Part shown: positions 1 through 64,000 of the stretch, piece after piece
Numbering within the stretch: position 1 is the first letter of the stretch
Layout: every line of letters begins with the position of its first letter
Assembly (NCBI RefSeq): GCF_040712075.1
Contig: NZ_JBFCVL010000007.1
Coordinates: forward strand, 186,001-250,000
Direction: 5' to 3'
Length of the DNA stretch: 64,000 nucleotides
Source: Fodinicurvata sp. EGI_FJ10296
GTDB taxonomy: Bacteria > Pseudomonadota > Alphaproteobacteria > DSM-16000 > Inquilinaceae
Program-made: the position numbers and the translations under genes
Notes under the pieces: generated by a model
Told to the model about the DNA's origin: nothing
The model's database searches: none
Seen by the model: the letters and a program-made list of their open reading frames with translations, nothing else

Positions 1-87
1 GAGCACCATGGCCAGCACCAACCACATGGCGGCAAGGCCCAGATATGTGTTCGCCCGCTCGATGAATCGACAGATTGAAAAGATCAC
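1..87 (-). CDS. TRAP transporter small permease (DctQ-like), 5' part only
   Basis: The minus strand opens with a GTG codon at 85-87 and stays open to the window edge (29 codons). An in-frame stop lies about 20 codons upstream with no other start between. The translated start has a short polar/charged stretch (FIERANTYLG) running straight into a hydrophobic segment (AAMWLVLAMVL), the usual beginning of the four-helix DctQ subunit of tripartite ATP-independent periplasmic transporters. It sits 113 bases downstream of a DctP-type binding protein on the same strand, where a TRAP operon normally carries this gene. The large permease DctM would be expected beyond the left edge. The identification rests on position and these 29 residues, so it is probable rather than certain. 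Confidence 0.6.
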   Translation of the reverse strand, partial: MIFSICRFIERANTYLGLAAMWLVLAMVL

Positions 88-200
88 GAAGAACTGTCCG
101 GCATGCGCGTCGGGCTTGTGCGGTAATGGAGGGAGCGTCGTTGCTCAGCAGGATGAAGCCCGGCCCCGCGGCAAAGGCAGCGCGACCGAGCGGCGGGACC

Positions 201-1301
201 CTAGCGCGGGAACGGTATATCGAGCAACCGTGTTGCGGCGAAGGACTGCTCGCCGATGGCGGCCCAGCGTACGGCACTTTCACGGAACGAGGCCAGGGAG
301 TCGACGATCCGGCCCGTCATCTCGTCGTTTTCGGCGACTTCTCCCACAACCTCGGCACTGGCTTCGGCCAGGGCGCGGGTGATGTCGTCGGGCCATTCGC
401 GGAGCTGAACGTCATGTTCGTTGATCAGGACATCGAGCGCCCGGATGTTCTGCTGATTGAACTCTGCCGTCACGATGTTGTTCTCGGCGTCCGCAGCGGC
501 GCGAACAATCATTTGCAGGTCACTCGGCAGTTCCTCGAATTTCGCCTTGTCGACGGTAATTTCCGTCGCGGCACTGGGCTCGATCATGCTCGGCCCATAG
601 TAGAACTTGTTGACGCGGTGCAATCCGAGCGCCAGATCGTTCCATGGCCCCACCCACTCGGCGGCGTCGAGCGTTCCGGCGTCGAGCGCCTGATAGATCT
701 CGCCGCCCGGCAGCGTCTGCACATTCATCCCAACGCGGCGCCACACTTCGCCACCCAGACCGGCAGTACGGAACGACAGCCCCTGGATGTCGTCCAGGCT
801 CGACAATTCGTTCGGGAACCAGCCGCCCATCTGGATCGAGGTATTGCCGCTCATGAAGCCCTTGAGGCCGTAGCCGTCATAGAACTCGTCCCAGAGTTCC
901 TGCCCGCCGCCCCAGCGGATCCAGGCATCGTGTTCGCCTACCGTCAGTGCATAGGGCGCGGAGGTAAAGAAGTTGAATGCCGGTGAGCGCCCCTGCCAGT
1001 AATAGGGAGTGCCGTGAAACAGATCTGCCGTACCGCCGGTCACGGCGTCGAACGCCTCGAAGGCCGGGACCAGTTCTCCGGCGCCGTAGACGTTGATCGT
1101 CAGCCGGCCGCCGCTCATCTCCGTCACGCGCTGGGCAAACCGCGCGGCGCCCGTCCCCAGGCCGGGGAATCCGGCCGGCCACGTGGTCACCATGGTCCAT
1201 TCACGGCTCTCCTGGGCGATCGCAGGGGCCGGAAAGCTGCTGGCAGCAGCCGCGCCGCCAATTGCGCCCGTGGTCGCGGAGATGAAGGAACGGCGTTTCA
1301 T
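201..1301 (-). CDS. TRAP transporter periplasmic substrate-binding protein, DctP family
   Basis: A 366-residue extracytoplasmic solute receptor that binds an organic acid (or related anion) and hands it to the DctQM membrane subunits in a Na+-driven importer. The start is the ATG at 1299-1301, not the longer reading upstream: it is preceded by a GGGAG ribosome site and gives a twin-arginine signal peptide (MKRRSFIS..., cleavage expected after AIA, residue 29). The mature part has the DctP pattern: a weak-substrate groove region with GTADLFHGTPYYW, then a mixed central domain (GLSFRTAGLGGEVWRRVG, then LPGGEIYQALDAGTLDAAEW). The latter matches the 'L...E.Y.AL..G..DA.E' stretch around the carboxylate-binding arginine of this family, and 'FRTAG' carries that arginine. 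Export by Tat suggests folding before secretion. Substrate cannot be told from sequence alone. Confidence 0.9.
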   Translation of the reverse strand: MKRRSFISATTGAIGGAAAASSFPAPAIAQESREWTMVTTWPAGFPGLGTGAARFAQRVTEMSGGRLTINVYGAGELVPAFEAFDAVTGGTADLFHGTPYYWQGRSPAFNFFTSAPYALTVGEHDAWIRWGGGQELWDEFYDGYGLKGFMSGNTSIQMGGWFPNELSSLDDIQGLSFRTAGLGGEVWRRVGMNVQTLPGGEIYQALDAGTLDAAEWVGPWNDLALGLHRVNKFYYGPSMIEPSAATEITVDKAKFEELPSDLQMIVRAAADAENNIVTAEFNQQNIRALDVLINEHDVQLREWPDDITRALAEASAEVVGEVAENDEMTGRIVDSLASFRESAVRWAAIGEQSFAATRLLDIPFPR

Positions 1302-1389
1302 GTTGCGTCTCCCATTCAGGTTTCTGATTTGGCGCCCCGCCCGCTGATGCGCACGGGCCGATGCATTTATCGGCAACGGAGCCCGAGAG

Positions 1390-1403
1390 TGCCAACATTG
1401 GCA
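1390..1403. promoter_or_regulatory. Perfect inverted repeat, candidate operator
   Basis: TGCCAA-CA-TTGGCA is a perfect 6-2-6 palindrome about 88 bases upstream of the TRAP binding-protein ATG, in the 164-base gap between hemH and the TRAP operon. A dimeric regulator of the TRAP genes is the simplest reading; no adjacent regulator gene is visible. Confidence 0.35.
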
Positions 1404-1465
1404 AATCCTCGTGCCCCTTTGCGCGCATTATTGTCGCCGTCGCCTGGTTATGCAACCGATCCCGC

Positions 1466-2602
1466 TCACGATCGACCGACCGCCACCGACGCAGCGGCGG
1501 GTGCGGTCGCCGTGTCGATCCAGCCGGCAAGATTCTCCATCGCCAGATCCTTCAGCATTTCGATATGCCCCGCCTCGTCGTTCAAACAGGGCAGCGCCGC
1601 GAAATGGGTTCCGCCGTTCTCGATGAACGCCTCGCGGACTTCCTGGTTCAGTTCTTCCAGCGTTTCAACGCAGTCGGAGGCGAACCCCGGGGCGACCACT
1701 GCGATCCGCCGGGCGCCCTTGCGCGCCAGATCGGCAACGGTTTCGTCGGTATAGGGTTGGAGCCAGGGTTCATTGCCGAAACGCGACTGAAACGACATGA
1801 CGATGCGCGTCTCTTTCCAGCCCAGCTTTTCTGACAACAACCGGCCCGTCTTGGCGCAATGGCAGTGGTAGGGATCGCCTTTCCTCAGATACGATTGCGG
1901 CAGACCGTGAAACGACATCAGCAGCACTTCCGGAACAAAGTCCAGCGCCGCAACGTGCCGCGTAACGGATGCGGCGAGTGTTTCAATATAGGCCGTATGC
2001 TCGAAATATGGCGGAACGACCCGGAGCGTCGGTTGCCAGCGCATGCGCGACAGGACGCTGAAGACTTCGTCGCAGGCTGTCGCCGTCGTGGATGCGCTGT
2101 ATTGCGGATAGAGCGGCAGGACGACCAGACGCGTGCACCCCTGCTCGGCCAGACGGGAAATCGCCGCTTCGGTCGAGGGATTGCCGTAACGCATTCCCCA
2201 CTCGACAACGACCTCATCGGTGCCGGCGTCCCGGAACCGTGACTGGACCTTTTCGGCCTGAGACCGGGTAATCGTCTTCAGTGGCGACTCGTTCCTGCTT
2301 TCGTTCCAGATCGATTTATAGGCGCGCGCCGTCTTCTGCGGGCGCGTGTTCAAAATGACGCCGTTCAGCAGAACCCACCACAGGACCGGATTGACTTCGA
2401 TCACCCGACGATCCGAAAGGAACTGTTTCAGATATCGGCGCACGGACCAGAAATCCGTTGCATCGGGCGTACCCAGATTAAGCAACAGCAATCCCGTCCT
2501 GCCGAGTGTCACTGCCGGGTGATCGACCGGACACCCCCGCAGGAGAGGGACCACTTCGTTGCCTGTCGCGTCGTTGCCGTCGATATTATGATCCGGTTCC
2601 AT
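1466..2602 (-). CDS. hemH: Ferrochelatase (protoporphyrin ferrochelatase)
   Basis: Inserts Fe2+ into protoporphyrin IX, the last step of protoheme synthesis, at the cytoplasmic face of the membrane. The 378-residue product begins its fold with GLLLLNLGTPDATDFWSVR, the standard N-terminal signature (LLNLGTP), and contains the SFHGLP motif with the catalytic metal-binding His, the CHCAKT region and FQSRFGNEPWLQPYTDE with the conserved acidic residues of the second half of the active site. Length is normal for bacterial enzymes (about 310-380). Start chosen at the ATG ending at 2602 because a GGGGG ribosome site lies about 9 bases upstream; a TTG eight codons earlier is the alternative. An N-terminal extension of about 35 residues precedes the fold. 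No [2Fe-2S] cysteine cluster is evident at the C terminus. Confidence 0.96.
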   Translation of the reverse strand: MEPDHNIDGNDATGNEVVPLLRGCPVDHPAVTLGRTGLLLLNLGTPDATDFWSVRRYLKQFLSDRRVIEVNPVLWWVLLNGVILNTRPQKTARAYKSIWNESRNESPLKTITRSQAEKVQSRFRDAGTDEVVVEWGMRYGNPSTEAAISRLAEQGCTRLVVLPLYPQYSASTTATACDEVFSVLSRMRWQPTLRVVPPYFEHTAYIETLAASVTRHVAALDFVPEVLLMSFHGLPQSYLRKGDPYHCHCAKTGRLLSEKLGWKETRIVMSFQSRFGNEPWLQPYTDETVADLARKGARRIAVVAPGFASDCVETLEELNQEVREAFIENGGTHFAALPCLNDEAGHIEMLKDLAMENLAGWIDTATAPAAASVAVGRS

Positions 2603-2883
2603 TAACACTTGCCCCCAGCATTCCAAACTGCCTGCGGTCCGGGCCGCAGATCGTCGCCCTTATTGCCAACGATTCCCGAAGGCATCGAATTGCATCTCCT
2701 GGCATCTTCACTAAGCGGATAGTAGGTGCACCGCAATTGCCGCACGACAAGGGCGCATCACGTCGCGCCGCCATGGGTTCGTCACCTAATGATCACAGAA
2801 CGGCCTCTGGCAACAACATCATCGTTTCACCATTTAATGAATCTTATGAATCGATCGCTGTTTTGCAGAAGGAGAACGCAAAA

Positions 2884-3327
2884 ATGAAAAAGTTCACGAT
2901 GCATCAGAGAGCCCTGGGGTTGTCCACTGCATTTCTGCTGGCGCTTTCGACTGGCGTTGCGGCGCAGACGCCCGCAGGAACGACAACGGCCGCCGACATA
3001 GAACGCGCCGGATATTCGGACGTTACCGAAGTTGCCCCTCAGTATGAAGAGTCAGTCAATGCATTCAGAGCCGTTGCGCCCGATGGTGACACGGTGACGA
3101 TCGAAATTCAGGAGGGGACTGGCGAGTGGCTGATCCTCAACGCCGAACCCAGCAGCGTCGTGACGACATACCGGGCCGGTGAGGCACCGGCCAATGCCTT
3201 GCCGATGCGCGATTCCGGCACGGCAGTGGGAACACCAGGCATGGGAGACCCCGGCATGGAAGCTCCCGGACCGGATTCCACTGAAATGGACTCTCCAGCA
3301 CGAGTTCAGTCTGCACCGATGGATTGA
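2884..3327 (+). CDS. Small secreted protein of unknown function
   Basis: A 147-residue protein with a clear Sec signal peptide (MKKF...LLALSTGVAA, cleavage after Ala27), preceded by a GGAG ribosome site at 2871-2874 with 9-base spacing. The mature N-terminal half contains 'AADIERAGYSDVTEV', followed by alternating beta-like segments (VTIEIQEGTGEWLIL). This resembles the helix-plus-sheet pattern of PepSY-like periplasmic domains, but the match is too weak to name the family. The C-terminal third is a low-complexity Gly/Pro/Met/Asp-rich tail (GTPGMGDPGMEAPG). It is a single-gene transcription unit ending in a good terminator. Likely periplasmic; role unknown. Confidence 0.8.
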   Translation: MKKFTMHQRALGLSTAFLLALSTGVAAQTPAGTTTAADIERAGYSDVTEVAPQYEESVNAFRAVAPDGDTVTIEIQEGTGEWLILNAEPSSVVTTYRAGEAPANALPMRDSGTAVGTPGMGDPGMEAPGPDSTEMDSPARVQSAPMD

Positions 3328-3368
3328 GCGTTCGAGTCCCGAATTATTTGTGATCGAAGTAATGAAAG

Positions 3369-3398
3369 GGGTTACCGCTGATAGCGGTGACCCTTTTT
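3369..3398 (+). terminator. Rho-independent terminator of the secreted-protein gene
   Basis: An 11-base stem (3369-3379 pairing with 3383-3393, one T:G wobble) with a 3-base loop, followed directly by TTTTT at 3394-3398. It lies 41 bases after the stop codon. Confidence 0.85.
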
Positions 3399-3844
3399 CG
3401 ACTTGAAGTTCGTTTGAACTTAGTTTATTTTTTATATGTAATTTAGATTTCGTTGGCGGGCTGGACGTGATTGGAGTGCGCGCGGTTATCGTTCTTGCAT
3501 TCCGACGCGGCAATTTCGATGGAATGCCAACTGAGCAATCATCAGCAGAATGACCGCGGTCCAATTTACTCAATAGAATGTAATTTCCGCACCGCATTGC
3601 CGGATGCACCGTTCATTCCGGCCAATTGCCAATTTCGGTCATGGATAGTGACGCGATAACGTGGTTCCGCCAAAGCTGACGAGGCCGTCAGGTTAACGTA
3701 CGACAAAACGAGACAACGTCCCGATAGGATTGGAAACAATCGTATGACTAAATTTCGCGCGTTCATATTTAAACACCTTTGAGGCGAAGGCGTTGACTTC
3801 CTGCAACAAGATATCGGGCTTTCTCCCCTTCCATATGAAAAAGA

Positions 3845-3892
3845 TTGACAAAAAGCGGTTTTCTTACGTTGACAGTTGAAAAAAAGATGACA
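3845..3892 (+). promoter_or_regulatory. AT-rich region with three TGACA repeats upstream of mucR
   Basis: TTGACA occurs at 3845-3850 and again at 3869-3874, and ATGACA at 3887-3892, so the TGACA cores are 24 and 18 bases apart. Either TTGACA could be a -35 box, but no good -10 sits at the right spacing. MucR/Ros proteins are known to bind AT-rich DNA upstream of their own genes, so autoregulation is a reasonable inference. Confidence 0.4.
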
Positions 3893-3931
3893 AAAGTCTA
3901 ACGCACCAGCACCCCCAAGAGGAGAATGAGC

Positions 3932-4420
3932 ATGAACAACGATTCAAAGCAGGATGATGTGGGTGTTTCTTCATCGCCGAACACACTCGTTGCCCAAACG
4001 GCAGCGATCGTAACGTCCTATCTCGGCAATACCGCTGTTTCCGTATCTGACGTTCCCGCACTGATTGAAACCGTTCACCGGGCGCTTGCGAATGCCAGCA
4101 ACCAAACGAGTCCGGTTGAAGAGAAGCCAGTACCTGCGGTTCCGATTCGGAAATCCGTCACACCTGACTATATTGTCTGTCTGGAGGACGGCAAACAGGT
4201 CCGCATGCTGAAGCGGTATATCAAAACCCACTTTAATCTGACACCTGAAGAGTATCGACGTCGCTGGGGTCTTCCGGAAGACTATCCTATGACAGCGCCC
4301 AACTATTCAAAGCGGCGCTCAGAGCTCGCGAAGGCAATCGGTCTCGGCCGGCCGGTCGAAGTCGAGCCCGCCAGGAAGGAGACCAGGACCCGTCGTCCGA
4401 AGAAAGTAAGCGCAGAATAA
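3932..4420 (+). CDS. mucR: MucR/Ros-family transcriptional regulator
   Basis: A 162-residue H-NS-like global regulator of alphaproteobacteria that binds AT-rich DNA. The N-terminal half is the oligomerisation region; the DNA-binding domain follows (RKSVTPDYIVCLEDGK...LTPEEYRRRWGLPEDYPM), ending with the family's SELAKAIGLGR helix. Start taken at the second ATG (3932) because AGGAG at 3920-3924 is 7 bases from it but only 1 base from the ATG at 3926. Zinc ligands are unusual: Cys83 is present and position 86 is Asp (common in MucR proteins), but the first His of the usual 'KRHL.TH' is Tyr96, leaving only His100 of the pair. Followed by a strong terminator, so transcribed alone. Confidence 0.92.
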   Translation: MNNDSKQDDVGVSSSPNTLVAQTAAIVTSYLGNTAVSVSDVPALIETVHRALANASNQTSPVEEKPVPAVPIRKSVTPDYIVCLEDGKQVRMLKRYIKTHFNLTPEEYRRRWGLPEDYPMTAPNYSKRRSELAKAIGLGRPVEVEPARKETRTRRPKKVSAE

Positions 4421-4478
4421 CAATGATACTTAAGACATCATAATTCTCTTGGGGATCTGAGTGCAAAACGAGAAGCAA

Positions 4479-4539
4479 CCTCGGGATCGTCACGGAAACC
4501 TGCAGCGTCGTGCGCTCCGTGACGGTCACGAGGCTTTTT
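4479..4539 (+). terminator. Rho-independent terminator of mucR
   Basis: A long interrupted stem: CCTCG (4479-4483) with CGAGG (4529-4533) and CGTCACGGA (4488-4496) with TCCGTGACG (4516-4524), loop of 19 bases, then CTTTTT at 4534-4539. It separates mucR from the sugar kinase operon. Confidence 0.85.
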
Positions 4540-4600
4540 GTTGACGTGCGCACCGCAAACTCCGAAAACGCCACCATGATAATGCGTTTCGGGGGCGGGC

Positions 4601-6076
4601 GTGACGATTATTGCGGTATTGGATATCGGCTCGACATCGACCAAGGGATTGCTGATCGACGGGAACGGTATCGTCATTGCGACCGAATCGGCAGCATACG
4701 CAACTTCTTCTCCCCAACCGACGTGGATGGAACAGAACCCCGACGACTGGTGGAAAGCCACCGTCAGGTTGTTGCGGTCGCTGAGCGCCCATGCGCTGCC
4801 CGACGCTATCGGTCTGACCGGGAGCATGCAGAACCTGATTGCCCTCGACCGATCCGGCAGGCCGGTTCGGCCGGCGATCCTTTACAGTGATACGCGCGCC
4901 GCTCCGGAAGAGGATCCGTCCGACGCCGTGGCCGCCATCGTCGGCAACAGGCTCGACCCGTTCATGCCGATTGCGAAAATATCGTGGTTGCGGCGCCACG
5001 AACCGGAGGTCTTTCACCAAACCGGCCTGGTTCTGTCCTGCGCCAAGGATTACATCTCGTTGCGGCTTACCGGCATACCGGCCTGTGACGCCACGGCGGC
5101 AACGACGGTGGGGCTCATGGACCTGGCCCGCCGCACCTGGTCGGCGGCGCTACTCGAACGCTTCGATCTCGCAGAATCGCTGTTCCCGCCAATTATCGAC
5201 GCCGATGCCGTCATCGGCGGTATCACGCCGGCCGCCGCTGCCGAAGTCGGCTTGCCGGTCGGCATCCCGGTCGTCAACGGATGCGGCGATGCGGGATCCA
5301 CCAGCATAGGTGCCGGTGCGGACACACCCGGCGATGCCGTCGTATATCTCGGCACGTCTGGCTGGATCGCCGTCAACGGCGGCAACTATGATCCCGGACG
5401 CCCTTCCGGCGTCTACACACTCGCCCACCCGACCACGAGCGGCGTCATTGACATCGCGTCCTTGTTGACAGCCGGCGATGCGGTCGCCTGGATCCGGGAT
5501 CTTCTCCGCCGCCGATCGGATGGTGCGGCATGGCCCGACGCCGATATTGCCGCCGAACTGGAACGAACGGCGCCGGACGGGACTGCTGTCCCCCTGTTTC
5601 TGCCCTATCTCGGCGGCGAACGCAGCCCCTTCGTCGATACAGCCGTCCGCGGCGCATTTCTGGGCCTGGACCGGCATACGACGCCCCCGGCCCTGATCCA
5701 GTCGGTGCTTGAAGGCGTCGCCTTTGCGATCCGGCACAATATGGAATCGCTGCCGGACGGAACGCCCGAGGCGACAGAGATCGGCGTCATGCGGCTCGTC
5801 GGCGGCGGGGCTGCAAGCACTGTCTGGCCCCAGATCATTGCCGATACCTGCAATCGTTCGATCGACGTCGTCGACACGCCCGTCGGTGCGACCGCATTCG
5901 GCGCCTGCCGATTGGCCGCGGCGGCATTGGGCATCGCGGACCCGTTCCGGTCGAGAGCGCCCATCACCGCCCGATTTGCGCCATCGCCCAAACGACGGGA
6001 AGCTGCGAACCGGCGGTACGAGGCCTTTCTGAAGGCCACAAGCTGCGCCCGTGCCATTGCTCCCCTGTTGCGCTGA
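4601..6076 (+). CDS. FGGY-family carbohydrate kinase (xylulokinase-like)
   Basis: A 491-residue cytoplasmic kinase that phosphorylates a sugar or polyol with ATP. FGGY features run in order: the N-terminal phosphate-binding loop (LDIGSTSTKGLLID), the substrate-region WMEQNPDDWW, the catalytic-base stretch NGCGDAGSTSIGAG (the Asp in 'GDAG'), the second ATP-binding segment YLGTSGWIAV, PYLGGERSPF, and the C-terminal adenosine motif VGGGAASTVWPQIIADT. Length fits xylulokinase-type members. Translation starts at a GTG (4601) with a G-rich upstream stretch; no in-frame ATG is closer to the fold. It is the first gene of a four-gene unit with a sugar ABC importer, so it probably phosphorylates the imported sugar. 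Specificity cannot be read from sequence. Confidence 0.9.
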   Translation: MTIIAVLDIGSTSTKGLLIDGNGIVIATESAAYATSSPQPTWMEQNPDDWWKATVRLLRSLSAHALPDAIGLTGSMQNLIALDRSGRPVRPAILYSDTRAAPEEDPSDAVAAIVGNRLDPFMPIAKISWLRRHEPEVFHQTGLVLSCAKDYISLRLTGIPACDATAATTVGLMDLARRTWSAALLERFDLAESLFPPIIDADAVIGGITPAAAAEVGLPVGIPVVNGCGDAGSTSIGAGADTPGDAVVYLGTSGWIAVNGGNYDPGRPSGVYTLAHPTTSGVIDIASLLTAGDAVAWIRDLLRRRSDGAAWPDADIAAELERTAPDGTAVPLFLPYLGGERSPFVDTAVRGAFLGLDRHTTPPALIQSVLEGVAFAIRHNMESLPDGTPEATEIGVMRLVGGGAASTVWPQIIADTCNRSIDVVDTPVGATAFGACRLAAAALGIADPFRSRAPITARFAPSPKRREAANRRYEAFLKATSCARAIAPLLR

Positions 6077-6227
6077 GGCGGCCCGGCCCTGCCGGTAGTG
6101 CCGCAATGCTTGCACCGCCGTGGATTTTCGGCATCATCCCCTGGTATTCGCAACCGGTGCCCGCATCACCGGATATCGTGCCCCCGATCGACCGATCATC
6201 GAAAGCATCCCAGGGAGACACCCCCGC

Positions 6228-7199
6228 ATGTCCACTCGCAGCCTGACACCGCCCACCGCCCGGCCCGCCACCATCGCGGCTGCATCCCTGATCGCCGCCG
6301 CGACGGCCGGGATTGCTCCTTCCAGCGGCGCAGCAGATGACCAGGCGCAGCAACGGGTGGCCGTTCTCACGCCTTTCCTCAGTTCGGTGGCGACCAATGA
6401 AATGGTCGAGACGTTTCAGACGCGTGCTGAAGATCGAGGCTGGGCCGTCAATGTCATCGATACCAGAGGCAGCATGGCCGATCTTGCCAATCGGCTGGCG
6501 GATACCGCCGGAACCGGTGTCGATGCCGTGGTGCTCGTCAGCATCGATCCGGCCGAAATCGGCGATCAGGTCCAGGACGTGGCCGATGCGGGAATTCCGG
6601 TAGTCCTGATCGACGGCGGATCGGCCGACGGGGTCATGCTGAACGTAACATCGGACAACTTCGCGCTGGGCAGCGCGCTCAGCCAGTATCTGATCGATGA
6701 AATCGGAGGATCGGGCAATCTGGTGAAGTTCTTCCATTCAGCCCATCCCGGCGTCCGGCAGCGGGAACTCGCCCTCGACGACGCCCTTGCCGCCAATCCC
6801 GACGTGCAGGTCATCGCCGACCACTATGTTCAGGTCCCCGGCCCCATCGATGACAGCCGCGTGGCAATGGAAAACATCATCCGCGCCAACCGCGGCGAGA
6901 TCGATGCCGTCTGGGCGGCCTGGGACGAACCGGCCATCGGTGCCTGGCTTGCCGCCGAATCCGAAGGCGAAGCAGGCTCCTTTATCATCGCCGGGATCGA
7001 TGGGAATCCCCAGGCGGTCGAAATGATCGAAAGCTGTACCGCCATCGTCGCGACGGTCGCTCAGGATTTCGCCGCCATGGCCGATATCGCCTCGGAGGAA
7101 CTGGCGTCGATTTTCGCCGGCGACGGTGTGTCGGCGGCTGAACGCTACGCGCCGGCCAATGTGATTACACGCGAAAGCCTGGGTGTGAGCTGCGACTGA
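6228..7199 (+). CDS. Sugar ABC transporter periplasmic substrate-binding protein
   Basis: A 323-residue type I periplasmic binding protein of the ribose/galactose class (Peripla_BP_4). The ATG at 6228 has GGGAGA 10 bases upstream and yields a Sec signal peptide (hydrophobic core TIAAASLIAAATAGIA, cleavage near SGAAD). The mature chain starts with VAVLTPFLSSVATNEMVETF and contains GVDAVVLVSIDP and AGIPVVLIDG, the standard hinge-side strands of this fold, and the late VWAAWDEPAIGA and IIAGIDGNPQAV segments that line the sugar cleft. It delivers ligand to the ATPase and permease encoded immediately downstream. Cys residues are few and there is no lipobox, so it is a soluble periplasmic protein. 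Confidence 0.9.
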   Translation: MSTRSLTPPTARPATIAAASLIAAATAGIAPSSGAADDQAQQRVAVLTPFLSSVATNEMVETFQTRAEDRGWAVNVIDTRGSMADLANRLADTAGTGVDAVVLVSIDPAEIGDQVQDVADAGIPVVLIDGGSADGVMLNVTSDNFALGSALSQYLIDEIGGSGNLVKFFHSAHPGVRQRELALDDALAANPDVQVIADHYVQVPGPIDDSRVAMENIIRANRGEIDAVWAAWDEPAIGAWLAAESEGEAGSFIIAGIDGNPQAVEMIESCTAIVATVAQDFAAMADIASEELASIFAGDGVSAAERYAPANVITRESLGVSCD

Positions 7200-7217
7200 C
7201 CGGCGGTCACGTACCAG

Positions 7218-8864
7218 ATGGCAGGCAAAAGCGAAGCCTCAGCCGCGGCGATCGGCCCGGCTGAGGCCCGGATCGCTGTGACCGATCTCACCAGGCGGTT
7301 CGGCGGTGTCGTGGCACTGAATGAAGTCAACCTGCGGGTGGGGCGCGGATCGGTCCATGCTTTGGTCGGCGAGAACGGCGCTGGCAAATCAACGCTGATC
7401 AAATGCCTCGTCGGCGCGATCCGCCCCGACAGCGGGTCCATTCGTATCGACGGCCACGCCGTCACGTTCGCCGGTCCGGCCGAGGCCGAGGCGATAGGCA
7501 TCCGCGCCATCCATCAGGAACTCAACCTCGTGCCGTCATTTTCGGTCGTGGAGAACGTGTTTCTGGGACGGCGCTATCCCCGCCGGTTCGGCATGATCGA
7601 CCGTCGGGCGATGCGCGAGACGGTCGCCCACCACGCTCACCGCCTGGCCCCTGGACTGCCGCTCGACAGCGCGGTGGGGTCGCTGTCGCCGGGCCAGCAA
7701 CAGATGGCCGAGATCGTGCGGGCATTGTCGGCCGACGCGCGTGTCGTGATCATGGACGAACCAACCGCGGCACTGGGGTCCGGGGATACCGAACGGCTGT
7801 TCGACGCCGTGCGGACCATGCGATCCGACGGCGTCTCGGTGATTTATGTCTCGCACCGGCTGGAAGAAGTCCTTTCCCTGGCGGACGCGATCACTGTCAT
7901 GCGCGACGGTGCCGTCGCCGCAAGCCAGCCGAACCGCGATCTGAACAAGGACCGACTGGTCGCGCTGATGTCTCCGGCCGCGCGAACCCGCTCCTCCGCA
8001 ACCAGATTGACCGTCGCGTCTGAACGGGATAGCGGCGACATTCCCCCAGCCGTGCCGTCGCTGATGACCATTCGGATGCCGGGGACGGAAACATCGGGCC
8101 GTCCGGCGTCGACCGGTTCGATCGACCTTGGTCCGGGTCGGATCATCGGCCTCTATGGACTGCTGGGGTCGGGCCGCAGCCATCTGCTCGCCGCCCTTTT
8201 CGGTGCGGCGCCAATGCCCGACGGTGTCAGCGTCGAGTACAGGGGAGCGCCGTTCGCCCCGCGGTCAACGTCCGAGGCTATTGGCGCGGGATTGGCATTC
8301 GTGCCCGAAGATCGGCGCAGCCAGGGCCTGGTGATGCATCATCCGGTACGGGTCAACCTGACTTTGCCGCTTCTGGACCGTTTTCGGCGGTGGCGCGCGA
8401 TCCCCTGCCCCGACCGGCGACGGGAAAATGCGTTCGCCCGAAAAACGATCGCGGATCTGTCAATCAAGACAACCGGTCCCGAACAACCCATCGACGCGCT
8501 GAGCGGCGGGAACCAACAGAAGGCACTCCTGGGCCGTTGGTTTGCCGCCGAGACATCAGTATTTCTGCTCGACGAACCGACGCGCGGCATCGATGTCGGC
8601 GCCAAGGCCGAGCTTCACGGCCAGATACAGCGCCTTGCCGCCGACGGGGCCGGGATCATTTTCGCATCCAGCGATCTGGAGGAAATAATGGAGCTGGCCG
8701 ACCGGGTCTATGTGCTGGACCGGGGGCGCATCGCTGCGGACCTGAGCGGCGACGCCGCCACGCCCGACGCCATCCTGACCGCCTGCTATGCCCGCAACGT
8801 CCCGGATTCAGGCCCGGATTCGGATTCAGACCCCACCGCCGATACCGGATTCCCGACCCGATGA
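7218..8864 (+). CDS. Sugar ABC transporter ATP-binding protein, two-domain (RbsA/MglA type)
   Basis: A 548-residue cytoplasmic ATPase with two nucleotide-binding domains in one chain, typical of carbohydrate uptake transporter family 2. Domain 1: Walker A GENGAGKST at residues 51-59, signature SPGQQQMAEIVRAL, Walker B VVIMDEPTAAL and switch His in SHRLEEV. Domain 2: the degenerate P-loop GLLGSGRS usual for the second half, signature LSGGNQQKALLGRW, and VFLLDEPTRGIDVGAK. It overlaps the permease start by four bases (ATGA), indicating translational coupling. The C-terminal tail is short and Asp/Ser/Pro-rich. Confidence 0.95.
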   Translation: MAGKSEASAAAIGPAEARIAVTDLTRRFGGVVALNEVNLRVGRGSVHALVGENGAGKSTLIKCLVGAIRPDSGSIRIDGHAVTFAGPAEAEAIGIRAIHQELNLVPSFSVVENVFLGRRYPRRFGMIDRRAMRETVAHHAHRLAPGLPLDSAVGSLSPGQQQMAEIVRALSADARVVIMDEPTAALGSGDTERLFDAVRTMRSDGVSVIYVSHRLEEVLSLADAITVMRDGAVAASQPNRDLNKDRLVALMSPAARTRSSATRLTVASERDSGDIPPAVPSLMTIRMPGTETSGRPASTGSIDLGPGRIIGLYGLLGSGRSHLLAALFGAAPMPDGVSVEYRGAPFAPRSTSEAIGAGLAFVPEDRRSQGLVMHHPVRVNLTLPLLDRFRRWRAIPCPDRRRENAFARKTIADLSIKTTGPEQPIDALSGGNQQKALLGRWFAAETSVFLLDEPTRGIDVGAKAELHGQIQRLAADGAGIIFASSDLEEIMELADRVYVLDRGRIAADLSGDAATPDAILTACYARNVPDSGPDSDSDPTADTGFPTR

Positions 8865-9787
8865 CCCGTTTCTTTCAGCGCCTCGGGACACCGATGGCAC
8901 TTCTCGCCATCATCGCCCTGTTCACGGCATTGAGTCCGTCAGCCTTCGGGACCGCGTCCAATCTCATCAACATCACCCAGCAGATGGCGCTGCTGGCGAT
9001 GATTGCTGTGGGCGCCACCTTCGTCCTGGTATTGTGGGAGTTCGATCTTTCGGTCGGCGCCCTTGCCTCGTGGTCCGGCATCTGCGTCGTGACGCTGTTG
9101 CAAGCCGGAGCGACGCCGATGGTGGCAATCGGTCTCGCCCTGCTTTCCAGCACCGCATTCGGCGTTGTGTCGGGCTTGCTGGTCGCCAGATTCGCCGTAC
9201 CCAGTTTCATCGCGACGCTGGCGCTGGGCACCGTCGTCGCCGGCTTCACGTTCTGGCTGTCTGGCGGCGCTACCCTGTTCGGCGGCCTGCCCGACGGCTT
9301 TCGCACCCTGACCCGCGGTACGGCGTTCGGTCTGCCGCGTCTTACCTGGTGGATCGCCGCCGGGGCGCTCGCGGCAGGACTGATCCTGACCCAGACGGCT
9401 TTCGGTCGGCGCCTTTATGCCATTGGCGGCAACGCCGAGGCCGCACGCCTGGCCGGTGTTCCGATGGCACGCGATCGAACCATAGCTTTTGCGATTTCCG
9501 CCACCCTCGCCGGTTTGACGGGGATTCTGCTGGCCTCCCGTCTCGGAAGCGCGCATCCGACGGGTGGAGACGGATTCCTGCTGCAGGCCTATGCGGCCGT
9601 GTTTCTCGGCACGACGGCCTTTCGCGACGGAGAAGCCAACATCGCCGGATCGATCGTCGGCGCCGCGATCATCGCAACTTTGGCCAACGGCCTCACGATC
9701 CTGGGGACGCCGAGCTATGTTCAGGACATGTTGACGGGTGCCATTATCATTCTGGCCGTTCTCGTCAGACGGTTCGCCATACGGTAA
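8861..9787 (+). CDS. Sugar ABC transporter permease (RbsC type)
   Basis: A 308-residue integral membrane subunit with eight or more hydrophobic segments. Family landmarks: LINITQQMALLAMIAVGATFVL, the DLSVGALASWSG stretch, a periplasmic loop after FIATLALGTVVAG, then the cytoplasmic coupling region TAFGRRLYAIGGNAEAARLAGV, which contacts the ATPase, and the end GAIIILAVLVRR. Start at the ATG overlapping the ATPase stop codon. Completes the importer begun by the two upstream genes. The 238 bases that follow up to the HicB-like gene hold no supported gene. Confidence 0.94.
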   Translation: MTRFFQRLGTPMALLAIIALFTALSPSAFGTASNLINITQQMALLAMIAVGATFVLVLWEFDLSVGALASWSGICVVTLLQAGATPMVAIGLALLSSTAFGVVSGLLVARFAVPSFIATLALGTVVAGFTFWLSGGATLFGGLPDGFRTLTRGTAFGLPRLTWWIAAGALAAGLILTQTAFGRRLYAIGGNAEAARLAGVPMARDRTIAFAISATLAGLTGILLASRLGSAHPTGGDGFLLQAYAAVFLGTTAFRDGEANIAGSIVGAAIIATLANGLTILGTPSYVQDMLTGAIIILAVLVRRFAIR

Positions 9788-9976
9788 CGATACTGCTCAA
9801 AAGCTCACGCATGGGTGGGCCTTCAGCAGATCTGCGCGGCAACCATCCGTGTTCGGTCGAGCAAGTCGTATGGCAGCAATGCAACGATAGTTCCTAAAAG
9901 TTGCTGTATCTCTATAATTTGCAACCTATATGCTATTTCGTTTTCAGTAGAATATTTCCCAATGATGAGGATTGTG

Positions 9977-9982
9977 TATAAT
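9977..9982 (+). promoter_or_regulatory. Candidate -10 box ahead of the hicB-like gene
   Basis: A perfect TATAAT lies 44 bases before the ATG at 10026, in an AT-rich stretch (about 9880-9985) that contrasts with its surroundings. The matching -35 (TTTCCC at 9955-9960, 16-base spacer) is poor, so this is only suggestive. A second TATAAT is at 9913-9918. Confidence 0.3.
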
Positions 9983-10025
9983 ATGCGGCCGAGGGACCGA
10001 TTGTGATTTGGGGGTTGTGGTGAGA

Positions 10026-10505
10026 ATGGTCTATCCGGCATCGGTCGATTTTACGGCGGACGGTCAGGTGGCAGTGCGGTTCCCGGACTTCCCTTCGGCG
10101 GAGGTTATTGCGCCTGACGAAATGGAAGCCATTGCACTGGCGGAGGATGCGCTGATCGCAGCAATCGATGGTCTCATGTGGTCCGAAGATCCGATACCGG
10201 ATCCCGGGACCACTCAGAACGGCATGCTGGCGGTTGCCTTGCCGATCGAAGCCGCAGCCAAGGTCGCCATCTATCAGACCGCGGCCGAAACGGACCGGAG
10301 CGTATCGGGTTTTGCCGAATCACTCGGCATGAGCCGCGACGCTTTTCGCCATCTCACCGATCTGACCGCCCCGGTCAGTCTGCAGGATCTGGAGACCACG
10401 CTGGCGTTGGTGGGCAAGAGGCTGATTGCGGACATCGAGCATACCAACTCCGGTGATCTGATGTACGGCGGCGATGACCCGATTGTGGTTCGGCCGTTTG
10501 AATAA
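10026..10505 (+). CDS. hicB: HicB-family antitoxin without a recognisable HicA partner
   Basis: A 159-residue HicB-type protein. The N-terminal partial RNase-H-like fold reads YPASVDFTADGQVAVRFPDFPSAEV, followed by the helix that shields the toxin (EMEAIALAEDALIAAIDGL). The C-terminal half (ALPIEAAAKVAIYQTA...SVSGFAESLGMSRDAFRHL) is the usual HicB helix-turn-helix for operator binding, ending with LQDLETTLALVGKRL. The start at 10026 places the family's opening strand at the N terminus. HicA toxins are about 60 residues and normally adjacent; I see none within 250 bases on either side. It may be an orphan repressor or a remnant. An intrinsic terminator follows immediately. Confidence 0.82.
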   Translation: MVYPASVDFTADGQVAVRFPDFPSAEVIAPDEMEAIALAEDALIAAIDGLMWSEDPIPDPGTTQNGMLAVALPIEAAAKVAIYQTAAETDRSVSGFAESLGMSRDAFRHLTDLTAPVSLQDLETTLALVGKRLIADIEHTNSGDLMYGGDDPIVVRPFE

Positions 10506-10515
10506 ACGCCTTACC

Positions 10516-10547
10516 CTGGCGCCGGTCCGGCGTCAGCTTTTCGTTTT
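10516..10547 (+). terminator. Intrinsic terminator of hicB, overlapping the end of the convergent gene
   Basis: A 10-base stem (10516-10525 with 10527-10536, one G:T wobble) and a single-base loop as written (the closing pairs will open), followed by CTTTTCGTTTTT. The T tract is on the plus strand, so it serves hicB; its right arm overlaps the stop of the convergent transglutaminase gene. Confidence 0.7.
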
Positions 10548-11417
10548 TGTCACCTGCACTTCGACCGTCATGGTCACGTCGCCGCCGGCGTCGCCAAAAT
10601 ATGACCCCTGCACGGGCATCGCCTGATCGGGGGTGCGGCCAACGCCGATTCTTATCAGGTTCGTGCCGGTATAGGCGCCGTTCGTCGGGTCGAATTCGGT
10701 CCATCCCATTCCCGGCAAATAGACCTGACACCAGGCATGGGTCGCGCCGGCCCCGGTGGTGCCGTCCGAAGGGCCGCCCTCCAGAGCGGGATCGTACAGG
10801 TACCCGGTCACGAAACGTGCCGCCAGCCCCAGATAGCGACAAGCTTCCATCATCAGCAGGGCGTAGTCGCGGCACGATCCCCGTGCCGATTGCAGTGTCT
10901 CAACCGGCGACTGCACACCGGGCTCGTCGCGGGCGGCATAGGTGAAGTCGTCTCGGATCGATTTCACCATGCGGTCGAGAACGTCCATGGTGGAAGACGC
11001 GCCGCCGGAGCCGAGAAACCGGCTCGTCCACTCGGCGAGATGTCCGTCTGGATCGGGAAAATGCTGAACCATGGTCGGCCGCAAATCCTCGATCTCGTCG
11101 CTCGGATAATCGAACGGCAGCGACTGCGCAAAATCGGCCAGCGGAAAGTTGAGATCGTTTACACCATAGTGGTCGACGACGATATCGCTTTCAAATCTGA
11201 GAACCCGGCTTTCTTCGCTGAACCGGGCTACAGCGATCGAATTGCTGAAGACATCGTGGAGCCATCGCAGATTTCCTGCGGGTTCGATCAACAGCGTCGA
11301 CGATACCAACCTCAGGTCATGGCTATCCCTGGGCCGGAACAACAGCCGGTGGTCGCCAAACCGGACAGCCTGCGGATAGGTGTAAGTCGTCACATGCCGG
11401 ATATTCAATCGTGCCAT
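10533..11417 (-). CDS. Transglutaminase-like cysteine protease
   Basis: A 294-residue cytoplasmic protein with no signal peptide. Residues 1-80 or so form the beta-rich N-terminal domain common in bacterial transglutaminase-like enzymes (IRHVTTYTYPQAVRFGDHRL, then LRWLHDVFSNSIAVARF). The papain-like core follows with the catalytic Cys in ARGSCRDYALLMMEACR, the His in GATHAWCQVYLPG and the Asp in WTEFDPTNG. Such proteins are usually proteases or peptide-processing enzymes, often next to circularly permuted ATP-grasp or alpha-E genes, but none is adjacent here. It is a single-gene unit, convergent with hicB. Confidence 0.9.
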   Translation of the reverse strand: MARLNIRHVTTYTYPQAVRFGDHRLLFRPRDSHDLRLVSSTLLIEPAGNLRWLHDVFSNSIAVARFSEESRVLRFESDIVVDHYGVNDLNFPLADFAQSLPFDYPSDEIEDLRPTMVQHFPDPDGHLAEWTSRFLGSGGASSTMDVLDRMVKSIRDDFTYAARDEPGVQSPVETLQSARGSCRDYALLMMEACRYLGLAARFVTGYLYDPALEGGPSDGTTGAGATHAWCQVYLPGMGWTEFDPTNGAYTGTNLIRIGVGRTPDQAMPVQGSYFGDAGGDVTMTVEVQVTKTKS

Positions 11418-11554
11418 AATGGTTTTGTCCTGGGGTCGAACCGATACCGACTACAAGTCAGCAGCGACACGATGAATATCAAGCTGCAAGAATCAAAGTG
11501 TAGGGTCGGGGCTCACGCTTTGGCAGTGAGGTTACTTCTGTGCCACAGGAGATA

Positions 11555-12478
11555 TTAATCCCCAGCCTCGATCGGTTGCGGCGACGCCAGACGAATCACC
11601 GCGTCGATGACGTCGTCTCCGACCCGTGCCGGCACGCCGACAATCGGGAACAACCCCGACAGCAAGCGGATATGACCCACCCCCGGATAGGTGATCGTCT
11701 GGACCCCGACGCCGCCGTTGCGCAGGGCATCGGCCAGCTCGGCCGTGTTCTCCGGTGCAACCGTTTCGTCGGCTTCGCCGTGAAGCAGAACCATCGGCGG
11801 CGCATTTTCGGTGACGTGGCTGACCGGAATCGCGAGCTCCGGTTCGCCGGCCGCCGGTTCGAAGATCGGCCGCGTCGACTCCAGTGTCAGCAGGTCGAAG
11901 CCATAGGGACCGGCCATCCCGACGACACCGCGAACCGGGCTGGCAGGCGCCCCGTTCTCGTTCAGGTGTTCGCCGTACAGGTAATTTGGGTCGAGAGCCA
12001 GCAGCGCGGCGATGTGGGCCCCGGCCGAGTGGCCGACAAGCACGAGACGATCCGGATCGCCTCCATACAGTGCGATATTGCTGCCGGCCCAGCGCACCGC
12101 TTCGGCACCATCCTCGACGAACGCCGGAAAGCGCACTTCGGGGTAAACGCGATAATCCGGTATGACGGTGACGATACCCCGGCGGGCGAGCGTGTCGCCG
12201 ACGAACCGGTAGTGCGCCCGTTCACCGTTGCGCCAGCTGCCGCCATAGAAAAACACGACCACCGGCGCGTCATGGGCATCGTCCGGTGCATAGACATCGA
12301 GCTGCCGTCGCGGTCCCTCGCCATACCGGACGCCTTCAGCCGATACCATGCCGCTGCCAACGAAGACGGTATTGGCGACGGTCAATGGTGAGCAGGCCTG
12401 AAGCACGGCCAGCGCCAGCAGTGCGGCAGAAGCCATGAGCGGGCGATATCCCCCGCGAAATCGCAATGTTGAAACCAT
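11555..12478 (-). CDS. Alpha/beta-hydrolase lipoprotein, BD-FAE/esterase-like
   Basis: A 307-residue carboxylesterase-type hydrolase. The ATG ending at 12478 gives an Arg-rich n-region, a hydrophobic stretch and a lipobox (AVLQAC), so it is probably lipid-anchored in the periplasm. The fold carries an oxyanion segment VVVFFYGGSWRNGER (Tyr instead of the usual His before GGSW), the nucleophile elbow GHSAG, the acid in LHGEADETV and the His in GVGHIRLL, making a complete Ser-Asp-His triad. This matches the family of small acyl-ester hydrolases related to kynurenine formamidase and feruloyl esterases. The precise ester is unknown. An upstream reading of 34 more codons lacks a better ribosome site and would spoil the signal peptide. 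Confidence 0.88.
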   Translation of the reverse strand: MVSTLRFRGGYRPLMASAALLALAVLQACSPLTVANTVFVGSGMVSAEGVRYGEGPRRQLDVYAPDDAHDAPVVVFFYGGSWRNGERAHYRFVGDTLARRGIVTVIPDYRVYPEVRFPAFVEDGAEAVRWAGSNIALYGGDPDRLVLVGHSAGAHIAALLALDPNYLYGEHLNENGAPASPVRGVVGMAGPYGFDLLTLESTRPIFEPAAGEPELAIPVSHVTENAPPMVLLHGEADETVAPENTAELADALRNGGVGVQTITYPGVGHIRLLSGLFPIVGVPARVGDDVIDAVIRLASPQPIEAGD

Positions 12479-12562
12479 AACAGCAATACGCCGGCCGGCG
12501 ATCACCGGATCACGGCTGGCCAGATGACAGCAAGGCCGAAACCGGGGTGGGCCAAATGACAA

Positions 12563-12593
12563 CGGCGGCGTCCCGGACACCGGAACGCCGCCG
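12563..12593 (-). terminator. Strong hairpin downstream of the BCCT gene
   Basis: A 14-base GC-rich stem (12563-12576 with 12580-12593, one mismatch) and a 3-base loop, 33 bases after the BCCT stop on the minus strand. The following minus-strand bases (GTTGTCATTT) are only moderately T-rich, so termination may be partial. Confidence 0.5.
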
Positions 12594-12625
12594 CAGCAAG
12601 CACAGTCAGCCAGGTGGCCCGGACG

Positions 12626-14239
12626 CTACCGGGGTTCGCTGGCCAGTCCCTTGACGATGGAATAACACGCCCCGAGCAAGATGACCGTGAACGGAAGACC
12701 GGTGGAAACGGCCATCGCCTGCAGTGCCGCCAGACCGCCGCCCAGCAGCAGCGCGATCGCCACCACCCCCTCCAGGGTGCACCAGAAGATCCGCTGCGGC
12801 AGCGGCGCATTGACCTTGCCGCCGGCTGTGATCGTGTCGATCACCAGCGAGCCGGAGTCCGACGAGGTGACGAAGAACACGATCACCAGGAAGATACCGA
12901 TGAATGACGCGATCGAGGTCAGCGGGAGTTCCTGCAGCACCATGAAGAGCTGCAGTTCCAGCGCCGCCGTAGAGGCACCCTCATAGCCATCGGCCACGAG
13001 CTGGGTGATGGCCGTGCCGCCGAACGCGGTCATCCAGAACACGGAGACGACCGAGGGGATGATCAGCACACAGGTGATGAATTCCCGTACCGTCCGACCG
13101 CGCGAGACCCGTGCGATGAACATGCCGACGAACGGTGACCAGGAAATCCACCATGCCCAGTAGAACGACGTCCAGCCCTGGCGGAAGTTGTCATCGGTGC
13201 GGCCGACGGGGTTCGAGAGCGGTATGAAGTACTCGGCATAGGCCCACAGATTGCCGAAGAACCCGGTGATGATCTGCAGCGTCGGCCCAACGAAGACGAT
13301 GAACAGCAGCAATGCCGCCGCCAGAACCATATTGATCTCGGAAAGGCGCTTCACCCCGGCGTCCAGCCCGGCGACGACCGAAATCAGGGCAACGGCCGTG
13401 ATGGCGATGATCAGGAAGACCTTGGACGGATCGGAGACCGGAAGGCCGAACAGGAACTCAAGCCCCGCATTGGCCTGTTCCGCGCCGATGCCAAGCGACG
13501 TGGCCAGACCGAACAGCGTGGCGAAAACGGCCAGGATATCGATGATGTGGCCCCACCAGCCCCAGACGCGCTCACCCAGAATCGGATAGAAGATCGACCG
13601 CACGCTCAGCGGCAAACCCTTGTTATAGCTGAAAAGCGCAAGAGCCAACGCGACGATGGCATAGATCGCCCATGGATGGAGACCCCAGTGGTAGATGGTT
13701 GCTGCCATGCCGAGACGCCGCGATGTTTCCGCGTCCCCCGCCGCGCCGCCGATCGGCGCCCAGCTCTCCGGCGAACCGGCGGTGTCGGCGACCGAGGCCG
13801 CATAGTGGCCGAGCGGCTCGGACACGCCATAAAACATCAGCCCGATGCCCATGCCGGCGGCGAACAGCATCGCGAACCAGCCAGCATAGGAATAGTCGGG
13901 CTTGGCGTCCATGCCGCCGAGCCGCACCTTGCCATATGGAGAAACAACGAGACCAAGGCAAACAAGGACGAAAATGTTGCCCGCGGTCAGGAAAAACCAG
14001 TCGAAGCGCGCGGTGATGACATCGCGCAGCCAGGTAAACCATTCCGACGCCGGCTCCTGAAGCGCGAGCGTCAGAACCGTGAAGGCAACGATCGTCAGCC
14101 CGGAGATGACGAAAACCGGATTGTGAACGTCGAGACCGAACGGTCCCAAACTGGCTTTGATGTTGTCCTGGCCAACTTCGTAGTCGGTTTCGATCGGGTT
14201 CACCGGCCCGTCCGGGGGTATTTCGGTTTGGTCGGTCAT
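12626..14239 (-). CDS. BCCT-family betaine/choline/carnitine transporter
   Basis: A 537-residue, 12-helix secondary carrier for trimethylammonium compounds such as glycine betaine. The start at the ATG ending at 14239 has GGAGG 7 bases upstream. Diagnostic segments are the glycine-rich unwound helix GMGIGLMFYGVSEPLGHY and the tryptophan-rich signature WAWWISWSPFVGMFIARVSRGRTVREF. GMGIG at this position is the form found in Na+-coupled betaine carriers such as BetP; proton-coupled choline carriers usually read otherwise, so Na+ coupling is a reasonable inference. The C-terminal tail is short (KGLASEPR), without the long osmosensing helix of BetP. It lies just before the trehalose operon, making this an osmoprotection neighbourhood. 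Confidence 0.93.
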   Translation of the reverse strand: MTDQTEIPPDGPVNPIETDYEVGQDNIKASLGPFGLDVHNPVFVISGLTIVAFTVLTLALQEPASEWFTWLRDVITARFDWFFLTAGNIFVLVCLGLVVSPYGKVRLGGMDAKPDYSYAGWFAMLFAAGMGIGLMFYGVSEPLGHYAASVADTAGSPESWAPIGGAAGDAETSRRLGMAATIYHWGLHPWAIYAIVALALALFSYNKGLPLSVRSIFYPILGERVWGWWGHIIDILAVFATLFGLATSLGIGAEQANAGLEFLFGLPVSDPSKVFLIIAITAVALISVVAGLDAGVKRLSEINMVLAAALLLFIVFVGPTLQIITGFFGNLWAYAEYFIPLSNPVGRTDDNFRQGWTSFYWAWWISWSPFVGMFIARVSRGRTVREFITCVLIIPSVVSVFWMTAFGGTAITQLVADGYEGASTAALELQLFMVLQELPLTSIASFIGIFLVIVFFVTSSDSGSLVIDTITAGGKVNAPLPQRIFWCTLEGVVAIALLLGGGLAALQAMAVSTGLPFTVILLGACYSIVKGLASEPR

Positions 14240-14476
14240 ACTACCTCCGTTTTGCTTTTCTGCGCCGCCGTGCCGGCTACTGCGCGGTTCCTCCCGTGGA
14301 CGCTGTCGTAATGGTCGATGACGCAATATGCGAATGTCGTGAGCAGTCGCCGTCCGGGTTCATATTTGCGCCCCGGACCGGCGCTGGCTGCGGTCTCGAT
14401 ACCCGAGATTTCAGCACATAACAACCAAAAGCCGTGAATTTTGAAAGTCAGACAACCGAAGCGGTAAAATCCGCTG

Positions 14477-14980
14477 CTATTCCGTCGTTTCAGGCATCAA
14501 CGAGGAATGATGGCTGGCGATCGCCCAGCCGCCGTCTTCGAACGCATAGGTATAGCTGTAGCGCGCATGCGCGACATCCCCCGTATCGGCAAAGGCGAAA
14601 GTGTAGAGACCGATATCCAGCGCGGTATTGCATCCGATGCGGATCTCGCGCTGGTCGATGCTGCCTTCGGGGCCGTCTTCCAGAAAGTGTACGAAGTAGT
14701 CCCGTATTGCCGCCGGCGTCAGCCTGATTTCGTTCGACAGAGTCGGCACCAGCACCGAGTCCGGTCCGTAGAGGGCAACAACGGCGTCCGGATCGCGGGT
14801 TTGCAGCGCGGCATTCCAGTCCTCGAACAGATCGGCGACCTCCTCGGCCGTCACCGCCTCGCAGGTCACCGACTGCTGTCCGTCACCCGACGAGGGCGAC
14901 GATTCCTGCGCCATCGAGGCCGAAAGCGGCAAGCAGAATGTCCCCGCCATAACGCCGACAAAAACCATTTTACGCTTCAT
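14477..14980 (-). CDS. Secreted NTF2-fold protein, SgcJ/EcaC or DUF4440-like
   Basis: A 167-residue exported protein. The signal peptide is MKRKMVFVGVMAGTFCLPLSASMAQ (quoted in two parts: MKRKMVFVGV, then the core to SASMA), with cleavage before QESS. The mature domain has the NTF2-like start TAEEVADLFEDWNAALQTRDPDAV, followed by VALYGPDSVLVPT and ends in the sheet ARYSYTYAFEDGGWAIASHHSS, a pattern shared by SgcJ/EcaC-type and CaMKII-association-like proteins. These are often ligand-binding or uncharacterised periplasmic proteins. Upstream AAGGGAAC supports the chosen ATG. Single-gene unit between BCCT (same strand) and the divergent trehalose operon. Confidence 0.82.
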   Translation of the reverse strand: MKRKMVFVGVMAGTFCLPLSASMAQESSPSSGDGQQSVTCEAVTAEEVADLFEDWNAALQTRDPDAVVALYGPDSVLVPTLSNEIRLTPAAIRDYFVHFLEDGPEGSIDQREIRIGCNTALDIGLYTFAFADTGDVAHARYSYTYAFEDGGWAIASHHSSLMPETTE

Positions 14981-15315
14981 TTGGAACCGTTCCCTTGTTT
15001 TCTCGTTCTTGTTTGGCCAGGTGCTTTCACTTCGTTGTGCCAGGGACATCGAAGCAAATCCACGCAGACACTATCAGACATCGGGCTCCGGCCCCAGTCA
15101 CCAATTCACACCGACCTTCCCCTTTTGCTTACGGGCCGGCCATTGGGGTCCCTCGCCCCGACGACCGGACCTTGACTGCCCTCGCGCCGGTCCACTTTAG
15201 TAGTGCATGGTAAAAGAGTTCACGATAGACACGGAGGCTACGCTCGGCTGCGCTGGCCGCCGGTTCTAAATGGCCACCGAGCGACAAGGGGTGGCCAGCC
15301 ATTCAGGATCGTATT
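14981..15315. other. Divergent intergenic region upstream of the trehalose operon
   Basis: About 335 bases with no supported gene, between a minus-strand secreted protein and plus-strand glgX. It should carry promoters for both. The only clear structure is the inverted repeat at 15271-15297, close to the glgX start. Confidence 0.5.
15271..15297 (+). promoter_or_regulatory. Inverted repeat just upstream of glgX
   Basis: TGGCCACC (15271-15278) is perfectly repeated in inverse as GGTGGCCA (15290-15297), ending 18 bases before the ATG of glgX. It could be an operator or a leader hairpin next to the AGGA ribosome site at 15305. Confidence 0.35.
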
Positions 15316-17445
15316 ATGGCCGACCATTTGAGAACACTGCCCGGAACGTCCTATCCCCTCGGGGCGACATGGGACGGATCGGGAACCAATTTCGCGCTGT
15401 TCTCGGCCCATGCCGAGAAAGTCGAGCTCTGTCTTTTCGATCAAAGCGGCAGGCGAGAGGAATATCGCATCACGCTGCCTGAAATGACCCACGAGATCTG
15501 GCATGGTTACCTGCCCGATGTCCGACCGGGTCAGCTGTACGGGTATCGCGTTCACGGCCCCTACGCGCCGCACGAAGGCCATCGGTTCAATCCGCACAAA
15601 TTGCTGATCGACCCGTATGCAAAGGCGCTGGCGGGCGAGTTGAAATGGCACGACGCCGTTTTCGGCTACCGCATCGGCGATCCAGCCGGCGATCTGTCGT
15701 TCGACAAGCGCGATTCCGCCCGCTACATGCCCAAGAGTGTGGTCGTCGACAACGCGTTCACCTGGGGGCGGGAACGACCCGAACCGCGCCCCTGGCACGA
15801 AACAATTATCTACGAGATGCATGCGCGCGGTTTCACCATGCGCCATCCCCACATTCCGGATTCCATGCGCGGCACCATCGGCGCCCTGTCGCGCGCGCCC
15901 ATCGTCGACTATCTCCGCGACCTGGGCGTGACGGCGATCGAGTTGCTGCCGATCCACGCTTTCGTCAACGACCGCATGCTGATGGACCGCGGCCTGCGGA
16001 ACTACTGGGGCTATAACACAATCGGGTTTTTCGCGCCGCACAGCGACTATCTCGGCGCCAACGGCATCGACGATTTCAAGACACTGGTGCAGGTCATGCA
16101 CGACAACGGCATCGAGGTGTTGCTGGATGTCGTCTACAACCACACCGCAGAAGGCAACCATCTGGGGCCGACGCTCAGCTTTCGGGGGATCGACAACCGT
16201 TCGTACTACTATCTGGTCGACGGCGACGAACGCTACTATAACGACTTCACCGGGACCGGCAACGCGCTCGAACTGCGTCACCCGGCCGTGCTCAGGATGG
16301 TGACGGATTCGCTAAGATACTGGCACGAAGACATGAAGGTCGACGGCTTCAGGTTCGACCTGGCCACGACCCTGGCCCGGGTCAACGGAGTCTACGACGA
16401 ACATGCCAGCTTTCTCGATGCCGTTGCCCAGGATCCGTCGCTGGCCCGCGCCCGGCTGATCGCGGAACCCTGGGACACCGGAAATGACGGCTATCAGGTC
16501 GGACGCTTTCCGCCCGGCTGGGGGGAGTGGAACGACGTCTATCGCGATACGATGCGCCAGTACTGGAAAGGCGACGAAGGCAAGCTGCCTGATGTTGCCT
16601 CTCGCCTGTCCGGTTCGGCCGATATCTACAACCATCGCGGCCGGCGGCCCTGGGCCAGCATCAATTTCATCACCGCCCATGACGGTTTCACGCTGCACGA
16701 CCTCGTCACCTACAACGAAAAGCACAACGAGGCCAACGGCGAAGGCAACAACGACGGATCGTCAGACAACAACAGCTGGAACCACGGCGCCGAGGGACCG
16801 ACCGACGATCCCGATATCCTGGTGCTGCGTCACCGGCAGATGAAAAACCTGCTGTCGACACTGATGCTGTCGCAAGGCGTGCCGATGCTGCTGGCGGGTG
16901 ACGAGTTCGGCCGCACCCAGAACGGCAACAACAATGCCTATTGCCAGGACAACGAACTGAGCTGGATCGACTGGTCGGCGCTGGAGACCGAGACCGGACG
17001 ATCGCTACACGCCTTCGTCCGCCGGCTTATCGCGCTGCGGCACGACCATATCGTTTTTCACCGCGACCGGTTCTTTCTGGGCGGCACCATTCCGGGCACC
17101 GACGTTCAGGACGTCGTCTGGCTCCGCCCCGACGGACACCCCATGACGGCCGACGACTGGGGCGTGTCCCACGCCAAGGCGCTGGGGCTGTTGCTGTCGG
17201 GGGAAGCGGGAATGATGCATGTGACCGACCGTGGCATTCCATTGCCCGACGACACCTTCCTCATCCTGATGAATGCGGGCGCCGAGGAGGTCCGCTTTGC
17301 GATGCCCAACACCAATGGCGGCCCGTTCTGGATGCTGGTTTTCGACACGGCGCGGGCGGACGACGAAGAACCGGGTCCGGTCGACACATACGATACGGCA
17401 CCGCAATCCTTCGTGCTGCTCAGACGCGGAGAACCGAAACAATGA
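15316..17445 (+). CDS. glgX: Glycogen debranching enzyme (isoamylase type)
   Basis: A 709-residue cytoplasmic GH13 enzyme hydrolysing alpha-1,6 branches of glycogen. Order: N-terminal CBM48 (LGATWDGSGTNFALFSAHAEKVELCLFD), then the barrel with IIYEMHARGFTMRHP, ELLPIHAFVNDR, the first conserved region DVVYNHTAEGN, the nucleophile region DGFRFDLATTLAR, the acid region ARLIAEPWDTG, and the last conserved site NFITAHDGFTLHDLVTYNEKHNEANGE; these are typical of GlgX/isoamylase. Length matches GlgX (about 660-720). First gene of glgX-treZ-treY; its stop overlaps the treZ start (ATGA). Debranching supplies linear maltooligosaccharides to TreY, so here it likely feeds trehalose synthesis rather than only glycogen breakdown. 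Confidence 0.96.
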   Translation: MADHLRTLPGTSYPLGATWDGSGTNFALFSAHAEKVELCLFDQSGRREEYRITLPEMTHEIWHGYLPDVRPGQLYGYRVHGPYAPHEGHRFNPHKLLIDPYAKALAGELKWHDAVFGYRIGDPAGDLSFDKRDSARYMPKSVVVDNAFTWGRERPEPRPWHETIIYEMHARGFTMRHPHIPDSMRGTIGALSRAPIVDYLRDLGVTAIELLPIHAFVNDRMLMDRGLRNYWGYNTIGFFAPHSDYLGANGIDDFKTLVQVMHDNGIEVLLDVVYNHTAEGNHLGPTLSFRGIDNRSYYYLVDGDERYYNDFTGTGNALELRHPAVLRMVTDSLRYWHEDMKVDGFRFDLATTLARVNGVYDEHASFLDAVAQDPSLARARLIAEPWDTGNDGYQVGRFPPGWGEWNDVYRDTMRQYWKGDEGKLPDVASRLSGSADIYNHRGRRPWASINFITAHDGFTLHDLVTYNEKHNEANGEGNNDGSSDNNSWNHGAEGPTDDPDILVLRHRQMKNLLSTLMLSQGVPMLLAGDEFGRTQNGNNNAYCQDNELSWIDWSALETETGRSLHAFVRRLIALRHDHIVFHRDRFFLGGTIPGTDVQDVVWLRPDGHPMTADDWGVSHAKALGLLLSGEAGMMHVTDRGIPLPDDTFLILMNAGAEEVRFAMPNTNGGPFWMLVFDTARADDEEPGPVDTYDTAPQSFVLLRRGEPKQ

Positions 17446-19277
17446 CAGCGCACCCGCTTCCAACATACGATTTTGGTCCTCTCGTGCTGGAAAAGGGCGT
17501 TCGCTTCCGCATATGGGCGCCAGCGCAAGCCGCTGTCGGAGTCGTGCTGCATCCCGAAACGCCGGGCGAAGCGATCCATCCCATGCGCAGTTTGGCGGAC
17601 GGTTGGTTCGAAGCCACGATCGAAGACGCCGGTCCGGGTACGCGCTATCTGTTCGACATCGGCGACATGCGTGTCCCCGACCCGGCATCGCGATATCAGG
17701 GCGACGACGTCATGGGGCCGAGCGAGGTGCCGAATCCGAGGGGCTACGCGTGGCGCAACAACGGGGCACCCGGACGCCCATTCCACGAAGCGGTGATCTA
17801 CGAGCTTCATGTCGGGGCATTCTCGCCGGAAGGGACCTTCGATGGGGTCCGCCAGCGCCTGGGCCATCTGGCCGAGCTTGGCGTGACGGCGATCGAGCTG
17901 ATGCCGGTTTCGGACTTTTCCGGCGACCGGGGCTGGGGGTATGACGGCGTACTACCCTTCGCTATCGAAAGCCGCTATGGCCGGCCAGAGGATCTGAAGC
18001 GTCTGGTCGACGAAATCCACGGCTACGGAATGCTGGCCTATATCGATGTCGTCTATAATCACTTCGGCCCCGAAGGCAATTTCCTTCATCAATATGCGCC
18101 CGACTTCTTCACCGACGCGATCGAGACCCCATGGGGCGCGGCCATCGATTTCAATCGGCCGCAGGTCCGCCGGTTCTTCATCGAGAATGCGCTGTATTAT
18201 CTGGGCGAATTTCGGTTCGACGGCTTGCGGATGGACGCCGTCCAGGAAATTCCCGACAGCCGCGAGCCCCATTTCCTTACCGAACTGGCCGGCGTCGTTC
18301 GGGCGACGCTGGGCGGCGACCGGCACATCCATCTGATCCTGGAGAACGACGACAACGCCGCGCGCTATTTGCAGCGATGCCCTCAAGGCGGTCCGGCGCG
18401 GCACGACGCCCAGTGGAACGACGACTATCACCATGTGGTCCATCACATCGCCACCGGCGAAGGCGGCGGCTATTACGGCGACTATACCGACGCGCCGCTC
18501 CGGCTGCTGGCGGCGTCGCTGGCCGAGGGCTTTGTCTATCAGGGTCAACCCTCGGCCCATCGCGACGGCCGGCAACGCGGCGAGTCGAGCGGGCATTTGC
18601 CACCGTCCGCATTCGTGAACTTCATCCAGAACCATGACCAGATCGGCAATCGCGCACTTGGCGAACGGCTGAGCACCCTGATCGATGATGCGGCTCACCG
18701 GGCCGTGCGCGATCTTTTGCTGCTGGCGCCCAATCCGCCCCTGCTGTTCATGGGCGACGAATGGGCCAGCCGACGGCCGTTCCTGTTCTTCTGCGATTTT
18801 CACGATGAGCTGGCCGATGCCGTCCGCGAGGGTCGGCGGCGCGAATTCGCCCGGTTCCCGGAATTCGCCGACGCCTCCAAGCGCGAAGCGATCCCCGATC
18901 CGAATGCAGCCGAGACTTTTGCGGCATCCTGCCTCGACTGGAGCGAGGCCGATGCGCATGCGCACCGGGCATGGCAGGCGGAATACAAAGGTCTGCTATC
19001 CTTGAGGCATAGCCGGATAATGCCCCTGATAGCGGGACTGCGGGCGCGGGAGCACGGTGTCGTCGGCGAGCACGGCATCCGCGTCACATGGAGCAACGAT
19101 GATGGGGCGCGCCTGACCGTCATCGCCAATCTCGGCCCGGACCGGCTGAACATTCCGATGGAAGTGTCCGGCAGCCTGCTGCACAGCACCAATCCGCTCG
19201 ACGACGCGCTGTCATCGCTCCCGGCCTGGACGACGACCTGGTGGATCGACGACGGCAACCCCGGATCCGGAGCGTAA
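17442..19277 (+). CDS. treZ: Malto-oligosyltrehalose trehalohydrolase
   Basis: A 611-residue GH13 enzyme that cleaves trehalose from the end of maltooligosyltrehalose. N-terminal beta domain (GPLVLEKGVRFRIWAPAQ, then LYLHPET-type strands), followed by the barrel: AVIYELHVGAFSPEGTFDG, ELMPVSDFSGDRGWGYDG, DVVYNHFGPEGN, the nucleophile region FDGLRMDAVQEIPD, the acid region IHLILENDDNAARYL and the terminal FVNFIQNHDQIGNRALGERL. The sequence LENDDN with FRFDGLRMDA is characteristic of TreZ rather than of branching enzyme. Overlaps glgX by four bases and is followed after four bases by treY. Confidence 0.96.
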   Translation: MTAHPLPTYDFGPLVLEKGVRFRIWAPAQAAVGVVLHPETPGEAIHPMRSLADGWFEATIEDAGPGTRYLFDIGDMRVPDPASRYQGDDVMGPSEVPNPRGYAWRNNGAPGRPFHEAVIYELHVGAFSPEGTFDGVRQRLGHLAELGVTAIELMPVSDFSGDRGWGYDGVLPFAIESRYGRPEDLKRLVDEIHGYGMLAYIDVVYNHFGPEGNFLHQYAPDFFTDAIETPWGAAIDFNRPQVRRFFIENALYYLGEFRFDGLRMDAVQEIPDSREPHFLTELAGVVRATLGGDRHIHLILENDDNAARYLQRCPQGGPARHDAQWNDDYHHVVHHIATGEGGGYYGDYTDAPLRLLAASLAEGFVYQGQPSAHRDGRQRGESSGHLPPSAFVNFIQNHDQIGNRALGERLSTLIDDAAHRAVRDLLLLAPNPPLLFMGDEWASRRPFLFFCDFHDELADAVREGRRREFARFPEFADASKREAIPDPNAAETFAASCLDWSEADAHAHRAWQAEYKGLLSLRHSRIMPLIAGLRAREHGVVGEHGIRVTWSNDDGARLTVIANLGPDRLNIPMEVSGSLLHSTNPLDDALSSLPAWTTTWWIDDGNPGSGA

Positions 19278-19281
19278 ACCG

Positions 19282-22110
<2,829 letters not shown>

Positions 22111-22123
22111 CCGGTCGACAACC

Positions 22124-22960
22124 TCAGTCGGAAACGACGCGTTGGTGTTGCTCGCCAAGCCCCTCAATGCCGAGGGTCATCGCATCGCCCGGTTTCAGGA
22201 ATTCCGGGGGTTTGCGGCCCAGCCCCACGCCCGGCGGCGTCCCGGTGGCAATAATGTCGCCGGGATGCAGCGTCATGAACTGCGAGAGATAGGAAACAAG
22301 ATAAGTCACACCATAGATCATGGTCGCGGTGGAACCGTCCTGACGACGGTCGCCGTTGACCGACAGCCACAAATTCAGTGACTGCGGATCTTCCACCTCG
22401 TCACGCGTGACGAGCCATGGCCCGATCGGCCCGAAGGTATCGCAGGACTTTCCCTTGGTCCAACCTCCCTGGCGATTCATCTGATAATCGCGTTCGGAGA
22501 CATCATTCACCACGCAATATCCGGCCACATGGTCAAGGGCATTGGCTTCATCGACATACTTTGCCGGCTTCCCGATAACGATGCCCAGTTCGACTTCCCA
22601 GTCGACCTTTTCGGCGCCGCGCGGAATCCGAACCTCGTCATTCGGACCTGTGATCGCCGATGTGGCCTTCATGAAGATGATCGGCTCCGGAGGCACGGAT
22701 GCACCGGTTTCAGCTGCATGGTCAGAATAGTTCAGGCCGATACAGATGAATTTTCGTGTCCCGCTGACGCAGGGACCCAGTCTTGTTTCGTTGGGGACGA
22801 CGGGCAGCTGAGAGACGTCGATCGAGTCAAGTGCGGCCGTATTCGCCAACACTGAAGCATCGATATCGCCAATACGGCTGGACAAATCGCGAATCGTGCC
22901 GTCGGAATGCAGAATACCCGGCTTTTCGGCCCCGGCGTTGCCGAATCGTAGAAGTTTCAT
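22124..22960 (-). CDS. Fumarylacetoacetate hydrolase family protein
   Basis: A 278-residue cytoplasmic enzyme of the FAH superfamily, which includes acylpyruvate hydrolases, 2-hydroxyhepta-2,4-dienedioate isomerases and ureidoglycolate-lyase-like proteins. The core starts at KFICIGLNYSDHAAETG and has PIIFMKATSAITGPNDEV, the metal-binding acidic residues in DWEVELGIVIGK and YCVVNDVSERDYQ, KSCDTFGPIGPWLVT, and the signature HPGDIIATGTPPGVGLG. AAGGACG precedes the ATG. It lies downstream of a GntR regulator and an NMT1-type importer on the same strand, so it probably acts on a breakdown product of the imported compound. Substrate unknown. Confidence 0.92.
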   Translation of the reverse strand: MKLLRFGNAGAEKPGILHSDGTIRDLSSRIGDIDASVLANTAALDSIDVSQLPVVPNETRLGPCVSGTRKFICIGLNYSDHAAETGASVPPEPIIFMKATSAITGPNDEVRIPRGAEKVDWEVELGIVIGKPAKYVDEANALDHVAGYCVVNDVSERDYQMNRQGGWTKGKSCDTFGPIGPWLVTRDEVEDPQSLNLWLSVNGDRRQDGSTATMIYGVTYLVSYLSQFMTLHPGDIIATGTPPGVGLGRKPPEFLKPGDAMTLGIEGLGEQHQRVVSD

Positions 22961-23024
22961 GGTTCGTCCTTATTGTAACAGTGTGTGCAAGACAGAAATC
23001 GGCCCGAATGATCGCCGGACTCAA

Positions 23025-23693
23025 TCAGATCTGGTCTTCAAGCGCCTTCAGCGTCCGGCGATAATGGGCTCTCAATCTTTCCGTCGCGCTGTCGATATCG
23101 CCGTCCAGCGCTGCGTCCATGATCTCGCGATGCTCTTCGATCGTGTTGCGGTGCGGATATGTCTGGGAAACCGAGATGTTTCGATATCGCACCGCCTGAT
23201 CCATCATTTCCTTGCAGAATTCGATCAGCCGTTCCGACCCGCACCCCGAGATAAGGGCAAGATGAAAGGCGTAGTGATACCGCTCCCACTCGGGATTGGT
23301 CGTAATCGACCCTTTCTCGGGCAGGCTCCACGGTGTCCGGGACAAACGATGGAATGACAGAACGATCCGCTCTTCCCATACCGACGTTCGATGCTCGATC
23401 GATTCCTGAAGTGCCTTGCCTTCCAGCCAGCACCGCGTCTTCACGAGTTCGCGCAGATTTTCGATGCTGAGCGGCGGGACAAAGAACCCTCGCCGCTCCT
23501 TTCGATCGACCAGTCCTTCAGACGAAAGCCGATTGAGGGCCTCCCGAACCGGATTCAGGCCGGTCGCGTAACGGGAGGAAATCGCCTCGATCCCCAGTTT
23601 CTCGCCTGGCTTCAGATCGCCGGCCAGAATATCGTGGCGCAGCTTCTCGTAGACGGTGGTCGCCGCCGTAGCCTTATCTACAGATTGATCCAT
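23025..23693 (-). CDS. GntR-family transcriptional regulator, FCD subfamily
   Basis: A 222-residue repressor-type regulator. The N-terminal winged helix contains VYEKLRHDILAGDLKPGEKLGIEAISSRYATGLNPVREALNRLSSEGLVDRK (a standard GntR start, cited here by its landmarks LRHDILAG and NPVREALNRL). The C-terminal all-helical FCD effector domain carries the expected metal/ligand residues in WERYHYAFHLALIS and TIEEHREIMDAALDGD. It is transcribed with the ABC importer upstream and the FAH-family enzyme downstream, and the promoter of that unit holds a GT-N3-AC operator, the form FCD regulators recognise. It therefore most likely controls this operon in response to the imported compound or a product of it. 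Confidence 0.92.
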   Translation of the reverse strand: MDQSVDKATAATTVYEKLRHDILAGDLKPGEKLGIEAISSRYATGLNPVREALNRLSSEGLVDRKERRGFFVPPLSIENLRELVKTRCWLEGKALQESIEHRTSVWEERIVLSFHRLSRTPWSLPEKGSITTNPEWERYHYAFHLALISGCGSERLIEFCKEMMDQAVRYRNISVSQTYPHRNTIEEHREIMDAALDGDIDSATERLRAHYRRTLKALEDQI

Positions 23694-23761
23694 TTTCCCG
23701 CATACAGTGGAAGCCGGCTACCGGTCAATCCCGGCGGCTCGATATCGCCCGGTCGGGCGCT

Positions 23762-24640
23762 TCATGCCCCCTTCTTCTGGAGGGCCCCCTCATCAATCGT
23801 TCCCTTGTGCCAGAAGACCAGCCGACGTTGCAGCCATGAGATACACCAGAACACCGCAAAACCAAGGAGGCTGAGATAGATGATCAATGCGAACACCCGC
23901 GGGGTGTTGAGCATTGACGCCCCGACCCGGATCAGCTCGCCGAAGCCGTTGCCGCCGCCCAGGAATTCCGCCGTAATCGCACCGGCCATAACCGCCACGG
24001 ACGCGATCTTCAACCCCGTGAACAGATGGGGCAAACCCATTGGCAGCTTCATCTTGACGAGCGTCTGCCAGCGGCTGGCCCCCATGGTCTTGAACAACAT
24101 CTTCGAATTCTGATCGGCCGCATGCAATCCGGCCGCCGTGGCGACGACGATGGGGAATGTGGCCATGAATGCCGCCAGCGCCACCTTCGATGCAATCCCG
24201 AAACCGAGCCACGCAACGAACAGCGGCGCGAACGCGATCTTGGGCATGGTGTCGATCGCCACCAGATAAGGCATGACGGATTTTTCACCGAACTTGGTCT
24301 CGCCGACCAGCACGCCCAGTGAAAATCCGATGACGAAGGCGATCGCGAACCCGACCAGCACTTCCTGGGTGGTGACCCAGAAGGCCACCAGCATGTAGTC
24401 GCCGGTTATCAGGTTCCTGCCGACGAAAATCAGTTCGTCCAGAGTCGCCGCCGGTGATGGCAGTATGATCGGCGATACGATGCCGATGGCGATGACGAAT
24501 TGCCAGATCGCCACGAAGACGACGAACAGCCCGAGCATCGCCACCCAGCGCGGGATACGGTCCATCACGGAGATATGTTCGGACCAGACCGTGTCCTTGG
24601 GCTCCTCGGCCTGTCTGGCTGTCGACTCGGCCTGTGTCAT
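23762..24640 (-). CDS. ABC transporter permease, SsuC/TauC/NrtB type
   Basis: A 292-residue membrane subunit with six predicted helices. The coupling motif is the EAA-type loop ADQNSKMLFKTMGASRWQTLVKMKLPMGLPHLFTGLK, recognisable by MGASRWQTL and LPMGLPHLFTG. The downstream helices include VAVMAGAITAEFLGGGNGFGELI, which is characteristic of the taurine/nitrate/thiamine-precursor group. Its start overlaps the ATPase stop by four bases (ATGA). Works with the ATPase and binding protein encoded upstream. Confidence 0.93.
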   Translation of the reverse strand: MTQAESTARQAEEPKDTVWSEHISVMDRIPRWVAMLGLFVVFVAIWQFVIAIGIVSPIILPSPAATLDELIFVGRNLITGDYMLVAFWVTTQEVLVGFAIAFVIGFSLGVLVGETKFGEKSVMPYLVAIDTMPKIAFAPLFVAWLGFGIASKVALAAFMATFPIVVATAAGLHAADQNSKMLFKTMGASRWQTLVKMKLPMGLPHLFTGLKIASVAVMAGAITAEFLGGGNGFGELIRVGASMLNTPRVFALIIYLSLLGFAVFWCISWLQRRLVFWHKGTIDEGALQKKGA

Positions 24641-25446
24641 ATGAAGGCTCCCTTGTCGAGACGGCTGCGAATGTGCTTCACCGTGTCACCGAAAACCTGT
24701 TCGGACATCATCTCCAGCGTACGCGGACGCGGCAAATCGACGGTGACGGCCTCGACGAACCGCCCGGGTCGCGGCGACATGACGTAAACGACGTCGGAAA
24801 GTATAACCGCCTCCTGGATCGAGTGCGTCACCAGAAACGCGGTGGCGGCTCGTTCCATGCAGATGCGCTGCAATTCCATATTCATAAAATCGCGGGCCAG
24901 TTCATCCAGCGCACTGAACGGTTCATCGAGCAGCAGCACTTCCGGTTCGGTGATCAGCATCCGGCAGATCGCCGCGCGCTGGGCCATGCCGCCGGACAGT
25001 TCGCCCGGATAAACCTGTTCGAAACCGCTCAGCCCGACCAGGTCCAGCAAGGCGCGGGCGTCATCCTGCTTGTCGCGAGCCGCCCGCTTGCCGTCGCGGA
25101 TCTCGATCGGCAGAAGGATGTTCTCCACCGTCGTCAGCCACGGAAACAACGTTGCCTGCTGGAACATCATGCCGATATCCCGCCGCGGTCCGACAACCGG
25201 CTTGCCGGCCAGCACGACACGCCCCTTCGACGGTGGCATCAGACCCGCCATGATCTTCAGCAACGTCGATTTACCGCAACCGCTGGGACCGATGACCGAC
25301 GAGAAGCTACCCTCGACCAGCGTCAGATCGACGGTCTCGAGCGCCTGAACGTCGCGCTCATGGAATGTTTTGCTGACGCCATTGAGGGTGTAAAGCGGCC
25401 GACCCGTAAGGTCGGCCGCCGCAGGCGCCATTACGGCGTCACTCAT
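24637..25446 (-). CDS. ABC transporter ATP-binding protein, SsuB/TauB/NrtD type
   Basis: A 269-residue ATPase. Walker A GPSGCGKST, Q-loop MMFQQATLFPWLTTVENI (the FPWLTVxENI form typical of the nitrate/sulfonate group), signature LSGGMAQRAAICRML, Walker B VLLLDEPFSALDEL and switch His in VTHSIQEAV. Start at the ATG ending at 25446, which overlaps the stop of the binding-protein gene (ATGA); seven codons further upstream is a possible but less likely start. Powers uptake of the ligand captured by the upstream binding protein. Confidence 0.95.
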   Translation of the reverse strand: MSDAVMAPAAADLTGRPLYTLNGVSKTFHERDVQALETVDLTLVEGSFSSVIGPSGCGKSTLLKIMAGLMPPSKGRVVLAGKPVVGPRRDIGMMFQQATLFPWLTTVENILLPIEIRDGKRAARDKQDDARALLDLVGLSGFEQVYPGELSGGMAQRAAICRMLITEPEVLLLDEPFSALDELARDFMNMELQRICMERAATAFLVTHSIQEAVILSDVVYVMSPRPGRFVEAVTVDLPRPRTLEMMSEQVFGDTVKHIRSRLDKGAFI

Positions 25447-26474
25447 TCTGCAAGGCCCTCGTTCCATACCTCGACATAGTCGTTGGTGTAGACGGATTGC
25501 AGATCGTCCAGCGGTGCATCAAGTGCCCCCGCCGCGACCTGGCTGTCCTGCCACAGTTCCCAATGCTCCGGAGGCATATAACCCCAACCCTCATCTGCAT
25601 AGGCGTCGGTGGGCGTCATGCGTTCGCTAACGGCATCGAGCAGAGCACCAGCGAATTCACGATCCTCACCTTCCTGTGGATTGCCGGCCGTGGTGTGGTC
25701 GAGCACCGTCTCGCGGTTGGCGTCGTCCAGCATGAACTCTGTGCCACGCGCCAATGCCCGGCCGAACCCTTCGATAACGTCCGGATTAGAGTCCAGATAG
25801 TCTTCGGTCGTGGCGAACCCGTTGCCGAAATACGCCAGATATTCTTCCGGCGTGATCTCGCGGACGCTCATCCCGCGGGCATTGAGAATAGCCGCGTCAC
25901 TCACTGCAGCCGCATAAGCCTCGATGTCAGCGCGAGTAAATGCTGCCGTTGCCATGCCGCCGTCGCCAACGGGCAGGAATTCGAAGTCATCGCCTTCCTC
26001 CATACCGGCATCGTCCAGAATCGTCCGGACGAAGGCGACTTCCGCGCCATCGGCCGTCCCGACGCCGATGGTTTCGCCGATCAGGTCCGCAGGCTGCTGA
26101 TAGTCGGACTCTTCCGTTACCACCAGACCAAACAGGCTCTTGGGGTACAGATTGTAAATGAAGACGAACGGCTCGCCGCGCGACTTGGCAGCAAGAACCG
26201 GACCCGGTCCCGGCGCGCCGATCTGGGCTTGTCCCGCCGCCATTGACTGAAGCGTGGCAGCTGAACCGTCGACGGCTTCGACGGAAATTTCGAGGCCTTC
26301 TTCTTCGAAATACCCCTCGCCGATGGCGACCCACAAGGGCGCCCATGTCAGCGCTGAGGGGTTCGGAACCGCAACCGTAATGTCTTCTTGCGCGTTGGCA
26401 ACGCCGAAGCTGGCCGGCGCCATCAAAGCGACAGCCGCCACGCCCAGCGTAACCCGCCGGTACAAATTGTTCAT
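25443..26474 (-). CDS. ABC transporter substrate-binding protein, NMT1/THI5-like
   Basis: A 343-residue periplasmic type II binding protein. The ATG ending at 26474 has GGAGG 9 bases upstream and gives a Sec signal (VTLGVAAVALMAPASFGVANAQ). The mature chain opens with ITVAVPNPSALTWAPLWVAIG and continues EGYFEEEGLEISVEAVDGSAATLQSMAAGQAQIG, the hallmark of NMT1/SsuA-type receptors. GETIGVGTADGAEVAFVR lines the ligand cleft. Ligands of this class include alkanesulfonates, nitrate, pyrimidines, riboflavin and aromatic acids; the FAH-family enzyme in the operon hints at an organic carbon compound. First gene of the five-gene unit. Confidence 0.92.
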   Translation of the reverse strand: MNNLYRRVTLGVAAVALMAPASFGVANAQEDITVAVPNPSALTWAPLWVAIGEGYFEEEGLEISVEAVDGSAATLQSMAAGQAQIGAPGPGPVLAAKSRGEPFVFIYNLYPKSLFGLVVTEESDYQQPADLIGETIGVGTADGAEVAFVRTILDDAGMEEGDDFEFLPVGDGGMATAAFTRADIEAYAAAVSDAAILNARGMSVREITPEEYLAYFGNGFATTEDYLDSNPDVIEGFGRALARGTEFMLDDANRETVLDHTTAGNPQEGEDREFAGALLDAVSERMTPTDAYADEGWGYMPPEHWELWQDSQVAAGALDAPLDDLQSVYTNDYVEVWNEGLAE

Positions 26475-26532
26475 CCTGAGCATCCTCCAGTTTCGTGATT
26501 CTTCATTTCTGGACTCATTTGAGGCCAAATCT

Positions 26533-26561
26533 ATTATGTACGACCATACGCCGGAGGTCAA
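26533..26561 (-). promoter_or_regulatory. Near-consensus sigma70 promoter of the ABC/GntR/FAH operon
   Basis: On the minus strand TTGACC (26556-26561) and CATAAT (26533-26538) are separated by exactly 17 bases; each matches the consensus at five of six positions. The start codon is about 58 bases downstream of the -10 box. Confidence 0.65.
26536..26546. promoter_or_regulatory. Candidate GntR/FCD operator inside the promoter
   Basis: ATGTACGACCA contains GT-ACG-AC followed by N-A, matching the known FadR/FCD consensus TNGTNNNACNA except for the first base. It overlaps the -10 box and spacer, where binding would block RNA polymerase. The GntR regulator encoded in the operon is the obvious candidate ligand. 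Confidence 0.45.
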
Positions 26562-26660
26562 AAAAATATATAAATTTCCGTTTTGCCTCCAGTTATATGA
26601 TAAATTCCGTTAACCGCCGCCCGGTCAACCAGCCGGAGCAGACAGCCAGGGAGAAACGTC

Positions 26661-27551
26661 ATGAGTAAAATCGGAATAGCCGGCGCCGGCCGTATGGGCA
26701 CCGCGATGGCACAGCGATTGATGGACCAGGGCTATGAGGTCGCCGTTTGGAACCGAACGCGCGACAAGCTCGACCCGTTGGTCGACGCTGGCGCCGAAGC
26801 CGTGGACACGCCCGCCCAACTGGCCGCGAAGGCCGACATCGTCCTCTCATGCCTGACAAATGCCGGCGCCGTGGATATCGTCTATCGCGGCACCGACGGC
26901 CTTCTGGCCGGTGCCGCCGGCGGCACGGTCTTTGTCGAGATGAGCACGGTGCAGCCCGACATTCAGCGGACACTGGCAAACGACGTCCGAACGTCCGGCG
27001 GCATCTTCGTGGAATGTCCGGTCGGCGGCACGACCGGCCCCGCCAGGCAAGGCAAGCTGCTGGGCTTCGTCGGCGGCGACGAGGCGGATATCGCCCGCGC
27101 CAAGCCGGTGCTCGAAGCCCTGTGCCGGCGGATCGAGCATGTTGGGCCGGTGGGCAACGGCGCCAGCGTCAAACTGGCGATCAATCTGCCGCTGATCGTC
27201 TTCTGGCAGGCCTTCGGCGAGGCGCTTTCGCTGTGCCGCGATGTCGGCCTCGCACCGGACAGGACAGCCGACCTATTTGCCGATAGTTCCGGCGGCCCCA
27301 ATGTGCTCAAAAACAGGGCCGCGGCCGTCGCTTCGGCGCTCGGTGGCGATCGGGTGCCCGGCACCTTCGATATTGATTCAATGCGCAAGGATCTCCGCAC
27401 CATGCTCGCCGAGGCAGGCGATATGGGCGTCGACCTGCCGATCACGGCGCAAACCCTCGCCTGCTACGACGAGACGGCAGCAGCGGGTCTGGGCACCTGC
27501 GACGGCGCCAACGAGGCAGCATACTGGCGGACACGTCCGAAACGCGGTTGA
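26661..27551 (+). CDS. NAD(P)-dependent oxidoreductase, 3-hydroxyisobutyrate dehydrogenase family
   Basis: A 296-residue beta-hydroxyacid dehydrogenase. The Rossmann motif GIAGAGRMGTAMAQRLMDQG begins at residue 4, VAVWNRTRDK ends the second strand (Arg suggests NADP preference), the substrate-binding motif appears as VECPVGGTTGPARQGKL, and the catalytic Lys lies in NGASVKLAINLPLIVFWQAFGEAL. The C-terminal domain (RKDLRTMLAEAGDMGVDLPI) is typical, with the K-D-L signature. It is transcribed divergently from the ABC operon, so it may belong to the same catabolic pathway. Confidence 0.92.
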   Translation: MSKIGIAGAGRMGTAMAQRLMDQGYEVAVWNRTRDKLDPLVDAGAEAVDTPAQLAAKADIVLSCLTNAGAVDIVYRGTDGLLAGAAGGTVFVEMSTVQPDIQRTLANDVRTSGGIFVECPVGGTTGPARQGKLLGFVGGDEADIARAKPVLEALCRRIEHVGPVGNGASVKLAINLPLIVFWQAFGEALSLCRDVGLAPDRTADLFADSSGGPNVLKNRAAAVASALGGDRVPGTFDIDSMRKDLRTMLAEAGDMGVDLPITAQTLACYDETAAAGLGTCDGANEAAYWRTRPKRG

Positions 27552-27573
27552 GCCCGAAGGCAGCCTGGCGGCA

Positions 27574-30500
27574 TCAGCCGGTAGCGCCACCGTTCGGCGC
27601 CCGGCTGAGAGCCGTGCGCAACCGCCGCGCCAGCTCGGCGCGCCGGTAGGGTTTATGCAGTAGCTCTACGCCCGGCTCCAGGCTTCCATTCAACGACATC
27701 GCCGTATCCGTGTAGCCCGAGGTATAGAGGACCTTCAGTTCGGGACGCAGCACCGCCGCCCGTTTGGCAAGCTCCGGACCGTTCATGCCGCCCGGCATGA
27801 CGACATCGGTAAACAGCAGGTCGACCGGTGCATCGCCATTCAGGATATCCAGCGCCGCCGGACCGCTCGGTGCCGCAACCACCCGGTAGCCCAGCGATTC
27901 CAGCTGAATATGGACGTGGTCGCGGACCAGGTCATCGTCCTCGACCAGCAGCACGGTCTCACTGCCACCGGGTTTCTCTTCTGCCGCCACCCCAGACGCC
28001 GGTTCGGCGCTCACGCAATCGTCCGCGCGCGGGAGATACAGCGTCACGGTGGTGCCTTGCCCGACCTCGGAATAAACACGGATATGGCCGCGTGACTGCT
28101 TGACGAAGCCATAGACCATGCTCAGCCCAAGCCCGCTTCCGCGTCCGACTTCCTTGGTCGTAAAGAACGGATCGAAGACTTTTTCAAGGACCGCATCGGG
28201 AATGCCCACACCGGTATCGGACACCGAGACGGCAACGTAATGCCCGGCATCGATATCGCCATGACGGCTGGCATAGGCTTCATCGAGTTCCGCATCCCGC
28301 GTTTCGATGATCAGATGCCCGCCGCCGGGCATGGCGTCGCGCGCATTGAGGCACAGGTTGAGGACCGCCGCCTCAAGCCGTGCCTCGTCGATCAGCGCGC
28401 GGCCGATGTCCCTGGCAAACCGGAAATCGATGGCGATATCTTCACTGAGCGTTCGGCCCAGCAGCGTTTCCATGCCCGAAAGCAGCGCATTCACGTCGAT
28501 GATCGCCGGCTCCAATGCCTGACGCCGCGAGAAAGCCAGCAACCGCTGCGTCAACGCAGCGCCGCGTTCCGCCGCCGACCGCGTCGCGTCGACAACCCGC
28601 CAGAGACGCGCATCTTCCGTCGCACGATCTGCCAGAATCTCGATATTGCCGAGGATGACGGTAAGGAGATTGTTGAAGTCATGCGCCACACCCCCCGTGA
28701 GTTGTCCCACGGCTTCCAGTCGCTGGGACTGGCGGAGTTGCTCCTCCATCGCGTGTCGATCGGTGACGTCGGTACTTATAAGAAGAATGGACTCAGGCTC
28801 GCCGTCGCCGTCCCGCACCAGACTGGCATGCCCTTCGACCACCCGGTCGTGCCCACCCGGGCCGCCGTCCAGCACAAAGGTGCCCCGCCACTCTCCATCA
28901 GCCAGCAAGGCCGCCGTCGACTGCTCCAGCATCGCTTCGACGCCGCCGACGAGACCGTCGAACGGCTGACCGAGCGCCGCCTGCCTGTCAATCCCGTACA
29001 GGCGCTCGGCCCCCTTGTTCCAATAGGTCACAACCCGGTCAAGGTCACGGACGACGATGGCGTCCTGCGCCTTGTCCAGAAGCGACGCCTGTTCGCGAAT
29101 TCGGGCATCGGCCTCCCGGCGCTCCAGTTCCGCCGCCGCGCGGGCGGCGAAGATGCGCATGGTCGAAGCCACCAGATCCGGCTGAGCGATCGGCTCGCGG
29201 AACACCGCGAAAAGAATGCCCAGCGGCTGGCCCGCCGCGCTGTCGAGCCGATAGCCGGCATAGCCATCGGCCCCGAACACCGGCAGCAGGTCCGCTTCCG
29301 GAAAGCGCGACAGAACACCACTGCGGATCAGGGTGACATGGTCAGCCGTGACCGCGTCGCAAGGCGAGCCGACGACAGAATACGTGAACGCCTCGGCCGG
29401 CGCCCCGTCAATCATCGCGCCAAGCACTTCCGCCATGCCCTCGTCGCCCGGCAGAAGCCGCGCGACGAAACCGCTCGCCGCACCCAAGGCCTCGGCAAGG
29501 CTGCCAGCCATCCTCTGGAAGAAGGTGCGATCGGCACTGGACGATACGCTGGCCGCCATGGTCTCGACGGCCGACTGAATGCGCGCCCGCTCCAGCCGGG
29601 CGCGTTGCGAGACGATACCGAACGACAGATTGTCTGCGAGGGTGCGCAACAGCCGTATCTCGTCGGCTATGAATTCCTGCGCCTGACCGTTTATAACGAT
29701 CAGGACGCCGATTGGCCGCTGACCGTCGCTCAGTGGCAGAATGATGCCGCTGCGCAATCCGAGCGCGGTCGCCAGCGCCGCCGTCGGCACCGTGGAATCG
29801 GTCGTGACATCGCTCACGACCTGCACCTCGCCGAAGCGGATGGCGCGTCCGACCGGGCCGTCCCCTGACGGCGTCCCGGCTGCATGGCTGAGCGACAACC
29901 GCCGCAGATATCCGGCATCGGCACCGGCGATCACCGCCGGCACGACCGAACTGGCCGCATCCTCGCGTGCGAACGCCACGCACACGGTACGATAGCCGCC
30001 AGCTTCCACGGCGGTCTCGCAGACCCGTTGCAACAAGGCAGATTCGGTCTCCGCCCGGATCAGGGCCTCGCTGCATACCGTCAGCATCCTGAGCGCACGG
30101 TTCGAACGGGCCAGCGCCAGTTCGGCTTCCTTGCGCCTCGTCAGGTCGGTCATGCCGCCGACGATCCGAACGACCGTGCCAGCGGTGTCCTTCATGACGA
30201 AGCCGCGATCCATTACATAGGCATAACTGCCGTCGCTACGGCGGAGCCTGTATTCATCCCCCCAGTGCTCGCGGCCCTGTGTAACGGTTTCGCGGAAGCC
30301 GTCCTGCACCCGGAACAGATCTTCGGGATGAATCATCGACCGCCAGCCATCGACAGATGCCGGCATCTCGTTCTGGCGGTATCCCAGCAGTGACGACGAT
30401 CCATCGCTCCACCACACCGAATGGTTCACGATGTCCCATTCCCAGACCAGGTCGGCGGTCGCCCGGGCGATATTGCGCAGCCGGTCGCGGCTTTCGCGCA

Positions 30501-31353
30501 CCGCACGCTCGCCGGCCTTGATCTCGGTGATATCCTGAACGGCGCCTTCAACAGCCGTGATCGACCCGTCGGCATCATAGCGCGCCTGCCCGATGCAACG
30601 CACCGTAAGTGCCCCACCCGTGGCGGTTGCAACGTCCAGTTCGCGGTCGAAAGCGACGCCCCGGGCGGCGCAACGGCGCAGGTCCTCGTCAAAGACCGTC
30701 TGCTGTTCGGGCGACAAGAGGGTCAGACAATCACCCCGGGTCGGCCTCAACGCTGGCGGAAAACCGAGCAGCCGGCAGGTCTCGCCAGACCAGGCGATGG
30801 TGTCGGTTTCGATGTCGTGCGCCCAGCCGCCGATCCGCGCCACCTGCCCCGCGATCGACGCCAGGGCCGAACTCTGCCGCAGGGCATCGTCGGCGTGGCG
30901 GCGGCCAACCGTCTCCTGGTAATCGGGGTCGGCGAGATACTGCTCCGTCACGTCCGTGACCAGCACGATGCGCGCTGCCCGGCCTTCTGCCGTGATCGCA
31001 TGAGAGGTTATCTCGACGACCCGTATCCGCCCGTCGCGCCCGCAATGGCGCCAAAGCCCCGACTTTTCCGTCTGATCCGGGGCCCCCGCAACGCTGCGCA
31101 ACAGCGCCTCGTGGTCTTCGGGCAACCGAATATCCAACAATGTCATATCCAGGAATTCTTCCCGGCTATAGCCATAGCGTGACACTGCTGCCGGATTGAC
31201 GTCGAGAAAGCGTAGCGTTTCGACGTCATAGATCCACATCGGCTCGGCATAGCGCATGAAAAGGCGCCGGAACGGCCGATCATCCTCGCCTTCTTTCCGC
31301 ACCGGAGGAGCATTGTTTCCACCGACCGGACCGCCGGTCGGACGATCTGTCAT
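27574..31353 (-). CDS. Hybrid sensor histidine kinase with multiple PAS and GAF domains and a C-terminal receiver
   Basis: A 1259-residue cytoplasmic kinase without membrane segments. Domains in order: PAS (about 25-145, YDVETLRFLDVNPAAVSRYGY), PAS (about 165-285, ending DITEIK), PAS/PAC (about 290-415, DGWRSMIHPEDLFRV), GAF (about 420-590), a second GAF-like region (about 600-760), PAS (about 765-880, IVVRDLDRVVTYWNKGAERLYG), then the kinase with phospho-acceptor His at 891 (HDFNNLL), N-box LNARDAMPGGG, G boxes SDTGVGIP and GSGLGLSMV, and a receiver with Asp1183 (FTDVVMPGG) and Lys1234 (HKPY). Its start overlaps the stop of the response regulator upstream (ATGA). Signals are presumably cytoplasmic (redox, light or small molecules); none of the PAS cores shows an obvious flavin-Cys motif. 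Confidence 0.93.
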   Translation of the reverse strand: MTDRPTGGPVGGNNAPPVRKEGEDDRPFRRLFMRYAEPMWIYDVETLRFLDVNPAAVSRYGYSREEFLDMTLLDIRLPEDHEALLRSVAGAPDQTEKSGLWRHCGRDGRIRVVEITSHAITAEGRAARIVLVTDVTEQYLADPDYQETVGRRHADDALRQSSALASIAGQVARIGGWAHDIETDTIAWSGETCRLLGFPPALRPTRGDCLTLLSPEQQTVFDEDLRRCAARGVAFDRELDVATATGGALTVRCIGQARYDADGSITAVEGAVQDITEIKAGERAVRESRDRLRNIARATADLVWEWDIVNHSVWWSDGSSSLLGYRQNEMPASVDGWRSMIHPEDLFRVQDGFRETVTQGREHWGDEYRLRRSDGSYAYVMDRGFVMKDTAGTVVRIVGGMTDLTRRKEAELALARSNRALRMLTVCSEALIRAETESALLQRVCETAVEAGGYRTVCVAFAREDAASSVVPAVIAGADAGYLRRLSLSHAAGTPSGDGPVGRAIRFGEVQVVSDVTTDSTVPTAALATALGLRSGIILPLSDGQRPIGVLIVINGQAQEFIADEIRLLRTLADNLSFGIVSQRARLERARIQSAVETMAASVSSSADRTFFQRMAGSLAEALGAASGFVARLLPGDEGMAEVLGAMIDGAPAEAFTYSVVGSPCDAVTADHVTLIRSGVLSRFPEADLLPVFGADGYAGYRLDSAAGQPLGILFAVFREPIAQPDLVASTMRIFAARAAAELERREADARIREQASLLDKAQDAIVVRDLDRVVTYWNKGAERLYGIDRQAALGQPFDGLVGGVEAMLEQSTAALLADGEWRGTFVLDGGPGGHDRVVEGHASLVRDGDGEPESILLISTDVTDRHAMEEQLRQSQRLEAVGQLTGGVAHDFNNLLTVILGNIEILADRATEDARLWRVVDATRSAAERGAALTQRLLAFSRRQALEPAIIDVNALLSGMETLLGRTLSEDIAIDFRFARDIGRALIDEARLEAAVLNLCLNARDAMPGGGHLIIETRDAELDEAYASRHGDIDAGHYVAVSVSDTGVGIPDAVLEKVFDPFFTTKEVGRGSGLGLSMVYGFVKQSRGHIRVYSEVGQGTTVTLYLPRADDCVSAEPASGVAAEEKPGGSETVLLVEDDDLVRDHVHIQLESLGYRVVAAPSGPAALDILNGDAPVDLLFTDVVMPGGMNGPELAKRAAVLRPELKVLYTSGYTDTAMSLNGSLEPGVELLHKPYRRAELARRLRTALSRAPNGGATG

Positions 31354-31808
31354 GAAGTATTATCCACAGCACCGCCGGAAAGGGCGACGCCTGCCCGCGC
31401 CAGCAGGGCTTCGCTGATCTTTGCGAGCAGGGCGGGACCGGTGAACGGCTTTCTGATCGTCTCCGTCGCGCCAAGTTGCGCGACCATGCGCAGATAATCC
31501 GGACGCTGTCGACGCAATGGTTCCGATCCGGTGCGGGGCTGTTCGCGGAATGACGAAATGGGGCCGCCGGTCATGGCGACGATGACGACGGCCGGATCCA
31601 TCTGACGCAAGCGGCGAATTGTTTCCACGCCCTCGATTCCCGGCATGATGATATCGGTGACCACCGCATCATAAGTGCCGCTGTCGAAGGCCTTGAGCCC
31701 GGCGCCGCCATCGGCGACGGCAGCCACCGTGTGACCGCCCAGTTCAAGTTGCATGGCCACGGTCGCGCGCACCAGCGCGTCATCATCGATCAATAGCACA
31801 GAAGCCAT
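31350..31808 (-). CDS. Stand-alone response regulator receiver protein
   Basis: A 152-residue single-domain response regulator with no output domain. The acidic pocket is Asp8-Asp10 (LLIDDDALVR), the phosphorylation site Asp52 in VVTDIIMPG, then the Thr in VAMTGG and Lys in IRKPF. An insertion of about 25 residues between beta4 and alpha4-beta5 (SSFREQPRTGSEPLRRQRP) is longer than in CheY. Start at the ATG ending at 31808, directly before the fold. Stop overlaps the hybrid-kinase start, so the two are made together; it is the likely phosphotransfer partner of that kinase or of another protein. Confidence 0.9.
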   Translation of the reverse strand: MASVLLIDDDALVRATVAMQLELGGHTVAAVADGGAGLKAFDSGTYDAVVTDIIMPGIEGVETIRRLRQMDPAVVIVAMTGGPISSFREQPRTGSEPLRRQRPDYLRMVAQLGATETIRKPFTGPALLAKISEALLARAGVALSGGAVDNTS

Positions 31809-31939
31809 CGCTGAGCGCCTTTCCGCGGTTCGAACTGATGATGCTGCCGACAGGATGAGCCGCCGGCCCAAGCTTGTTTTCCTTTTGCACTATATGAGTA
31901 TTCCCCACAACCGGAGCCTCATGCAAGCCGGCCGCATGG

Positions 31940-33142
31940 CTAAGCCCGCCCGGTGGAGACCGATTCCGCCGGCCGCGTTTCGGGCAGCATCTGCGCGATC
32001 AGGACGATGACCACTGCCATGGCTGCCATGATGAGAAACAGACCCGCGAAGCCGCCCCACTGGTACTGGATTGCGATCAGCGGTACCGCCAGGGCGCCGA
32101 CCCCGAACACGAGCAGGTACTGAAAGCCGTAGACCCGCGCCCTGATCACGTCGGGCGTATAACGGGCAATCAGGATCGAGCCCACCGGCACCTGACCAAA
32201 CACCATGATCATCAGGACAAGGACGGCTGCGAGCAGCGACCAGTTCATCGCGAAGGCGGCGGCGGCGAACGCCACGACCTGCCCCAATGCCAGAAAGGTC
32301 AGCAGTCCGCGGACGGCGTACCGGTCCAGCGCGCGGCCGACGGCGATCTGGGTGAAGGCGGCAATGGCGTAGACAGCAGAGGCAGCAAAGCCGATACCGG
32401 TGGCCGTAATCGTTATGCCGACCAGCCGCTCCTCCAGCACCTTGGGCATGGCAATCGTCACGGCATTGAAGATGATTGCGCTTACGACCGTGATGGCGGC
32501 GACGACCGCCAGCACCCGCTGCCATCCGTCGCGCATGCGGGCACCATCCCGGTGCGGACCGGGGCCGGTCGGTGTTGACGTCCGGCCGGCGCCCACTGTC
32601 CAGAGAAACGCAAGGCCGGTCGCTGCCGCCAGCAAGCCGGGAAGGACGAACGCGCTACGCCAGCCGAAGCTGTCGACAAACAGCCCCGTCACCACTGCGG
32701 CGCCGGCAACGCCCATATTGCCCCATACGCCGTTCACGCCGATGCGCCGCCCCAACGAGCCCGACGCGCCTTCGGCGATCATGGCGATACCCACGGGGTG
32801 ATAAATTGCAGCAAAACAGCCGAGAAGAGTCAGAGCGACCCCCAGTTCCACTGGCGTGCGCGCCAGGCCGACAAGGACGCTGGCCGCCCCAAGGCCGACG
32901 AAGAAGACCGTGATCATCCCTTCGCGGCTCCATCGATCGCCCAGCCAGCCCGCCGGAATCGCTCCCAGGCCAAACGCGATGAAACCCGGCGTCGATAGTG
33001 CCATCAGGCCGCCGTATCCAAGATCGAACTCGCGTTCCATGGCGATGACGGCTGTGGCGTAGATCAGCATGAACCAGTGATCGTAGGCATGCCCGACATT
33101 CAGAAACAGAATGCGCCGCCGTTCGATATTGCCGTTCGCCAT
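31940..33142 (-). CDS. MFS transporter
   Basis: A 400-residue carrier with 12 predicted helices. The loop 2-3 motif is GWLGDRWSREGMITV (a form of the MFS A motif GxxxDRxGRR), and ALTLLGCFAAIYHPVGIAMIAE resembles the FHPVG segment of fosmidomycin-resistance-like exporters. A central hydrophilic loop (GAGRTSTPTGPGPHRDGARMRDG) separates the two six-helix halves. Substrate unknown. It lies 49 bases downstream of another MFS gene on the same strand and is probably co-transcribed with it. Confidence 0.88.
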   Translation of the reverse strand: MANGNIERRRILFLNVGHAYDHWFMLIYATAVIAMEREFDLGYGGLMALSTPGFIAFGLGAIPAGWLGDRWSREGMITVFFVGLGAASVLVGLARTPVELGVALTLLGCFAAIYHPVGIAMIAEGASGSLGRRIGVNGVWGNMGVAGAAVVTGLFVDSFGWRSAFVLPGLLAAATGLAFLWTVGAGRTSTPTGPGPHRDGARMRDGWQRVLAVVAAITVVSAIIFNAVTIAMPKVLEERLVGITITATGIGFAASAVYAIAAFTQIAVGRALDRYAVRGLLTFLALGQVVAFAAAAFAMNWSLLAAVLVLMIMVFGQVPVGSILIARYTPDVIRARVYGFQYLLVFGVGALAVPLIAIQYQWGGFAGLFLIMAAMAVVIVLIAQMLPETRPAESVSTGRA

Positions 33143-33191
33143 TCAAGGCTCCCCTATCCCGTCCAGCCTGTGTGGGCCGTTCGTGCTGCCA

Positions 33192-34712
33192 TCAGATCGT
33201 TCGCCGGGGGATGGTCCAGGCCAGCACGCAGGCGACGGCCGACATCGCGGCTATGGTCATGTAAACCGCCGAAAAGCCGGTCGCGACATCCGCCCGGATC
33301 GCGGCGATGTCGCCCGCGTTCAGCTGATCCACGATTGCCGCATCGCCCTGCAGAATCGCCTGCAGGGGACCGCCCATATCAGCCCCCGTCATCGCCACCA
33401 CGGCGAACAGGACCGCGCTGACCAGCGCCGTCCCGAAGGCGGCACCGAGCGAGCGGGACAACTGGACCGTGGCCGATACGGTGCCCAGCAGCTTACCCCC
33501 GACCTCCGTCGTGACGGTAACATGGACGACGCCCATGACCGTGCCGAGAAAGAGCGCAGCCGCCCCGATGTAAATCGAGAACTGCAGCGTGGTCAAAGAA
33601 CCGGCGATCAGCGCCAGTAACGCCAGCATGACGCTGAAGACCGAGAGCCCGACCGATGGAAAGATCGTCAGCCGGCCGGTCCGGGATACGATCTGGCCGG
33701 TGATCAGTGCCCCAACGCCGATGGCCCACACCATCGGCAGCATATAGAGTCCTGTTTCGGCGGCCGAGGCGCCCCGGACGACGCGAAAATACAGCGGCAG
33801 AAAGGTGATGAGCGAGACGATGATGCCGCCGTGACAGATCACCAGCAAATCGCTGCGCCATATGGTCGGGTTGCGCATGATCGGGATCGGAAACAGCGGG
33901 CTCAGCGCCCGTTTCTCGCGCCAATAGAGCAGCAACAGGGTAACGACGACCGTCACGGCCAGCGCAGCGATCAGATAGGGGTCCATATCCTCACGCCGGC
34001 GCGATTGCTCCACGAGTACGAGCAGCGCCCAGACGAAGCCGGTAAAAAAGATGAGCCCTCCCCAATCGAAGCGAAACGCCTCTCGGGGGCCGCGCCGGCC
34101 GGGCAGTTTCATAACCAGGAAGATGGCCAGCAGGCCCAGCGGTATGTTGACCAGAAAGATCGAGCGCCAGCCCAGGAATTCGGTCAGCACGCCGCCCAGC
34201 ACGGGGCCGAGCGTGCTTGCCACCATGGCGACCGCCGATACGTATCCCTGATACTGGGCCCGTTCCCGCGGCTGCACGGATTGTCCGATGAGCGCCTGTG
34301 ACAGGCTCATCAGCCCGCCGCCGCCCAGCCCCTGCAGGACGCGCGCGGCAATCAGCATTTCAAGCGAGACAGAAACCGCGCAAAGCAGGCTGCCCGCAAT
34401 GGAAACGATCAATGCCACGATCATCAGCCGCCGGCGGCCGAACGCATCTCCCAGCCGGCCGTACACCGGTGCGGCGATCGCCATCGAAATCAGATACGCG
34501 ACGACGACCCAGGCGATCTGCTCGACATTGCCCAGTGACGCCGCCATGGCCGGCAATGCTGTCGCTACGATCGTCTGATCGACCATGGCGAGGAACATCG
34601 GCACCATGATCGACGGAAACAGCGTCATGAACGATACCGCCGGTATCGCCGAAGCGCTGCCGACGCTCCCGGCAGCAACCGGATTTTCGGTCTTTTCGGT
34701 TTCGTTCGACAC
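33192..34712 (-). CDS. DHA2-family MFS drug:H+ antiporter (EmrB/QacA type)
   Basis: A 506-residue carrier with 14 predicted helices. Family motifs: FPSIMVPMFLAMVDQTIVATALPAM in helix 1 (motif D1, LDxTIVNVALP), GRLGDAFGRRRLMI (motif A) and the antiporter motif C region VASTLGPVLGGVLTEFLGWR. Proton-driven export of amphipathic compounds is the known role of the group. I start it at the GTG ending at 34712 (VSNETEKTEN), which places about 35 polar residues before helix 1; the frame stays open for 79 more codons upstream, but that stretch is Arg/Ser-rich and looks non-coding. Confidence 0.88.
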   Translation of the reverse strand: MSNETEKTENPVAAGSVGSASAIPAVSFMTLFPSIMVPMFLAMVDQTIVATALPAMAASLGNVEQIAWVVVAYLISMAIAAPVYGRLGDAFGRRRLMIVALIVSIAGSLLCAVSVSLEMLIAARVLQGLGGGGLMSLSQALIGQSVQPRERAQYQGYVSAVAMVASTLGPVLGGVLTEFLGWRSIFLVNIPLGLLAIFLVMKLPGRRGPREAFRFDWGGLIFFTGFVWALLVLVEQSRRREDMDPYLIAALAVTVVVTLLLLYWREKRALSPLFPIPIMRNPTIWRSDLLVICHGGIIVSLITFLPLYFRVVRGASAAETGLYMLPMVWAIGVGALITGQIVSRTGRLTIFPSVGLSVFSVMLALLALIAGSLTTLQFSIYIGAAALFLGTVMGVVHVTVTTEVGGKLLGTVSATVQLSRSLGAAFGTALVSAVLFAVVAMTGADMGGPLQAILQGDAAIVDQLNAGDIAAIRADVATGFSAVYMTIAAMSAVACVLAWTIPRRTI

Positions 34713-34970
34713 CAGGCGTTCCGACCTTCGGGTTGTTCTTGCGTAAACCGCATCGGCCCGGGCGCATCGGCTCGGGCGACGTGAATTCCGGAAGATTCGT
34801 TTCGACAGCATACTCTTTATCTGGCGGGCGTCCATAGACCCCGGCCTGACGGCCTGGGCACAGGATCGAGCCTTCGCCAGGCCCTTTTTCGTTGCACGCC
34901 CGGCGAGGCTCGACGCATCATCCCGGCTGGCGTTGCGGCACATTTCCACCGGCGGAGGCGGCGAGAGCAG

Positions 34971-35360
34971 TTGAGGTCCCAGTCATCCTTCGTCATCGCC
35001 ATGATGGCCGGCATCGCGGCGCTGATCAGCGCCTGCACCGGACCCTCAGTCGATGCATTGCGCGAGCAGGACGACGCCGTCGGTTTTTTCGGCCGCGAAT
35101 CCGCCGAAGAAGTTGCGTCCTGCCTGTCGGAGCAACTGGAGGCGGTCAAAGCGTTCGGGTCGGTGATCGTGGTCGAGCGTCACTATGACGACCGGATCAC
35201 GATTTACGAGACGCTGCCCAATACTGCCATGTCAGTCTTCGACATCCATGGCGGGCAATGGCGCACCAGAGTCGACGTCGCCGTCCGCCGACACCTCTAT
35301 CGCGGAAACATGAAACCTTTGTACCAGGAAATCACCCGTGATTGCCTGAGCCCCGCCTGA
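34971..35360 (+). CDS. Small putative lipoprotein of unknown function
   Basis: A 129-residue protein with a lipoprotein-type signal (MRSQSSFVIAMMAGIAALISAC) whose lipobox ISAC is at residues 19-22, so probably anchored in the membrane facing the periplasm. The start would be TTG at 34971; the ATG at 35001 leaves a signal without positive charge. The mature part has two Cys residues (VASCLSEQL and RDCLSPA) that could pair, and a beta-rich centre (VIVVERHYDDRITIYETLPN). I do not recognise the family. It precedes the partner-switching genes by 106 bases and may or may not belong with them. Confidence 0.65.
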   Translation: MRSQSSFVIAMMAGIAALISACTGPSVDALREQDDAVGFFGRESAEEVASCLSEQLEAVKAFGSVIVVERHYDDRITIYETLPNTAMSVFDIHGGQWRTRVDVAVRRHLYRGNMKPLYQEITRDCLSPA

Positions 35361-35466
35361 CACAGCATCGACGATGCCGGAAAATGCCGTTCCATAACCA
35401 ATTTTCTTAAACATTTGTCGGCCACTCTTATAGGGTGCTGATGATCCTGATTGCCGAGTGGCGCCA

Positions 35467-35907
35467 ATGACCGACGGGCTCACCTTGACCCTGAAGAACT
35501 CGCTGGACGAGATTCCAAAGCTGGCCGACGCGATCGAGGTCTTCGCGGAGGAAAACGACGTGCCCATGGCAACCTGCCTGCACGTCACACTCGCGCTGGA
35601 CGAACTCGTCACCAACGTCATCTCCTATGGCTATGACGGCGGCGCAAAGGGCGACCGGGATATCGTCGTCGAACTTGGGGTGAAGGATGGCGAACTGACG
35701 GTGGCACTGGAAGACGATGGATGTGCTTTCGACCCCACGTCGATGCCGCCACCCGATATTGACGCCGATCTCGAAGACCGGGCAATCGGCGGTCTCGGCA
35801 TACACTTCGTCAGGAACTTCATGGACTCGGTCGATTACAATCGGACGAACGGATACAATCGGTTGATGATGCGCAAATCACTGAACAACCAGCAGGATTC
35901 GGCATGA
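35467..35907 (+). CDS. Serine-protein kinase / anti-sigma factor, RsbW-like (HATPase_c)
   Basis: A 146-residue GHKL ATPase of the RsbW/SpoIIAB class, which sequesters a target (classically a sigma factor) and phosphorylates an STAS antagonist. The N-box is in HVTLALDELVTNVISYGYD, the G1 box is DDGCAFDP, and GGLGIHFVRNFMDSVDY is the G2/lid region. Start at the ATG at 35467; a GTG nine bases upstream is possible. Followed by the STAS gene and the SpoIIE phosphatase, completing a partner-switching module. No sigma factor gene is in the neighbourhood, so the target is unknown. Confidence 0.9.
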   Translation: MTDGLTLTLKNSLDEIPKLADAIEVFAEENDVPMATCLHVTLALDELVTNVISYGYDGGAKGDRDIVVELGVKDGELTVALEDDGCAFDPTSMPPPDIDADLEDRAIGGLGIHFVRNFMDSVDYNRTNGYNRLMMRKSLNNQQDSA

Positions 35908-36021
35908 ACAGCACGCCGGTTTCCATCGCGGCGAGACGAACTCCCACGAGGCACCGATTTACTTCCCATACACCCGCCAACCATGCCCTCCTCCCAACCA
36001 GGCCCGCAAGGTAAGCTAATT

Positions 36022-36360
36022 ATGGACATCACCGAACATCAGCTCGGCACCGGCGTCGTATTGGAGCCGCAAGGCCGGATCGACAGCAGCACCTCAAAAT
36101 CTTTCGAGGAGCGCCTGATGCAAGCGCTCGACCGTGGGCCGACGGCGGTCATCGTCGATCTGTCCAATGTCGAGTACGTCAGCAGCGCCGGCCTGAGGGT
36201 GCTTCTTGTCGCCGCAAAGAAGATAAAATCCGCTGGAAACCAATTGATCTTGTGCGGCTTGTCGTCCCATATTCGCGAAGTCTTCGACATAAGCGGCTTT
36301 TCCGCAATTTTCGTTATCGTTGGCGGACTTGACGATGCGAAGCAGAAAGCCGGCCTCTGA
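36022..36360 (+). CDS. STAS-domain anti-sigma factor antagonist, RsbV-like
   Basis: A 112-residue single STAS domain. The phosphorylatable serine is Ser54 or Ser55 in NVEYVSSAGLRVLL, preceded by AVIVDLSN. In the known switch, the unphosphorylated antagonist binds the RsbW-like kinase and frees its target; phosphorylation reverses this and a PP2C phosphatase resets it. The start at 36022 places the first strand at residue 10; upstream in-frame codons look like intergenic sequence. It lies between its presumed kinase (114 bases upstream) and phosphatase (85 bases downstream). Confidence 0.92.
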   Translation: MDITEHQLGTGVVLEPQGRIDSSTSKSFEERLMQALDRGPTAVIVDLSNVEYVSSAGLRVLLVAAKKIKSAGNQLILCGLSSHIREVFDISGFSAIFVIVGGLDDAKQKAGL

Positions 36361-36445
36361 CGGCCCTTGCTTCCCGCCACCGACCCCGCGGCTGCCGGTC
36401 CACCGACCTGGCTGGACCCAACGATAATGGCCGAAGGATAATCCG

Positions 36446-38500
36446 ATGTTCCAGTCACTCCGGCTGCAGCTTTTTCTCGGCATTCTAGTAATATTGGTTG
36501 GCGCTGGCGGTGTCGTCATGATCTCCACACAGCAGGAGGTCGAACAGGCGCTGATCGCCGCCGAAAATCGCTCTGCCCGGAATGTTCTCAATCTGATCGA
36601 GATCAATGTATCCAGCCGGTATCGCGAACTGCTGATGGAGAAAGTGCGTATCGTCGAAGAACGGCGAGACAATCTGCAGCAGCTGGGCCAGGTCATATCC
36701 GAGATGATGGAGGACTACCACGCCATGTACGAAACGGGCGCGCTGACGGAGCAGCAGGCGCGCTCGCGGGCATTGGGATGGTTGTCTGAACTGCAACTCG
36801 AAGACGGACTGACAGCATTCGCGGCCAATTCGGTCGGCGCGATCGTCGCTCACCCGGAAACCGCGATGATCGGCGTCAATCTGGGCGACTTTCACGATCT
36901 GAAGGGACGCACGCTGATCGACGCCGTACAGGGTGAAATCGAGAATTGGGGTACGGCATTCGTCACATACGAGGAAGACGGCCTTGATCCCGAAGACGAT
37001 GGCCGCCGCTTCGCACATTTCGCACCGGTCGATGCCTTCGGCCTCTATCTTGGCATCTCCGACAATATCGATGAAGTAGAACAGTATGTCCAGGCGGGCG
37101 TCGAGGCCACCATCGACGTCCTTGCCGATACCGTCGGACGCGTGCAGGTCGTCGACACCGGCTTCGTTTTCATCTTCGACGGCGACCTCGAATCGGTCGT
37201 CGCACCGCCGGGTCGGGCCGATGCGATCATGACAGCCGAAACGGCGGCGGACGGACGGCCATTGCTGGACCGGCTGCGGGCAGCGGGGGGCGCCGACGAC
37301 GGACAGGCCGTGCGCTATACGCTGGAAATTGACGGACAGTCTCGGGAAATGGAAGCCTATGTCAGCTATTTCCGCCCGCTGGGCTGGTATATCGTCAGTA
37401 CCGTGCCGATGGCGGAGATCGCGCGACCGGCGATGATGCTGGTCCAGCGGCAGGTGATCATATTCGGCATCGTGCTGGCGGTCGCGCTGATGCTCGCCTG
37501 GATGTTCGCCTACAAACTTACCAGTCCGCTGCAACGCCTGACCGCCTACGCCAGAGAACTGCCCGACCATGACTTCACCAAGGCCGGAAAAACGGATTCT
37601 GCCTTGCAACAGCTTGCACGCCGGTCAAAATCCGATGTTGGCGGACTGGCACGGGCTTTCATGTTCATGGAAGGCTCGCTCAGGGAAAACATCCGCGCGC
37701 TTCTGGACACCACCAAGGCAAAGGAACGGATCGAGAGCGAACTGAACATCGCCCAGGAAATCCAGCGTGGATTGCTGCCGAAGATATTCCCGCCCTTCCC
37801 GGAATGCCCGCAGATCGACCTTCATGCCACGCTGCATCCGGCACGCCATGTCGGCGGCGATCTGTTCGATTTCTACTTCATCGACGAGCACCATCTGTGC
37901 TTCACCGTCGGGGATGTTGCCGACAAGGGTGTGCCCTCCGCCCTGTTCATGGCCATCACCAAGACCCTGGTAAAATCCGCCAGCAGCCAGGACTCCGATC
38001 CGGGCGCCATGATGGAGCGGGTCAACAACGATCTCAGCGTCGACAACCCCAACGCCATGTTCGTTACCCTGCTGATCGCCGTACTGGATATTCGCACCGG
38101 CGTCGTGGAATACGCCAATGCGGGTCATAATCCGCCGATTGTCGTGTCGACCCGTACCGGCAACGCCTATTTCGAGAACGGAATCTGTGGCCCCGCTGCC
38201 GGCGCGATGGAAGAAATGACCTATCCGAAAAAGACGATGCAGCTGCAGCCCGGAGACATGCTGATCCTCTATACCGACGGAATTACCGAGGCGATGGATA
38301 TTGCCAACAACGAATACGGATCGGATCGGCTCTTCGACCTCTGTGTTTCGGTCGGCGACCGGTCGGCGGCAGAAATCGTGAGCACCGTCGTAGGCGATGT
38401 CAGCACGCATACTGGCGATGCCATGCAATCCGACGATATAACCATTTTGTGTCTGAGGTGGGAAGAGGCACAGTCCGAAGCATCGGCGGCCGTGGCTTGA
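36446..38500 (+). CDS. Membrane SpoIIE-family PP2C phosphatase with Cache-like sensor and HAMP
   Basis: A 684-residue sensor phosphatase (RsbU class). Membrane helix about 8-28; periplasmic sensor about 30-325 with Cache-like features (LTAFAANSVGAIVAHPETAMIG, FAHFAPVDAFGLYLGIS and a membrane-proximal YFRPLGWYIVSTVPM); second helix about 330-352; HAMP (LTSPLQRLTAYARELPD); then a SpoIIE domain. Metal ligands are visible in RHVGGDLFDFY, VGDVADKG, LYTDGITEAM and QSDDITIL; QEIQRGLLPK marks the usual regulatory linker start. It should dephosphorylate the STAS protein when its sensor is engaged. AAGGA precedes the ATG. The gene for a periplasmic binding protein follows 35 bases later. Confidence 0.93.
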   Translation: MFQSLRLQLFLGILVILVGAGGVVMISTQQEVEQALIAAENRSARNVLNLIEINVSSRYRELLMEKVRIVEERRDNLQQLGQVISEMMEDYHAMYETGALTEQQARSRALGWLSELQLEDGLTAFAANSVGAIVAHPETAMIGVNLGDFHDLKGRTLIDAVQGEIENWGTAFVTYEEDGLDPEDDGRRFAHFAPVDAFGLYLGISDNIDEVEQYVQAGVEATIDVLADTVGRVQVVDTGFVFIFDGDLESVVAPPGRADAIMTAETAADGRPLLDRLRAAGGADDGQAVRYTLEIDGQSREMEAYVSYFRPLGWYIVSTVPMAEIARPAMMLVQRQVIIFGIVLAVALMLAWMFAYKLTSPLQRLTAYARELPDHDFTKAGKTDSALQQLARRSKSDVGGLARAFMFMEGSLRENIRALLDTTKAKERIESELNIAQEIQRGLLPKIFPPFPECPQIDLHATLHPARHVGGDLFDFYFIDEHHLCFTVGDVADKGVPSALFMAITKTLVKSASSQDSDPGAMMERVNNDLSVDNPNAMFVTLLIAVLDIRTGVVEYANAGHNPPIVVSTRTGNAYFENGICGPAAGAMEEMTYPKKTMQLQPGDMLILYTDGITEAMDIANNEYGSDRLFDLCVSVGDRSAAEIVSTVVGDVSTHTGDAMQSDDITILCLRWEEAQSEASAAVA

Positions 38501-38535
38501 TCCGCACCGTCGCGCGGAAACGGGAGGACTTTAGA

Positions 38536-39735
38536 ATGCGTGAACTCCAGGTATGCAGAACCGTCACGGCGGCGGCGCTGCTCGCAGGCTTCAGTGCCGC
38601 GATACTGGCGGTGGCGACGCCGGCCGATGCCCGGGCCGACGACAGTCAGTATCCGACGGCGCCTACGACCCGCGAAGACGGCGAACCCTGGCGTTTGGGC
38701 TATCTTGAGGGCGGGCAGTACCAGGACTACGAGATCATTACGGAAGCGACGGTAAGATCGCTTATGGATCTGGGCTGGATTGAGCCGGAGCCTCTGCCCG
38801 ACGGGCTCAGCGAAACGCCGGGTGAGTTCTGGTACTGGATGGGCGAAAATCTCGAAAGCGAGTATATCGAGTTTGTCGAGGACGCCTATTACGCGCCGGG
38901 CGATTTCAATTCCGATCAGCGCCAGGAAGTCCGCGACGAGGTCGTTTCGCGCCTCACCGAAACCGGCGACATCGATCTGATGATCGCAATGGGAACCTGG
39001 GCGGGACAGGATCTGCGCGTCGAGGGATTGGGGGTGCCGGTCGTCGTCGGCTCGACCAGCGATCCGATCGGGGCCGGAATCACTGACAGCGCCACCGACA
39101 GTGGCATGGACCATATTCACGCCAAGGTCGAGCCGGACCGCTACCAGCTTCAGGTGGGCCTGTTCCACGACATCATCGGCTTCCAGCGTCTCGGCATCGT
39201 CTATGACGACAGCGCCGAAGGCCGTACCTTTGGCGGTGTCAATGCGGTCGAGCAGGTCGCGACTGAACGAGGCTTTGAGATCGTTTCGTGTAACGCCCCC
39301 TATACCGGACTGCCGCAGCAGGAAATCGAGGCCGGCGTCATCGACTGCTACTCCGAAATCGCCGACGACGTCGACGCGATCTATATCACCGTGCATCGCG
39401 GGGTGACGGAGACATCGCTCCCGCAGATCATGGATGTGATCACCGAGAACCTTGTGCCAACCTTCTCCATGTTGGGATCGGGCGAGGTTCAGCGCGGCGT
39501 CCTCATGAGCATTGCTCAGGCCGATTTCACGTATGTCGGTGAGTTCCATGCACAGACGATCGCGCGCATATTGAACGGTGCCTCACCCCGGGCGCTCGAT
39601 CAGCGCTGGAGCGCGCCGCCCAAGATCGCGCTGAACCTTGCGGCAGCCGAGCGCATTGGCTTCGATCCGCCTGTGGACCTTCTTCTTGCCAGCGACGAGA
39701 TCTACGAGACGATCATCGGCCCCGGTTCCGACTAA
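38536..39735 (+). CDS. Periplasmic ABC_sub_bind-type substrate-binding protein without transporter genes
   Basis: A 399-residue exported protein (signal peptide with core AAALLAGFSAAILAVA, cleavage after ADARA). The mature fold is a type I periplasmic binding protein of the TrpX/ABC_sub_bind group: WRLGYLEGGQYQDY at the start, DLMIAMGTWAGQDL, VPVVVGSTSDPIGAG in the hinge, FQRLGIVYDDSAEGRTF, and PTFSMLGSGEVQRGVLMSIAQADF. GGGAGGA lies upstream of the ATG. No permease or ATPase is adjacent. Placement 35 bases after the sensor phosphatase suggests it presents a ligand to that sensor rather than feeding a transporter; that is inference. Confidence 0.85.
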   Translation: MRELQVCRTVTAAALLAGFSAAILAVATPADARADDSQYPTAPTTREDGEPWRLGYLEGGQYQDYEIITEATVRSLMDLGWIEPEPLPDGLSETPGEFWYWMGENLESEYIEFVEDAYYAPGDFNSDQRQEVRDEVVSRLTETGDIDLMIAMGTWAGQDLRVEGLGVPVVVGSTSDPIGAGITDSATDSGMDHIHAKVEPDRYQLQVGLFHDIIGFQRLGIVYDDSAEGRTFGGVNAVEQVATERGFEIVSCNAPYTGLPQQEIEAGVIDCYSEIADDVDAIYITVHRGVTETSLPQIMDVITENLVPTFSMLGSGEVQRGVLMSIAQADFTYVGEFHAQTIARILNGASPRALDQRWSAPPKIALNLAAAERIGFDPPVDLLLASDEIYETIIGPGSD

Positions 39736-39768
39736 GTGGGTCTGCCGACGCCCGACCGGTGGTCGTCA

Positions 39769-39807
39769 GTTGCGGCATCGCGCAGAGGACACGCCCGATG
39801 CCGCAAC
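39769..39807. terminator. Perfect 12-base inverted repeat between convergent operons
   Basis: GTTGCGGCATCG (39769-39780) and its exact inverse (39796-39807) with a 15-base loop sit between the stop codons of the two converging units. There is no T tract on either strand, so it may be a bidirectional transcription barrier or RNA-stabilising structure rather than a classical terminator. Confidence 0.5.
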
Positions 39808-39812
39808 GCGCT

Positions 39813-40583
39813 TCAGGAACGCGCCGACACCGCCGCCCACCCGGAGCGCGAAAGGCCGGTAAAGTCGCGCCAGGTGGCGATCTTGCGGGCCAGGAAGTCC
39901 GCACTCTGCGGCTGCCAGATCTCACGGCCCCACATATAGCTTCGGCGGCGGATTTCGTCGGTATCGCCCGCCAGGACCGAACCGGGAAAAACCGCCGCCA
40001 TCAGGTCCGCTTCGTCGCCGGACATTGCCTTCAGGCAGTCGCGCCCGTCGCGGATGATTGCCCGCAGCCACAATGCGTTGAGCGCAATGCGCGGCTCTGC
40101 CTCAGCCCGCGGCCCGGCAAAAAGAAAACAGCTATCGCCGTCCGGCGAGAAATCCGGATGCACAGCGCGGATGCCATCGATCAGGCGCCGCAGATGCCAC
40201 CGACGATACCCCTGAACCCGATGGGTACCGTCCATGGCATCGCTGATTTCGTACAATGACGTGTTGCGGATGTCATAGAGGCACAGGCAGGCCATAACCC
40301 GCTGCTCCAGCGAGAACCCGCCAATTACCGGTAGCCCGTCTCGCCGCAGGACGCGCCCGTCGGCATCCTTGGCGAATTTCCTGACAAAGGCGCCGCCAAA
40401 CGCCAGATATCCCAGGACGCGCGATTCCGGCAGCGGGCCATAGCTGCGCGGGGCGACGTGACGCCCGGCCTCGGCCGACCAATAGCAATCGGTGAGATCG
40501 AGCGGTTCCGGCGCAACGGTCAGCGTTCGGTATCGATCGCGAAACCCGTCCAGCAACGATTCAAGCGGTATACCGTCGGTCAT
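39813..40583 (-). CDS. Protein of unknown function, coupled to the ligase-family gene
   Basis: A 256-residue soluble protein with no signal peptide or membrane segment and no family that I recognise. Notable stretches: YWSAEAGRHVAPRSYGPLPESRVLGYLAFGGAFVRKF, MACLCLYDIRNTSLYEISDAMDGTHRVQGYRRWHLRRLIDGI and the aromatic-rich end RRRSYMWGREIWQPQSADFLARKIATWRDF (given by their landmarks only: GPLPESRVLGYLAFGG, GYRRWHLRRL, YMWGREIW). It is rich in Arg, Asp and aromatics and looks like an intact enzyme or binding protein. The ATG overlaps the stop of the upstream ligase-like gene (ATGA), so the two are probably made in equal amounts and may act together. The frame is open for 60 more codons upstream, inside the other gene, and this part is not coding. 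Confidence 0.85.
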   Translation of the reverse strand: MTDGIPLESLLDGFRDRYRTLTVAPEPLDLTDCYWSAEAGRHVAPRSYGPLPESRVLGYLAFGGAFVRKFAKDADGRVLRRDGLPVIGGFSLEQRVMACLCLYDIRNTSLYEISDAMDGTHRVQGYRRWHLRRLIDGIRAVHPDFSPDGDSCFLFAGPRAEAEPRIALNALWLRAIIRDGRDCLKAMSGDEADLMAAVFPGSVLAGDTDEIRRRSYMWGREIWQPQSADFLARKIATWRDFTGLSRSGWAAVSARS

Positions 40584-42148
40584 TGGCGGTCCAGGCGGCG
40601 AGTTGACGTTGGCGGATCGGGGGGCACACGGGCTACGCGTAGCGATGCCAGACGCTCCAGCCCGTCGGGTCCCTCCAACCTCAGTCGGTCGGCCTGGGCA
40701 ATCGCCCTGTCGGCGCCCGTCAAGCCGGTGTCCAGGACCCAGTTCGGATAGGCCAGGGCCCACTGATCGCGTGTCGGCACATGATCGCCGGCAATCCTGA
40801 GAACATCAGCAACGAAACGTCGAAGGATCGCGGCCTGATCGCCGCTCAGTGCGTCCCGAATGGCAACCTCCCTTAGCTCGCGAATTGTCTGCCACGGCCA
40901 CTTTTCAAGGAACAACCGACAGGACGCTGGCGCGGCAGCGACAAGACCCGCCTGCAACGCGGCAACGGAAACCATAGCCGACGCCGCGACATCTCCCGGA
41001 GCCTGCTCAGACAGATCGTCATCCACGAAAGTCGCCCCCGCGCAACGGTTCTCGACATACAGATTATTAGCCCACGAAGCGAAGATTTCGTTAAAGGCAT
41101 CAGGCGTCTGGAAAGCTCGGCGCAAACTTTCTGTCGTTGGCCGATCTGGTTCAAAATTGAACCGAAGTCTGAAGTCAAGAAAGTTGGACCATTGCAGAAA
41201 TGTGAAATGGCCGGGCCGCGGCGTGATCATTATTTCGGCACCGCCGCCGACGGGGCTTGCCGGCCAGGGGCCGCCTCCGAAGAACCGGCCGACGGTAAGC
41301 CGATCGCTCCCTGCCACGTACAATGCTCCATTGTCCTTGTATCCGCCATTGTGGGCCGGAATGGCCTGCATCACCGTTCCCTCGGCGAACATCCACTGGA
41401 CATAGTCGCCGATCGAATTGAAGGGACGCGGCGGCAGGCCGACGCGGTCGCGGTCGGCCGCGACGCGGCTGGTCGCCACCATCCTTGGCCACAAGGTCAT
41501 GCGGGTTTCCTTGGTCGCGGCTCGCCGTCCACTTTCGAACGGGCTGTTGGCGAAAAGGGCGATAAAGGCCGGCGAGGCCGCAAGCAGCATGTTCAACGCA
41601 TCCACCGCCGTATCGGCCGTAAGCCCGGTTGTCGGCCCGTTCTGGGCCTTTGCGTCCACGCCGATGGCATGGGTCCAGCCACGTTGCTCGACCAGATAGC
41701 GATAAATCGATTTCGGCGCGCGCGCCTTTCGATACCACTCTTCACCAATCCCGACTGTCGGGTGCTGAGCCAGTGACGTCACCGTCAGGTCGCCGGACTC
41801 TTGCAAGGCCTTCAACACCGAGGCCAGATCGCGGTTCATCCTGTCTGATAGATTTCTAAGGGTTTCCGGGCCGGCGGTTTCCGGCGCAAGGGCGGATTCC
41901 AGGAGATTGAAAGCGTTGTCGATGCCATTGACGCCGTCAGCGGTGGTGACGCCAACCGCGCGGCCATCGCCATATTGCGTGGAAACCGGCCCGACCATCC
42001 GCTTGAGAGCGGCCAATTCGTCGAAGTAATGGCCGTCGACACAGGCCGAGCGGCCCGCACGGTCGATGACCGCCATTTCCAGTTCGATGCCAAGCGTTGG
42101 ATAGCAGCGCGCCGGATCGGCAAATTCCCCGAAGTTGCTGACTGTCAT
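40580..42148 (-). CDS. Glutamate-cysteine ligase (GCS2) family protein, divergent
   Basis: A 522-residue protein whose N terminus carries the carboxylate-amine ligase opening CYPTLGIELEMAVIDRAGR (G-I-E-x-E, the metal-binding acidic pair of the GCS2 fold). HPTVGIGEEWY, HAIGVDAKAQNG, ALNMLLAASPAFIALFANSPFESGRR and GGGAEIMITPRPGHFTFLQW keep the order seen in bacterial gamma-glutamylcysteine ligases and YbdK/EgtA-like enzymes. The usual C-terminal 'E.R..D' stretch is replaced by FLDFRLRFNFEP, so the substrate is probably not simply cysteine. It starts 3 bases after the stop of the sensor-MFS gene and overlaps the following unknown gene. It likely makes an amide-linked amino-acid product; what product is unknown. 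Confidence 0.8.
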   Translation of the reverse strand: MTVSNFGEFADPARCYPTLGIELEMAVIDRAGRSACVDGHYFDELAALKRMVGPVSTQYGDGRAVGVTTADGVNGIDNAFNLLESALAPETAGPETLRNLSDRMNRDLASVLKALQESGDLTVTSLAQHPTVGIGEEWYRKARAPKSIYRYLVEQRGWTHAIGVDAKAQNGPTTGLTADTAVDALNMLLAASPAFIALFANSPFESGRRAATKETRMTLWPRMVATSRVAADRDRVGLPPRPFNSIGDYVQWMFAEGTVMQAIPAHNGGYKDNGALYVAGSDRLTVGRFFGGGPWPASPVGGGAEIMITPRPGHFTFLQWSNFLDFRLRFNFEPDRPTTESLRRAFQTPDAFNEIFASWANNLYVENRCAGATFVDDDLSEQAPGDVAASAMVSVAALQAGLVAAAPASCRLFLEKWPWQTIRELREVAIRDALSGDQAAILRRFVADVLRIAGDHVPTRDQWALAYPNWVLDTGLTGADRAIAQADRLRLEGPDGLERLASLRVARVPPDPPTSTRRLDRQ

Positions 42149-42151
42149 CGG

Positions 42152-44644
42152 TCAGCCGTCGCGCGCCGGTGTCGAGACCGGTGTCGAGACTGGCGCCGTG
42201 GCCGGAGGCTCCGGGCGGGCATCATCATCGGCTGTCACCGGGCTTCGTTGAGATCGGAGCACCGCAACGACAGCGAAAAGGATGCTGGCGGCTGCAAACG
42301 CAAAGCCGATCAGGGCCACCCGGCGTTCCATGCCAAAGGACGTGAAGGTGGCAGCGATAAGCAGTGGGCCCAGCATCTGGCCGAGTTTGTCGGCCGCCCG
42401 TTGCAGCCCGATCGCCGACGAGACGCCGAACTCCTTGACCACCTTCAGGTTCAGGATGAACGAGGACCGGGCCGGCTCGGCCATGCTGCTCGACAGGCCG
42501 AGAAATGAGACCGCCACCAGCATGCTGAGCATGCTGCCATCCAGGAACAGCACACCGAGCCCGGCGCCGCCGATCAGGCCGCCCAAAACGATGAACGGCA
42601 CCTTGTTCTCGCGCCGGTCGATATAGGTACTGATCATCGGCCCGAACAGGATGATCACGATGCCGTAGACCATCAGGATCCGCCCGATATCGGCCTGCGA
42701 TGACCCGATTTCCGACAGATAAAGCGGAACGGCGAAGTAGAGCAGACCGACCTGGGCAATGGAGAACGGCACGACAGAAAGAATAAGCGCACCCAGATAT
42801 TGTGGACTCAGCAGCAGCCGATTCCAGCCGGCGAAAGCGGACCCACCCCCGCTGGCAGTCCTTGTATATTCGGCCAGATCCCATTTCTGCGGCCCAATGA
42901 TGAATTCGCGCAGGACGCCCCAGCCCAGCGCCAGGGGCACGACAACCATCAGACCCGAAGCGAGCAGCACGAATTCATAGCCGAACTGCTCGGCCAGCAC
43001 ACCGCCGACGGCCGTTCCGCAGATGAACCCCGCGAAGATACCGGCCATCAGATTCGCCAGCGCTCTGCCACGGCTTTCGGACGGGCAATAGCGAATGACG
43101 AAAGCCTGAATGCCCATCCAGGATAGTCCATATCCAAGGCCCGTCAGACCGCGCGCCAGGATGAAGACGAGGCTGTCGGTCGCCAGCGCGGCCGTGATGC
43201 CGCCCAGTGCCGAAATGAGGAGTCCGACCAGGAACGGGCGGAACCAACCGACGCGGTCGGCGATCCGGCCGGCGACCACCGCAGTCAACAAGGCGCAACC
43301 CATTTCCGCTGAAATCGGCAGTGCCAGCACGATGTCCGGAGGAAGGCCAAACAGGCTCTCGCCCAATGTCCGCATCTTCAGCGGCACGAAGGACAGCGGC
43401 AATGCCCAGGTAAAGATGAAGCCGAACATGACGGGCCGCGCAATTATGTGCCGGGGTCCGACCCGCTCCAGGGCCGGAACCGATGGCGCCGAACGCCTCA
43501 GCAGGATATCGAGCAAGATGAACAGCTCGATCATGAAGAAGGCGGACGTCACGACAACGGTGACGATGTTGATGACCTGGTTGGCCATCTGATCGACCAC
43601 CACCGTCTCATCGACGGTGACGCGGACTTCGCCGACAATCTCGCCGTCCGCGCCGGTCAACGGCCGTATGATGTCATCGACCGGGTGGCCGAGGATGGAT
43701 GCCGCCAACGGCGAAACGGAATCCGGCTGTCGCTCGGCCGCATGGCGCACCGTGCCGTCGGGATCAACGATGCTGATGCCTCGAACGGCATCGCTGACCG
43801 AAATCACGCGCTGCAGACGCTCATCCAGCCCCGGCAGCCGCTCCAGCGACAATCCGAGGCCCAGGAGCTGCGCCAGATCGTCGTGCACGCTGTCGCCGAG
43901 CCGTTCGGCCGCGGCGCTCGTCGCGCTGGCGTAGTTGTTCTGAAAGATCCTGAGAACGTCGAACGAATAGGCAGCCTGCGCGCCAAGCAGCACGATCAGC
44001 GGCACCAGAAGCGTGCGCCAGCGGGAAGTCTGCGGCTGGTCGGCGCGGGCTCGGAGCCGTCCGGCGACGATGGCGAGCAGCACGGCGGCAATGGCCGTAA
44101 CCGCAATCATGAACGCGATGCTGCCTTGAATGGAGGAATCCAGACGTTCCTCAAGGACCGATTCCGCCACACCCACGACGATTGCACCGGCCACGGCGCC
44201 GTTGCGGTCGAGCACAGGGGTCAGAAAATAGCGCGTGGCATCGATCGACAGTGCGGCCGTCGACTCCGCCGACATTTCGCCAGAGGCAAAACGCGTGGCG
44301 ATACTGTCGGACAATGCCGCCGGCCAGTCATCCTGCAGCGATCCGACAATGGTCCCGTCGGGCAGTGCGGCCAGCACGTCGTCGATGCCGGTCGCGTCGC
44401 CACGGATCTCCTGAAGGATTTCCTCCAGCCCCAGGAACTGAGCCAGAGGGCGGCCGAAGCGCAGTCCTGACTCGACCTGTTCGGCGCCTTCACGCCCCGC
44501 CAACTCGAAGGTGCCGGAAAGGATATCCCGTTGCGCCCGCTCAAGCGCCGAGAAGGTGAGAATGCCGCTCGTCGCCAGGGCAAGAAGTAGAAGAAAAAGA
44601 CTGCCGGCAACGATCTTCAGGGAATTGGCGAACTGCCTTTGCAT
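42152..44644 (-). CDS. Two periplasmic sensor domains fused to an MFS transporter
   Basis: An 830-residue membrane protein with an unusual architecture. Helix 1 (about 10-30) leads into a Cache-like domain (about 31-170; DVLAALPDGTIVGSLQDDW and YFLTPVLDRNGAVAGAIVVGV), then two helices (about 177-197 and 208-228), a second sensor of similar layout (about 230-350; LGLSLERLPGLDERLQRVI, ISIVDPDGTVRHAAE, LTGADGEIVGEVRVTVDE) and another helix. From about residue 395 to 800 it is a complete 12-helix MFS carrier (AGRIADRVGWFRPFLVG as motif A; a mid loop; ISTYIDRRENKVPFIVLGG as the second-half motif A). The tail is Pro/Thr/Ala-rich. The two sensors may be duplicates. It appears to combine signal perception and transport in one chain. 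Confidence 0.87.
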   Translation of the reverse strand: MQRQFANSLKIVAGSLFLLLLALATSGILTFSALERAQRDILSGTFELAGREGAEQVESGLRFGRPLAQFLGLEEILQEIRGDATGIDDVLAALPDGTIVGSLQDDWPAALSDSIATRFASGEMSAESTAALSIDATRYFLTPVLDRNGAVAGAIVVGVAESVLEERLDSSIQGSIAFMIAVTAIAAVLLAIVAGRLRARADQPQTSRWRTLLVPLIVLLGAQAAYSFDVLRIFQNNYASATSAAAERLGDSVHDDLAQLLGLGLSLERLPGLDERLQRVISVSDAVRGISIVDPDGTVRHAAERQPDSVSPLAASILGHPVDDIIRPLTGADGEIVGEVRVTVDETVVVDQMANQVINIVTVVVTSAFFMIELFILLDILLRRSAPSVPALERVGPRHIIARPVMFGFIFTWALPLSFVPLKMRTLGESLFGLPPDIVLALPISAEMGCALLTAVVAGRIADRVGWFRPFLVGLLISALGGITAALATDSLVFILARGLTGLGYGLSWMGIQAFVIRYCPSESRGRALANLMAGIFAGFICGTAVGGVLAEQFGYEFVLLASGLMVVVPLALGWGVLREFIIGPQKWDLAEYTRTASGGGSAFAGWNRLLLSPQYLGALILSVVPFSIAQVGLLYFAVPLYLSEIGSSQADIGRILMVYGIVIILFGPMISTYIDRRENKVPFIVLGGLIGGAGLGVLFLDGSMLSMLVAVSFLGLSSSMAEPARSSFILNLKVVKEFGVSSAIGLQRAADKLGQMLGPLLIAATFTSFGMERRVALIGFAFAAASILFAVVAVLRSQRSPVTADDDARPEPPATAPVSTPVSTPARDG

Positions 44645-44957
44645 CAGGTGGCACCCGTAATTGGCATCATGGATTCGGACAGCCGATGGCAGGTTGCCGA
44701 TACGATCGTTAATTTTTCGCGCAGCCTATGCTGCGGCAGATACCGCAACAAGAGCATAATTTAGTGAAATCACCGTGAAGAGACGCGCGTGGACCGGACG
44801 GATCGCACAGTTGCACCGCAGCACCTCACATGTCACTGGCGCCGGCCCAGCCAATGCGAAATGATCGAATATCTGCCGGATGCCGGTATCGAGGACGGGA
44901 TCGGCCGGCCGACGCGGAAGCACAGCAACGACGAACAGCGCGACTCCAGGAGATTTG
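44645..44957. other. Divergent intergenic region with overlapping inverted repeats
   Basis: About 313 bases between the minus-strand sensor-MFS operon and the plus-strand AI-2E-family gene; no gene is supported. GCAGC-N4-GCTGC (44721-44734) overlaps TGCGG-N6-CCGCA (44732-44747), about 80-100 bases before the sensor-MFS start. They may form an operator or stem, but no promoter boxes stand out. Confidence 0.45.
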
Positions 44958-46052
44958 ATGCCCAGCCAGACCCAGTCCGCTCCGTTTGCTGCGATTCGAT
45001 ATGGGGTCGTGCTGACGGCATTGGCGGCAATATCGATCTTCGTGTTCTGGACCGCAAGCAAGGCTTTCCTGCTCGTTTTCGCCGGGATCCTGTTCGCCGC
45101 ATTCCTTGACGCTCTGACACGATTGCTGGGCGGCGCCGTACCCTCCTGGGGGCGCGGCATTCGCCTGGCCATCGTCTGTATCGTCCTTGCAGCCCTGTTC
45201 CTGGCGGGCCTCGCCTGGGGCAGCGCGGCCATCGCGATGCAGATCGCCGATCTCATTGCCACCCTGCGGGAGCAATCGAACGAGATTCTGAGTCTGATCG
45301 AGGAATACGGTCCGGGCATATTCGGCGACTCGGACACCGATGGCGGCGGCACCATTGACCGCCGATCCGGCAGCGATATCGGCCCGTCGGCTCTCCAGTC
45401 CCTGATGCCCAATCTTCAGGGGCTTTTCGGACCGGCCTGGACGGCGATCGCGGTCGCGGGTGGCGTCATTGGCGATGCCGCCATCATCATTTTCCTCGGC
45501 ATCTTTTTTGCGGCTCAACCGTGGATCTATCGTGACGCGATGCTGCTGCTGGTTCCGCTGAGCCGCCGATCCCATGTTCGCGACGTCCTCGATGAGACCG
45601 GACGAACCCTGCGGCACTGGCTCCTGGGTCAATCGATCACAATGTCGGTGATCTTCCTTTTCACCTGGGGCGGGCTCTGGCTTGTGGGCGTCGGACCCGC
45701 ATTTGCCCTGGGGCTACAGGCGGGCCTGTTGGCCTTCGTGCCGACCCTCGGCCCACTGATCGCGGGCTTCGCCATCATGCTGGCGAGCATCTCTGCCGGG
45801 TGGCCGGGCATCGTGGGCGCATTGGTCGTCTATATCGGCGTCCAGACCCTGGAAAGCTATCTCCTGACACCGATGATCCAGCGCCGGGCCGTTCATATGC
45901 CGCCCGCATTCATCTTCATTGCCCAGATCGTGCTGGGCCTGCTCTTCGGGCTCTACGGACTGGCCCTCGCCACACCCCTCGGCGCGGTCGCAAGAGTGTT
46001 CATTCTGCATTTTTACGTCGAGGATACGCTCGGCGACGACATTGAAAACTAG
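44958..46052 (+). CDS. AI-2E family transporter
   Basis: A 364-residue membrane protein of the AI-2 exporter/PerM superfamily, with about eight helices arranged as two, a long soluble segment, then the rest. Landmarks: ASKAFLLVFAGILFAAFLDALTRLL near the N terminus, the variable extracytoplasmic segment around residues 110-160 (Gly/Asp-rich DSDTDGGG), QPWIYRDAMLLLVPLSRRSHVRDVLDETG, HWLLGQSITMSVIF and the family signature GLLAFVPTLGPLIAGFAIML. AGGAG at 44948-44952 fixes the ATG at 44958. Members export autoinducer-2 or act as permeases/Na+ antiporters; the specific role is unknown. Monocistronic, ends facing the T6SS FHA gene. Confidence 0.9.
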   Translation: MPSQTQSAPFAAIRYGVVLTALAAISIFVFWTASKAFLLVFAGILFAAFLDALTRLLGGAVPSWGRGIRLAIVCIVLAALFLAGLAWGSAAIAMQIADLIATLREQSNEILSLIEEYGPGIFGDSDTDGGGTIDRRSGSDIGPSALQSLMPNLQGLFGPAWTAIAVAGGVIGDAAIIIFLGIFFAAQPWIYRDAMLLLVPLSRRSHVRDVLDETGRTLRHWLLGQSITMSVIFLFTWGGLWLVGVGPAFALGLQAGLLAFVPTLGPLIAGFAIMLASISAGWPGIVGALVVYIGVQTLESYLLTPMIQRRAVHMPPAFIFIAQIVLGLLFGLYGLALATPLGAVARVFILHFYVEDTLGDDIEN

Positions 46053-46113
46053 CGAAACCAGACGATCGCACCGGCGCCGATAGAACGAAGGACCGTCGGA
46101 CGCGAAGCTGTGT

Positions 46114-47235
46114 CTACTTGAATGGATCGTCGCCGAAGGGATCGCCCCCATCCGCAGCGCCGGATGTTCCGCCGGCTTCGAGCGTCTGGGCTATGGCTTC
46201 GGCCTGGGCGACGACGGCGCGGCCGAGTCCCCGCGCCATTGCGGTTCCCTCATCGCCCGGCAATTGAAGAAGATGAGCGACAAGCGATTCGCCGGAGACG
46301 GCCGGCAGATCGCCGCCCTCCGCGCCCAGTCGAACGCCGAGCCGCCCGGCAATCGCTTCGTGATGCCGCCCGGTCATCAGCAGCGCGTCGATCAGGATCG
46401 CCGCGAGAGCCGAACTGCGGCCGGCAGCGCCCATATCCTGATCCACCGCACCGCCGCCCCAGGGTGCGTCTCCGCCGGAGTCCCCTGCCAACTCAGGGCC
46501 TGGACCGAATGGCACCGACCCGGTTTCGGAACCGATCGGGTCGGAGGCGGAGAAAGCATCGAAGCCGCCGCCGTCAGGGCCGGACTTGTCAAAGAAGCCG
46601 CCATCGGATCCCGACGCGAATTCGTCGCCGGTGCTATCGGTCGACCAGTCGTCTCCCCACCCGCTGGCGAATTCGGAAGTGGTGTCGTCGGCGCCGGCAG
46701 CCCAGCCATCGGTTTTCGCGTTCGTCAGGAAGCCGTCGTCGCCGCCATCGTCGAGCGATCCGGCAAATGCGTCGAAGGGGTCCGCTGCGTTGCTTGAAAA
46801 GGCATTGCTGTCCAGTGGCGACCCGGGGTCAACGAAACTGCGGTCGCCCCGTGCGGGCCTGGCGACGCCGGCCGGAGCGGCTATCGGTTCCGGCGTGGCG
46901 AACGGATCGATCTCGTCGCCGATCAAATCTGCGCGGAACACGAAGTCGGCAGCCCGAAAGGTATCGCCGTTCTTGAGCACGGCGGACTTTCCCCGACCGA
47001 GCGGCTCGGCGCCGTCGTTCATGAATACACCGTTGGTGCTGGTATCCTTCAGGACGAAAACCGTCCCCTGAAACAGCACCTCGCAGTGGTGCTTGGACAG
47101 GGCGCGATCGGGATCGGGAAGGCTCCAGCTGCAGTCATCGCCACGGCCGATAGTGACCCTGCCGGTATCGACGACGCGTATGGTCCCGTCATCGGCCTGC
47201 GGCGTTCCTTCGATCATGGTGATCTTGAGCTTCAT
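46114..47235 (-). CDS. T6SS-associated FHA-domain protein (TagH/ImpI-like)
   Basis: A 373-residue cytoplasmic protein. The forkhead-associated domain (about 10-95) contains GRVTIGRGDDCSWSLPD, the phosphothreonine-binding LSKHHCEVLF and DTSTNGVFMN. A long linker (about 110-275) is low-complexity, built of Asp/Gly/Ser/Phe/Ala with recurring DPFDAF, GWGDDW, GGFF patterns. The C-terminal part (AAGRSSALAAILIDALLMTGRHHEAIAGRLG) is similar to the conserved tail of TagH/ImpI proteins. In known systems FHA proteins are phosphorylated by PpkA and dephosphorylated by PppA to control T6SS firing; a PP2C gene is present here, a PpkA gene is not in the window. Start at the ATG ending at 47235. Confidence 0.87.
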   Translation of the reverse strand: MKLKITMIEGTPQADDGTIRVVDTGRVTIGRGDDCSWSLPDPDRALSKHHCEVLFQGTVFVLKDTSTNGVFMNDGAEPLGRGKSAVLKNGDTFRAADFVFRADLIGDEIDPFATPEPIAAPAGVARPARGDRSFVDPGSPLDSNAFSSNAADPFDAFAGSLDDGGDDGFLTNAKTDGWAAGADDTTSEFASGWGDDWSTDSTGDEFASGSDGGFFDKSGPDGGGFDAFSASDPIGSETGSVPFGPGPELAGDSGGDAPWGGGAVDQDMGAAGRSSALAAILIDALLMTGRHHEAIAGRLGVRLGAEGGDLPAVSGESLVAHLLQLPGDEGTAMARGLGRAVVAQAEAIAQTLEAGGTSGAADGGDPFGDDPFK

Positions 47236-47273
47236 TTCGATTTCCACTCTGCCGCGGCAACCAGTGACGCGTA

Positions 47274-47852
47274 TTATACCCGGCCGCTGCCGCCCTTTGC
47301 GATGTCGATCGCCTGCTCCAACGCACGACGATACCATGCTTCGATGGTTTTCGGCTCCCGCGCCGCCGCGAGCAGCACGGCCGCTGCAGCCGCCGTTCCG
47401 GTCAACGCATCGCCCGGCGGGACGGCAACGGCCGATTCAGGCGGCGCCATGCTGCCGCCGGACCAGAATGCCGCTATTGCCGCGTAGGATTCCGGACAAT
47501 CGAACCTGGCAATATCAGCAAGCTCGTATGTCTTGTTACGTTCCGCCTCGGTGGGCTTGAACACCCACCGTTCGGCTGATTCCAGCGCCTTCAGGCGAAC
47601 GGCCGGATCGTCGTCGCGCCGCGCCGCGCGCGCGTTCAGGCATGCCCACCACACCGCTTCGCGGCGCGGCAGGGCAATGGCCATGACGCGGACGGCATCG
47701 GCCAGCAATCCCTGCTCGACACAGGCGCCGAGAAAATCAGGCGTCGTCGGATTGGCCTTGAGCATGGCCATCGCTTCATCCGACAGCTCCAGATCGCCCA
47801 CCGCGTCCCGAGCGAATTCGAATCGCAGCTTCTTGAGGTCACCGAAGTCCAT
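47274..47852 (-). CDS. Small T6SS-locus protein of unknown function
   Basis: A 192-residue predicted cytoplasmic, largely helical protein encoded between vgrG (14 bases upstream) and the FHA gene (38 bases downstream). Features: FEFARDAVGDLELSDEAMAMLKANPTTPDFLGACVEQGL, then LPRREAVWWACLNARAA, then ESAERWVFKPTEAERNKTYELADIARFDCPESYAAIAAFWSGGSMAPP (cited by landmarks PREAVWWACLNAR and AAFWSGGSMAPP). This layout resembles proteins that recur in alphaproteobacterial T6SS clusters as a domain of unknown function (I recall DUF6931, not verified). Its position suggests an adaptor or chaperone for VgrG loading. Confidence 0.8.
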   Translation of the reverse strand: MDFGDLKKLRFEFARDAVGDLELSDEAMAMLKANPTTPDFLGACVEQGLLADAVRVMAIALPRREAVWWACLNARAARRDDDPAVRLKALESAERWVFKPTEAERNKTYELADIARFDCPESYAAIAAFWSGGSMAPPESAVAVPPGDALTGTAAAAAVLLAAAREPKTIEAWYRRALEQAIDIAKGGSGRV

Positions 47853-47866
47853 TATGCCGGGTCCGC

Positions 47867-49924
47867 CTAGTTGATCTTTGTGAGGCTGCCCTTGAGGGTC
47901 AGCATACCGCTTGCATTGACATCCGCCAGCGCGCCCTTCGCCTCGAATTTCGCCTGCGCGTTGACCTTGACCATGGTTCCCTTGATCTCGACGCCCGTCT
48001 GGGAAATCTTGATACTGTTGCCGCCGACCTTCAATTCGATGTTCTGGGCGGCCTGTACGGTCACTGATCCGGCATTGGCTTTGAGAGTATAGCTGCCGGA
48101 CGACAGGGTGACCTTGCCGTCGCCTGAAGCAAGATCGAGGGTATAATTGCCGCTGCCGTCCAGTTTTACCGCGCGGTTGCCCTTGGAGATGGTCAGATTG
48201 TCGTTACCCTTGGCGATCTCGGTGACCCGGTTTCCTTCGCTGACCTTCAGCGTGTCGTTACCCTTGGCCAGCGTCGTCGTTCTGTTGCCCTTGGTGATAT
48301 CGACCTTTTCGTTGCCTTCCGCGATGGTCTTCGTGCGGTCGTTCTTGATGTCGATCTTCTGGTCGTGGCCGACATCCAGCGTGTCGTCGTTCTCGACCAC
48401 GCGCTCGAAATCCTTCTCGGCGTGAAAGTATACTTTTTCTTCTTCTTTCTTGTCCTCGAACCGGAGTTCGTTGAACGTCGTCCCGTCGCCTTTCAAGGAT
48501 GAGCGCGACTTGAAGCCGCTCTGGGTCTTGTTGTCCGGCAGGGTATAAGGCGGCATGTTGTCGCCGTTATAGACAGTGCCGGTCACAAGGGGTCTGTCCG
48601 GGTCGCCATTGAGGAATTGCACCACGACTTCCATGCCGATACGGGGCGTGAATATTGTTCCCCAGGTCTTGCCGGCCATCATTTGCGCCACACGGATCCA
48701 GCAGGAACTGTTCTCGTCCTTTTTCCCGTCACGGTCCCAGTGAAACTGTACCCGGATGCGGCCGTATTTGTCGCAGTAGATTTCCTCGCCACTCGGCCCG
48801 ACAACCAGTGCGGTCAACGGGCCGCGAACGCGCTCCCGCTCCGCGCGGCGCGGTGGACGGTAGAGCGTCTTGTCGGGAATGCCTCTGAACACATTGCCGT
48901 AAGTCGGCGCACCCGAGCCCTGGGCCAGATGCGTATGGTCGGTGGCTTCGTGGTCCACTTCGATACACAGGAAGCCGGTTCCGGACTCGCCGTCGAAGGG
49001 GTGCGACTTCAGGGTGGTCTTGCCGCCGGCAAACAGTCCGGCAGTCGACCCTGCACCTTCAACCGTCTCCTGAACCGCTTCATGCGCTTCTATACGGGCA
49101 TCGGTCAGCGATGTTCCGGCGGATTTCTCGGTATAGCGGCCCGGATAGTGATAGATCTCCTGCGATTTATGGATCGCCGGATCGGCTGTCGTCGTGGAGT
49201 CGGTCTTCAGATCCTTTGACGGATCCTCGAAATCGTAATCCGTTTGCGTCACCTTGCCAGTGATGACATCGGCCGCCGATGCCCAGGACCTGAGTGCCGA
49301 GCCGTGAAAATCGCCGCCCGTCCGCAGTTCGACCTCGGCTTCCGCGCAATCTTCGTAATGCGACGTCGCATCGCCGATGATCATCTGATGAGCGCCGTCG
49401 CTGTGCTTGAAGAAATAGAACAAGCCCTCTTCTTCAAGCAGCCGGCTAATGAAATTGAATTCCGTTTCGTCGTACTGGACGCAATAGTCGCGCTTGGTCG
49501 TTCCGCCTGACGCCTTGACGGAAAAATCCAGACCGCTCACTTCGCCAAGCAATTCCTTGACGATGTCGATCGCGCTCTTCTCCTGAAAGATCCTGAAATT
49601 TCGTTTGAGTGTCGCCAGCCAAAGCGTCGGGACAACGGTCGCCCTATAGGATCGGAGACTGACGCCGTATGGCATCCCACGGCTGAAATGCCGGACAATT
49701 CCTGAAAAGACACGCTCGTCGCCGCCGGTGTGGCGCACTTTCAGCGTTATGTCCGCTCCGAGAATCTTTTTCGGATCGAGTGCCGGATCTTCGGAAACCA
49801 TGTCGATCTGAAATTCGAACAGATCGGACATCGCTTCCCTGCCCTGGAATCCTATCGCCAGAACCTCGTCGGTCCCGAACGGCGTGTCCAGAGATAAGAG
49901 GCGCTTTTCCTGGGTAATGGGCAT
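47867..49924 (-). CDS. vgrG: VgrG spike protein (TssI)
   Basis: A 685-residue trimeric spike that caps the Hcp tube. The gp27-like N-terminal part includes FQIDMVSEDPALDPKKILG and RHFSRGMPYGVSLRSYRATVVPTLWLA, the middle has the conserved EEEGLFYFFKHSDGAH and DHTHLAQGS regions, and the gp5-like OB part has GRIRVQFHWDRDGKKDENSSCWIRVAQMMAGKTWG (landmarks: RVQFHWDRDG and CWIRVAQ). The C-terminal beta-prism has five nine-residue repeats of the form GNxxxxhxK (residues 537-581) and ends at LTLKGSLTKIN without an added effector domain. It therefore presumably carries effectors through PAAR or adaptors. Confidence 0.96.
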   Translation of the reverse strand: MPITQEKRLLSLDTPFGTDEVLAIGFQGREAMSDLFEFQIDMVSEDPALDPKKILGADITLKVRHTGGDERVFSGIVRHFSRGMPYGVSLRSYRATVVPTLWLATLKRNFRIFQEKSAIDIVKELLGEVSGLDFSVKASGGTTKRDYCVQYDETEFNFISRLLEEEGLFYFFKHSDGAHQMIIGDATSHYEDCAEAEVELRTGGDFHGSALRSWASAADVITGKVTQTDYDFEDPSKDLKTDSTTTADPAIHKSQEIYHYPGRYTEKSAGTSLTDARIEAHEAVQETVEGAGSTAGLFAGGKTTLKSHPFDGESGTGFLCIEVDHEATDHTHLAQGSGAPTYGNVFRGIPDKTLYRPPRRAERERVRGPLTALVVGPSGEEIYCDKYGRIRVQFHWDRDGKKDENSSCWIRVAQMMAGKTWGTIFTPRIGMEVVVQFLNGDPDRPLVTGTVYNGDNMPPYTLPDNKTQSGFKSRSSLKGDGTTFNELRFEDKKEEEKVYFHAEKDFERVVENDDTLDVGHDQKIDIKNDRTKTIAEGNEKVDITKGNRTTTLAKGNDTLKVSEGNRVTEIAKGNDNLTISKGNRAVKLDGSGNYTLDLASGDGKVTLSSGSYTLKANAGSVTVQAAQNIELKVGGNSIKISQTGVEIKGTMVKVNAQAKFEAKGALADVNASGMLTLKGSLTKIN
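48182..48316 (-). repeat. 27-base coding repeats in the VgrG spike
   Basis: Five consecutive nonapeptides of the form GN-x4-hydrophobic-x-K/E (GNEKVDITK, GNRTTTLAK, GNDTLKVSE, GNRVTEIAK, GNDNLTISK). They build the triangular beta-prism of the needle. The repeats are degenerate at DNA level but keep the nine-residue period. Confidence 0.85.
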
Positions 49925-50052
49925 TCACGAACCTTCGATCGGCGGGAACCGAGTTATGACCGCATCCTGCAGCACTCCACCGAAGGCGAATGAAAGGGCC
50001 GAGACATCCCCGTCGAAAATCGACGACAGGAAAGCACCCGGCCCCAGGAACG

Positions 50053-50086
50053 GAAAAATATCCGTGCCGCGGTGTTCGGCGGACGG
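50053..50086 (-). terminator. Terminator or attenuator directly after hcp
   Basis: On the minus strand an eight-pair stem with one bulged base (50079-50086 pairing with 50062-50070) has an 8-base loop and is followed by ATATTTTT. It starts 8 bases after the Hcp stop codon. It would cut transcription between hcp and vgrG. Confidence 0.65.
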
Positions 50087-50093
50087 TGAAGAA

Positions 50094-50570
50094 TTAGCCG
50101 CTCTTGGTCGTGGACAGATCATAGCTGACAACCGTCTGGTTGCCGGCAGCGTTCTCGGTCTTCGATGGAATGTACTTATATTCGATCTTCGAGAAATTGA
50201 TGCTGATATTTTCCGAAGGGCGATCGCCGCCGGAACTCATGCTGTAACCGGACACCAGCGCGTTGGTCAGCGTGTAGGTCGCATAGGTCCGGCCGGGACT
50301 TCCGGTCGAGACCAGATCGATCTTGACTTCGACACCCTTGTTGCCCGTGACGGCCTCGGTGAAGAAGGACGGCGAGGACGCGTCCATCATCTTGGTGATC
50401 GTCACTTCACTTACCGACGGCTCCGACGCTTCGCGGTTCTTCGTTGACCCGGACGGGGTCATGATCGCACGCCCGACACCCCATTGCAGCGATCCCACGT
50501 CAAGCCAATCCTTGTGCTCTTCGTGTGTGGCGTCGCCCTTGAGTGCGCCGTATTTAACGTAAATTGCCAT
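50094..50570 (-). CDS. hcp: Hcp tube protein (TssD)
   Basis: A 158-residue hexameric ring protein that stacks into the T6SS inner tube and is secreted. It begins MAIYVKYGALKGDATHEEHKDWLDVGSLQWGV (landmarks: GDATHEEHKDWL and LQWGVGRAI), with SEPSVSEVTITKMMDASSPSFF, then VSTGSPGRTYATYTLTNALVSGYSMSS, all typical of Hcp1-family proteins of imp-type systems. It lacks any C-terminal effector extension. It lies between clpV (171 bases upstream) and vgrG (169 bases downstream), with a terminator right after it, which fits the high Hcp dose that tube assembly needs. Confidence 0.96.
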   Translation of the reverse strand: MAIYVKYGALKGDATHEEHKDWLDVGSLQWGVGRAIMTPSGSTKNREASEPSVSEVTITKMMDASSPSFFTEAVTGNKGVEVKIDLVSTGSPGRTYATYTLTNALVSGYSMSSGGDRPSENISINFSKIEYKYIPSKTENAAGNQTVVSYDLSTTKSG

Positions 50571-50635
50571 TTCTTGCTTCCTCTCCTTATGAACCTAGAC
50601 TTAGCGCCTGGGGATTTTCGTGCCGACGTTCCGGG

Positions 50636-50693
50636 CCGTCGGACCCAGCGTTCCGACGGCCTGCAGGAAAGCCGATCTTGATCCTGCGATCAA
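50636..50693. promoter_or_regulatory. Inverted repeats in the clpV-hcp gap
   Basis: CCGTCGGA (50636-50643) is perfectly inverted at 50652-50659 with an 8-base loop. TTGATC-CTGC-GATCAA (50678-50693) is a second perfect repeat next to it. Neither is followed by a T tract, so they look like an operator or a structured hcp leader rather than a terminator. Confidence 0.4.
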
Positions 50694-50741
50694 CCACACA
50701 CCGGGCCCCCACCTACCCGATCGACCAATGCCCATGCAGTC

Positions 50742-53402
50742 TCAAGTGAACTGATAGGCAAATTCCCCGTTACTATCCAGAGAAACATGTATACCGGAGA
50801 AAGTTGTGCCATCCGCAATGCGACGCAGAACCTCCGAGGAGAGTTCCGGGAGCAATCCGCGCGTCAAAACCTGCTCGATGTTACGAGCACCGCTTTCAAC
50901 TTCGTTGCAACGGTCGGCAACATTCTGGACCAAATCGTCACTGTAAGTGAAGGACGCTTTGTAGTTCTCGTGCACACGCTTTTCGATGCGGCTGAGTTGC
51001 AGCACGATGATCTTGCGAATGATGTCGTCGGAAAGCGGGAAGTAGGGAACCAGTGTCGTCCGACCCAGGAATGCCGGCTTGAAGATCTTGAGAAGTTCCG
51101 GACGCAACGCTTCGGTCAGCCCGGCAGCATCCGGAATGGTTTCGGGGTCGGCGCACAGGCTGTGGATCACATCGGTGCCGGCGTTGGAGGTCATGATGAT
51201 GACGGTGTTCTTGAAGTCGATATCCCGTCCTTCGCCGTCGCGCAGCATACCCTTGTCAAATACCTGATAGAAGATATCCTGAACGCCGGGATGCGCCTTC
51301 TCGACTTCATCGAGCAGGATGACACTATAGGGTCGGCGCCGAACCGCCTCGGTCAGCACACCGCCCTCGCCGTAGCCGACATAGCCGGGCGGCGATCCGA
51401 CGAGCATTGAGACCTTATGCTCTTCCTTGAACTCGGACATGTTGATGGTGGTGATGTTCTGCTCACCGCCATACATGAGTTCAGCCAGTGCGAGCGCCGT
51501 TTCCGTCTTTCCGACGCCGCTGGTGCCGACCATCATGAAGACGCCGATCGGCTTGCGCGGGTCGGTCAGTTTCGCCCGGGCCGTCCAGAGCGTCTCGGTG
51601 ATGGCTTCCAGCGCATGCGGCTGACCGATGACCCGCTCTTCCATCCGCTCCTTGAGCGACAGAACCGTACGTATCTCGTTCGACGCCATGCGCCCGACGG
51701 GGATACCGGTCCAGTTGGCAACGACTTCGGCAATCGCCTGCGCGTCGACCCGTCCCTTCAGCAGTGGCGTATCGCCCTGAAGGTCTTCGAGTTCGGCTTC
51801 GATGGTCGCCAATTGCGTGCGCAAATCGTCGGCGTCGTCCGGGCCGCCATTCGCGGATTCGACTTTTTCCTCGATCTGGCCCATCAGATCGCGAATCCGG
51901 TCGATCAGGTCGCGTTCCCTGGCCCAGCGCTCGTTAAGATCGGTGAGTTCGGTTTCGATCGCCTGCTGCCGGTCGGTCAGTTCAGCCAGACGCTCGGCAT
52001 GGTTGGAACCGGTGGCGCTTTCGCGGCGCAGGACCGTAGCCTCGGAAGCCAATGTCTCCAGCTCGCGCTGGCGGCTTTCGATCGGCTCGGGCGTTGTCGC
52101 CAGACTCATGGAAACGCGCGCGCAAGCCGTGTCGAGCAGGCTGACGGACTTGTCCGGCAACTGACGCGCCGGAATATACCGGCTCGACAGACGCACAGCC
52201 TCGACCACGGCCTCGGTCATGATGCGCACGCCATGGTGCTTTTCCAGCACCGGGGCGAGACCGCGCATCATGTCCACGGCCACCTTTTCCGACGGCTCAT
52301 CGACCTTGACCACCTGGAAGCGCCGGGTTAGCGCCGCATCCCGCTCGAAGTATTTCTTGTACTCGGCCCAGGTCGTGGCGGCGATGGTACGGAGCTGGCC
52401 GCGTGCCAATGCCGGCTTGAGGATGTTGGCCGCATCCCCCTGACCGGCCTGCCCGCCGGCGCCGACGAGGCTATGCGCCTCGTCGATGAACAGGATGATC
52501 GGCTTTGCCGACGACTCGACCTCGTTGATGACGTTCTTCAGCCGGTTCTCGAACTCGCCCTTCATGCCGGCACCGGCCTGAAGCAGGGTCATATCCAGCG
52601 ACTTGACGGCGACGTCCTTGAGCACGTCGGGCACATCGCCCTCTGCGATGCGAAGAGCGAAGCCCTCCACCACGGCAGTCTTGCCGACCCCGGCCTCGCC
52701 GGCCAGCAACGGATTGTTCTGGCGGCGCCGGGTCAGGATGTCGATGACCTGCCGGACCTCCATGTCGCGTCCGAGAATCGGGTCGATCTTGCCGGCCCGC
52801 GCTTCTTCGGTAACGTCGATGGTGAACTGGTCCAGATTGGGCGTCTTGCCGCCGCCCGCGGCACGCGGAGCACCGCCGCCCGGTGCCGCAGAAGCCGCCG
52901 CGTTCTCGGCTTCGGATGCCGACGCCTCGGCGGTCGATCCGGTGATGGAGGGGAAATGCTTGCGCAGCGTGTCCGCCGGTATGGCATCGAACTGGCGCGA
53001 GGCGTCACGCGCCAGCGGCGCCAGCGTCTCATCGGCCAGAAGCGCCACCAGAAGATGTCCGGACCGGATTTTGCGCTCACCATATTGCAGGGAGCCCAGC
53101 AGCCAGGCCTCTTTCATCAGCTTGACCATGTTCGGCGACAAGGCCGGCGGGCGGCTGTTTCCGGTCTTCAGCTTGTCGAGGACGCGATTCAAATCGCTGA
53201 CGACCTGGTCCCGGTCGATTTCAAAGTGGCGAAGGATGGCATCCGCGTCCGTATCCTTCTCCTCAAGAATCCGCAGCAGCCAGTGCTCAAGCTCGGCATT
53301 GAAATGGGTTCGCGACATCGTCAGCCCTACAGCCGACTCCAATGTCTTTTTGCAGAGCGGGTTCAGCCACCCGACCATGGATTGAAGATCAACGGCTACC
53401 AC
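50742..53402 (-). CDS. clpV: T6SS sheath-disassembly ATPase ClpV (TssH)
   Basis: An 886-residue Hsp100 AAA+ ATPase that unfolds the contracted TssB/C sheath. The N-terminal Clp-N domain begins [22 protein letters not shown] (landmark) and holds the two helical repeats to about residue 150; a linker rich in Ala/Ser/Glu follows. AAA1 has [17 protein letters not shown] and a Walker [14 protein letters not shown]; a coiled-coil middle domain (about 410-525, with [20 protein letters not shown]) follows; AAA2 has [19 protein letters not shown] and [15 protein letters not shown]. The start is a GTG (53402) behind a strong purine-rich site. AAA1 lists [17 protein letters not shown], the ClpV/ClpB diagnostic. 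Confidence 0.96.
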
Positions 53403-53698
53403 TGCCCCTCGCCTCCTCAGACGTTGAAATGTATTGATTTTTCCGGGTGTAACGCGACTTTATGCTGTCGAGGCTTTGCGCTAATCAGGTATGTTGCGGA
53501 GAATGCCTTAACCAGAAGAACAAATCTACCCCAACGAGGTGTCGGGCGTACACTTTCGTGCGTTAATCCTATGGCGTTGGGGTTACCACATCGTTACCAT
53601 TGACAGTCCGAAATGCTAGCACCCTGATCAGGACGGGTCACGTTGCGCACGAATGTGATGCGCCGGGGCAACGTGTATAGCCGACGAAGGAAACGCAG
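53403..53698. other. Divergent regulatory region between clpV and the PAAR gene
   Basis: About 296 bases, no gene supported. TTGACA occurs at 53600-53605 on the plus strand without a good -10 at 17 bases, and the perfect 10-base palindrome CCTGATCAGG is at 53623-53632, exactly where the -10 box should be. No sigma54-type GG-N10-GC site could be identified. It should contain promoters for both directions. Confidence 0.45.
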
Positions 53699-54082
53699 AT
53701 GCCGCCAGCCGCCCGTATCGGCGATATGGTCAAACAGGACGCGCCGCACTGCCACGCACCGATTCACCCGCCCGCGCCGGTCCCGGCGCCAAGCGCCCAT
53801 CCGGGCCTCCCGCTCGCGATCGTCAAGGGCCAGCCGAACTGTCTGATCGGCAACATGCCGGCCGCCCGCGCGACCGACATAACGATGCCTTGCGTTCTGC
53901 CCGGCTGCGTTCCGGCGGGGCCCGGCATGATCGCCATGGGATCGGCAACGGTGCTGATCGGGAACATGCCGGCGGCGCGGATCAACGACCTCACCAGCCA
54001 CACCAGTTGCGTCGCTCCGATACCGGGCCCGGTCGGAAAGGTCTTGCCCCCCGGCTGTCCGACCGTGATCATCGGAGGCTGA
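53699..54082 (+). CDS. PAAR-domain spike-tip protein
   Basis: A 127-residue protein that forms the sharp conical tip on the VgrG trimer. It contains two copies of the PAAR-type turn: CLIGNMPAARATDITMPC and VLIGNMPAARINDLTSHTSC, with the metal-binding His/Cys residues (PHCHAPIHP, THTSC-type) spread through the chain. GAAGGA precedes the ATG. No C-terminal toxin domain is attached, so cargo would have to bind non-covalently; the methyltransferase gene 31 bases downstream is the nearest candidate partner. Confidence 0.93.
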   Translation: MPPAARIGDMVKQDAPHCHAPIHPPAPVPAPSAHPGLPLAIVKGQPNCLIGNMPAARATDITMPCVLPGCVPAGPGMIAMGSATVLIGNMPAARINDLTSHTSCVAPIPGPVGKVLPPGCPTVIIGG

Positions 54083-54113
54083 CGCCGGATCGGCCGCAGG
54101 ATCGAGAGTTCTA

Positions 54114-55184
54114 TTGAAGAAACGCCATTTCGACGCTTTGAAGCCGATCTGCCCCCGTTGCAGCCGGACGATCAACGCTGACTATCCGTTGGTGGCCGAT
54201 CGAATCGAGGCGTCGACGGACGACGAGATCATCGAAGGGAGTCTGGTCTGCTCCAGTGCAGCCTGTCGGCAGGAGTATCCGATCATCGATGGCATCCCGG
54301 TGCTGGTCCCGGATGTCCGTTCCTGGGTTCAGGGCCATCAATGGGACATGATGGCGCGGCGGGATCTGGCGATGGGCTCGGAAAGCCTGATCGGCGACTG
54401 CCTCGACCCTGGGTCTCCGTTCAACATCAGCCGGCAGCACACCTCCATCTATGCCGCCGACCATTACGGCGGCGACACCGACCGAAACGGGGCCAAGAGC
54501 GTCATGGCGCTGGTCGACGTCGGACTGGGACAACTGACCGGCCCGTCGCCCCCGGCACCCGGACCGATACTCGATCTCGGCTGCTCGGTCGGCGGAACAT
54601 CGCTCCACCTGGCCAAGCACGCCGGCGGCCATCCGGTTCTGGGCGTGGACCTTTCCTGGGGCATGCTGCGTATCGGGCGCGACGCCCTGACCGATGGCCG
54701 GATCACCTATAGCCTGCGCGAGATTGGCCTGGTCTATCGCCGCATCACGCGATCCGTCGATACGACCGACGCCGCGCTGGTCGATTTCTGGATCGCCGAT
54801 GCACTGGCGCTGCCGTTTCAGCCGGAGACGTTTTCGCTGGTCGTGGCGATGAACGTTCTCGACTGCGTGGCATCGCCGATTCAGGCTCTGGGTGCCATCG
54901 ACGGCGTTCTGACGCGGGACGGGCACTGCATACTGGCCACGCCGTTCGACTGGTCGGCCTCGGCGACACCGATCGAAGGATGGATCGGCGGCCATTCCCA
55001 GCGCGGCCCGGACGGCGGCGCACCCGAGAAACGGCTGCAGGCGCTGCTTGCAGACGGCGCCTCGCCGCTGCCCGGCCTGCGGCTGGCGCGGCAGTCGGTT
55101 GAAACCCGGCCCTGGCAGGTTCGCCTTCACGATCGCTGCACAATGGAATATGCAACAGACGTCTACGTGCTGAAGCGGATTTAG
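54114..55184 (+). CDS. SAM-dependent methyltransferase with Trm112-like zinc domain
   Basis: A 356-residue protein starting at TTG (54114). The N-terminal 65 residues are Trm112-like: CPRCSRTINADYP, then LVCSSAACRQEYPIIDGIPVLVPD (four-Cys zinc knuckle and the YPI..GIPVL signature). The class I methyltransferase fold follows at about residue 150 with motif I ILDLGCSVGGTS, VLGVDLSWGMLRIGR as motif II and DALALPFQPETFSLVVAMNVLDC as the motif IV area. Similar proteins occur in biosynthetic and T6SS settings; the substrate here is unknown. It lies between the PAAR and PP2C genes on the same strand, so it could be an effector, an effector modifier or a regulator of secretion proteins. Confidence 0.85.
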   Translation: MKKRHFDALKPICPRCSRTINADYPLVADRIEASTDDEIIEGSLVCSSAACRQEYPIIDGIPVLVPDVRSWVQGHQWDMMARRDLAMGSESLIGDCLDPGSPFNISRQHTSIYAADHYGGDTDRNGAKSVMALVDVGLGQLTGPSPPAPGPILDLGCSVGGTSLHLAKHAGGHPVLGVDLSWGMLRIGRDALTDGRITYSLREIGLVYRRITRSVDTTDAALVDFWIADALALPFQPETFSLVVAMNVLDCVASPIQALGAIDGVLTRDGHCILATPFDWSASATPIEGWIGGHSQRGPDGGAPEKRLQALLADGASPLPGLRLARQSVETRPWQVRLHDRCTMEYATDVYVLKRI

Positions 55185-55216
55185 CGAACGATCCGAGACC
55201 GTGAGGATGAGGCAAA

Positions 55217-55975
55217 ATGACCCGAAGGCTATCCGTGACGGCCCTGACCAATCGCGGAGTCGTGCGCGCCGGCAATGAGGATGCGATCGGTATCGGCAGC
55301 TGGGCCAGCCACGCGGACCTGGAAACGCCGGTCCAGAGACTGCTCGATCCGCGCGCCAGCCTCGCCTGTGCCGTCGCCGACGGTATGGGTGGCCACGAGG
55401 GGGGATCGCTGGCCAGCCGGTTCGTGATTTCCCGCCTCGGCCGCGAAGCTCGCGATCTCGTCGATGCCCGCAACGTGTTCGACTTCGTCCGCCGTCTGGA
55501 CGCCGATCTCGTTCGTCTGGGGGCGGAACACGGCTTCACGTCGCCGCCAGGATCGACCATTGCGGCCGTGGTCTATCGACCGGACGCAAAGGCGCTGATC
55601 TTCAATGTTGGCGACAGCCGCGTTTACCGGCTGCGCGACCGGTCGGTGGAAACCCTGTCAACCGACGACAGCCCCGGTGCCGCCGGCCCGGACGGGCGAA
55701 CCGGCAGCCGGGGGCATATGCTGACCCAGGCCATCGGGGGGAAATTCGCCCCGGAACCCATCGACGCGCATATCATTGAAGGCGTGGATGTCGACGCCGC
55801 CTATCTGCTTTGCACCGACGGCGTCACCGACGTGATCGGCAACAGTGAACTGGGCGGCCTCGCCGGGTCTAACGCAGGTGACGACATCGGCTTCGTCACG
55901 GGCGTGTTCGATCTTGCCATGCAGCGCGGCGGACCTGACAATATCTCACTTTGCGTCGTGCGGCCGGTCGATTGA
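55217..55975 (+). CDS. PP2C-family serine/threonine phosphatase (PppA/Stp-like) in the T6SS locus
   Basis: A 252-residue metal-dependent phosphatase. Motifs: NRGVVRAGNEDAIGIGSW (motif 1), VADGMGGHEGGSLASRF (motif 2), GSTIAAVVYRP, VGDSRVYRLRD, LCTDGVTDVIG and PDNISLCVVRP (last Asp). A classic T6SS regulator in this position (PppA) dephosphorylates FHA substrates of the kinase PpkA; the FHA protein is encoded at 46114-47235 and no PpkA is in the window. It is 32 bases after the methyltransferase and probably co-transcribed with the PAAR gene. Confidence 0.93.
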   Translation: MTRRLSVTALTNRGVVRAGNEDAIGIGSWASHADLETPVQRLLDPRASLACAVADGMGGHEGGSLASRFVISRLGREARDLVDARNVFDFVRRLDADLVRLGAEHGFTSPPGSTIAAVVYRPDAKALIFNVGDSRVYRLRDRSVETLSTDDSPGAAGPDGRTGSRGHMLTQAIGGKFAPEPIDAHIIEGVDVDAAYLLCTDGVTDVIGNSELGGLAGSNAGDDIGFVTGVFDLAMQRGGPDNISLCVVRPVD

Positions 55976-56069
55976 GCCCCTGTTCCGCATAGCGGTGAAT
56001 GCATGCGCAGATGCCGGCCCCGTGCACCGGGGCGCATTCCTGATCGCGTCCTCACTTTGGTATACCCTT

Positions 56070-56092
56070 CTCACTTTCGTAAGCGAAGTGAG
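56070..56092. promoter_or_regulatory. Inverted and direct CTCACTTT repeats upstream of a small membrane gene
   Basis: CTCACTTTCG (56070-56079) faces CGAAGTGAG (56084-56092) across a 4-base loop; a further copy of CTCACTTT is at 56051-56058, 19 bases upstream in the same direction. The 19-base spacing (about two helical turns) suits a dimeric regulator. Confidence 0.4.
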
Positions 56093-56220
56093 GCCGGAAG
56101 GGAGTGACAAAACGCATCGGGACACTCGCGGGCCCGAGACTTTTCTTTCGGAGCCGGTTGCCGCAGAATTCAGCTGGTTGGTGGGAACTGCGCATTGGCC
56201 AAGCGGGCGGAGAGAAGACA

Positions 56221-56439
56221 ATGACCAAACGGAACCAGAGCCGGAACCCGATGCTTCCATGGTGGATCGGGCTTATCGTTATTCTGGCCGCGATAGTCTT
56301 TGTCGCCTATCGATTCGCTTGCCTCGAATGCGAGCCCGCAGGCTTTCTGGAGTTCATGATACTTGGGATTATTCCGGCGATATATCTGGCGTTGATGTAT
56401 CTGACACTGAAAAGCGAGTCCGACAGCGAGCGGGAATAG
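56221..56439 (+). CDS. Small two-helix membrane protein of unknown function
   Basis: A 72-residue protein. A short basic N terminus (MTKRNQSRNP) is followed by two hydrophobic segments (MLPWWIGLIVILAAIVFVAY and FLEFMILGIIPAIYLALMYL) separated by a Cys-containing loop (FACLECEPAG), with a charged tail (KSESDSERE). The ATG at 56221 has GGAGAGAAG upstream. It lies 245 bases after the PP2C gene and converges with the tssG-linked methyltransferase gene. No family recognised; it may be a T6SS accessory or unrelated. Confidence 0.65.
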   Translation: MTKRNQSRNPMLPWWIGLIVILAAIVFVAYRFACLECEPAGFLEFMILGIIPAIYLALMYLTLKSESDSERE

Positions 56440-56517
56440 AATTGCTCGTCCGGCTCAATGATCCATTCCAATGCAAGCCGCATCCCGGCAACCGCCTGCC
56501 GTCACTCAGGCGCTCGT

Positions 56518-58212
56518 CTATCGCGGCGGAGGAGCGAGGCCAAGCTTGCGCCAGAACGGAAGCGCCTCGTCCAGACACCAGCCAACACTGCGGGCCACGC
56601 GCTCGCCCAGTGGCCGGCTTGCGTCGTCACTCTTGTCTGACTCCGCTCCGTATTTCGCTTCGCGTTTTGCCTTGTCGCCGCCGGGCGTCTCGGTGTCCAG
56701 CTTGTCACCAGCCTGTTCGGCAACCGCCGCCTCGCCACTGACCAGCGCCGCGTCGTGGCGAATTTCGGCCGGATCGGCTTCGGCCCGGTCGCAGACATGA
56801 GCTGTCAGGGCTTCGACCGTCTCGGGCACGCCCTGAAACAGTCCATCCAGGACCAGCGCCTCGACCGACGCCACGTTCAGACCGGAATGGCCGACCGGCG
56901 TCGCCAGCGCATAGCTCAGGCGGCGATCGGCGCGAAATGCGTCGCCCAACGTTACCCGGTTAAGCCGGGCACATGCCTCGACCCCTTCGGTCGTGACGTC
57001 GCACAGAACCGGCAATGCCTGACGCAGCCCGACCAGAAAGCCGACAACCTCGGTCGCCGTGACCGAGGCGCCCTTGTCGTGGGCCAGCCCAACCAGATCG
57101 CCGACCGGCTGGGGCCCTTCGGACAAGGCGTCGAAAACCGCCTGGTACGGTTCGCGGGCAAGATCGATCCTGGTGGTCAGAACATCGCCTTGAAACTTGA
57201 AATCTTCCGGCGCGACCGCCGGCGCCAGCATCGCCTCTGCCAGACGGCGTTCGCGCTCATCGGCGGCAACGGCGCGTCGCCCGCGAACGAAGACATCGCG
57301 GCGGAACCCCCGGCCGTTGAAGTAATCCTTGGCGGTTTCCCGGAACGGTCCGTCGGGAAGCCCGTTGACGACGGTTTTGGCCTCGTCCGACAAGCCAATT
57401 CCGGCGAAATTCTCCGGGAGTGTGGCCATGCCGACGAAGGACAGTTTGGCGTCGACCATATCGCGGGCGACATCCATATGATAGAGCGGCTGCCAACTGC
57501 CGTTCAGGAATTCGTGGGCGAGATAGATCACCCGTTCCGGTGCCGATCGTGTCGCTTTCTTCAGGTCGAAAAGCTGATCGACGGCATTGCCGCTGATCGC
57601 CGGCGACCCCGCCGCCATCATCTTCTTTACGAACTCGATCCCCGACCGCGCCCGCTCGTCGCTGGACGCCTGGACCGTGGCAGCGAACTCGTACAGCATG
57701 CGTTGGGTCGGCGCGATGGCGGACCATGCAGGCTGGGCGTTATAGCTGACATAGACGACACCACCCGGCTTCAGAAACCGGTTCAGAAACCGGACCACAC
57801 CTGCCCTTACCGCCGGGGACACCCAACTGTAGACACCATGCAGCGTGATGTAGTCGAAGGCCGGAAGCCCCGCACCATCGCCATCGGCTAATGCAACGAC
57901 ATCGGCCTCCATGAACGAGACATTGCCGAGCCCGGCGCGTTGGCGCGTTTCCTCCGCCCGCGCGATATGGGCGGGCATGAAGTCGATCGCGTGAAAGTCG
58001 CCCTCGGGGCTGGCGGCGGCCAGGGCCATCACGGTCGTCCCCTGCCCGCATCCGATCTCGCAATAGGTAAACGACTCGCCCGCGCCCAGCCTGCGCGGAG
58101 GTTCCACCCCGCACAGCAGGCAGGCCAGGTCGAGCTGACCGGGGCTTTGCTCTCTGTAGAATCCCGGCACATACTCAATGTCCGAGACGTATCCCCCAGT
58201 CCAGTCCGTCAT
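56518..58212 (-). CDS. SAM-dependent methyltransferase with C-terminal regulatory domain, coupled to tssG
   Basis: A 564-residue protein. The N-terminal class I methyltransferase has motif I FTYCEIGCGQGTTVMALA (about residues 46-63), the acidic loop FHAIDFMPAHIARAEE and VALADGDGAGLPAFDYITLHGVYSW. The C-terminal half from about 215 to 460 matches the methyltransferase-regulatory domain architecture (VIYLAHEFLNGSWQPLYHMDVARDM, and KDYFNGRGFRRDVFVRG). The tail is low-complexity Glu/Ala/Asp/Lys-rich (AEQAGDKLDTETPGGDKAKREAKYG). Its ATG overlaps the tssG stop (ATGA), so it is translationally coupled to a baseplate gene. A role as modifier of T6SS or effector proteins is inference; the substrate is unknown. 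Confidence 0.88.
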   Translation of the reverse strand: MTDWTGGYVSDIEYVPGFYREQSPGQLDLACLLCGVEPPRRLGAGESFTYCEIGCGQGTTVMALAAASPEGDFHAIDFMPAHIARAEETRQRAGLGNVSFMEADVVALADGDGAGLPAFDYITLHGVYSWVSPAVRAGVVRFLNRFLKPGGVVYVSYNAQPAWSAIAPTQRMLYEFAATVQASSDERARSGIEFVKKMMAAGSPAISGNAVDQLFDLKKATRSAPERVIYLAHEFLNGSWQPLYHMDVARDMVDAKLSFVGMATLPENFAGIGLSDEAKTVVNGLPDGPFRETAKDYFNGRGFRRDVFVRGRRAVAADERERRLAEAMLAPAVAPEDFKFQGDVLTTRIDLAREPYQAVFDALSEGPQPVGDLVGLAHDKGASVTATEVVGFLVGLRQALPVLCDVTTEGVEACARLNRVTLGDAFRADRRLSYALATPVGHSGLNVASVEALVLDGLFQGVPETVEALTAHVCDRAEADPAEIRHDAALVSGEAAVAEQAGDKLDTETPGGDKAKREAKYGAESDKSDDASRPLGERVARSVGWCLDEALPFWRKLGLAPPPR

Positions 58213-59456
58213 GATTCTTCGCTCACTAAAGTTTCTGTTCGGGCGTCCGATTGGTCCCCGTCTCCCGGCGTGCCCGGGTCAACGTCGCCCGGCTCGATAT
58301 CCGGTGCGATATCGGGATCGGGATCAGGATCGGGCGGCAGGATCTGATGAAAATCGGCCATGGTGAATACGGCATCGTCACGATCGCTGCTGGCGGCGCC
58401 GGAACCGGTTTCCCCGAGAATCCACGTATTCCAGCCCAGGCGCGGGCCCGTTTCCTTGTTCGATATCAGCCGGCACATCGGCACGGCATCCGCCTTGAGC
58501 ACCGGCTGGATCGAAAACGCCTGCGACGGCCCGACCGCAAATCGGACGAGGTCGGCCAGTTTGCGCAGCATCGGCTGGCCGGGCATCAGGTCGCGGAACC
58601 CGTCCAGTCCCAGCGGGCCGACGCGAATGGTAAATCCGGCCTGCACGTCCCAGGCGCGCGCACCGATGATGGCGTCCACGCCCAGGCGGGCGTGTTGACC
58701 CATCGGCGCCATCACGCTCGGCAGCCGAGTTCGGGAGTCTTCCTCCATTTCCAGCCAGGCGCCGCGAAACTGGCGGATCTCGACGGGACGGCCGAGCAGA
58801 TCGGCCACCATCGCCTGCAGCCCGACCGCCGAGCGGCGACGGTTCGACAAATGGCCGCTGTAGTGCAGCGCCAGGTCGTCCCCGAAGGCGAGCCGGCCGG
58901 CATGACCGGGAGTGGACAGGCCCACCAGGCTCGACAGCGCCAGACCAAACAGGTCGCCCGTCGCGGCGATCGATCGATCTTCGGCGGCATACCGCCGTTC
59001 ATGAGCGATCGGCAGGCGGTGTTTGGCCCATGAGCGATAGAACAGCGATACTGTCCGGTGATGAAGCATATCGAGGAAATCGCGGAAGGCGGTATTCTTT
59101 GCCCGGATCGCCTCGATCAGTTGCTCGGTGTAGTGTTCCGGCATAGCGCCAACCGGGCCCACCAACCCCATGAACGATACCGTCAGTTCCGGCGGTTTGC
59201 CGTCCTTGGCCGGAACGACAGACGTCACTTCGGCCGCCGGGTGGATCAGGGAAACGGTCGACCGAAAACGGACAGCCTCGCTGGCGGGATCGGCATCGCC
59301 GCCGACCGGATGGCGCGCGGCATTGCGCGCAGCCGCGCTGTCCCGTGCTGCCGCCCACTCCAGAACCCTGACGGCCTGGAAGAAACTGAACCTGTCGGGA
59401 TCGCGTTCTAATTGCGCGATCAGAGAAGTGGCTGTTCGCCGGCTCTCGGTGGCCAT
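58209..59456 (-). CDS. tssG: T6SS baseplate subunit TssG
   Basis: A 415-residue baseplate wedge protein (ImpH/VasB). It opens LIAQLERDPDRFSFFQAVRVLEWA, the standard TssG start (cited by FSFFQAVRVLEW), and has VRFRSTVSLIHPAAEVTSV, the conserved VSFMGLVGPVGAMPEHYTE, TVSLFYRSWAKHRL and FRGAWLEMEEDSRTRL. The ATG at 59454-59456 lies 37 bases inside the end of tssF, so the two are coupled. The C-terminal 60 residues are a Pro/Asp-rich tail (DPDPDPDIAPDIEPGDVDPG) longer than usual for TssG. A longer frame upstream overlaps tssF and is not used. Confidence 0.95.
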   Translation of the reverse strand: MATESRRTATSLIAQLERDPDRFSFFQAVRVLEWAAARDSAAARNAARHPVGGDADPASEAVRFRSTVSLIHPAAEVTSVVPAKDGKPPELTVSFMGLVGPVGAMPEHYTEQLIEAIRAKNTAFRDFLDMLHHRTVSLFYRSWAKHRLPIAHERRYAAEDRSIAATGDLFGLALSSLVGLSTPGHAGRLAFGDDLALHYSGHLSNRRRSAVGLQAMVADLLGRPVEIRQFRGAWLEMEEDSRTRLPSVMAPMGQHARLGVDAIIGARAWDVQAGFTIRVGPLGLDGFRDLMPGQPMLRKLADLVRFAVGPSQAFSIQPVLKADAVPMCRLISNKETGPRLGWNTWILGETGSGAASSDRDDAVFTMADFHQILPPDPDPDPDIAPDIEPGDVDPGTPGDGDQSDARTETLVSEES

Positions 59457-61255
59457 CGCTTCAGAATTCCACTTTGTCCGCGCACACGCGCCGTAAGCCG
59501 CGTAAAGGAGTTGATCGTACAGTAGAGCCCGAAAAACACGTCGAGCAGCGTTGCCATCAGGAAGGTGCCGTTGCCGGAAAACTTGGCCGGATCGAAGACG
59601 ACCTCGACATCCACGCCCCGGCAGACGGCCGCTGCCCAGGGCGGCGCACCGGCATCGACGGGATAGCGCGCCGTCCCCGGCGAGGCCCGCACGCTGTCGA
59701 TGCCGTCGATCAGCGACCGCGTTTCCGGACTGTCGGCCACGTCGTAGAGCTTCAGGATCTCGCGCAGGGCGTCGGTGCCGTCGGCGGTTGAGGTCAGCGA
59801 AAGATGATTGAGCGTCAGATGCGATATCAGGCGCCAGCGCGAGCCATGCCCCCAGTCGGGCCGCCGCGTCGACGTCAGCGGGGTGATGCAGGCCACCCGG
59901 TCGACGCCGGCCGCGCCGGACACGAAGCCCAGACGCGGGTTGCCGCCGCCATAGGGAATCTGAGCCGGAAGATCGCCGTTCGTGCACAGCGTCTTGATGT
60001 GAAGCACGCTGTCAGCCGGCACCTGCGGGTCGAAACCCAGATCGACGAGGCTGATGCGCATCTCGCGGCTCGTCGTTTCCACGGAATCCGCATGGCGGCT
60101 GGCGAACCAATAGCCGGCCACGTCCTGCCTTGTGTGCTTGATCGAATAAAAGGGCAGAAACTCCCGCTTCGAGCCGTCCCGGTCGAGGGCATGGACGCCA
60201 TTGATCGCATAGACTTCCATGGCGTTCGACCGGCGCGCATCGGGAATCACGCGATAATCATGGGTCGTCTGGGACAACCGAATCGGTTCTGCGGATTGCT
60301 CGAACAGATTGATGATCGGCACGCAGCCCAGCGCAAAGGTTTCCGTGGTCAAGCTGCGCTGGATGTCGGGCTGGGCGCGGTCGAGATAAACATACAGTTC
60401 CAGACGCTTGCCGGCCTCCGGCGGAATGGCGTCGGCAAGCCCCTCGATGTCGACGAACAGAAACTTCTCCGGAAAGGCGAAATACTCCGAAAGCAGCCGG
60501 TATCCTTTCTGCGCCGCCGGCGTTGCCGGCAAGGCGGCCTCGTCGGCCGTCATGCCGCCCGGCCGGATCGAACCCGGCTCCAGAAAGCGCGCGGCCTTCG
60601 ACGCCCCGTCGCCGCCGCCCGCGACCCCGACCAGCATCGCGTTGTTCAGCAGCAGTTCGTATAGCGAGAATGCGATTTGCGGCGCGCCCCGCAAATAGAG
60701 CCGCAGCTTGCCCGGGCGCGCTTCGGTGAACGAGAACTCGTCGCCCATCGCTTCGAAAACCAGCTTCAACACCGACGAAGCGCGGTCGATCCGGGGATTG
60801 GCCGGTGCGACGAACGGTGCCGGCTGCAGCGACGCCGCCGTCAGCCTGATCGGCCACAGATCGGCGTCGGCGGTGGTGCGATAGCGGCATTTTTCGCCGG
60901 TGGCGGCGTCGATGTCGATCTCGGTCCCGCGCCGGACCTTGTAGACACCGCCAAGATCGGGCTTGGGCTGCATTTCCACGATGCCCATGGAGGGCCAGGG
61001 CGCCAGGAAATGCGGATAGAGAATTTCGAGCAGCGCCTCGGCGACCTCGGTGAATTCGTCGTCGAGCTTGTGACGGACACGGGCGTTCAACAGCGCGACG
61101 GCTTCGATCAGCCGCGCCACATGCGGATCGTCCACGCTGTCGCCGCTGATCCGAAGATTGGCGGCAATCTTCGGATGAGCCTTCGCGAACTCGCCGCTCA
61201 GCTTCCTCAGGAAAAGCAGTTCCCGATTGTAGTATGGGAGGAGTTCGTCGACCAT
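59420..61255 (-). CDS. tssF: T6SS baseplate subunit TssF
   Basis: A 611-residue baseplate wedge protein (ImpG/VasA). The N-terminal signature DELLPYYNRELLFLRKLSGEFA (cited by LLPYYNRELLFLRKL) and AKAHPKIAANL, then DPHVARLIEAVALLNARVRHKLDDEFTEVAEALLEILYPHFLAP, with GTEIDIDAATGEKCRYRTT, ALGCVPIINLFEQSAEPI and YPVDAGAPPWAAAVCRGVDVEVVFD following in the standard order. Two TssF with one TssG form a wedge complex with TssE. It lies 30 bases after tssE and overlaps tssG. Confidence 0.95.
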   Translation of the reverse strand: MVDELLPYYNRELLFLRKLSGEFAKAHPKIAANLRISGDSVDDPHVARLIEAVALLNARVRHKLDDEFTEVAEALLEILYPHFLAPWPSMGIVEMQPKPDLGGVYKVRRGTEIDIDAATGEKCRYRTTADADLWPIRLTAASLQPAPFVAPANPRIDRASSVLKLVFEAMGDEFSFTEARPGKLRLYLRGAPQIAFSLYELLLNNAMLVGVAGGGDGASKAARFLEPGSIRPGGMTADEAALPATPAAQKGYRLLSEYFAFPEKFLFVDIEGLADAIPPEAGKRLELYVYLDRAQPDIQRSLTTETFALGCVPIINLFEQSAEPIRLSQTTHDYRVIPDARRSNAMEVYAINGVHALDRDGSKREFLPFYSIKHTRQDVAGYWFASRHADSVETTSREMRISLVDLGFDPQVPADSVLHIKTLCTNGDLPAQIPYGGGNPRLGFVSGAAGVDRVACITPLTSTRRPDWGHGSRWRLISHLTLNHLSLTSTADGTDALREILKLYDVADSPETRSLIDGIDSVRASPGTARYPVDAGAPPWAAAVCRGVDVEVVFDPAKFSGNGTFLMATLLDVFFGLYCTINSFTRLTARVRGQSGILKRWPPRAGEQPLL

Positions 61256-61285
61256 GCCTACCTGCGTTTACCCATCTGCTCGTGC

Positions 61286-61765
61286 CTATCGGCTCTTTAT
61301 CGTAATGCTCTTGGTCGCCGGGTCGACGGTGGTGTCGAAGACGATCTGTTCTGCCGCCGGATCGACCTGAACGATCGCCTCGATGCGAAAGCGCAGCGTT
61401 CGATCCAGTTCGTCGCTGTTTTCCAGCAGATGGATCGTCACCTCGCGGAACCGCGTATCGCTGCGCCTGATGACCTCTTCCACCGTCTTGACGAACGCCA
61501 GCCGGTCTTCCTCGGCCGCCATATCCATGGCCAGCAGATCCGGCAGGCCATAGTTGAACACCGAATTCTCCAGTTCCTTGAGATCCGCCGGCCAACCGAC
61601 GCATCGGTACCGCGTGTTCAGCAGCATTTCCAGGTCGCGACGGATTGCGGCGCGCAGATCGCCAAGGCGCAGGGCATGCGCCCGGGGCGTCTCCTCGTCG
61701 TCGATAAGGCGATCGAGGAGCGATCCGCGCGTGGCAACATTCTTGGTCGACGGTTTCAGGGCCAT
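61286..61765 (-). CDS. tssE: T6SS baseplate subunit TssE (gp25-like)
   Basis: A 159-residue gp25/lysozyme-like baseplate protein that links TssF/G to the sheath. It has GSLLDRLIDDEE, RRDLEMLLNTRYRCVGWPADLKELENSVFNYGLPDLLAMDM (landmarks: LEMLLNTR, ELENSVFNYGLPDL), and the beta-rich end with EVTIHLLENSDELDRTLRFRIEAIVQVDPAAEQIVFDT. Located 40 bases after the tagJ/impE stop and 30 bases before tssF, in the typical imp order. Confidence 0.94.
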   Translation of the reverse strand: MALKPSTKNVATRGSLLDRLIDDEETPRAHALRLGDLRAAIRRDLEMLLNTRYRCVGWPADLKELENSVFNYGLPDLLAMDMAAEEDRLAFVKTVEEVIRRSDTRFREVTIHLLENSDELDRTLRFRIEAIVQVDPAAEQIVFDTTVDPATKSITIKSR

Positions 61766-61805
61766 AGTATCAGGGAGTCATCCACGGCCGGAAAGGAGGC
61801 GCGGG

Positions 61806-62615
61806 TCAGTTCGCGCCCGTGAATTCGATATTGGTCAGGCTCATGACCGGGACCGCTTCCTCGCCGATCAGGAAGCATCGCTGCCCCCGTCCGCGAACAG
61901 GCGCCTGTTCGGCCTCTTGCCAGTCGGTTGCCCGGCCGAGCTTCAGACCGTCTTCCACCGTTTCGTCGCCGGTGGCAAAGGGATAGATCGCCGGAATATA
62001 GACCTCGCCATCGGTTTCGCCGACGACCATGCGGGCCTGACGCCAGACCAGGTCGCGCGGGCGTTCGGGTGCGTGGAATTCAATAAGTTCGATCGATTCG
62101 ATCGGCACCCAGAAATATTTCCCCGTGCTTGTCAGCAGTTCGACCACAGGACCGAACACGTCGTCCATATCGCGCATGTCGCTGAAGGGAACATCGTCCA
62201 TGCGGCCGGCCACCGGCGGGCGGGTTTCTTCGGCCTGGTTGATCAGGGCCAGCGCCTCTTCGGGCTTGCCTTCGCGCAGCGCGACGACCGCCTTGACGTG
62301 GTTCTGTACGTGCTCGGGCGGCGATTCCAGGAATTCCGGCAACCGGCCTTCGCCGAACAGTTGCTCGCGGGCGACGGCGGCGCGCACCAGCTGGCGGTAC
62401 AGCGCAACGGGCACACCCTTTTCCGGGTCCTGATTGCTGATGGCGTTCAGATGCACGTCGACCCGGTCCAATTGCCCGTCGAAGCACAGCAGATCGGCCA
62501 GAAGCCCCCGGACGCTCGCGTCCGTCGGGTGCTTCTTGACCTCACCGATCAGGTTCTGGATCGCTTCGGAAAGTTTGCCTTCTTTGTAGAGATTGGCTGC
62601 TGTGCCGGTGGTCAT
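61806..62615 (-). CDS. tagJ: T6SS accessory protein TagJ (ImpE)
   Basis: A 269-residue tetratricopeptide-like protein of the ImpE/TagJ family, which in some systems binds the TssB sheath subunit and aids its ClpV-dependent recycling. The start is the ATG at 62613-62615, with a G6 run 8 bases upstream. Features: LYKEGKLSEAIQNLIGEVKKHPTDASVRGLLADLLCFDGQLDRVDVHLNAI (landmarks: LSEAIQNLIGEVKKHPTD, LLCFDGQLDR), PEEALALINQAEETRP, and the C-terminal domain with WVPIESIELIEFHAPERPRDLVWRQARM (landmark: ERPRDLVWRQA) typical of ImpE. It lies 55 bases after the TssC-family gene, exactly as in the imp locus of Rhizobium (impD-impE-impF). Confidence 0.93.
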   Translation of the reverse strand: MTTGTAANLYKEGKLSEAIQNLIGEVKKHPTDASVRGLLADLLCFDGQLDRVDVHLNAISNQDPEKGVPVALYRQLVRAAVAREQLFGEGRLPEFLESPPEHVQNHVKAVVALREGKPEEALALINQAEETRPPVAGRMDDVPFSDMRDMDDVFGPVVELLTSTGKYFWVPIESIELIEFHAPERPRDLVWRQARMVVGETDGEVYIPAIYPFATGDETVEDGLKLGRATDWQEAEQAPVRGRGQRCFLIGEEAVPVMSLTNIEFTGAN

Positions 62616-62670
62616 GTCGCCCCCCAAAAAGTTGTCTGATACGCGATAGCGAAAATTCATGCGCCGGCTT

Positions 62671-64000
62671 CTAGCTGCCCGCGCCAATGGCGTTCAATTC
62701 CGTCACCAGACGGAAAGACGAGACCACCTGGTCGAGCTGAAAATGCGGCTGCACATTGATGACGCAGCGATAGGCGCCGGGTTTGCCCGGTACATCGCGC
62801 ACCTGCACCACCCCGTCGCGCAGCGGATAGCGCGCTTTCATTTCCTCGCTGGCCCGGTCGTTGGCCGTCGTGTAGTTCATCAGCCAGCGGCTGAGATGGT
62901 CCTCGATCGTCTCCGGTGTTTCGAATCGGCCGACCCGGTCGCGAACCATGATCTTCACGTAATGTGCAAATCGCGAGATGCACAGGACATAGCGGATCAT
63001 CGACGAGAGCCTCTCGTTCGCGGTCGCAGCGGCGTCGGACATATCCTTCGGCATATGCACCGACTGATTGCCGTAAAAGATCGCATAGGGCGTGTCCTTG
63101 GCATTGGCCAGCGCAATAAAGCCGAGGCTGTTGAGATCGTTCTCGACCTTGTCGGTGATCGATACGTCGGTACAGTATTTCGAGGCAATGCCTTGCCGAT
63201 CGGTCGCAAACGATATGTTGGGCAGGCAATCGACGATGCCGCCGCCCATCTCGTCGCGCCGCGCGCCGCGGATATCGGCAAACCATCCATACTGGCCGAA
63301 TGCCCGCAGCACCACAGTGGCATAGGCGTAGCCGGCATTGCCCCAAAGCATGGTGCGAAGGTTGGCGCCGTACCAGTCTTCGCGGTACGGAAAACCGATC
63401 TCCCCGTCATGGGTCGGCGAATAAGGCCGCCGCAACAGAATATGCGGCACCACAAGGGCCAGAAACCGGGATTCCTCGGTCTCGCGCAGCCGATTGAAGC
63501 GGCGGTATTCCTGTTGGTCGAGCACCGCCCTGACATCGATCGGCAACCCGAATTCCCGGAAGGTCTCCAGGCCGAACAGTTCCGGCGCGCAGCCGATCAC
63601 GATCGGCGCGAAGGCCGCCATGGCAATCTGCGACAGGCCGGTCAGCACCGAGACGTCGTCGACGGTTGTGCCCGGCCTCGGCTTGTGGGCAACCTCGAAG
63701 TCGGCAATCAGCAACCCGTAGGGCGTCCCGCCGGGCATGTCGAATTCTTCACTGTATATCTTCGAGAAGAGCTGGCTCTGGTCGAATTCGACAGCCCTGT
63801 CCAGATCGCGGGCGATTTCCGGCCACCGCACGTTCAAAACGCGGATGACCGCGTTCTCGATCCCGTCGGATTCCGAAACGATCAGCGCAACGCCGCGCCA
63901 GGTCGCTTCGAGGCGCTGAAAGCGGCGGTGGTGAAGGATAGCATTGAGCTGCCTTGTGATCGCCTCGTCGATTTCAGCGATATCGCGGACGAGCATGGCC
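62671..64000 (-). CDS. tssC: T6SS contractile sheath large subunit TssC/ImpD family, 5' end beyond the window
   Basis: The C-terminal 443 codons of a TssC-family protein; the frame is open past the right edge, and the first visible residues (AMLVRDIAEIDEAITRQLNAILHH) correspond to the internal LVAEID... region of the family rather than to its start, so roughly 40-60 residues are missing. Landmarks: FQRLEATWRGVALIV, KIYSEEFDMPGGTPYGLLIADFEV, DWYGANLRTMLWGNAGYAYA, RFAHYVKIMVRDRVGRFE, and VQVRDVPGKPGAYRCVINVQPHFQLDQV. Either TssC itself or the second sheath-like ImpD paralogue that precedes ImpE in imp loci; the order TssC-ImpE-TssE-TssF-TssG favours ImpD. Its gene is the most upstream seen of the minus-strand set. 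Confidence 0.9.
   Translation of the reverse strand, partial: AMLVRDIAEIDEAITRQLNAILHHRRFQRLEATWRGVALIVSESDGIENAVIRVLNVRWPEIARDLDRAVEFDQSQLFSKIYSEEFDMPGGTPYGLLIADFEVAHKPRPGTTVDDVSVLTGLSQIAMAAFAPIVIGCAPELFGLETFREFGLPIDVRAVLDQQEYRRFNRLRETEESRFLALVVPHILLRRPYSPTHDGEIGFPYREDWYGANLRTMLWGNAGYAYATVVLRAFGQYGWFADIRGARRDEMGGGIVDCLPNISFATDRQGIASKYCTDVSITDKVENDLNSLGFIALANAKDTPYAIFYGNQSVHMPKDMSDAAATANERLSSMIRYVLCISRFAHYVKIMVRDRVGRFETPETIEDHLSRWLMNYTTANDRASEEMKARYPLRDGVVQVRDVPGKPGAYRCVINVQPHFQLDQVVSSFRLVTELNAIGAGS

Follow-up and report, generated by a model that had tools for sequence, protein, structure and literature searches.

Our computational analysis of a 64,000-nucleotide stretch of DNA (the window) revealed a protein in which two sensor modules of the Cache fold, related to each other by duplication, are joined in one chain to a complete MFS carrier. 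This architecture is real and widespread, it has a divided counterpart in which the first sensor is a gene of its own, and it stands in a gene neighbourhood that recurs. The larger finding is this recurring gene module around the sensor-MFS protein, the function of which we infer. Combining the sequence comparisons, we suggest that a sensor-gated MFS transporter is the best reading and has an even chance of being correct. A receptor module wired to a secondary transporter would mean that carriers can be tuned directly from outside, without transcription.

Table 1. Features of the window around the sensor-MFS gene
Feature	Position	Strand	Remarks
Sensor-sensor-MFS protein (P0001)	42152..44644	-	ORF with translation, 830 residues
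Sensor 1	44126..44548	-	residues about 33-173, flanked by two membrane helices
Sensor 2	43577..43960	-	residues about 229-356, flanked by two membrane helices
12-helix MFS carrier	42245..43453	-	residues about 398-800; Pfam MFS_1, fold matches
GCS2-type carboxylate-amine ligase	40580..42148	-	522 residues; 3 bases after the MFS stop
PF04392 periplasmic binding protein (SBP)	38449..39735	+	55.0 bits against a cut-off of 25.9
dCache_2-SpoIIE phosphatase	36446..38500	+	684 residues; SpoIIE E 3.6e-48, dCache_2 E 1.6e-25
STAS (anti-sigma-antagonist type) protein	35983..36360	+	STAS E 3.4e-21; TIGR00377 over cut-off
RsbW-type HATPase_c_2 protein	35458..35907	+	HATPase_c_2 E 2.8e-24

The 830-residue frame reported in an earlier note on this DNA exists and is coding (codon-position G+C score 152.9); what the note had left out is the strand, which is minus, and plus-strand frame 1 over the same positions contains several stops. 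The chain runs in the order membrane helix, sensor, membrane helix, membrane helix, sensor, membrane helix and then the carrier, and the AlphaFold model of the full chain has a mean pLDDT of 86.7 and a pTM of 0.86 (pLDDT 89.2 for the sensor part alone). Four hydrophobic segments are borne by the long helices at residues 2-61, 161-200, 208-262 and 346-385, and the membrane helices of the carrier were counted by hand from the element list of the model. In neither the Pfam scan nor the model does the chain contain a cytoplasmic output, kinase or transmitter domain. That the sensors are fused to a full MFS carrier, as the note had proposed, is borne out by the MFS_1 match, the model and 26 full-length relatives. 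A chance fusion or an assembly error has nothing in its favour but the odd architecture itself; it is excluded by the 26 further full-length fusions, among them one in a Tistrella mobilis record titled complete sequence (L104), and by the support that clades of fused proteins receive in the tree described below, and we consider its probability negligible.

In the model, the two sensors differ little in the order of their elements: each begins with a long and a short helix, goes on with two strands and a further helix, and closes with strands (three for sensor 1, two for sensor 2) and a long helix. In structural alignments sensor 1 matched the domains of WalK, DcuS, CitA and TlpB at Z 10.0 to 14.1, including the Cache domain of WalK (4ywz; Z 14.1, rmsd 2.8 over 133) and DcuS (3by8; Z 12.9), and sensor 2 matched, in first place, the LapD-type domain 4u64 (residues 222-362; Z 11.1, rmsd 3.8 over 129) and also the kinase sensor 4onx (residues 237-353; Z 10.4, rmsd 3.6 over 105), where by the tool's own warning a Z below 8, or below about 13 for helical folds, may reflect a common arrangement. 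Foldseek gave six matches for the sensors at E 0.001, and Roadblock/Ragulator folds rank just under those. Given that the best structural alignments span most of the domain and are nearly all to Cache/PAS-type sensors, we accept the Cache/extracytoplasmic-PAS fold for both modelled sensors, more firmly for sensor 1. The comparison of a predicted structure of the sensor region with Cache folds, which the earlier note had recommended, thus found folds of this type for both of the periplasmic modules that it had postulated. Helix pairs bracket both modules by hydropathy and in the model, and the fold suggests that the modules lie on the extracytoplasmic side. Pfam alone could not reveal the sensors, since its Cache models stay below cut-off in the window protein (sCache_3 is best, with 19.6 bits against 28.8) and a Cache match at E 0.01 was obtained for one of the 27 members of alignment A3, namely the window protein; among solved structures, the sensor part had a single match by sequence, and that one was meaningless. 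The sensors are of the Cache fold and stand outside the current Pfam Cache families.

Profile-profile comparison of sensor 1 with sensor 2 gave a probability of 99.1 (E 9.7e-19) with the helices included and of 97.9 (E 5.5e-13) for the periplasmic parts only, which at the level of sequence profiles shows the duplication that had been suspected. The pattern behind that suspicion, L-G-L-x(3-9)-G-L-x-E-x-L, is approximate in its literal form; a shared core does exist, and in the two sensors of the window protein it reads G-x-[PS]-L-x(4)-G-L-[ED]-E-x-L. In sensor 1 an R-x-G-[KR]-P patch is conserved. The retention of this patch, together with the matches of sensor 1 to the small-molecule receptors DcuS, CitA and TlpB, argues against the idea that the Cache-fold modules bind no ligand and serve in dimerisation or protein docking, as the periplasmic domain of LapD does. 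What speaks for this idea, which we hold to be quite improbable, is the first-ranked match of sensor 2 to a LapD-type output domain and the count of just three residues (D256, G264 and G297) that reach 80 % conservation in the module of sensor 2.

The carrier matches Pfam MFS_1 at residues 406-730 (E 1.4e-30, over cut-off), and R498 of the MFS core is present in 27/27 rows of A3. Its first Foldseek matches are NorA (8ttf, E 1.4e-10) and VMAT2 (8t6a, E 2.8e-10), and the first 50 also contain symporters (PepT, a galactonate symporter and sialin). Antiporter motif C of DHA1 drug:H+ antiporters contains GP. At the motif C position the window protein reads GTAVGG, and because GP is absent from all 27 A3 rows, being replaced by GT, GN, GS, GA, GV or GI, export cannot be read off the sequence; in alignment A1 the GP is present in three of nine rows, all three being single-sensor proteins.

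Matches were found in 10/61 close relatives, in 36/387 genomes of the class (35/378 of good quality; 27/264 genera) and, with a stricter profile, in 5/397 of a phylum-wide sample, the own genome being counted each time; in 4/4 genomes the two-sensor profile matches this protein alone at E 0.01. Another 27 loci, which we refer to as the named loci, were found with a four-row alignment, a single-protein query of the same collection returning none. In 26 of them the MFS chain bears two sensors; the 27th (L102) is cut by the contig end and does not enter A3 or the tree. The 26 full-length relatives come from Alpha- and Betaproteobacteria, Thermodesulfobacteriota and one Bacillota bin, that is, from three phyla by name; their alphaproteobacterial hosts comprise Rhodobacteraceae, Azospirillum, Methylobacterium, Aureimonas, Tistrella and others, and the remaining hosts Alcaligenaceae, Chitinilyticum, several Thermodesulfobacteriota and the Bacillota bin. 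When 67 carrier cores were placed in a tree, with a midpoint root for drawing only, the two-sensor proteins of the GCS2 group (28 rows, 97/96) and those of the ATP-grasp group (11 rows, 95/92) each lie on one side of a branch, so that the type of ligase tracks the MFS clade; the GCS2 gene is visible in 27/28 rows, L084 being counted in the group though its contig ends first. The window protein joins four Rhodobacteraceae-type rows (100/100).

The class set consists of 41 loci, namely 37 of the 38 places of the class-wide search and four loci of the close-relative search, G173 (a match at a contig end) being left out; the four non-own loci of the phylum sample (L109-L112) stayed outside the neighbour counts. 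The loci are not all independent of one another. Some genera appear more than once, two of the genomes contribute a pair of loci, L015 is nearly a copy of L016, and the MFS cores of L052 and L104, which lie on contigs of equal length, are identical, so that the 41 class loci overlap with the 27 named ones.

In the class set the MFS chain carries two sensors in 18 loci, one in 20 and none in three, as counted from profile matches and hydropathy with some sensor-2 matches being weak. All 20 single-sensor loci have a stand-alone gene for one sensor between two membrane helices (c2) directly upstream of the sensor-MFS gene and on the same strand, overlapping it by 4 bases in 13 cases, and such an upstream gene occurs in 0/18 two-sensor class loci and 0/27 named loci (20/20 versus 0/18, Fisher p 3e-11 with shared descent ignored). 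The two c2 proteins scanned contain no Pfam family. With membrane helices included, sensor 1 is the better-scoring partner of the stand-alone sensor (130 versus 86), and sensor 2 that of the sensor attached to the single-sensor MFS (156 versus 120); two chains in one lineage therefore equal one chain here, and the split lineage looks like a divided version of the same machine. The earlier note had named homologues with sensor and carrier as separate genes as a reason to doubt the fusion. Sensor 1 is indeed a separate gene in one lineage, but it lies immediately ahead of a gene that is itself a sensor-MFS fusion in every one of these loci. The history of the split and fused forms may comprise two fusions or one fission.

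Sensor and MFS are fused or immediately adjacent in 38/41 class loci. Of nine single-sensor proteins scanned for a HAMP domain between sensor and MFS, two match over the Pfam cut-off, two below it and five not at all. Three proteins related by their MFS core lack such a sensor, and two of these (L078 and L080) are accompanied by SBP and SpoIIE genes, which suggests that the sensors are dispensable for this trio. An extra c2 gene is found in 10/20 single-sensor loci, in some beside a SpoIIE gene. The natural split and fused, sensor-bearing and sensorless versions are ready test material for gating.

In the window, the plus strand encodes the HATPase, the STAS protein, the dCache-SpoIIE phosphatase and the SBP one after another, and the minus strand encodes the MFS protein and the GCS2-type ligase. 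The earlier note had missed the ligase directly downstream, the PF04392 SBP and the partner-switch operon. The ligase matches PF04107 (37.0 bits versus a cut-off of 21), and its profile matches the chloroplastic glutamate-cysteine ligase 6gmo (E 2.2e-10); all its matches to named NCBIfam families (glutamate-cysteine ligase, EgtA and YbdK type) are under the cut-offs. By eye, the likelier start of the SBP is the ATG at 38536, ahead of a signal-peptide-like stretch. The genome of the window (G000) has one PF04392 match at E 1e-5, located 2.4 kb from the MFS gene, and by position alone the chance that a single such gene falls within 10 kb of it is about 0.4 %. The patterns that we take to be the motifs of SpoIIE phosphatases, the SSAGL that we take to be the STAS site and what are presumably the N, G1 and G2 boxes of the HATPase are all present, and by these motifs the partner switch looks catalytically complete. 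Among the neighbour genes read, no output of a partner switch (sigma factor or cyclase) was recognised, and no ABC permease or ATPase is encoded by the nine neighbours scanned in the region from 36 to 50 kb. Between 39600 and 45000, a scan gave 0 sigma-70-type promoter-like sites versus 1.2 expected and three terminator-like sites versus 4.8 expected.

The loci were collected through the MFS and not through neighbour genes; the neighbour counts derive from our own ORF and codon-position gene calls, in which several ORFs outside the window start too early, and from profiles grown within these loci, which lean towards these families. With such a profile the SBP gene was found in 39/41 class and 24/27 named loci; of the three misses among the latter, L084 and L089 stop at a contig end and L081 has full flanks. 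Pfam PF04392 has matches at the MFS locus in 23/31 genomes, and the remaining eight, all of the ATP-grasp type, have an SBP there that is visible to our own profile only. PF04392 is a rare family, with 0-7 matches per genome, 25/31 genomes having 1 to 7 and six having none. The GCS2-type ligase is present in 24/27 named and 4/41 class loci (the window and one genus), an ATP-grasp ligase of the D-Ala-D-Ala-ligase type (c4, with Pfam matches in both proteins scanned) in 11/41 class loci, all two-sensor, and three single-sensor loci have a related ligase (c22). By eye, a further small family (c6; no Pfam match in two proteins scanned) is acyltransferase-like; it occurs in 9/41 class loci and 1/27 named loci. 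The recurrence of the architecture with the same neighbours, for which the earlier note had advised a profile search, is thus supported by the 26 named relatives and by the SBP and ligase counts. Genes of the partner switch are present in part of the loci: SpoIIE in 16/41 class and 16/27 named loci, HATPase in 10/41 and 10/27, and STAS in 9/41 and 9/27; in the class set, SpoIIE genes matched a dCache profile in the window and one genus and nowhere else.

ABC-like genes lie within 5 kb of the SBP gene in 1/39 class and 3/24 named loci (searched with single-sequence queries from four ABC proteins of the window, which are weak for permeases), and two of these four are ABC exporters fused to a HATPase domain. 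PF06541, considered as a possible ABC partner for PF04392, had matches in 0/24 genomes; we set this result aside, as the usual partner permease presumably belongs to another family. The frequency of the SBP gene and the rarity of ABC genes near it favour an SBP-dependent importer, in which the SBP would hand an amino-acid-like ligand to the MFS, the Cache modules would be its docking platform and the ligase would modify the import. The SBP profile matches the solved binding proteins 3lft, 3lkv and 6hni, and proteins like these bind aromatic amino acids; moreover, LuxQ (3c30, Z 10.0) is among the fold matches of the sensors. Against such an importer, the first fold matches of the carrier are exporters or vesicular antiporters, and the literature matches listed contain no case of SBP-dependent uptake by an MFS protein. 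To our knowledge, ABC, TRAP and TTT systems are those in which uptake with an SBP is established, and MFS is not among them. We regard this importer as improbable, slightly more so than the receptor reading considered below.

We favor the sensor-gated transporter. That the sensors act on the carrier is suggested by their fusion or adjacency in nearly all class loci, by the HAMP domain between them in some relatives and by the lack of any other output domain in the chain. In this model, (i) a small ligand, either directly or through a PF04392-type SBP, would load the two periplasmic modules, (ii) the loaded modules would shift the long helices, in some relatives via HAMP, and would thereby tune the carrier, (iii) the carrier would most likely use protons to export an amino-acid conjugate, the product of the ligase next to it, which is of the GCS2 type here and of the ATP-grasp type in the second clade, and (iv) the dCache-SpoIIE phosphatase with HATPase and STAS would read an extracytoplasmic cue and control a cytoplasmic output. 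Export is favored by the NorA/VMAT-like fold and the ligase partners; the direction of transport and the cargo form the weaker part of the model, and we propose them tentatively. Against the model stand the altered motif C and the symporters among the fold matches, which weaken the case for export, the limited occurrence of the SpoIIE, HATPase and STAS genes, and the three relatives that lack the sensors. LuxQ works with the binding protein LuxP and, by analogy, the SBP may load the sensors. The tie to an SBP and an amino-acid ligase offers a handle on cargo and ligand.

These elements could close into a circuit in which an amino-acid-derived signal, built by the ligase and exported by the MFS, would be held by the SBP and dock on the Cache modules and on dCache-SpoIIE, so that the pump would be gated by its own product and the switch would report it. 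This elaboration is unlikely; if it is true, we know of no earlier example of an MFS under the control of a periplasmic binding protein, and the chemical signals involved would belong to a family still to be described. Alternatively, and with a similarly low probability, the MFS part may not transport, or transport only incidentally, and the protein would be a transceptor that hands its state to SpoIIE or another transducer. The partner-switch genes in part of the loci point in this direction, as do the polar residues Q223, T362 and E373 in the membrane helices of sensor 2, which are invariant in 27/27 A3 rows, and known transporter-receptor fusions such as CbrA and the Amt-kinase fusion in the accessible descriptions of them. 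UhpC is a receptor of the transceptor kind. However, a SpoIIE gene is present in just 16 of the 41 class loci and 16 of the 27 named ones, the chain revealed no cytoplasmic output domain, and the MFS core is conserved, including R498.

We compare the sensor-MFS protein with known systems. Like the Cache receptors WalK, DcuS and CitA, it has an extracytoplasmic Cache fold between two membrane helices, followed by HAMP in some relatives; unlike them, its chain ends in an MFS carrier instead of a kinase, cyclase, chemoreceptor or phosphatase, and its sensor sequence is under the Pfam Cache cut-offs. In its accessible text, the 2016 Cache census gives known signal-transduction outputs as the partners of Cache domains, with the exception of one small family, and its main text as accessible contains neither the word 'transporter' nor 'MFS' (PMC4822843). 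Among the matches listed in the open-access literature there was no Cache-MFS protein and no such gene set, and the texts that name both a Cache domain and an MFS transporter mean unrelated genes in the passages concerned. As far as the available accounts go, SLC5/STAC-kinase transceptors (CbrA) and Amt-kinase fusions likewise have transporter and receptor modules in one chain; in those the output domain is a kinase, whereas the present chain has Cache sensors ahead of the carrier and revealed no cytoplasmic output domain. The sensor-MFS protein belongs with the transporter-receptor fusions; its input would be the sensor and its likely output the transporter.

As in the SiaABCD and RsbU/V/W partner-switch systems, a Cache-SpoIIE phosphatase, a STAS protein and a HATPase are encoded in a row on one strand. 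Unlike in SiaABCD, the SiaA equivalog score is 75.4 against a cut-off of 700 and no diguanylate cyclase is among the neighbours read; the sensor-MFS protein, the ligase and the SBP are additions to both systems. The SBP resembles TrpX-type ABC binding proteins by its PF04392 family and the profile match to solved members (3lft), and differs from TrpX in that an ABC gene is seldom near and in its score of 50.1 against the TrpX equivalog cut-off of 390. In the bacilysin pair BacD-BacE an amino-acid ligase stands beside an MFS exporter, BacE, that is not known to carry a sensor. The adjacency of amino-acid ligase and MFS is shared with this pair; the sensors on the MFS and the GCS2 type of the ligase set the present locus apart.

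Three polar residues of the window protein, an MFS carrier preceded by two Cache-fold sensors, lie within the membrane helices of sensor 2 (Q223, T362 and E373) and each is the same residue in all 27 rows of A3, the alignment of two-sensor MFS proteins; we suggest that they are possible points of coupling to the carrier. The MFS proteins of L078 and L080 (L-numbers denote loci with MFS relatives) belong to the same core family and lack sensors, while the SBP and SpoIIE genes are present, and these sensor-free proteins serve as a naturally occurring control for what the sensors do. The SpoIIE protein of L080 includes a response-regulator receiver, and its gene is followed by one for a chemoreceptor.

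Kinase domains of the partner-switch type also occur in fused forms (see table). In L082 and L083, such a domain is joined to a transporter in a single frame. The HATPase gene of L017 has a different N-terminal partner, and L019, L053 and L065 contain frames of about the same length whose C-terminal part is a HATPase; of these four loci, the domain scan that identified the guanylate-cyclase-like N-terminus covered L017 alone.

Genes of the stand-alone sensor family c2 are present in extra copies at several loci. In L066, L068 and L071, a second c2 gene lies immediately 5' of a large SpoIIE gene, suggesting that a c2-type sensor may also serve the SpoIIE phosphatase. In L056 and L057, the extra c2 gene accompanies a second MFS gene, and these second MFS genes were left out of the 41-locus set.

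Features of the window and related loci
Feature	Locus and coordinates	Position	Basis
ABC exporter (ABC_membrane + ABC_tran) with C-terminal HATPase_c_2, single frame	L082:13998-16286	inside module	
Same architecture	L083:6786-9065	inside module	
HATPase_c_2 gene with N-terminal guanylate-cyclase-like domain	L017:7041-8780	adjoining STAS	domain scan
Second, weaker-scoring MFS gene with own upstream c2 gene	L056:11813-14472	divergent from first pair	
Same arrangement	L057:5447-8094	divergent from first pair	
Alanine racemase gene	L098:12342-13451	between sensor-MFS and HATPase gene	
Alanine racemase gene	L099:12306-13487	between sensor-MFS and HATPase gene	
Ntox11-domain gene	L081:14092-15384	at the position that the SBP gene occupies in several related loci	
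129-residue frame, lipoprotein-like	window 34971-35360	just upstream of HATPase gene	by eye
FHA, DUF6931, VgrG	within window 46114-63996		profile
Hcp-, ClpV-, TssF-like genes	within window 46114-63996		by eye

The alanine racemase of L098 and L099 is another amino-acid enzyme in the module. A TauD-type dioxygenase (neighbour family c25) lies near the SBP and two-sensor MFS genes in L075, L076 and L077 (L077 scanned); a TPR gene separates SBP from MFS in L075 and L076 (L075 scanned), and a SpoIIE gene is present in L077. The Pfam scan of the 129-residue frame returned no family.

Type VI secretion genes adjoin the module in the window. Among the other 67 loci, L064 is the only one matching the FHA, VgrG, Hcp-like and ClpV-like genes of the window, and a TssF-like frame lies at the edge of L091.
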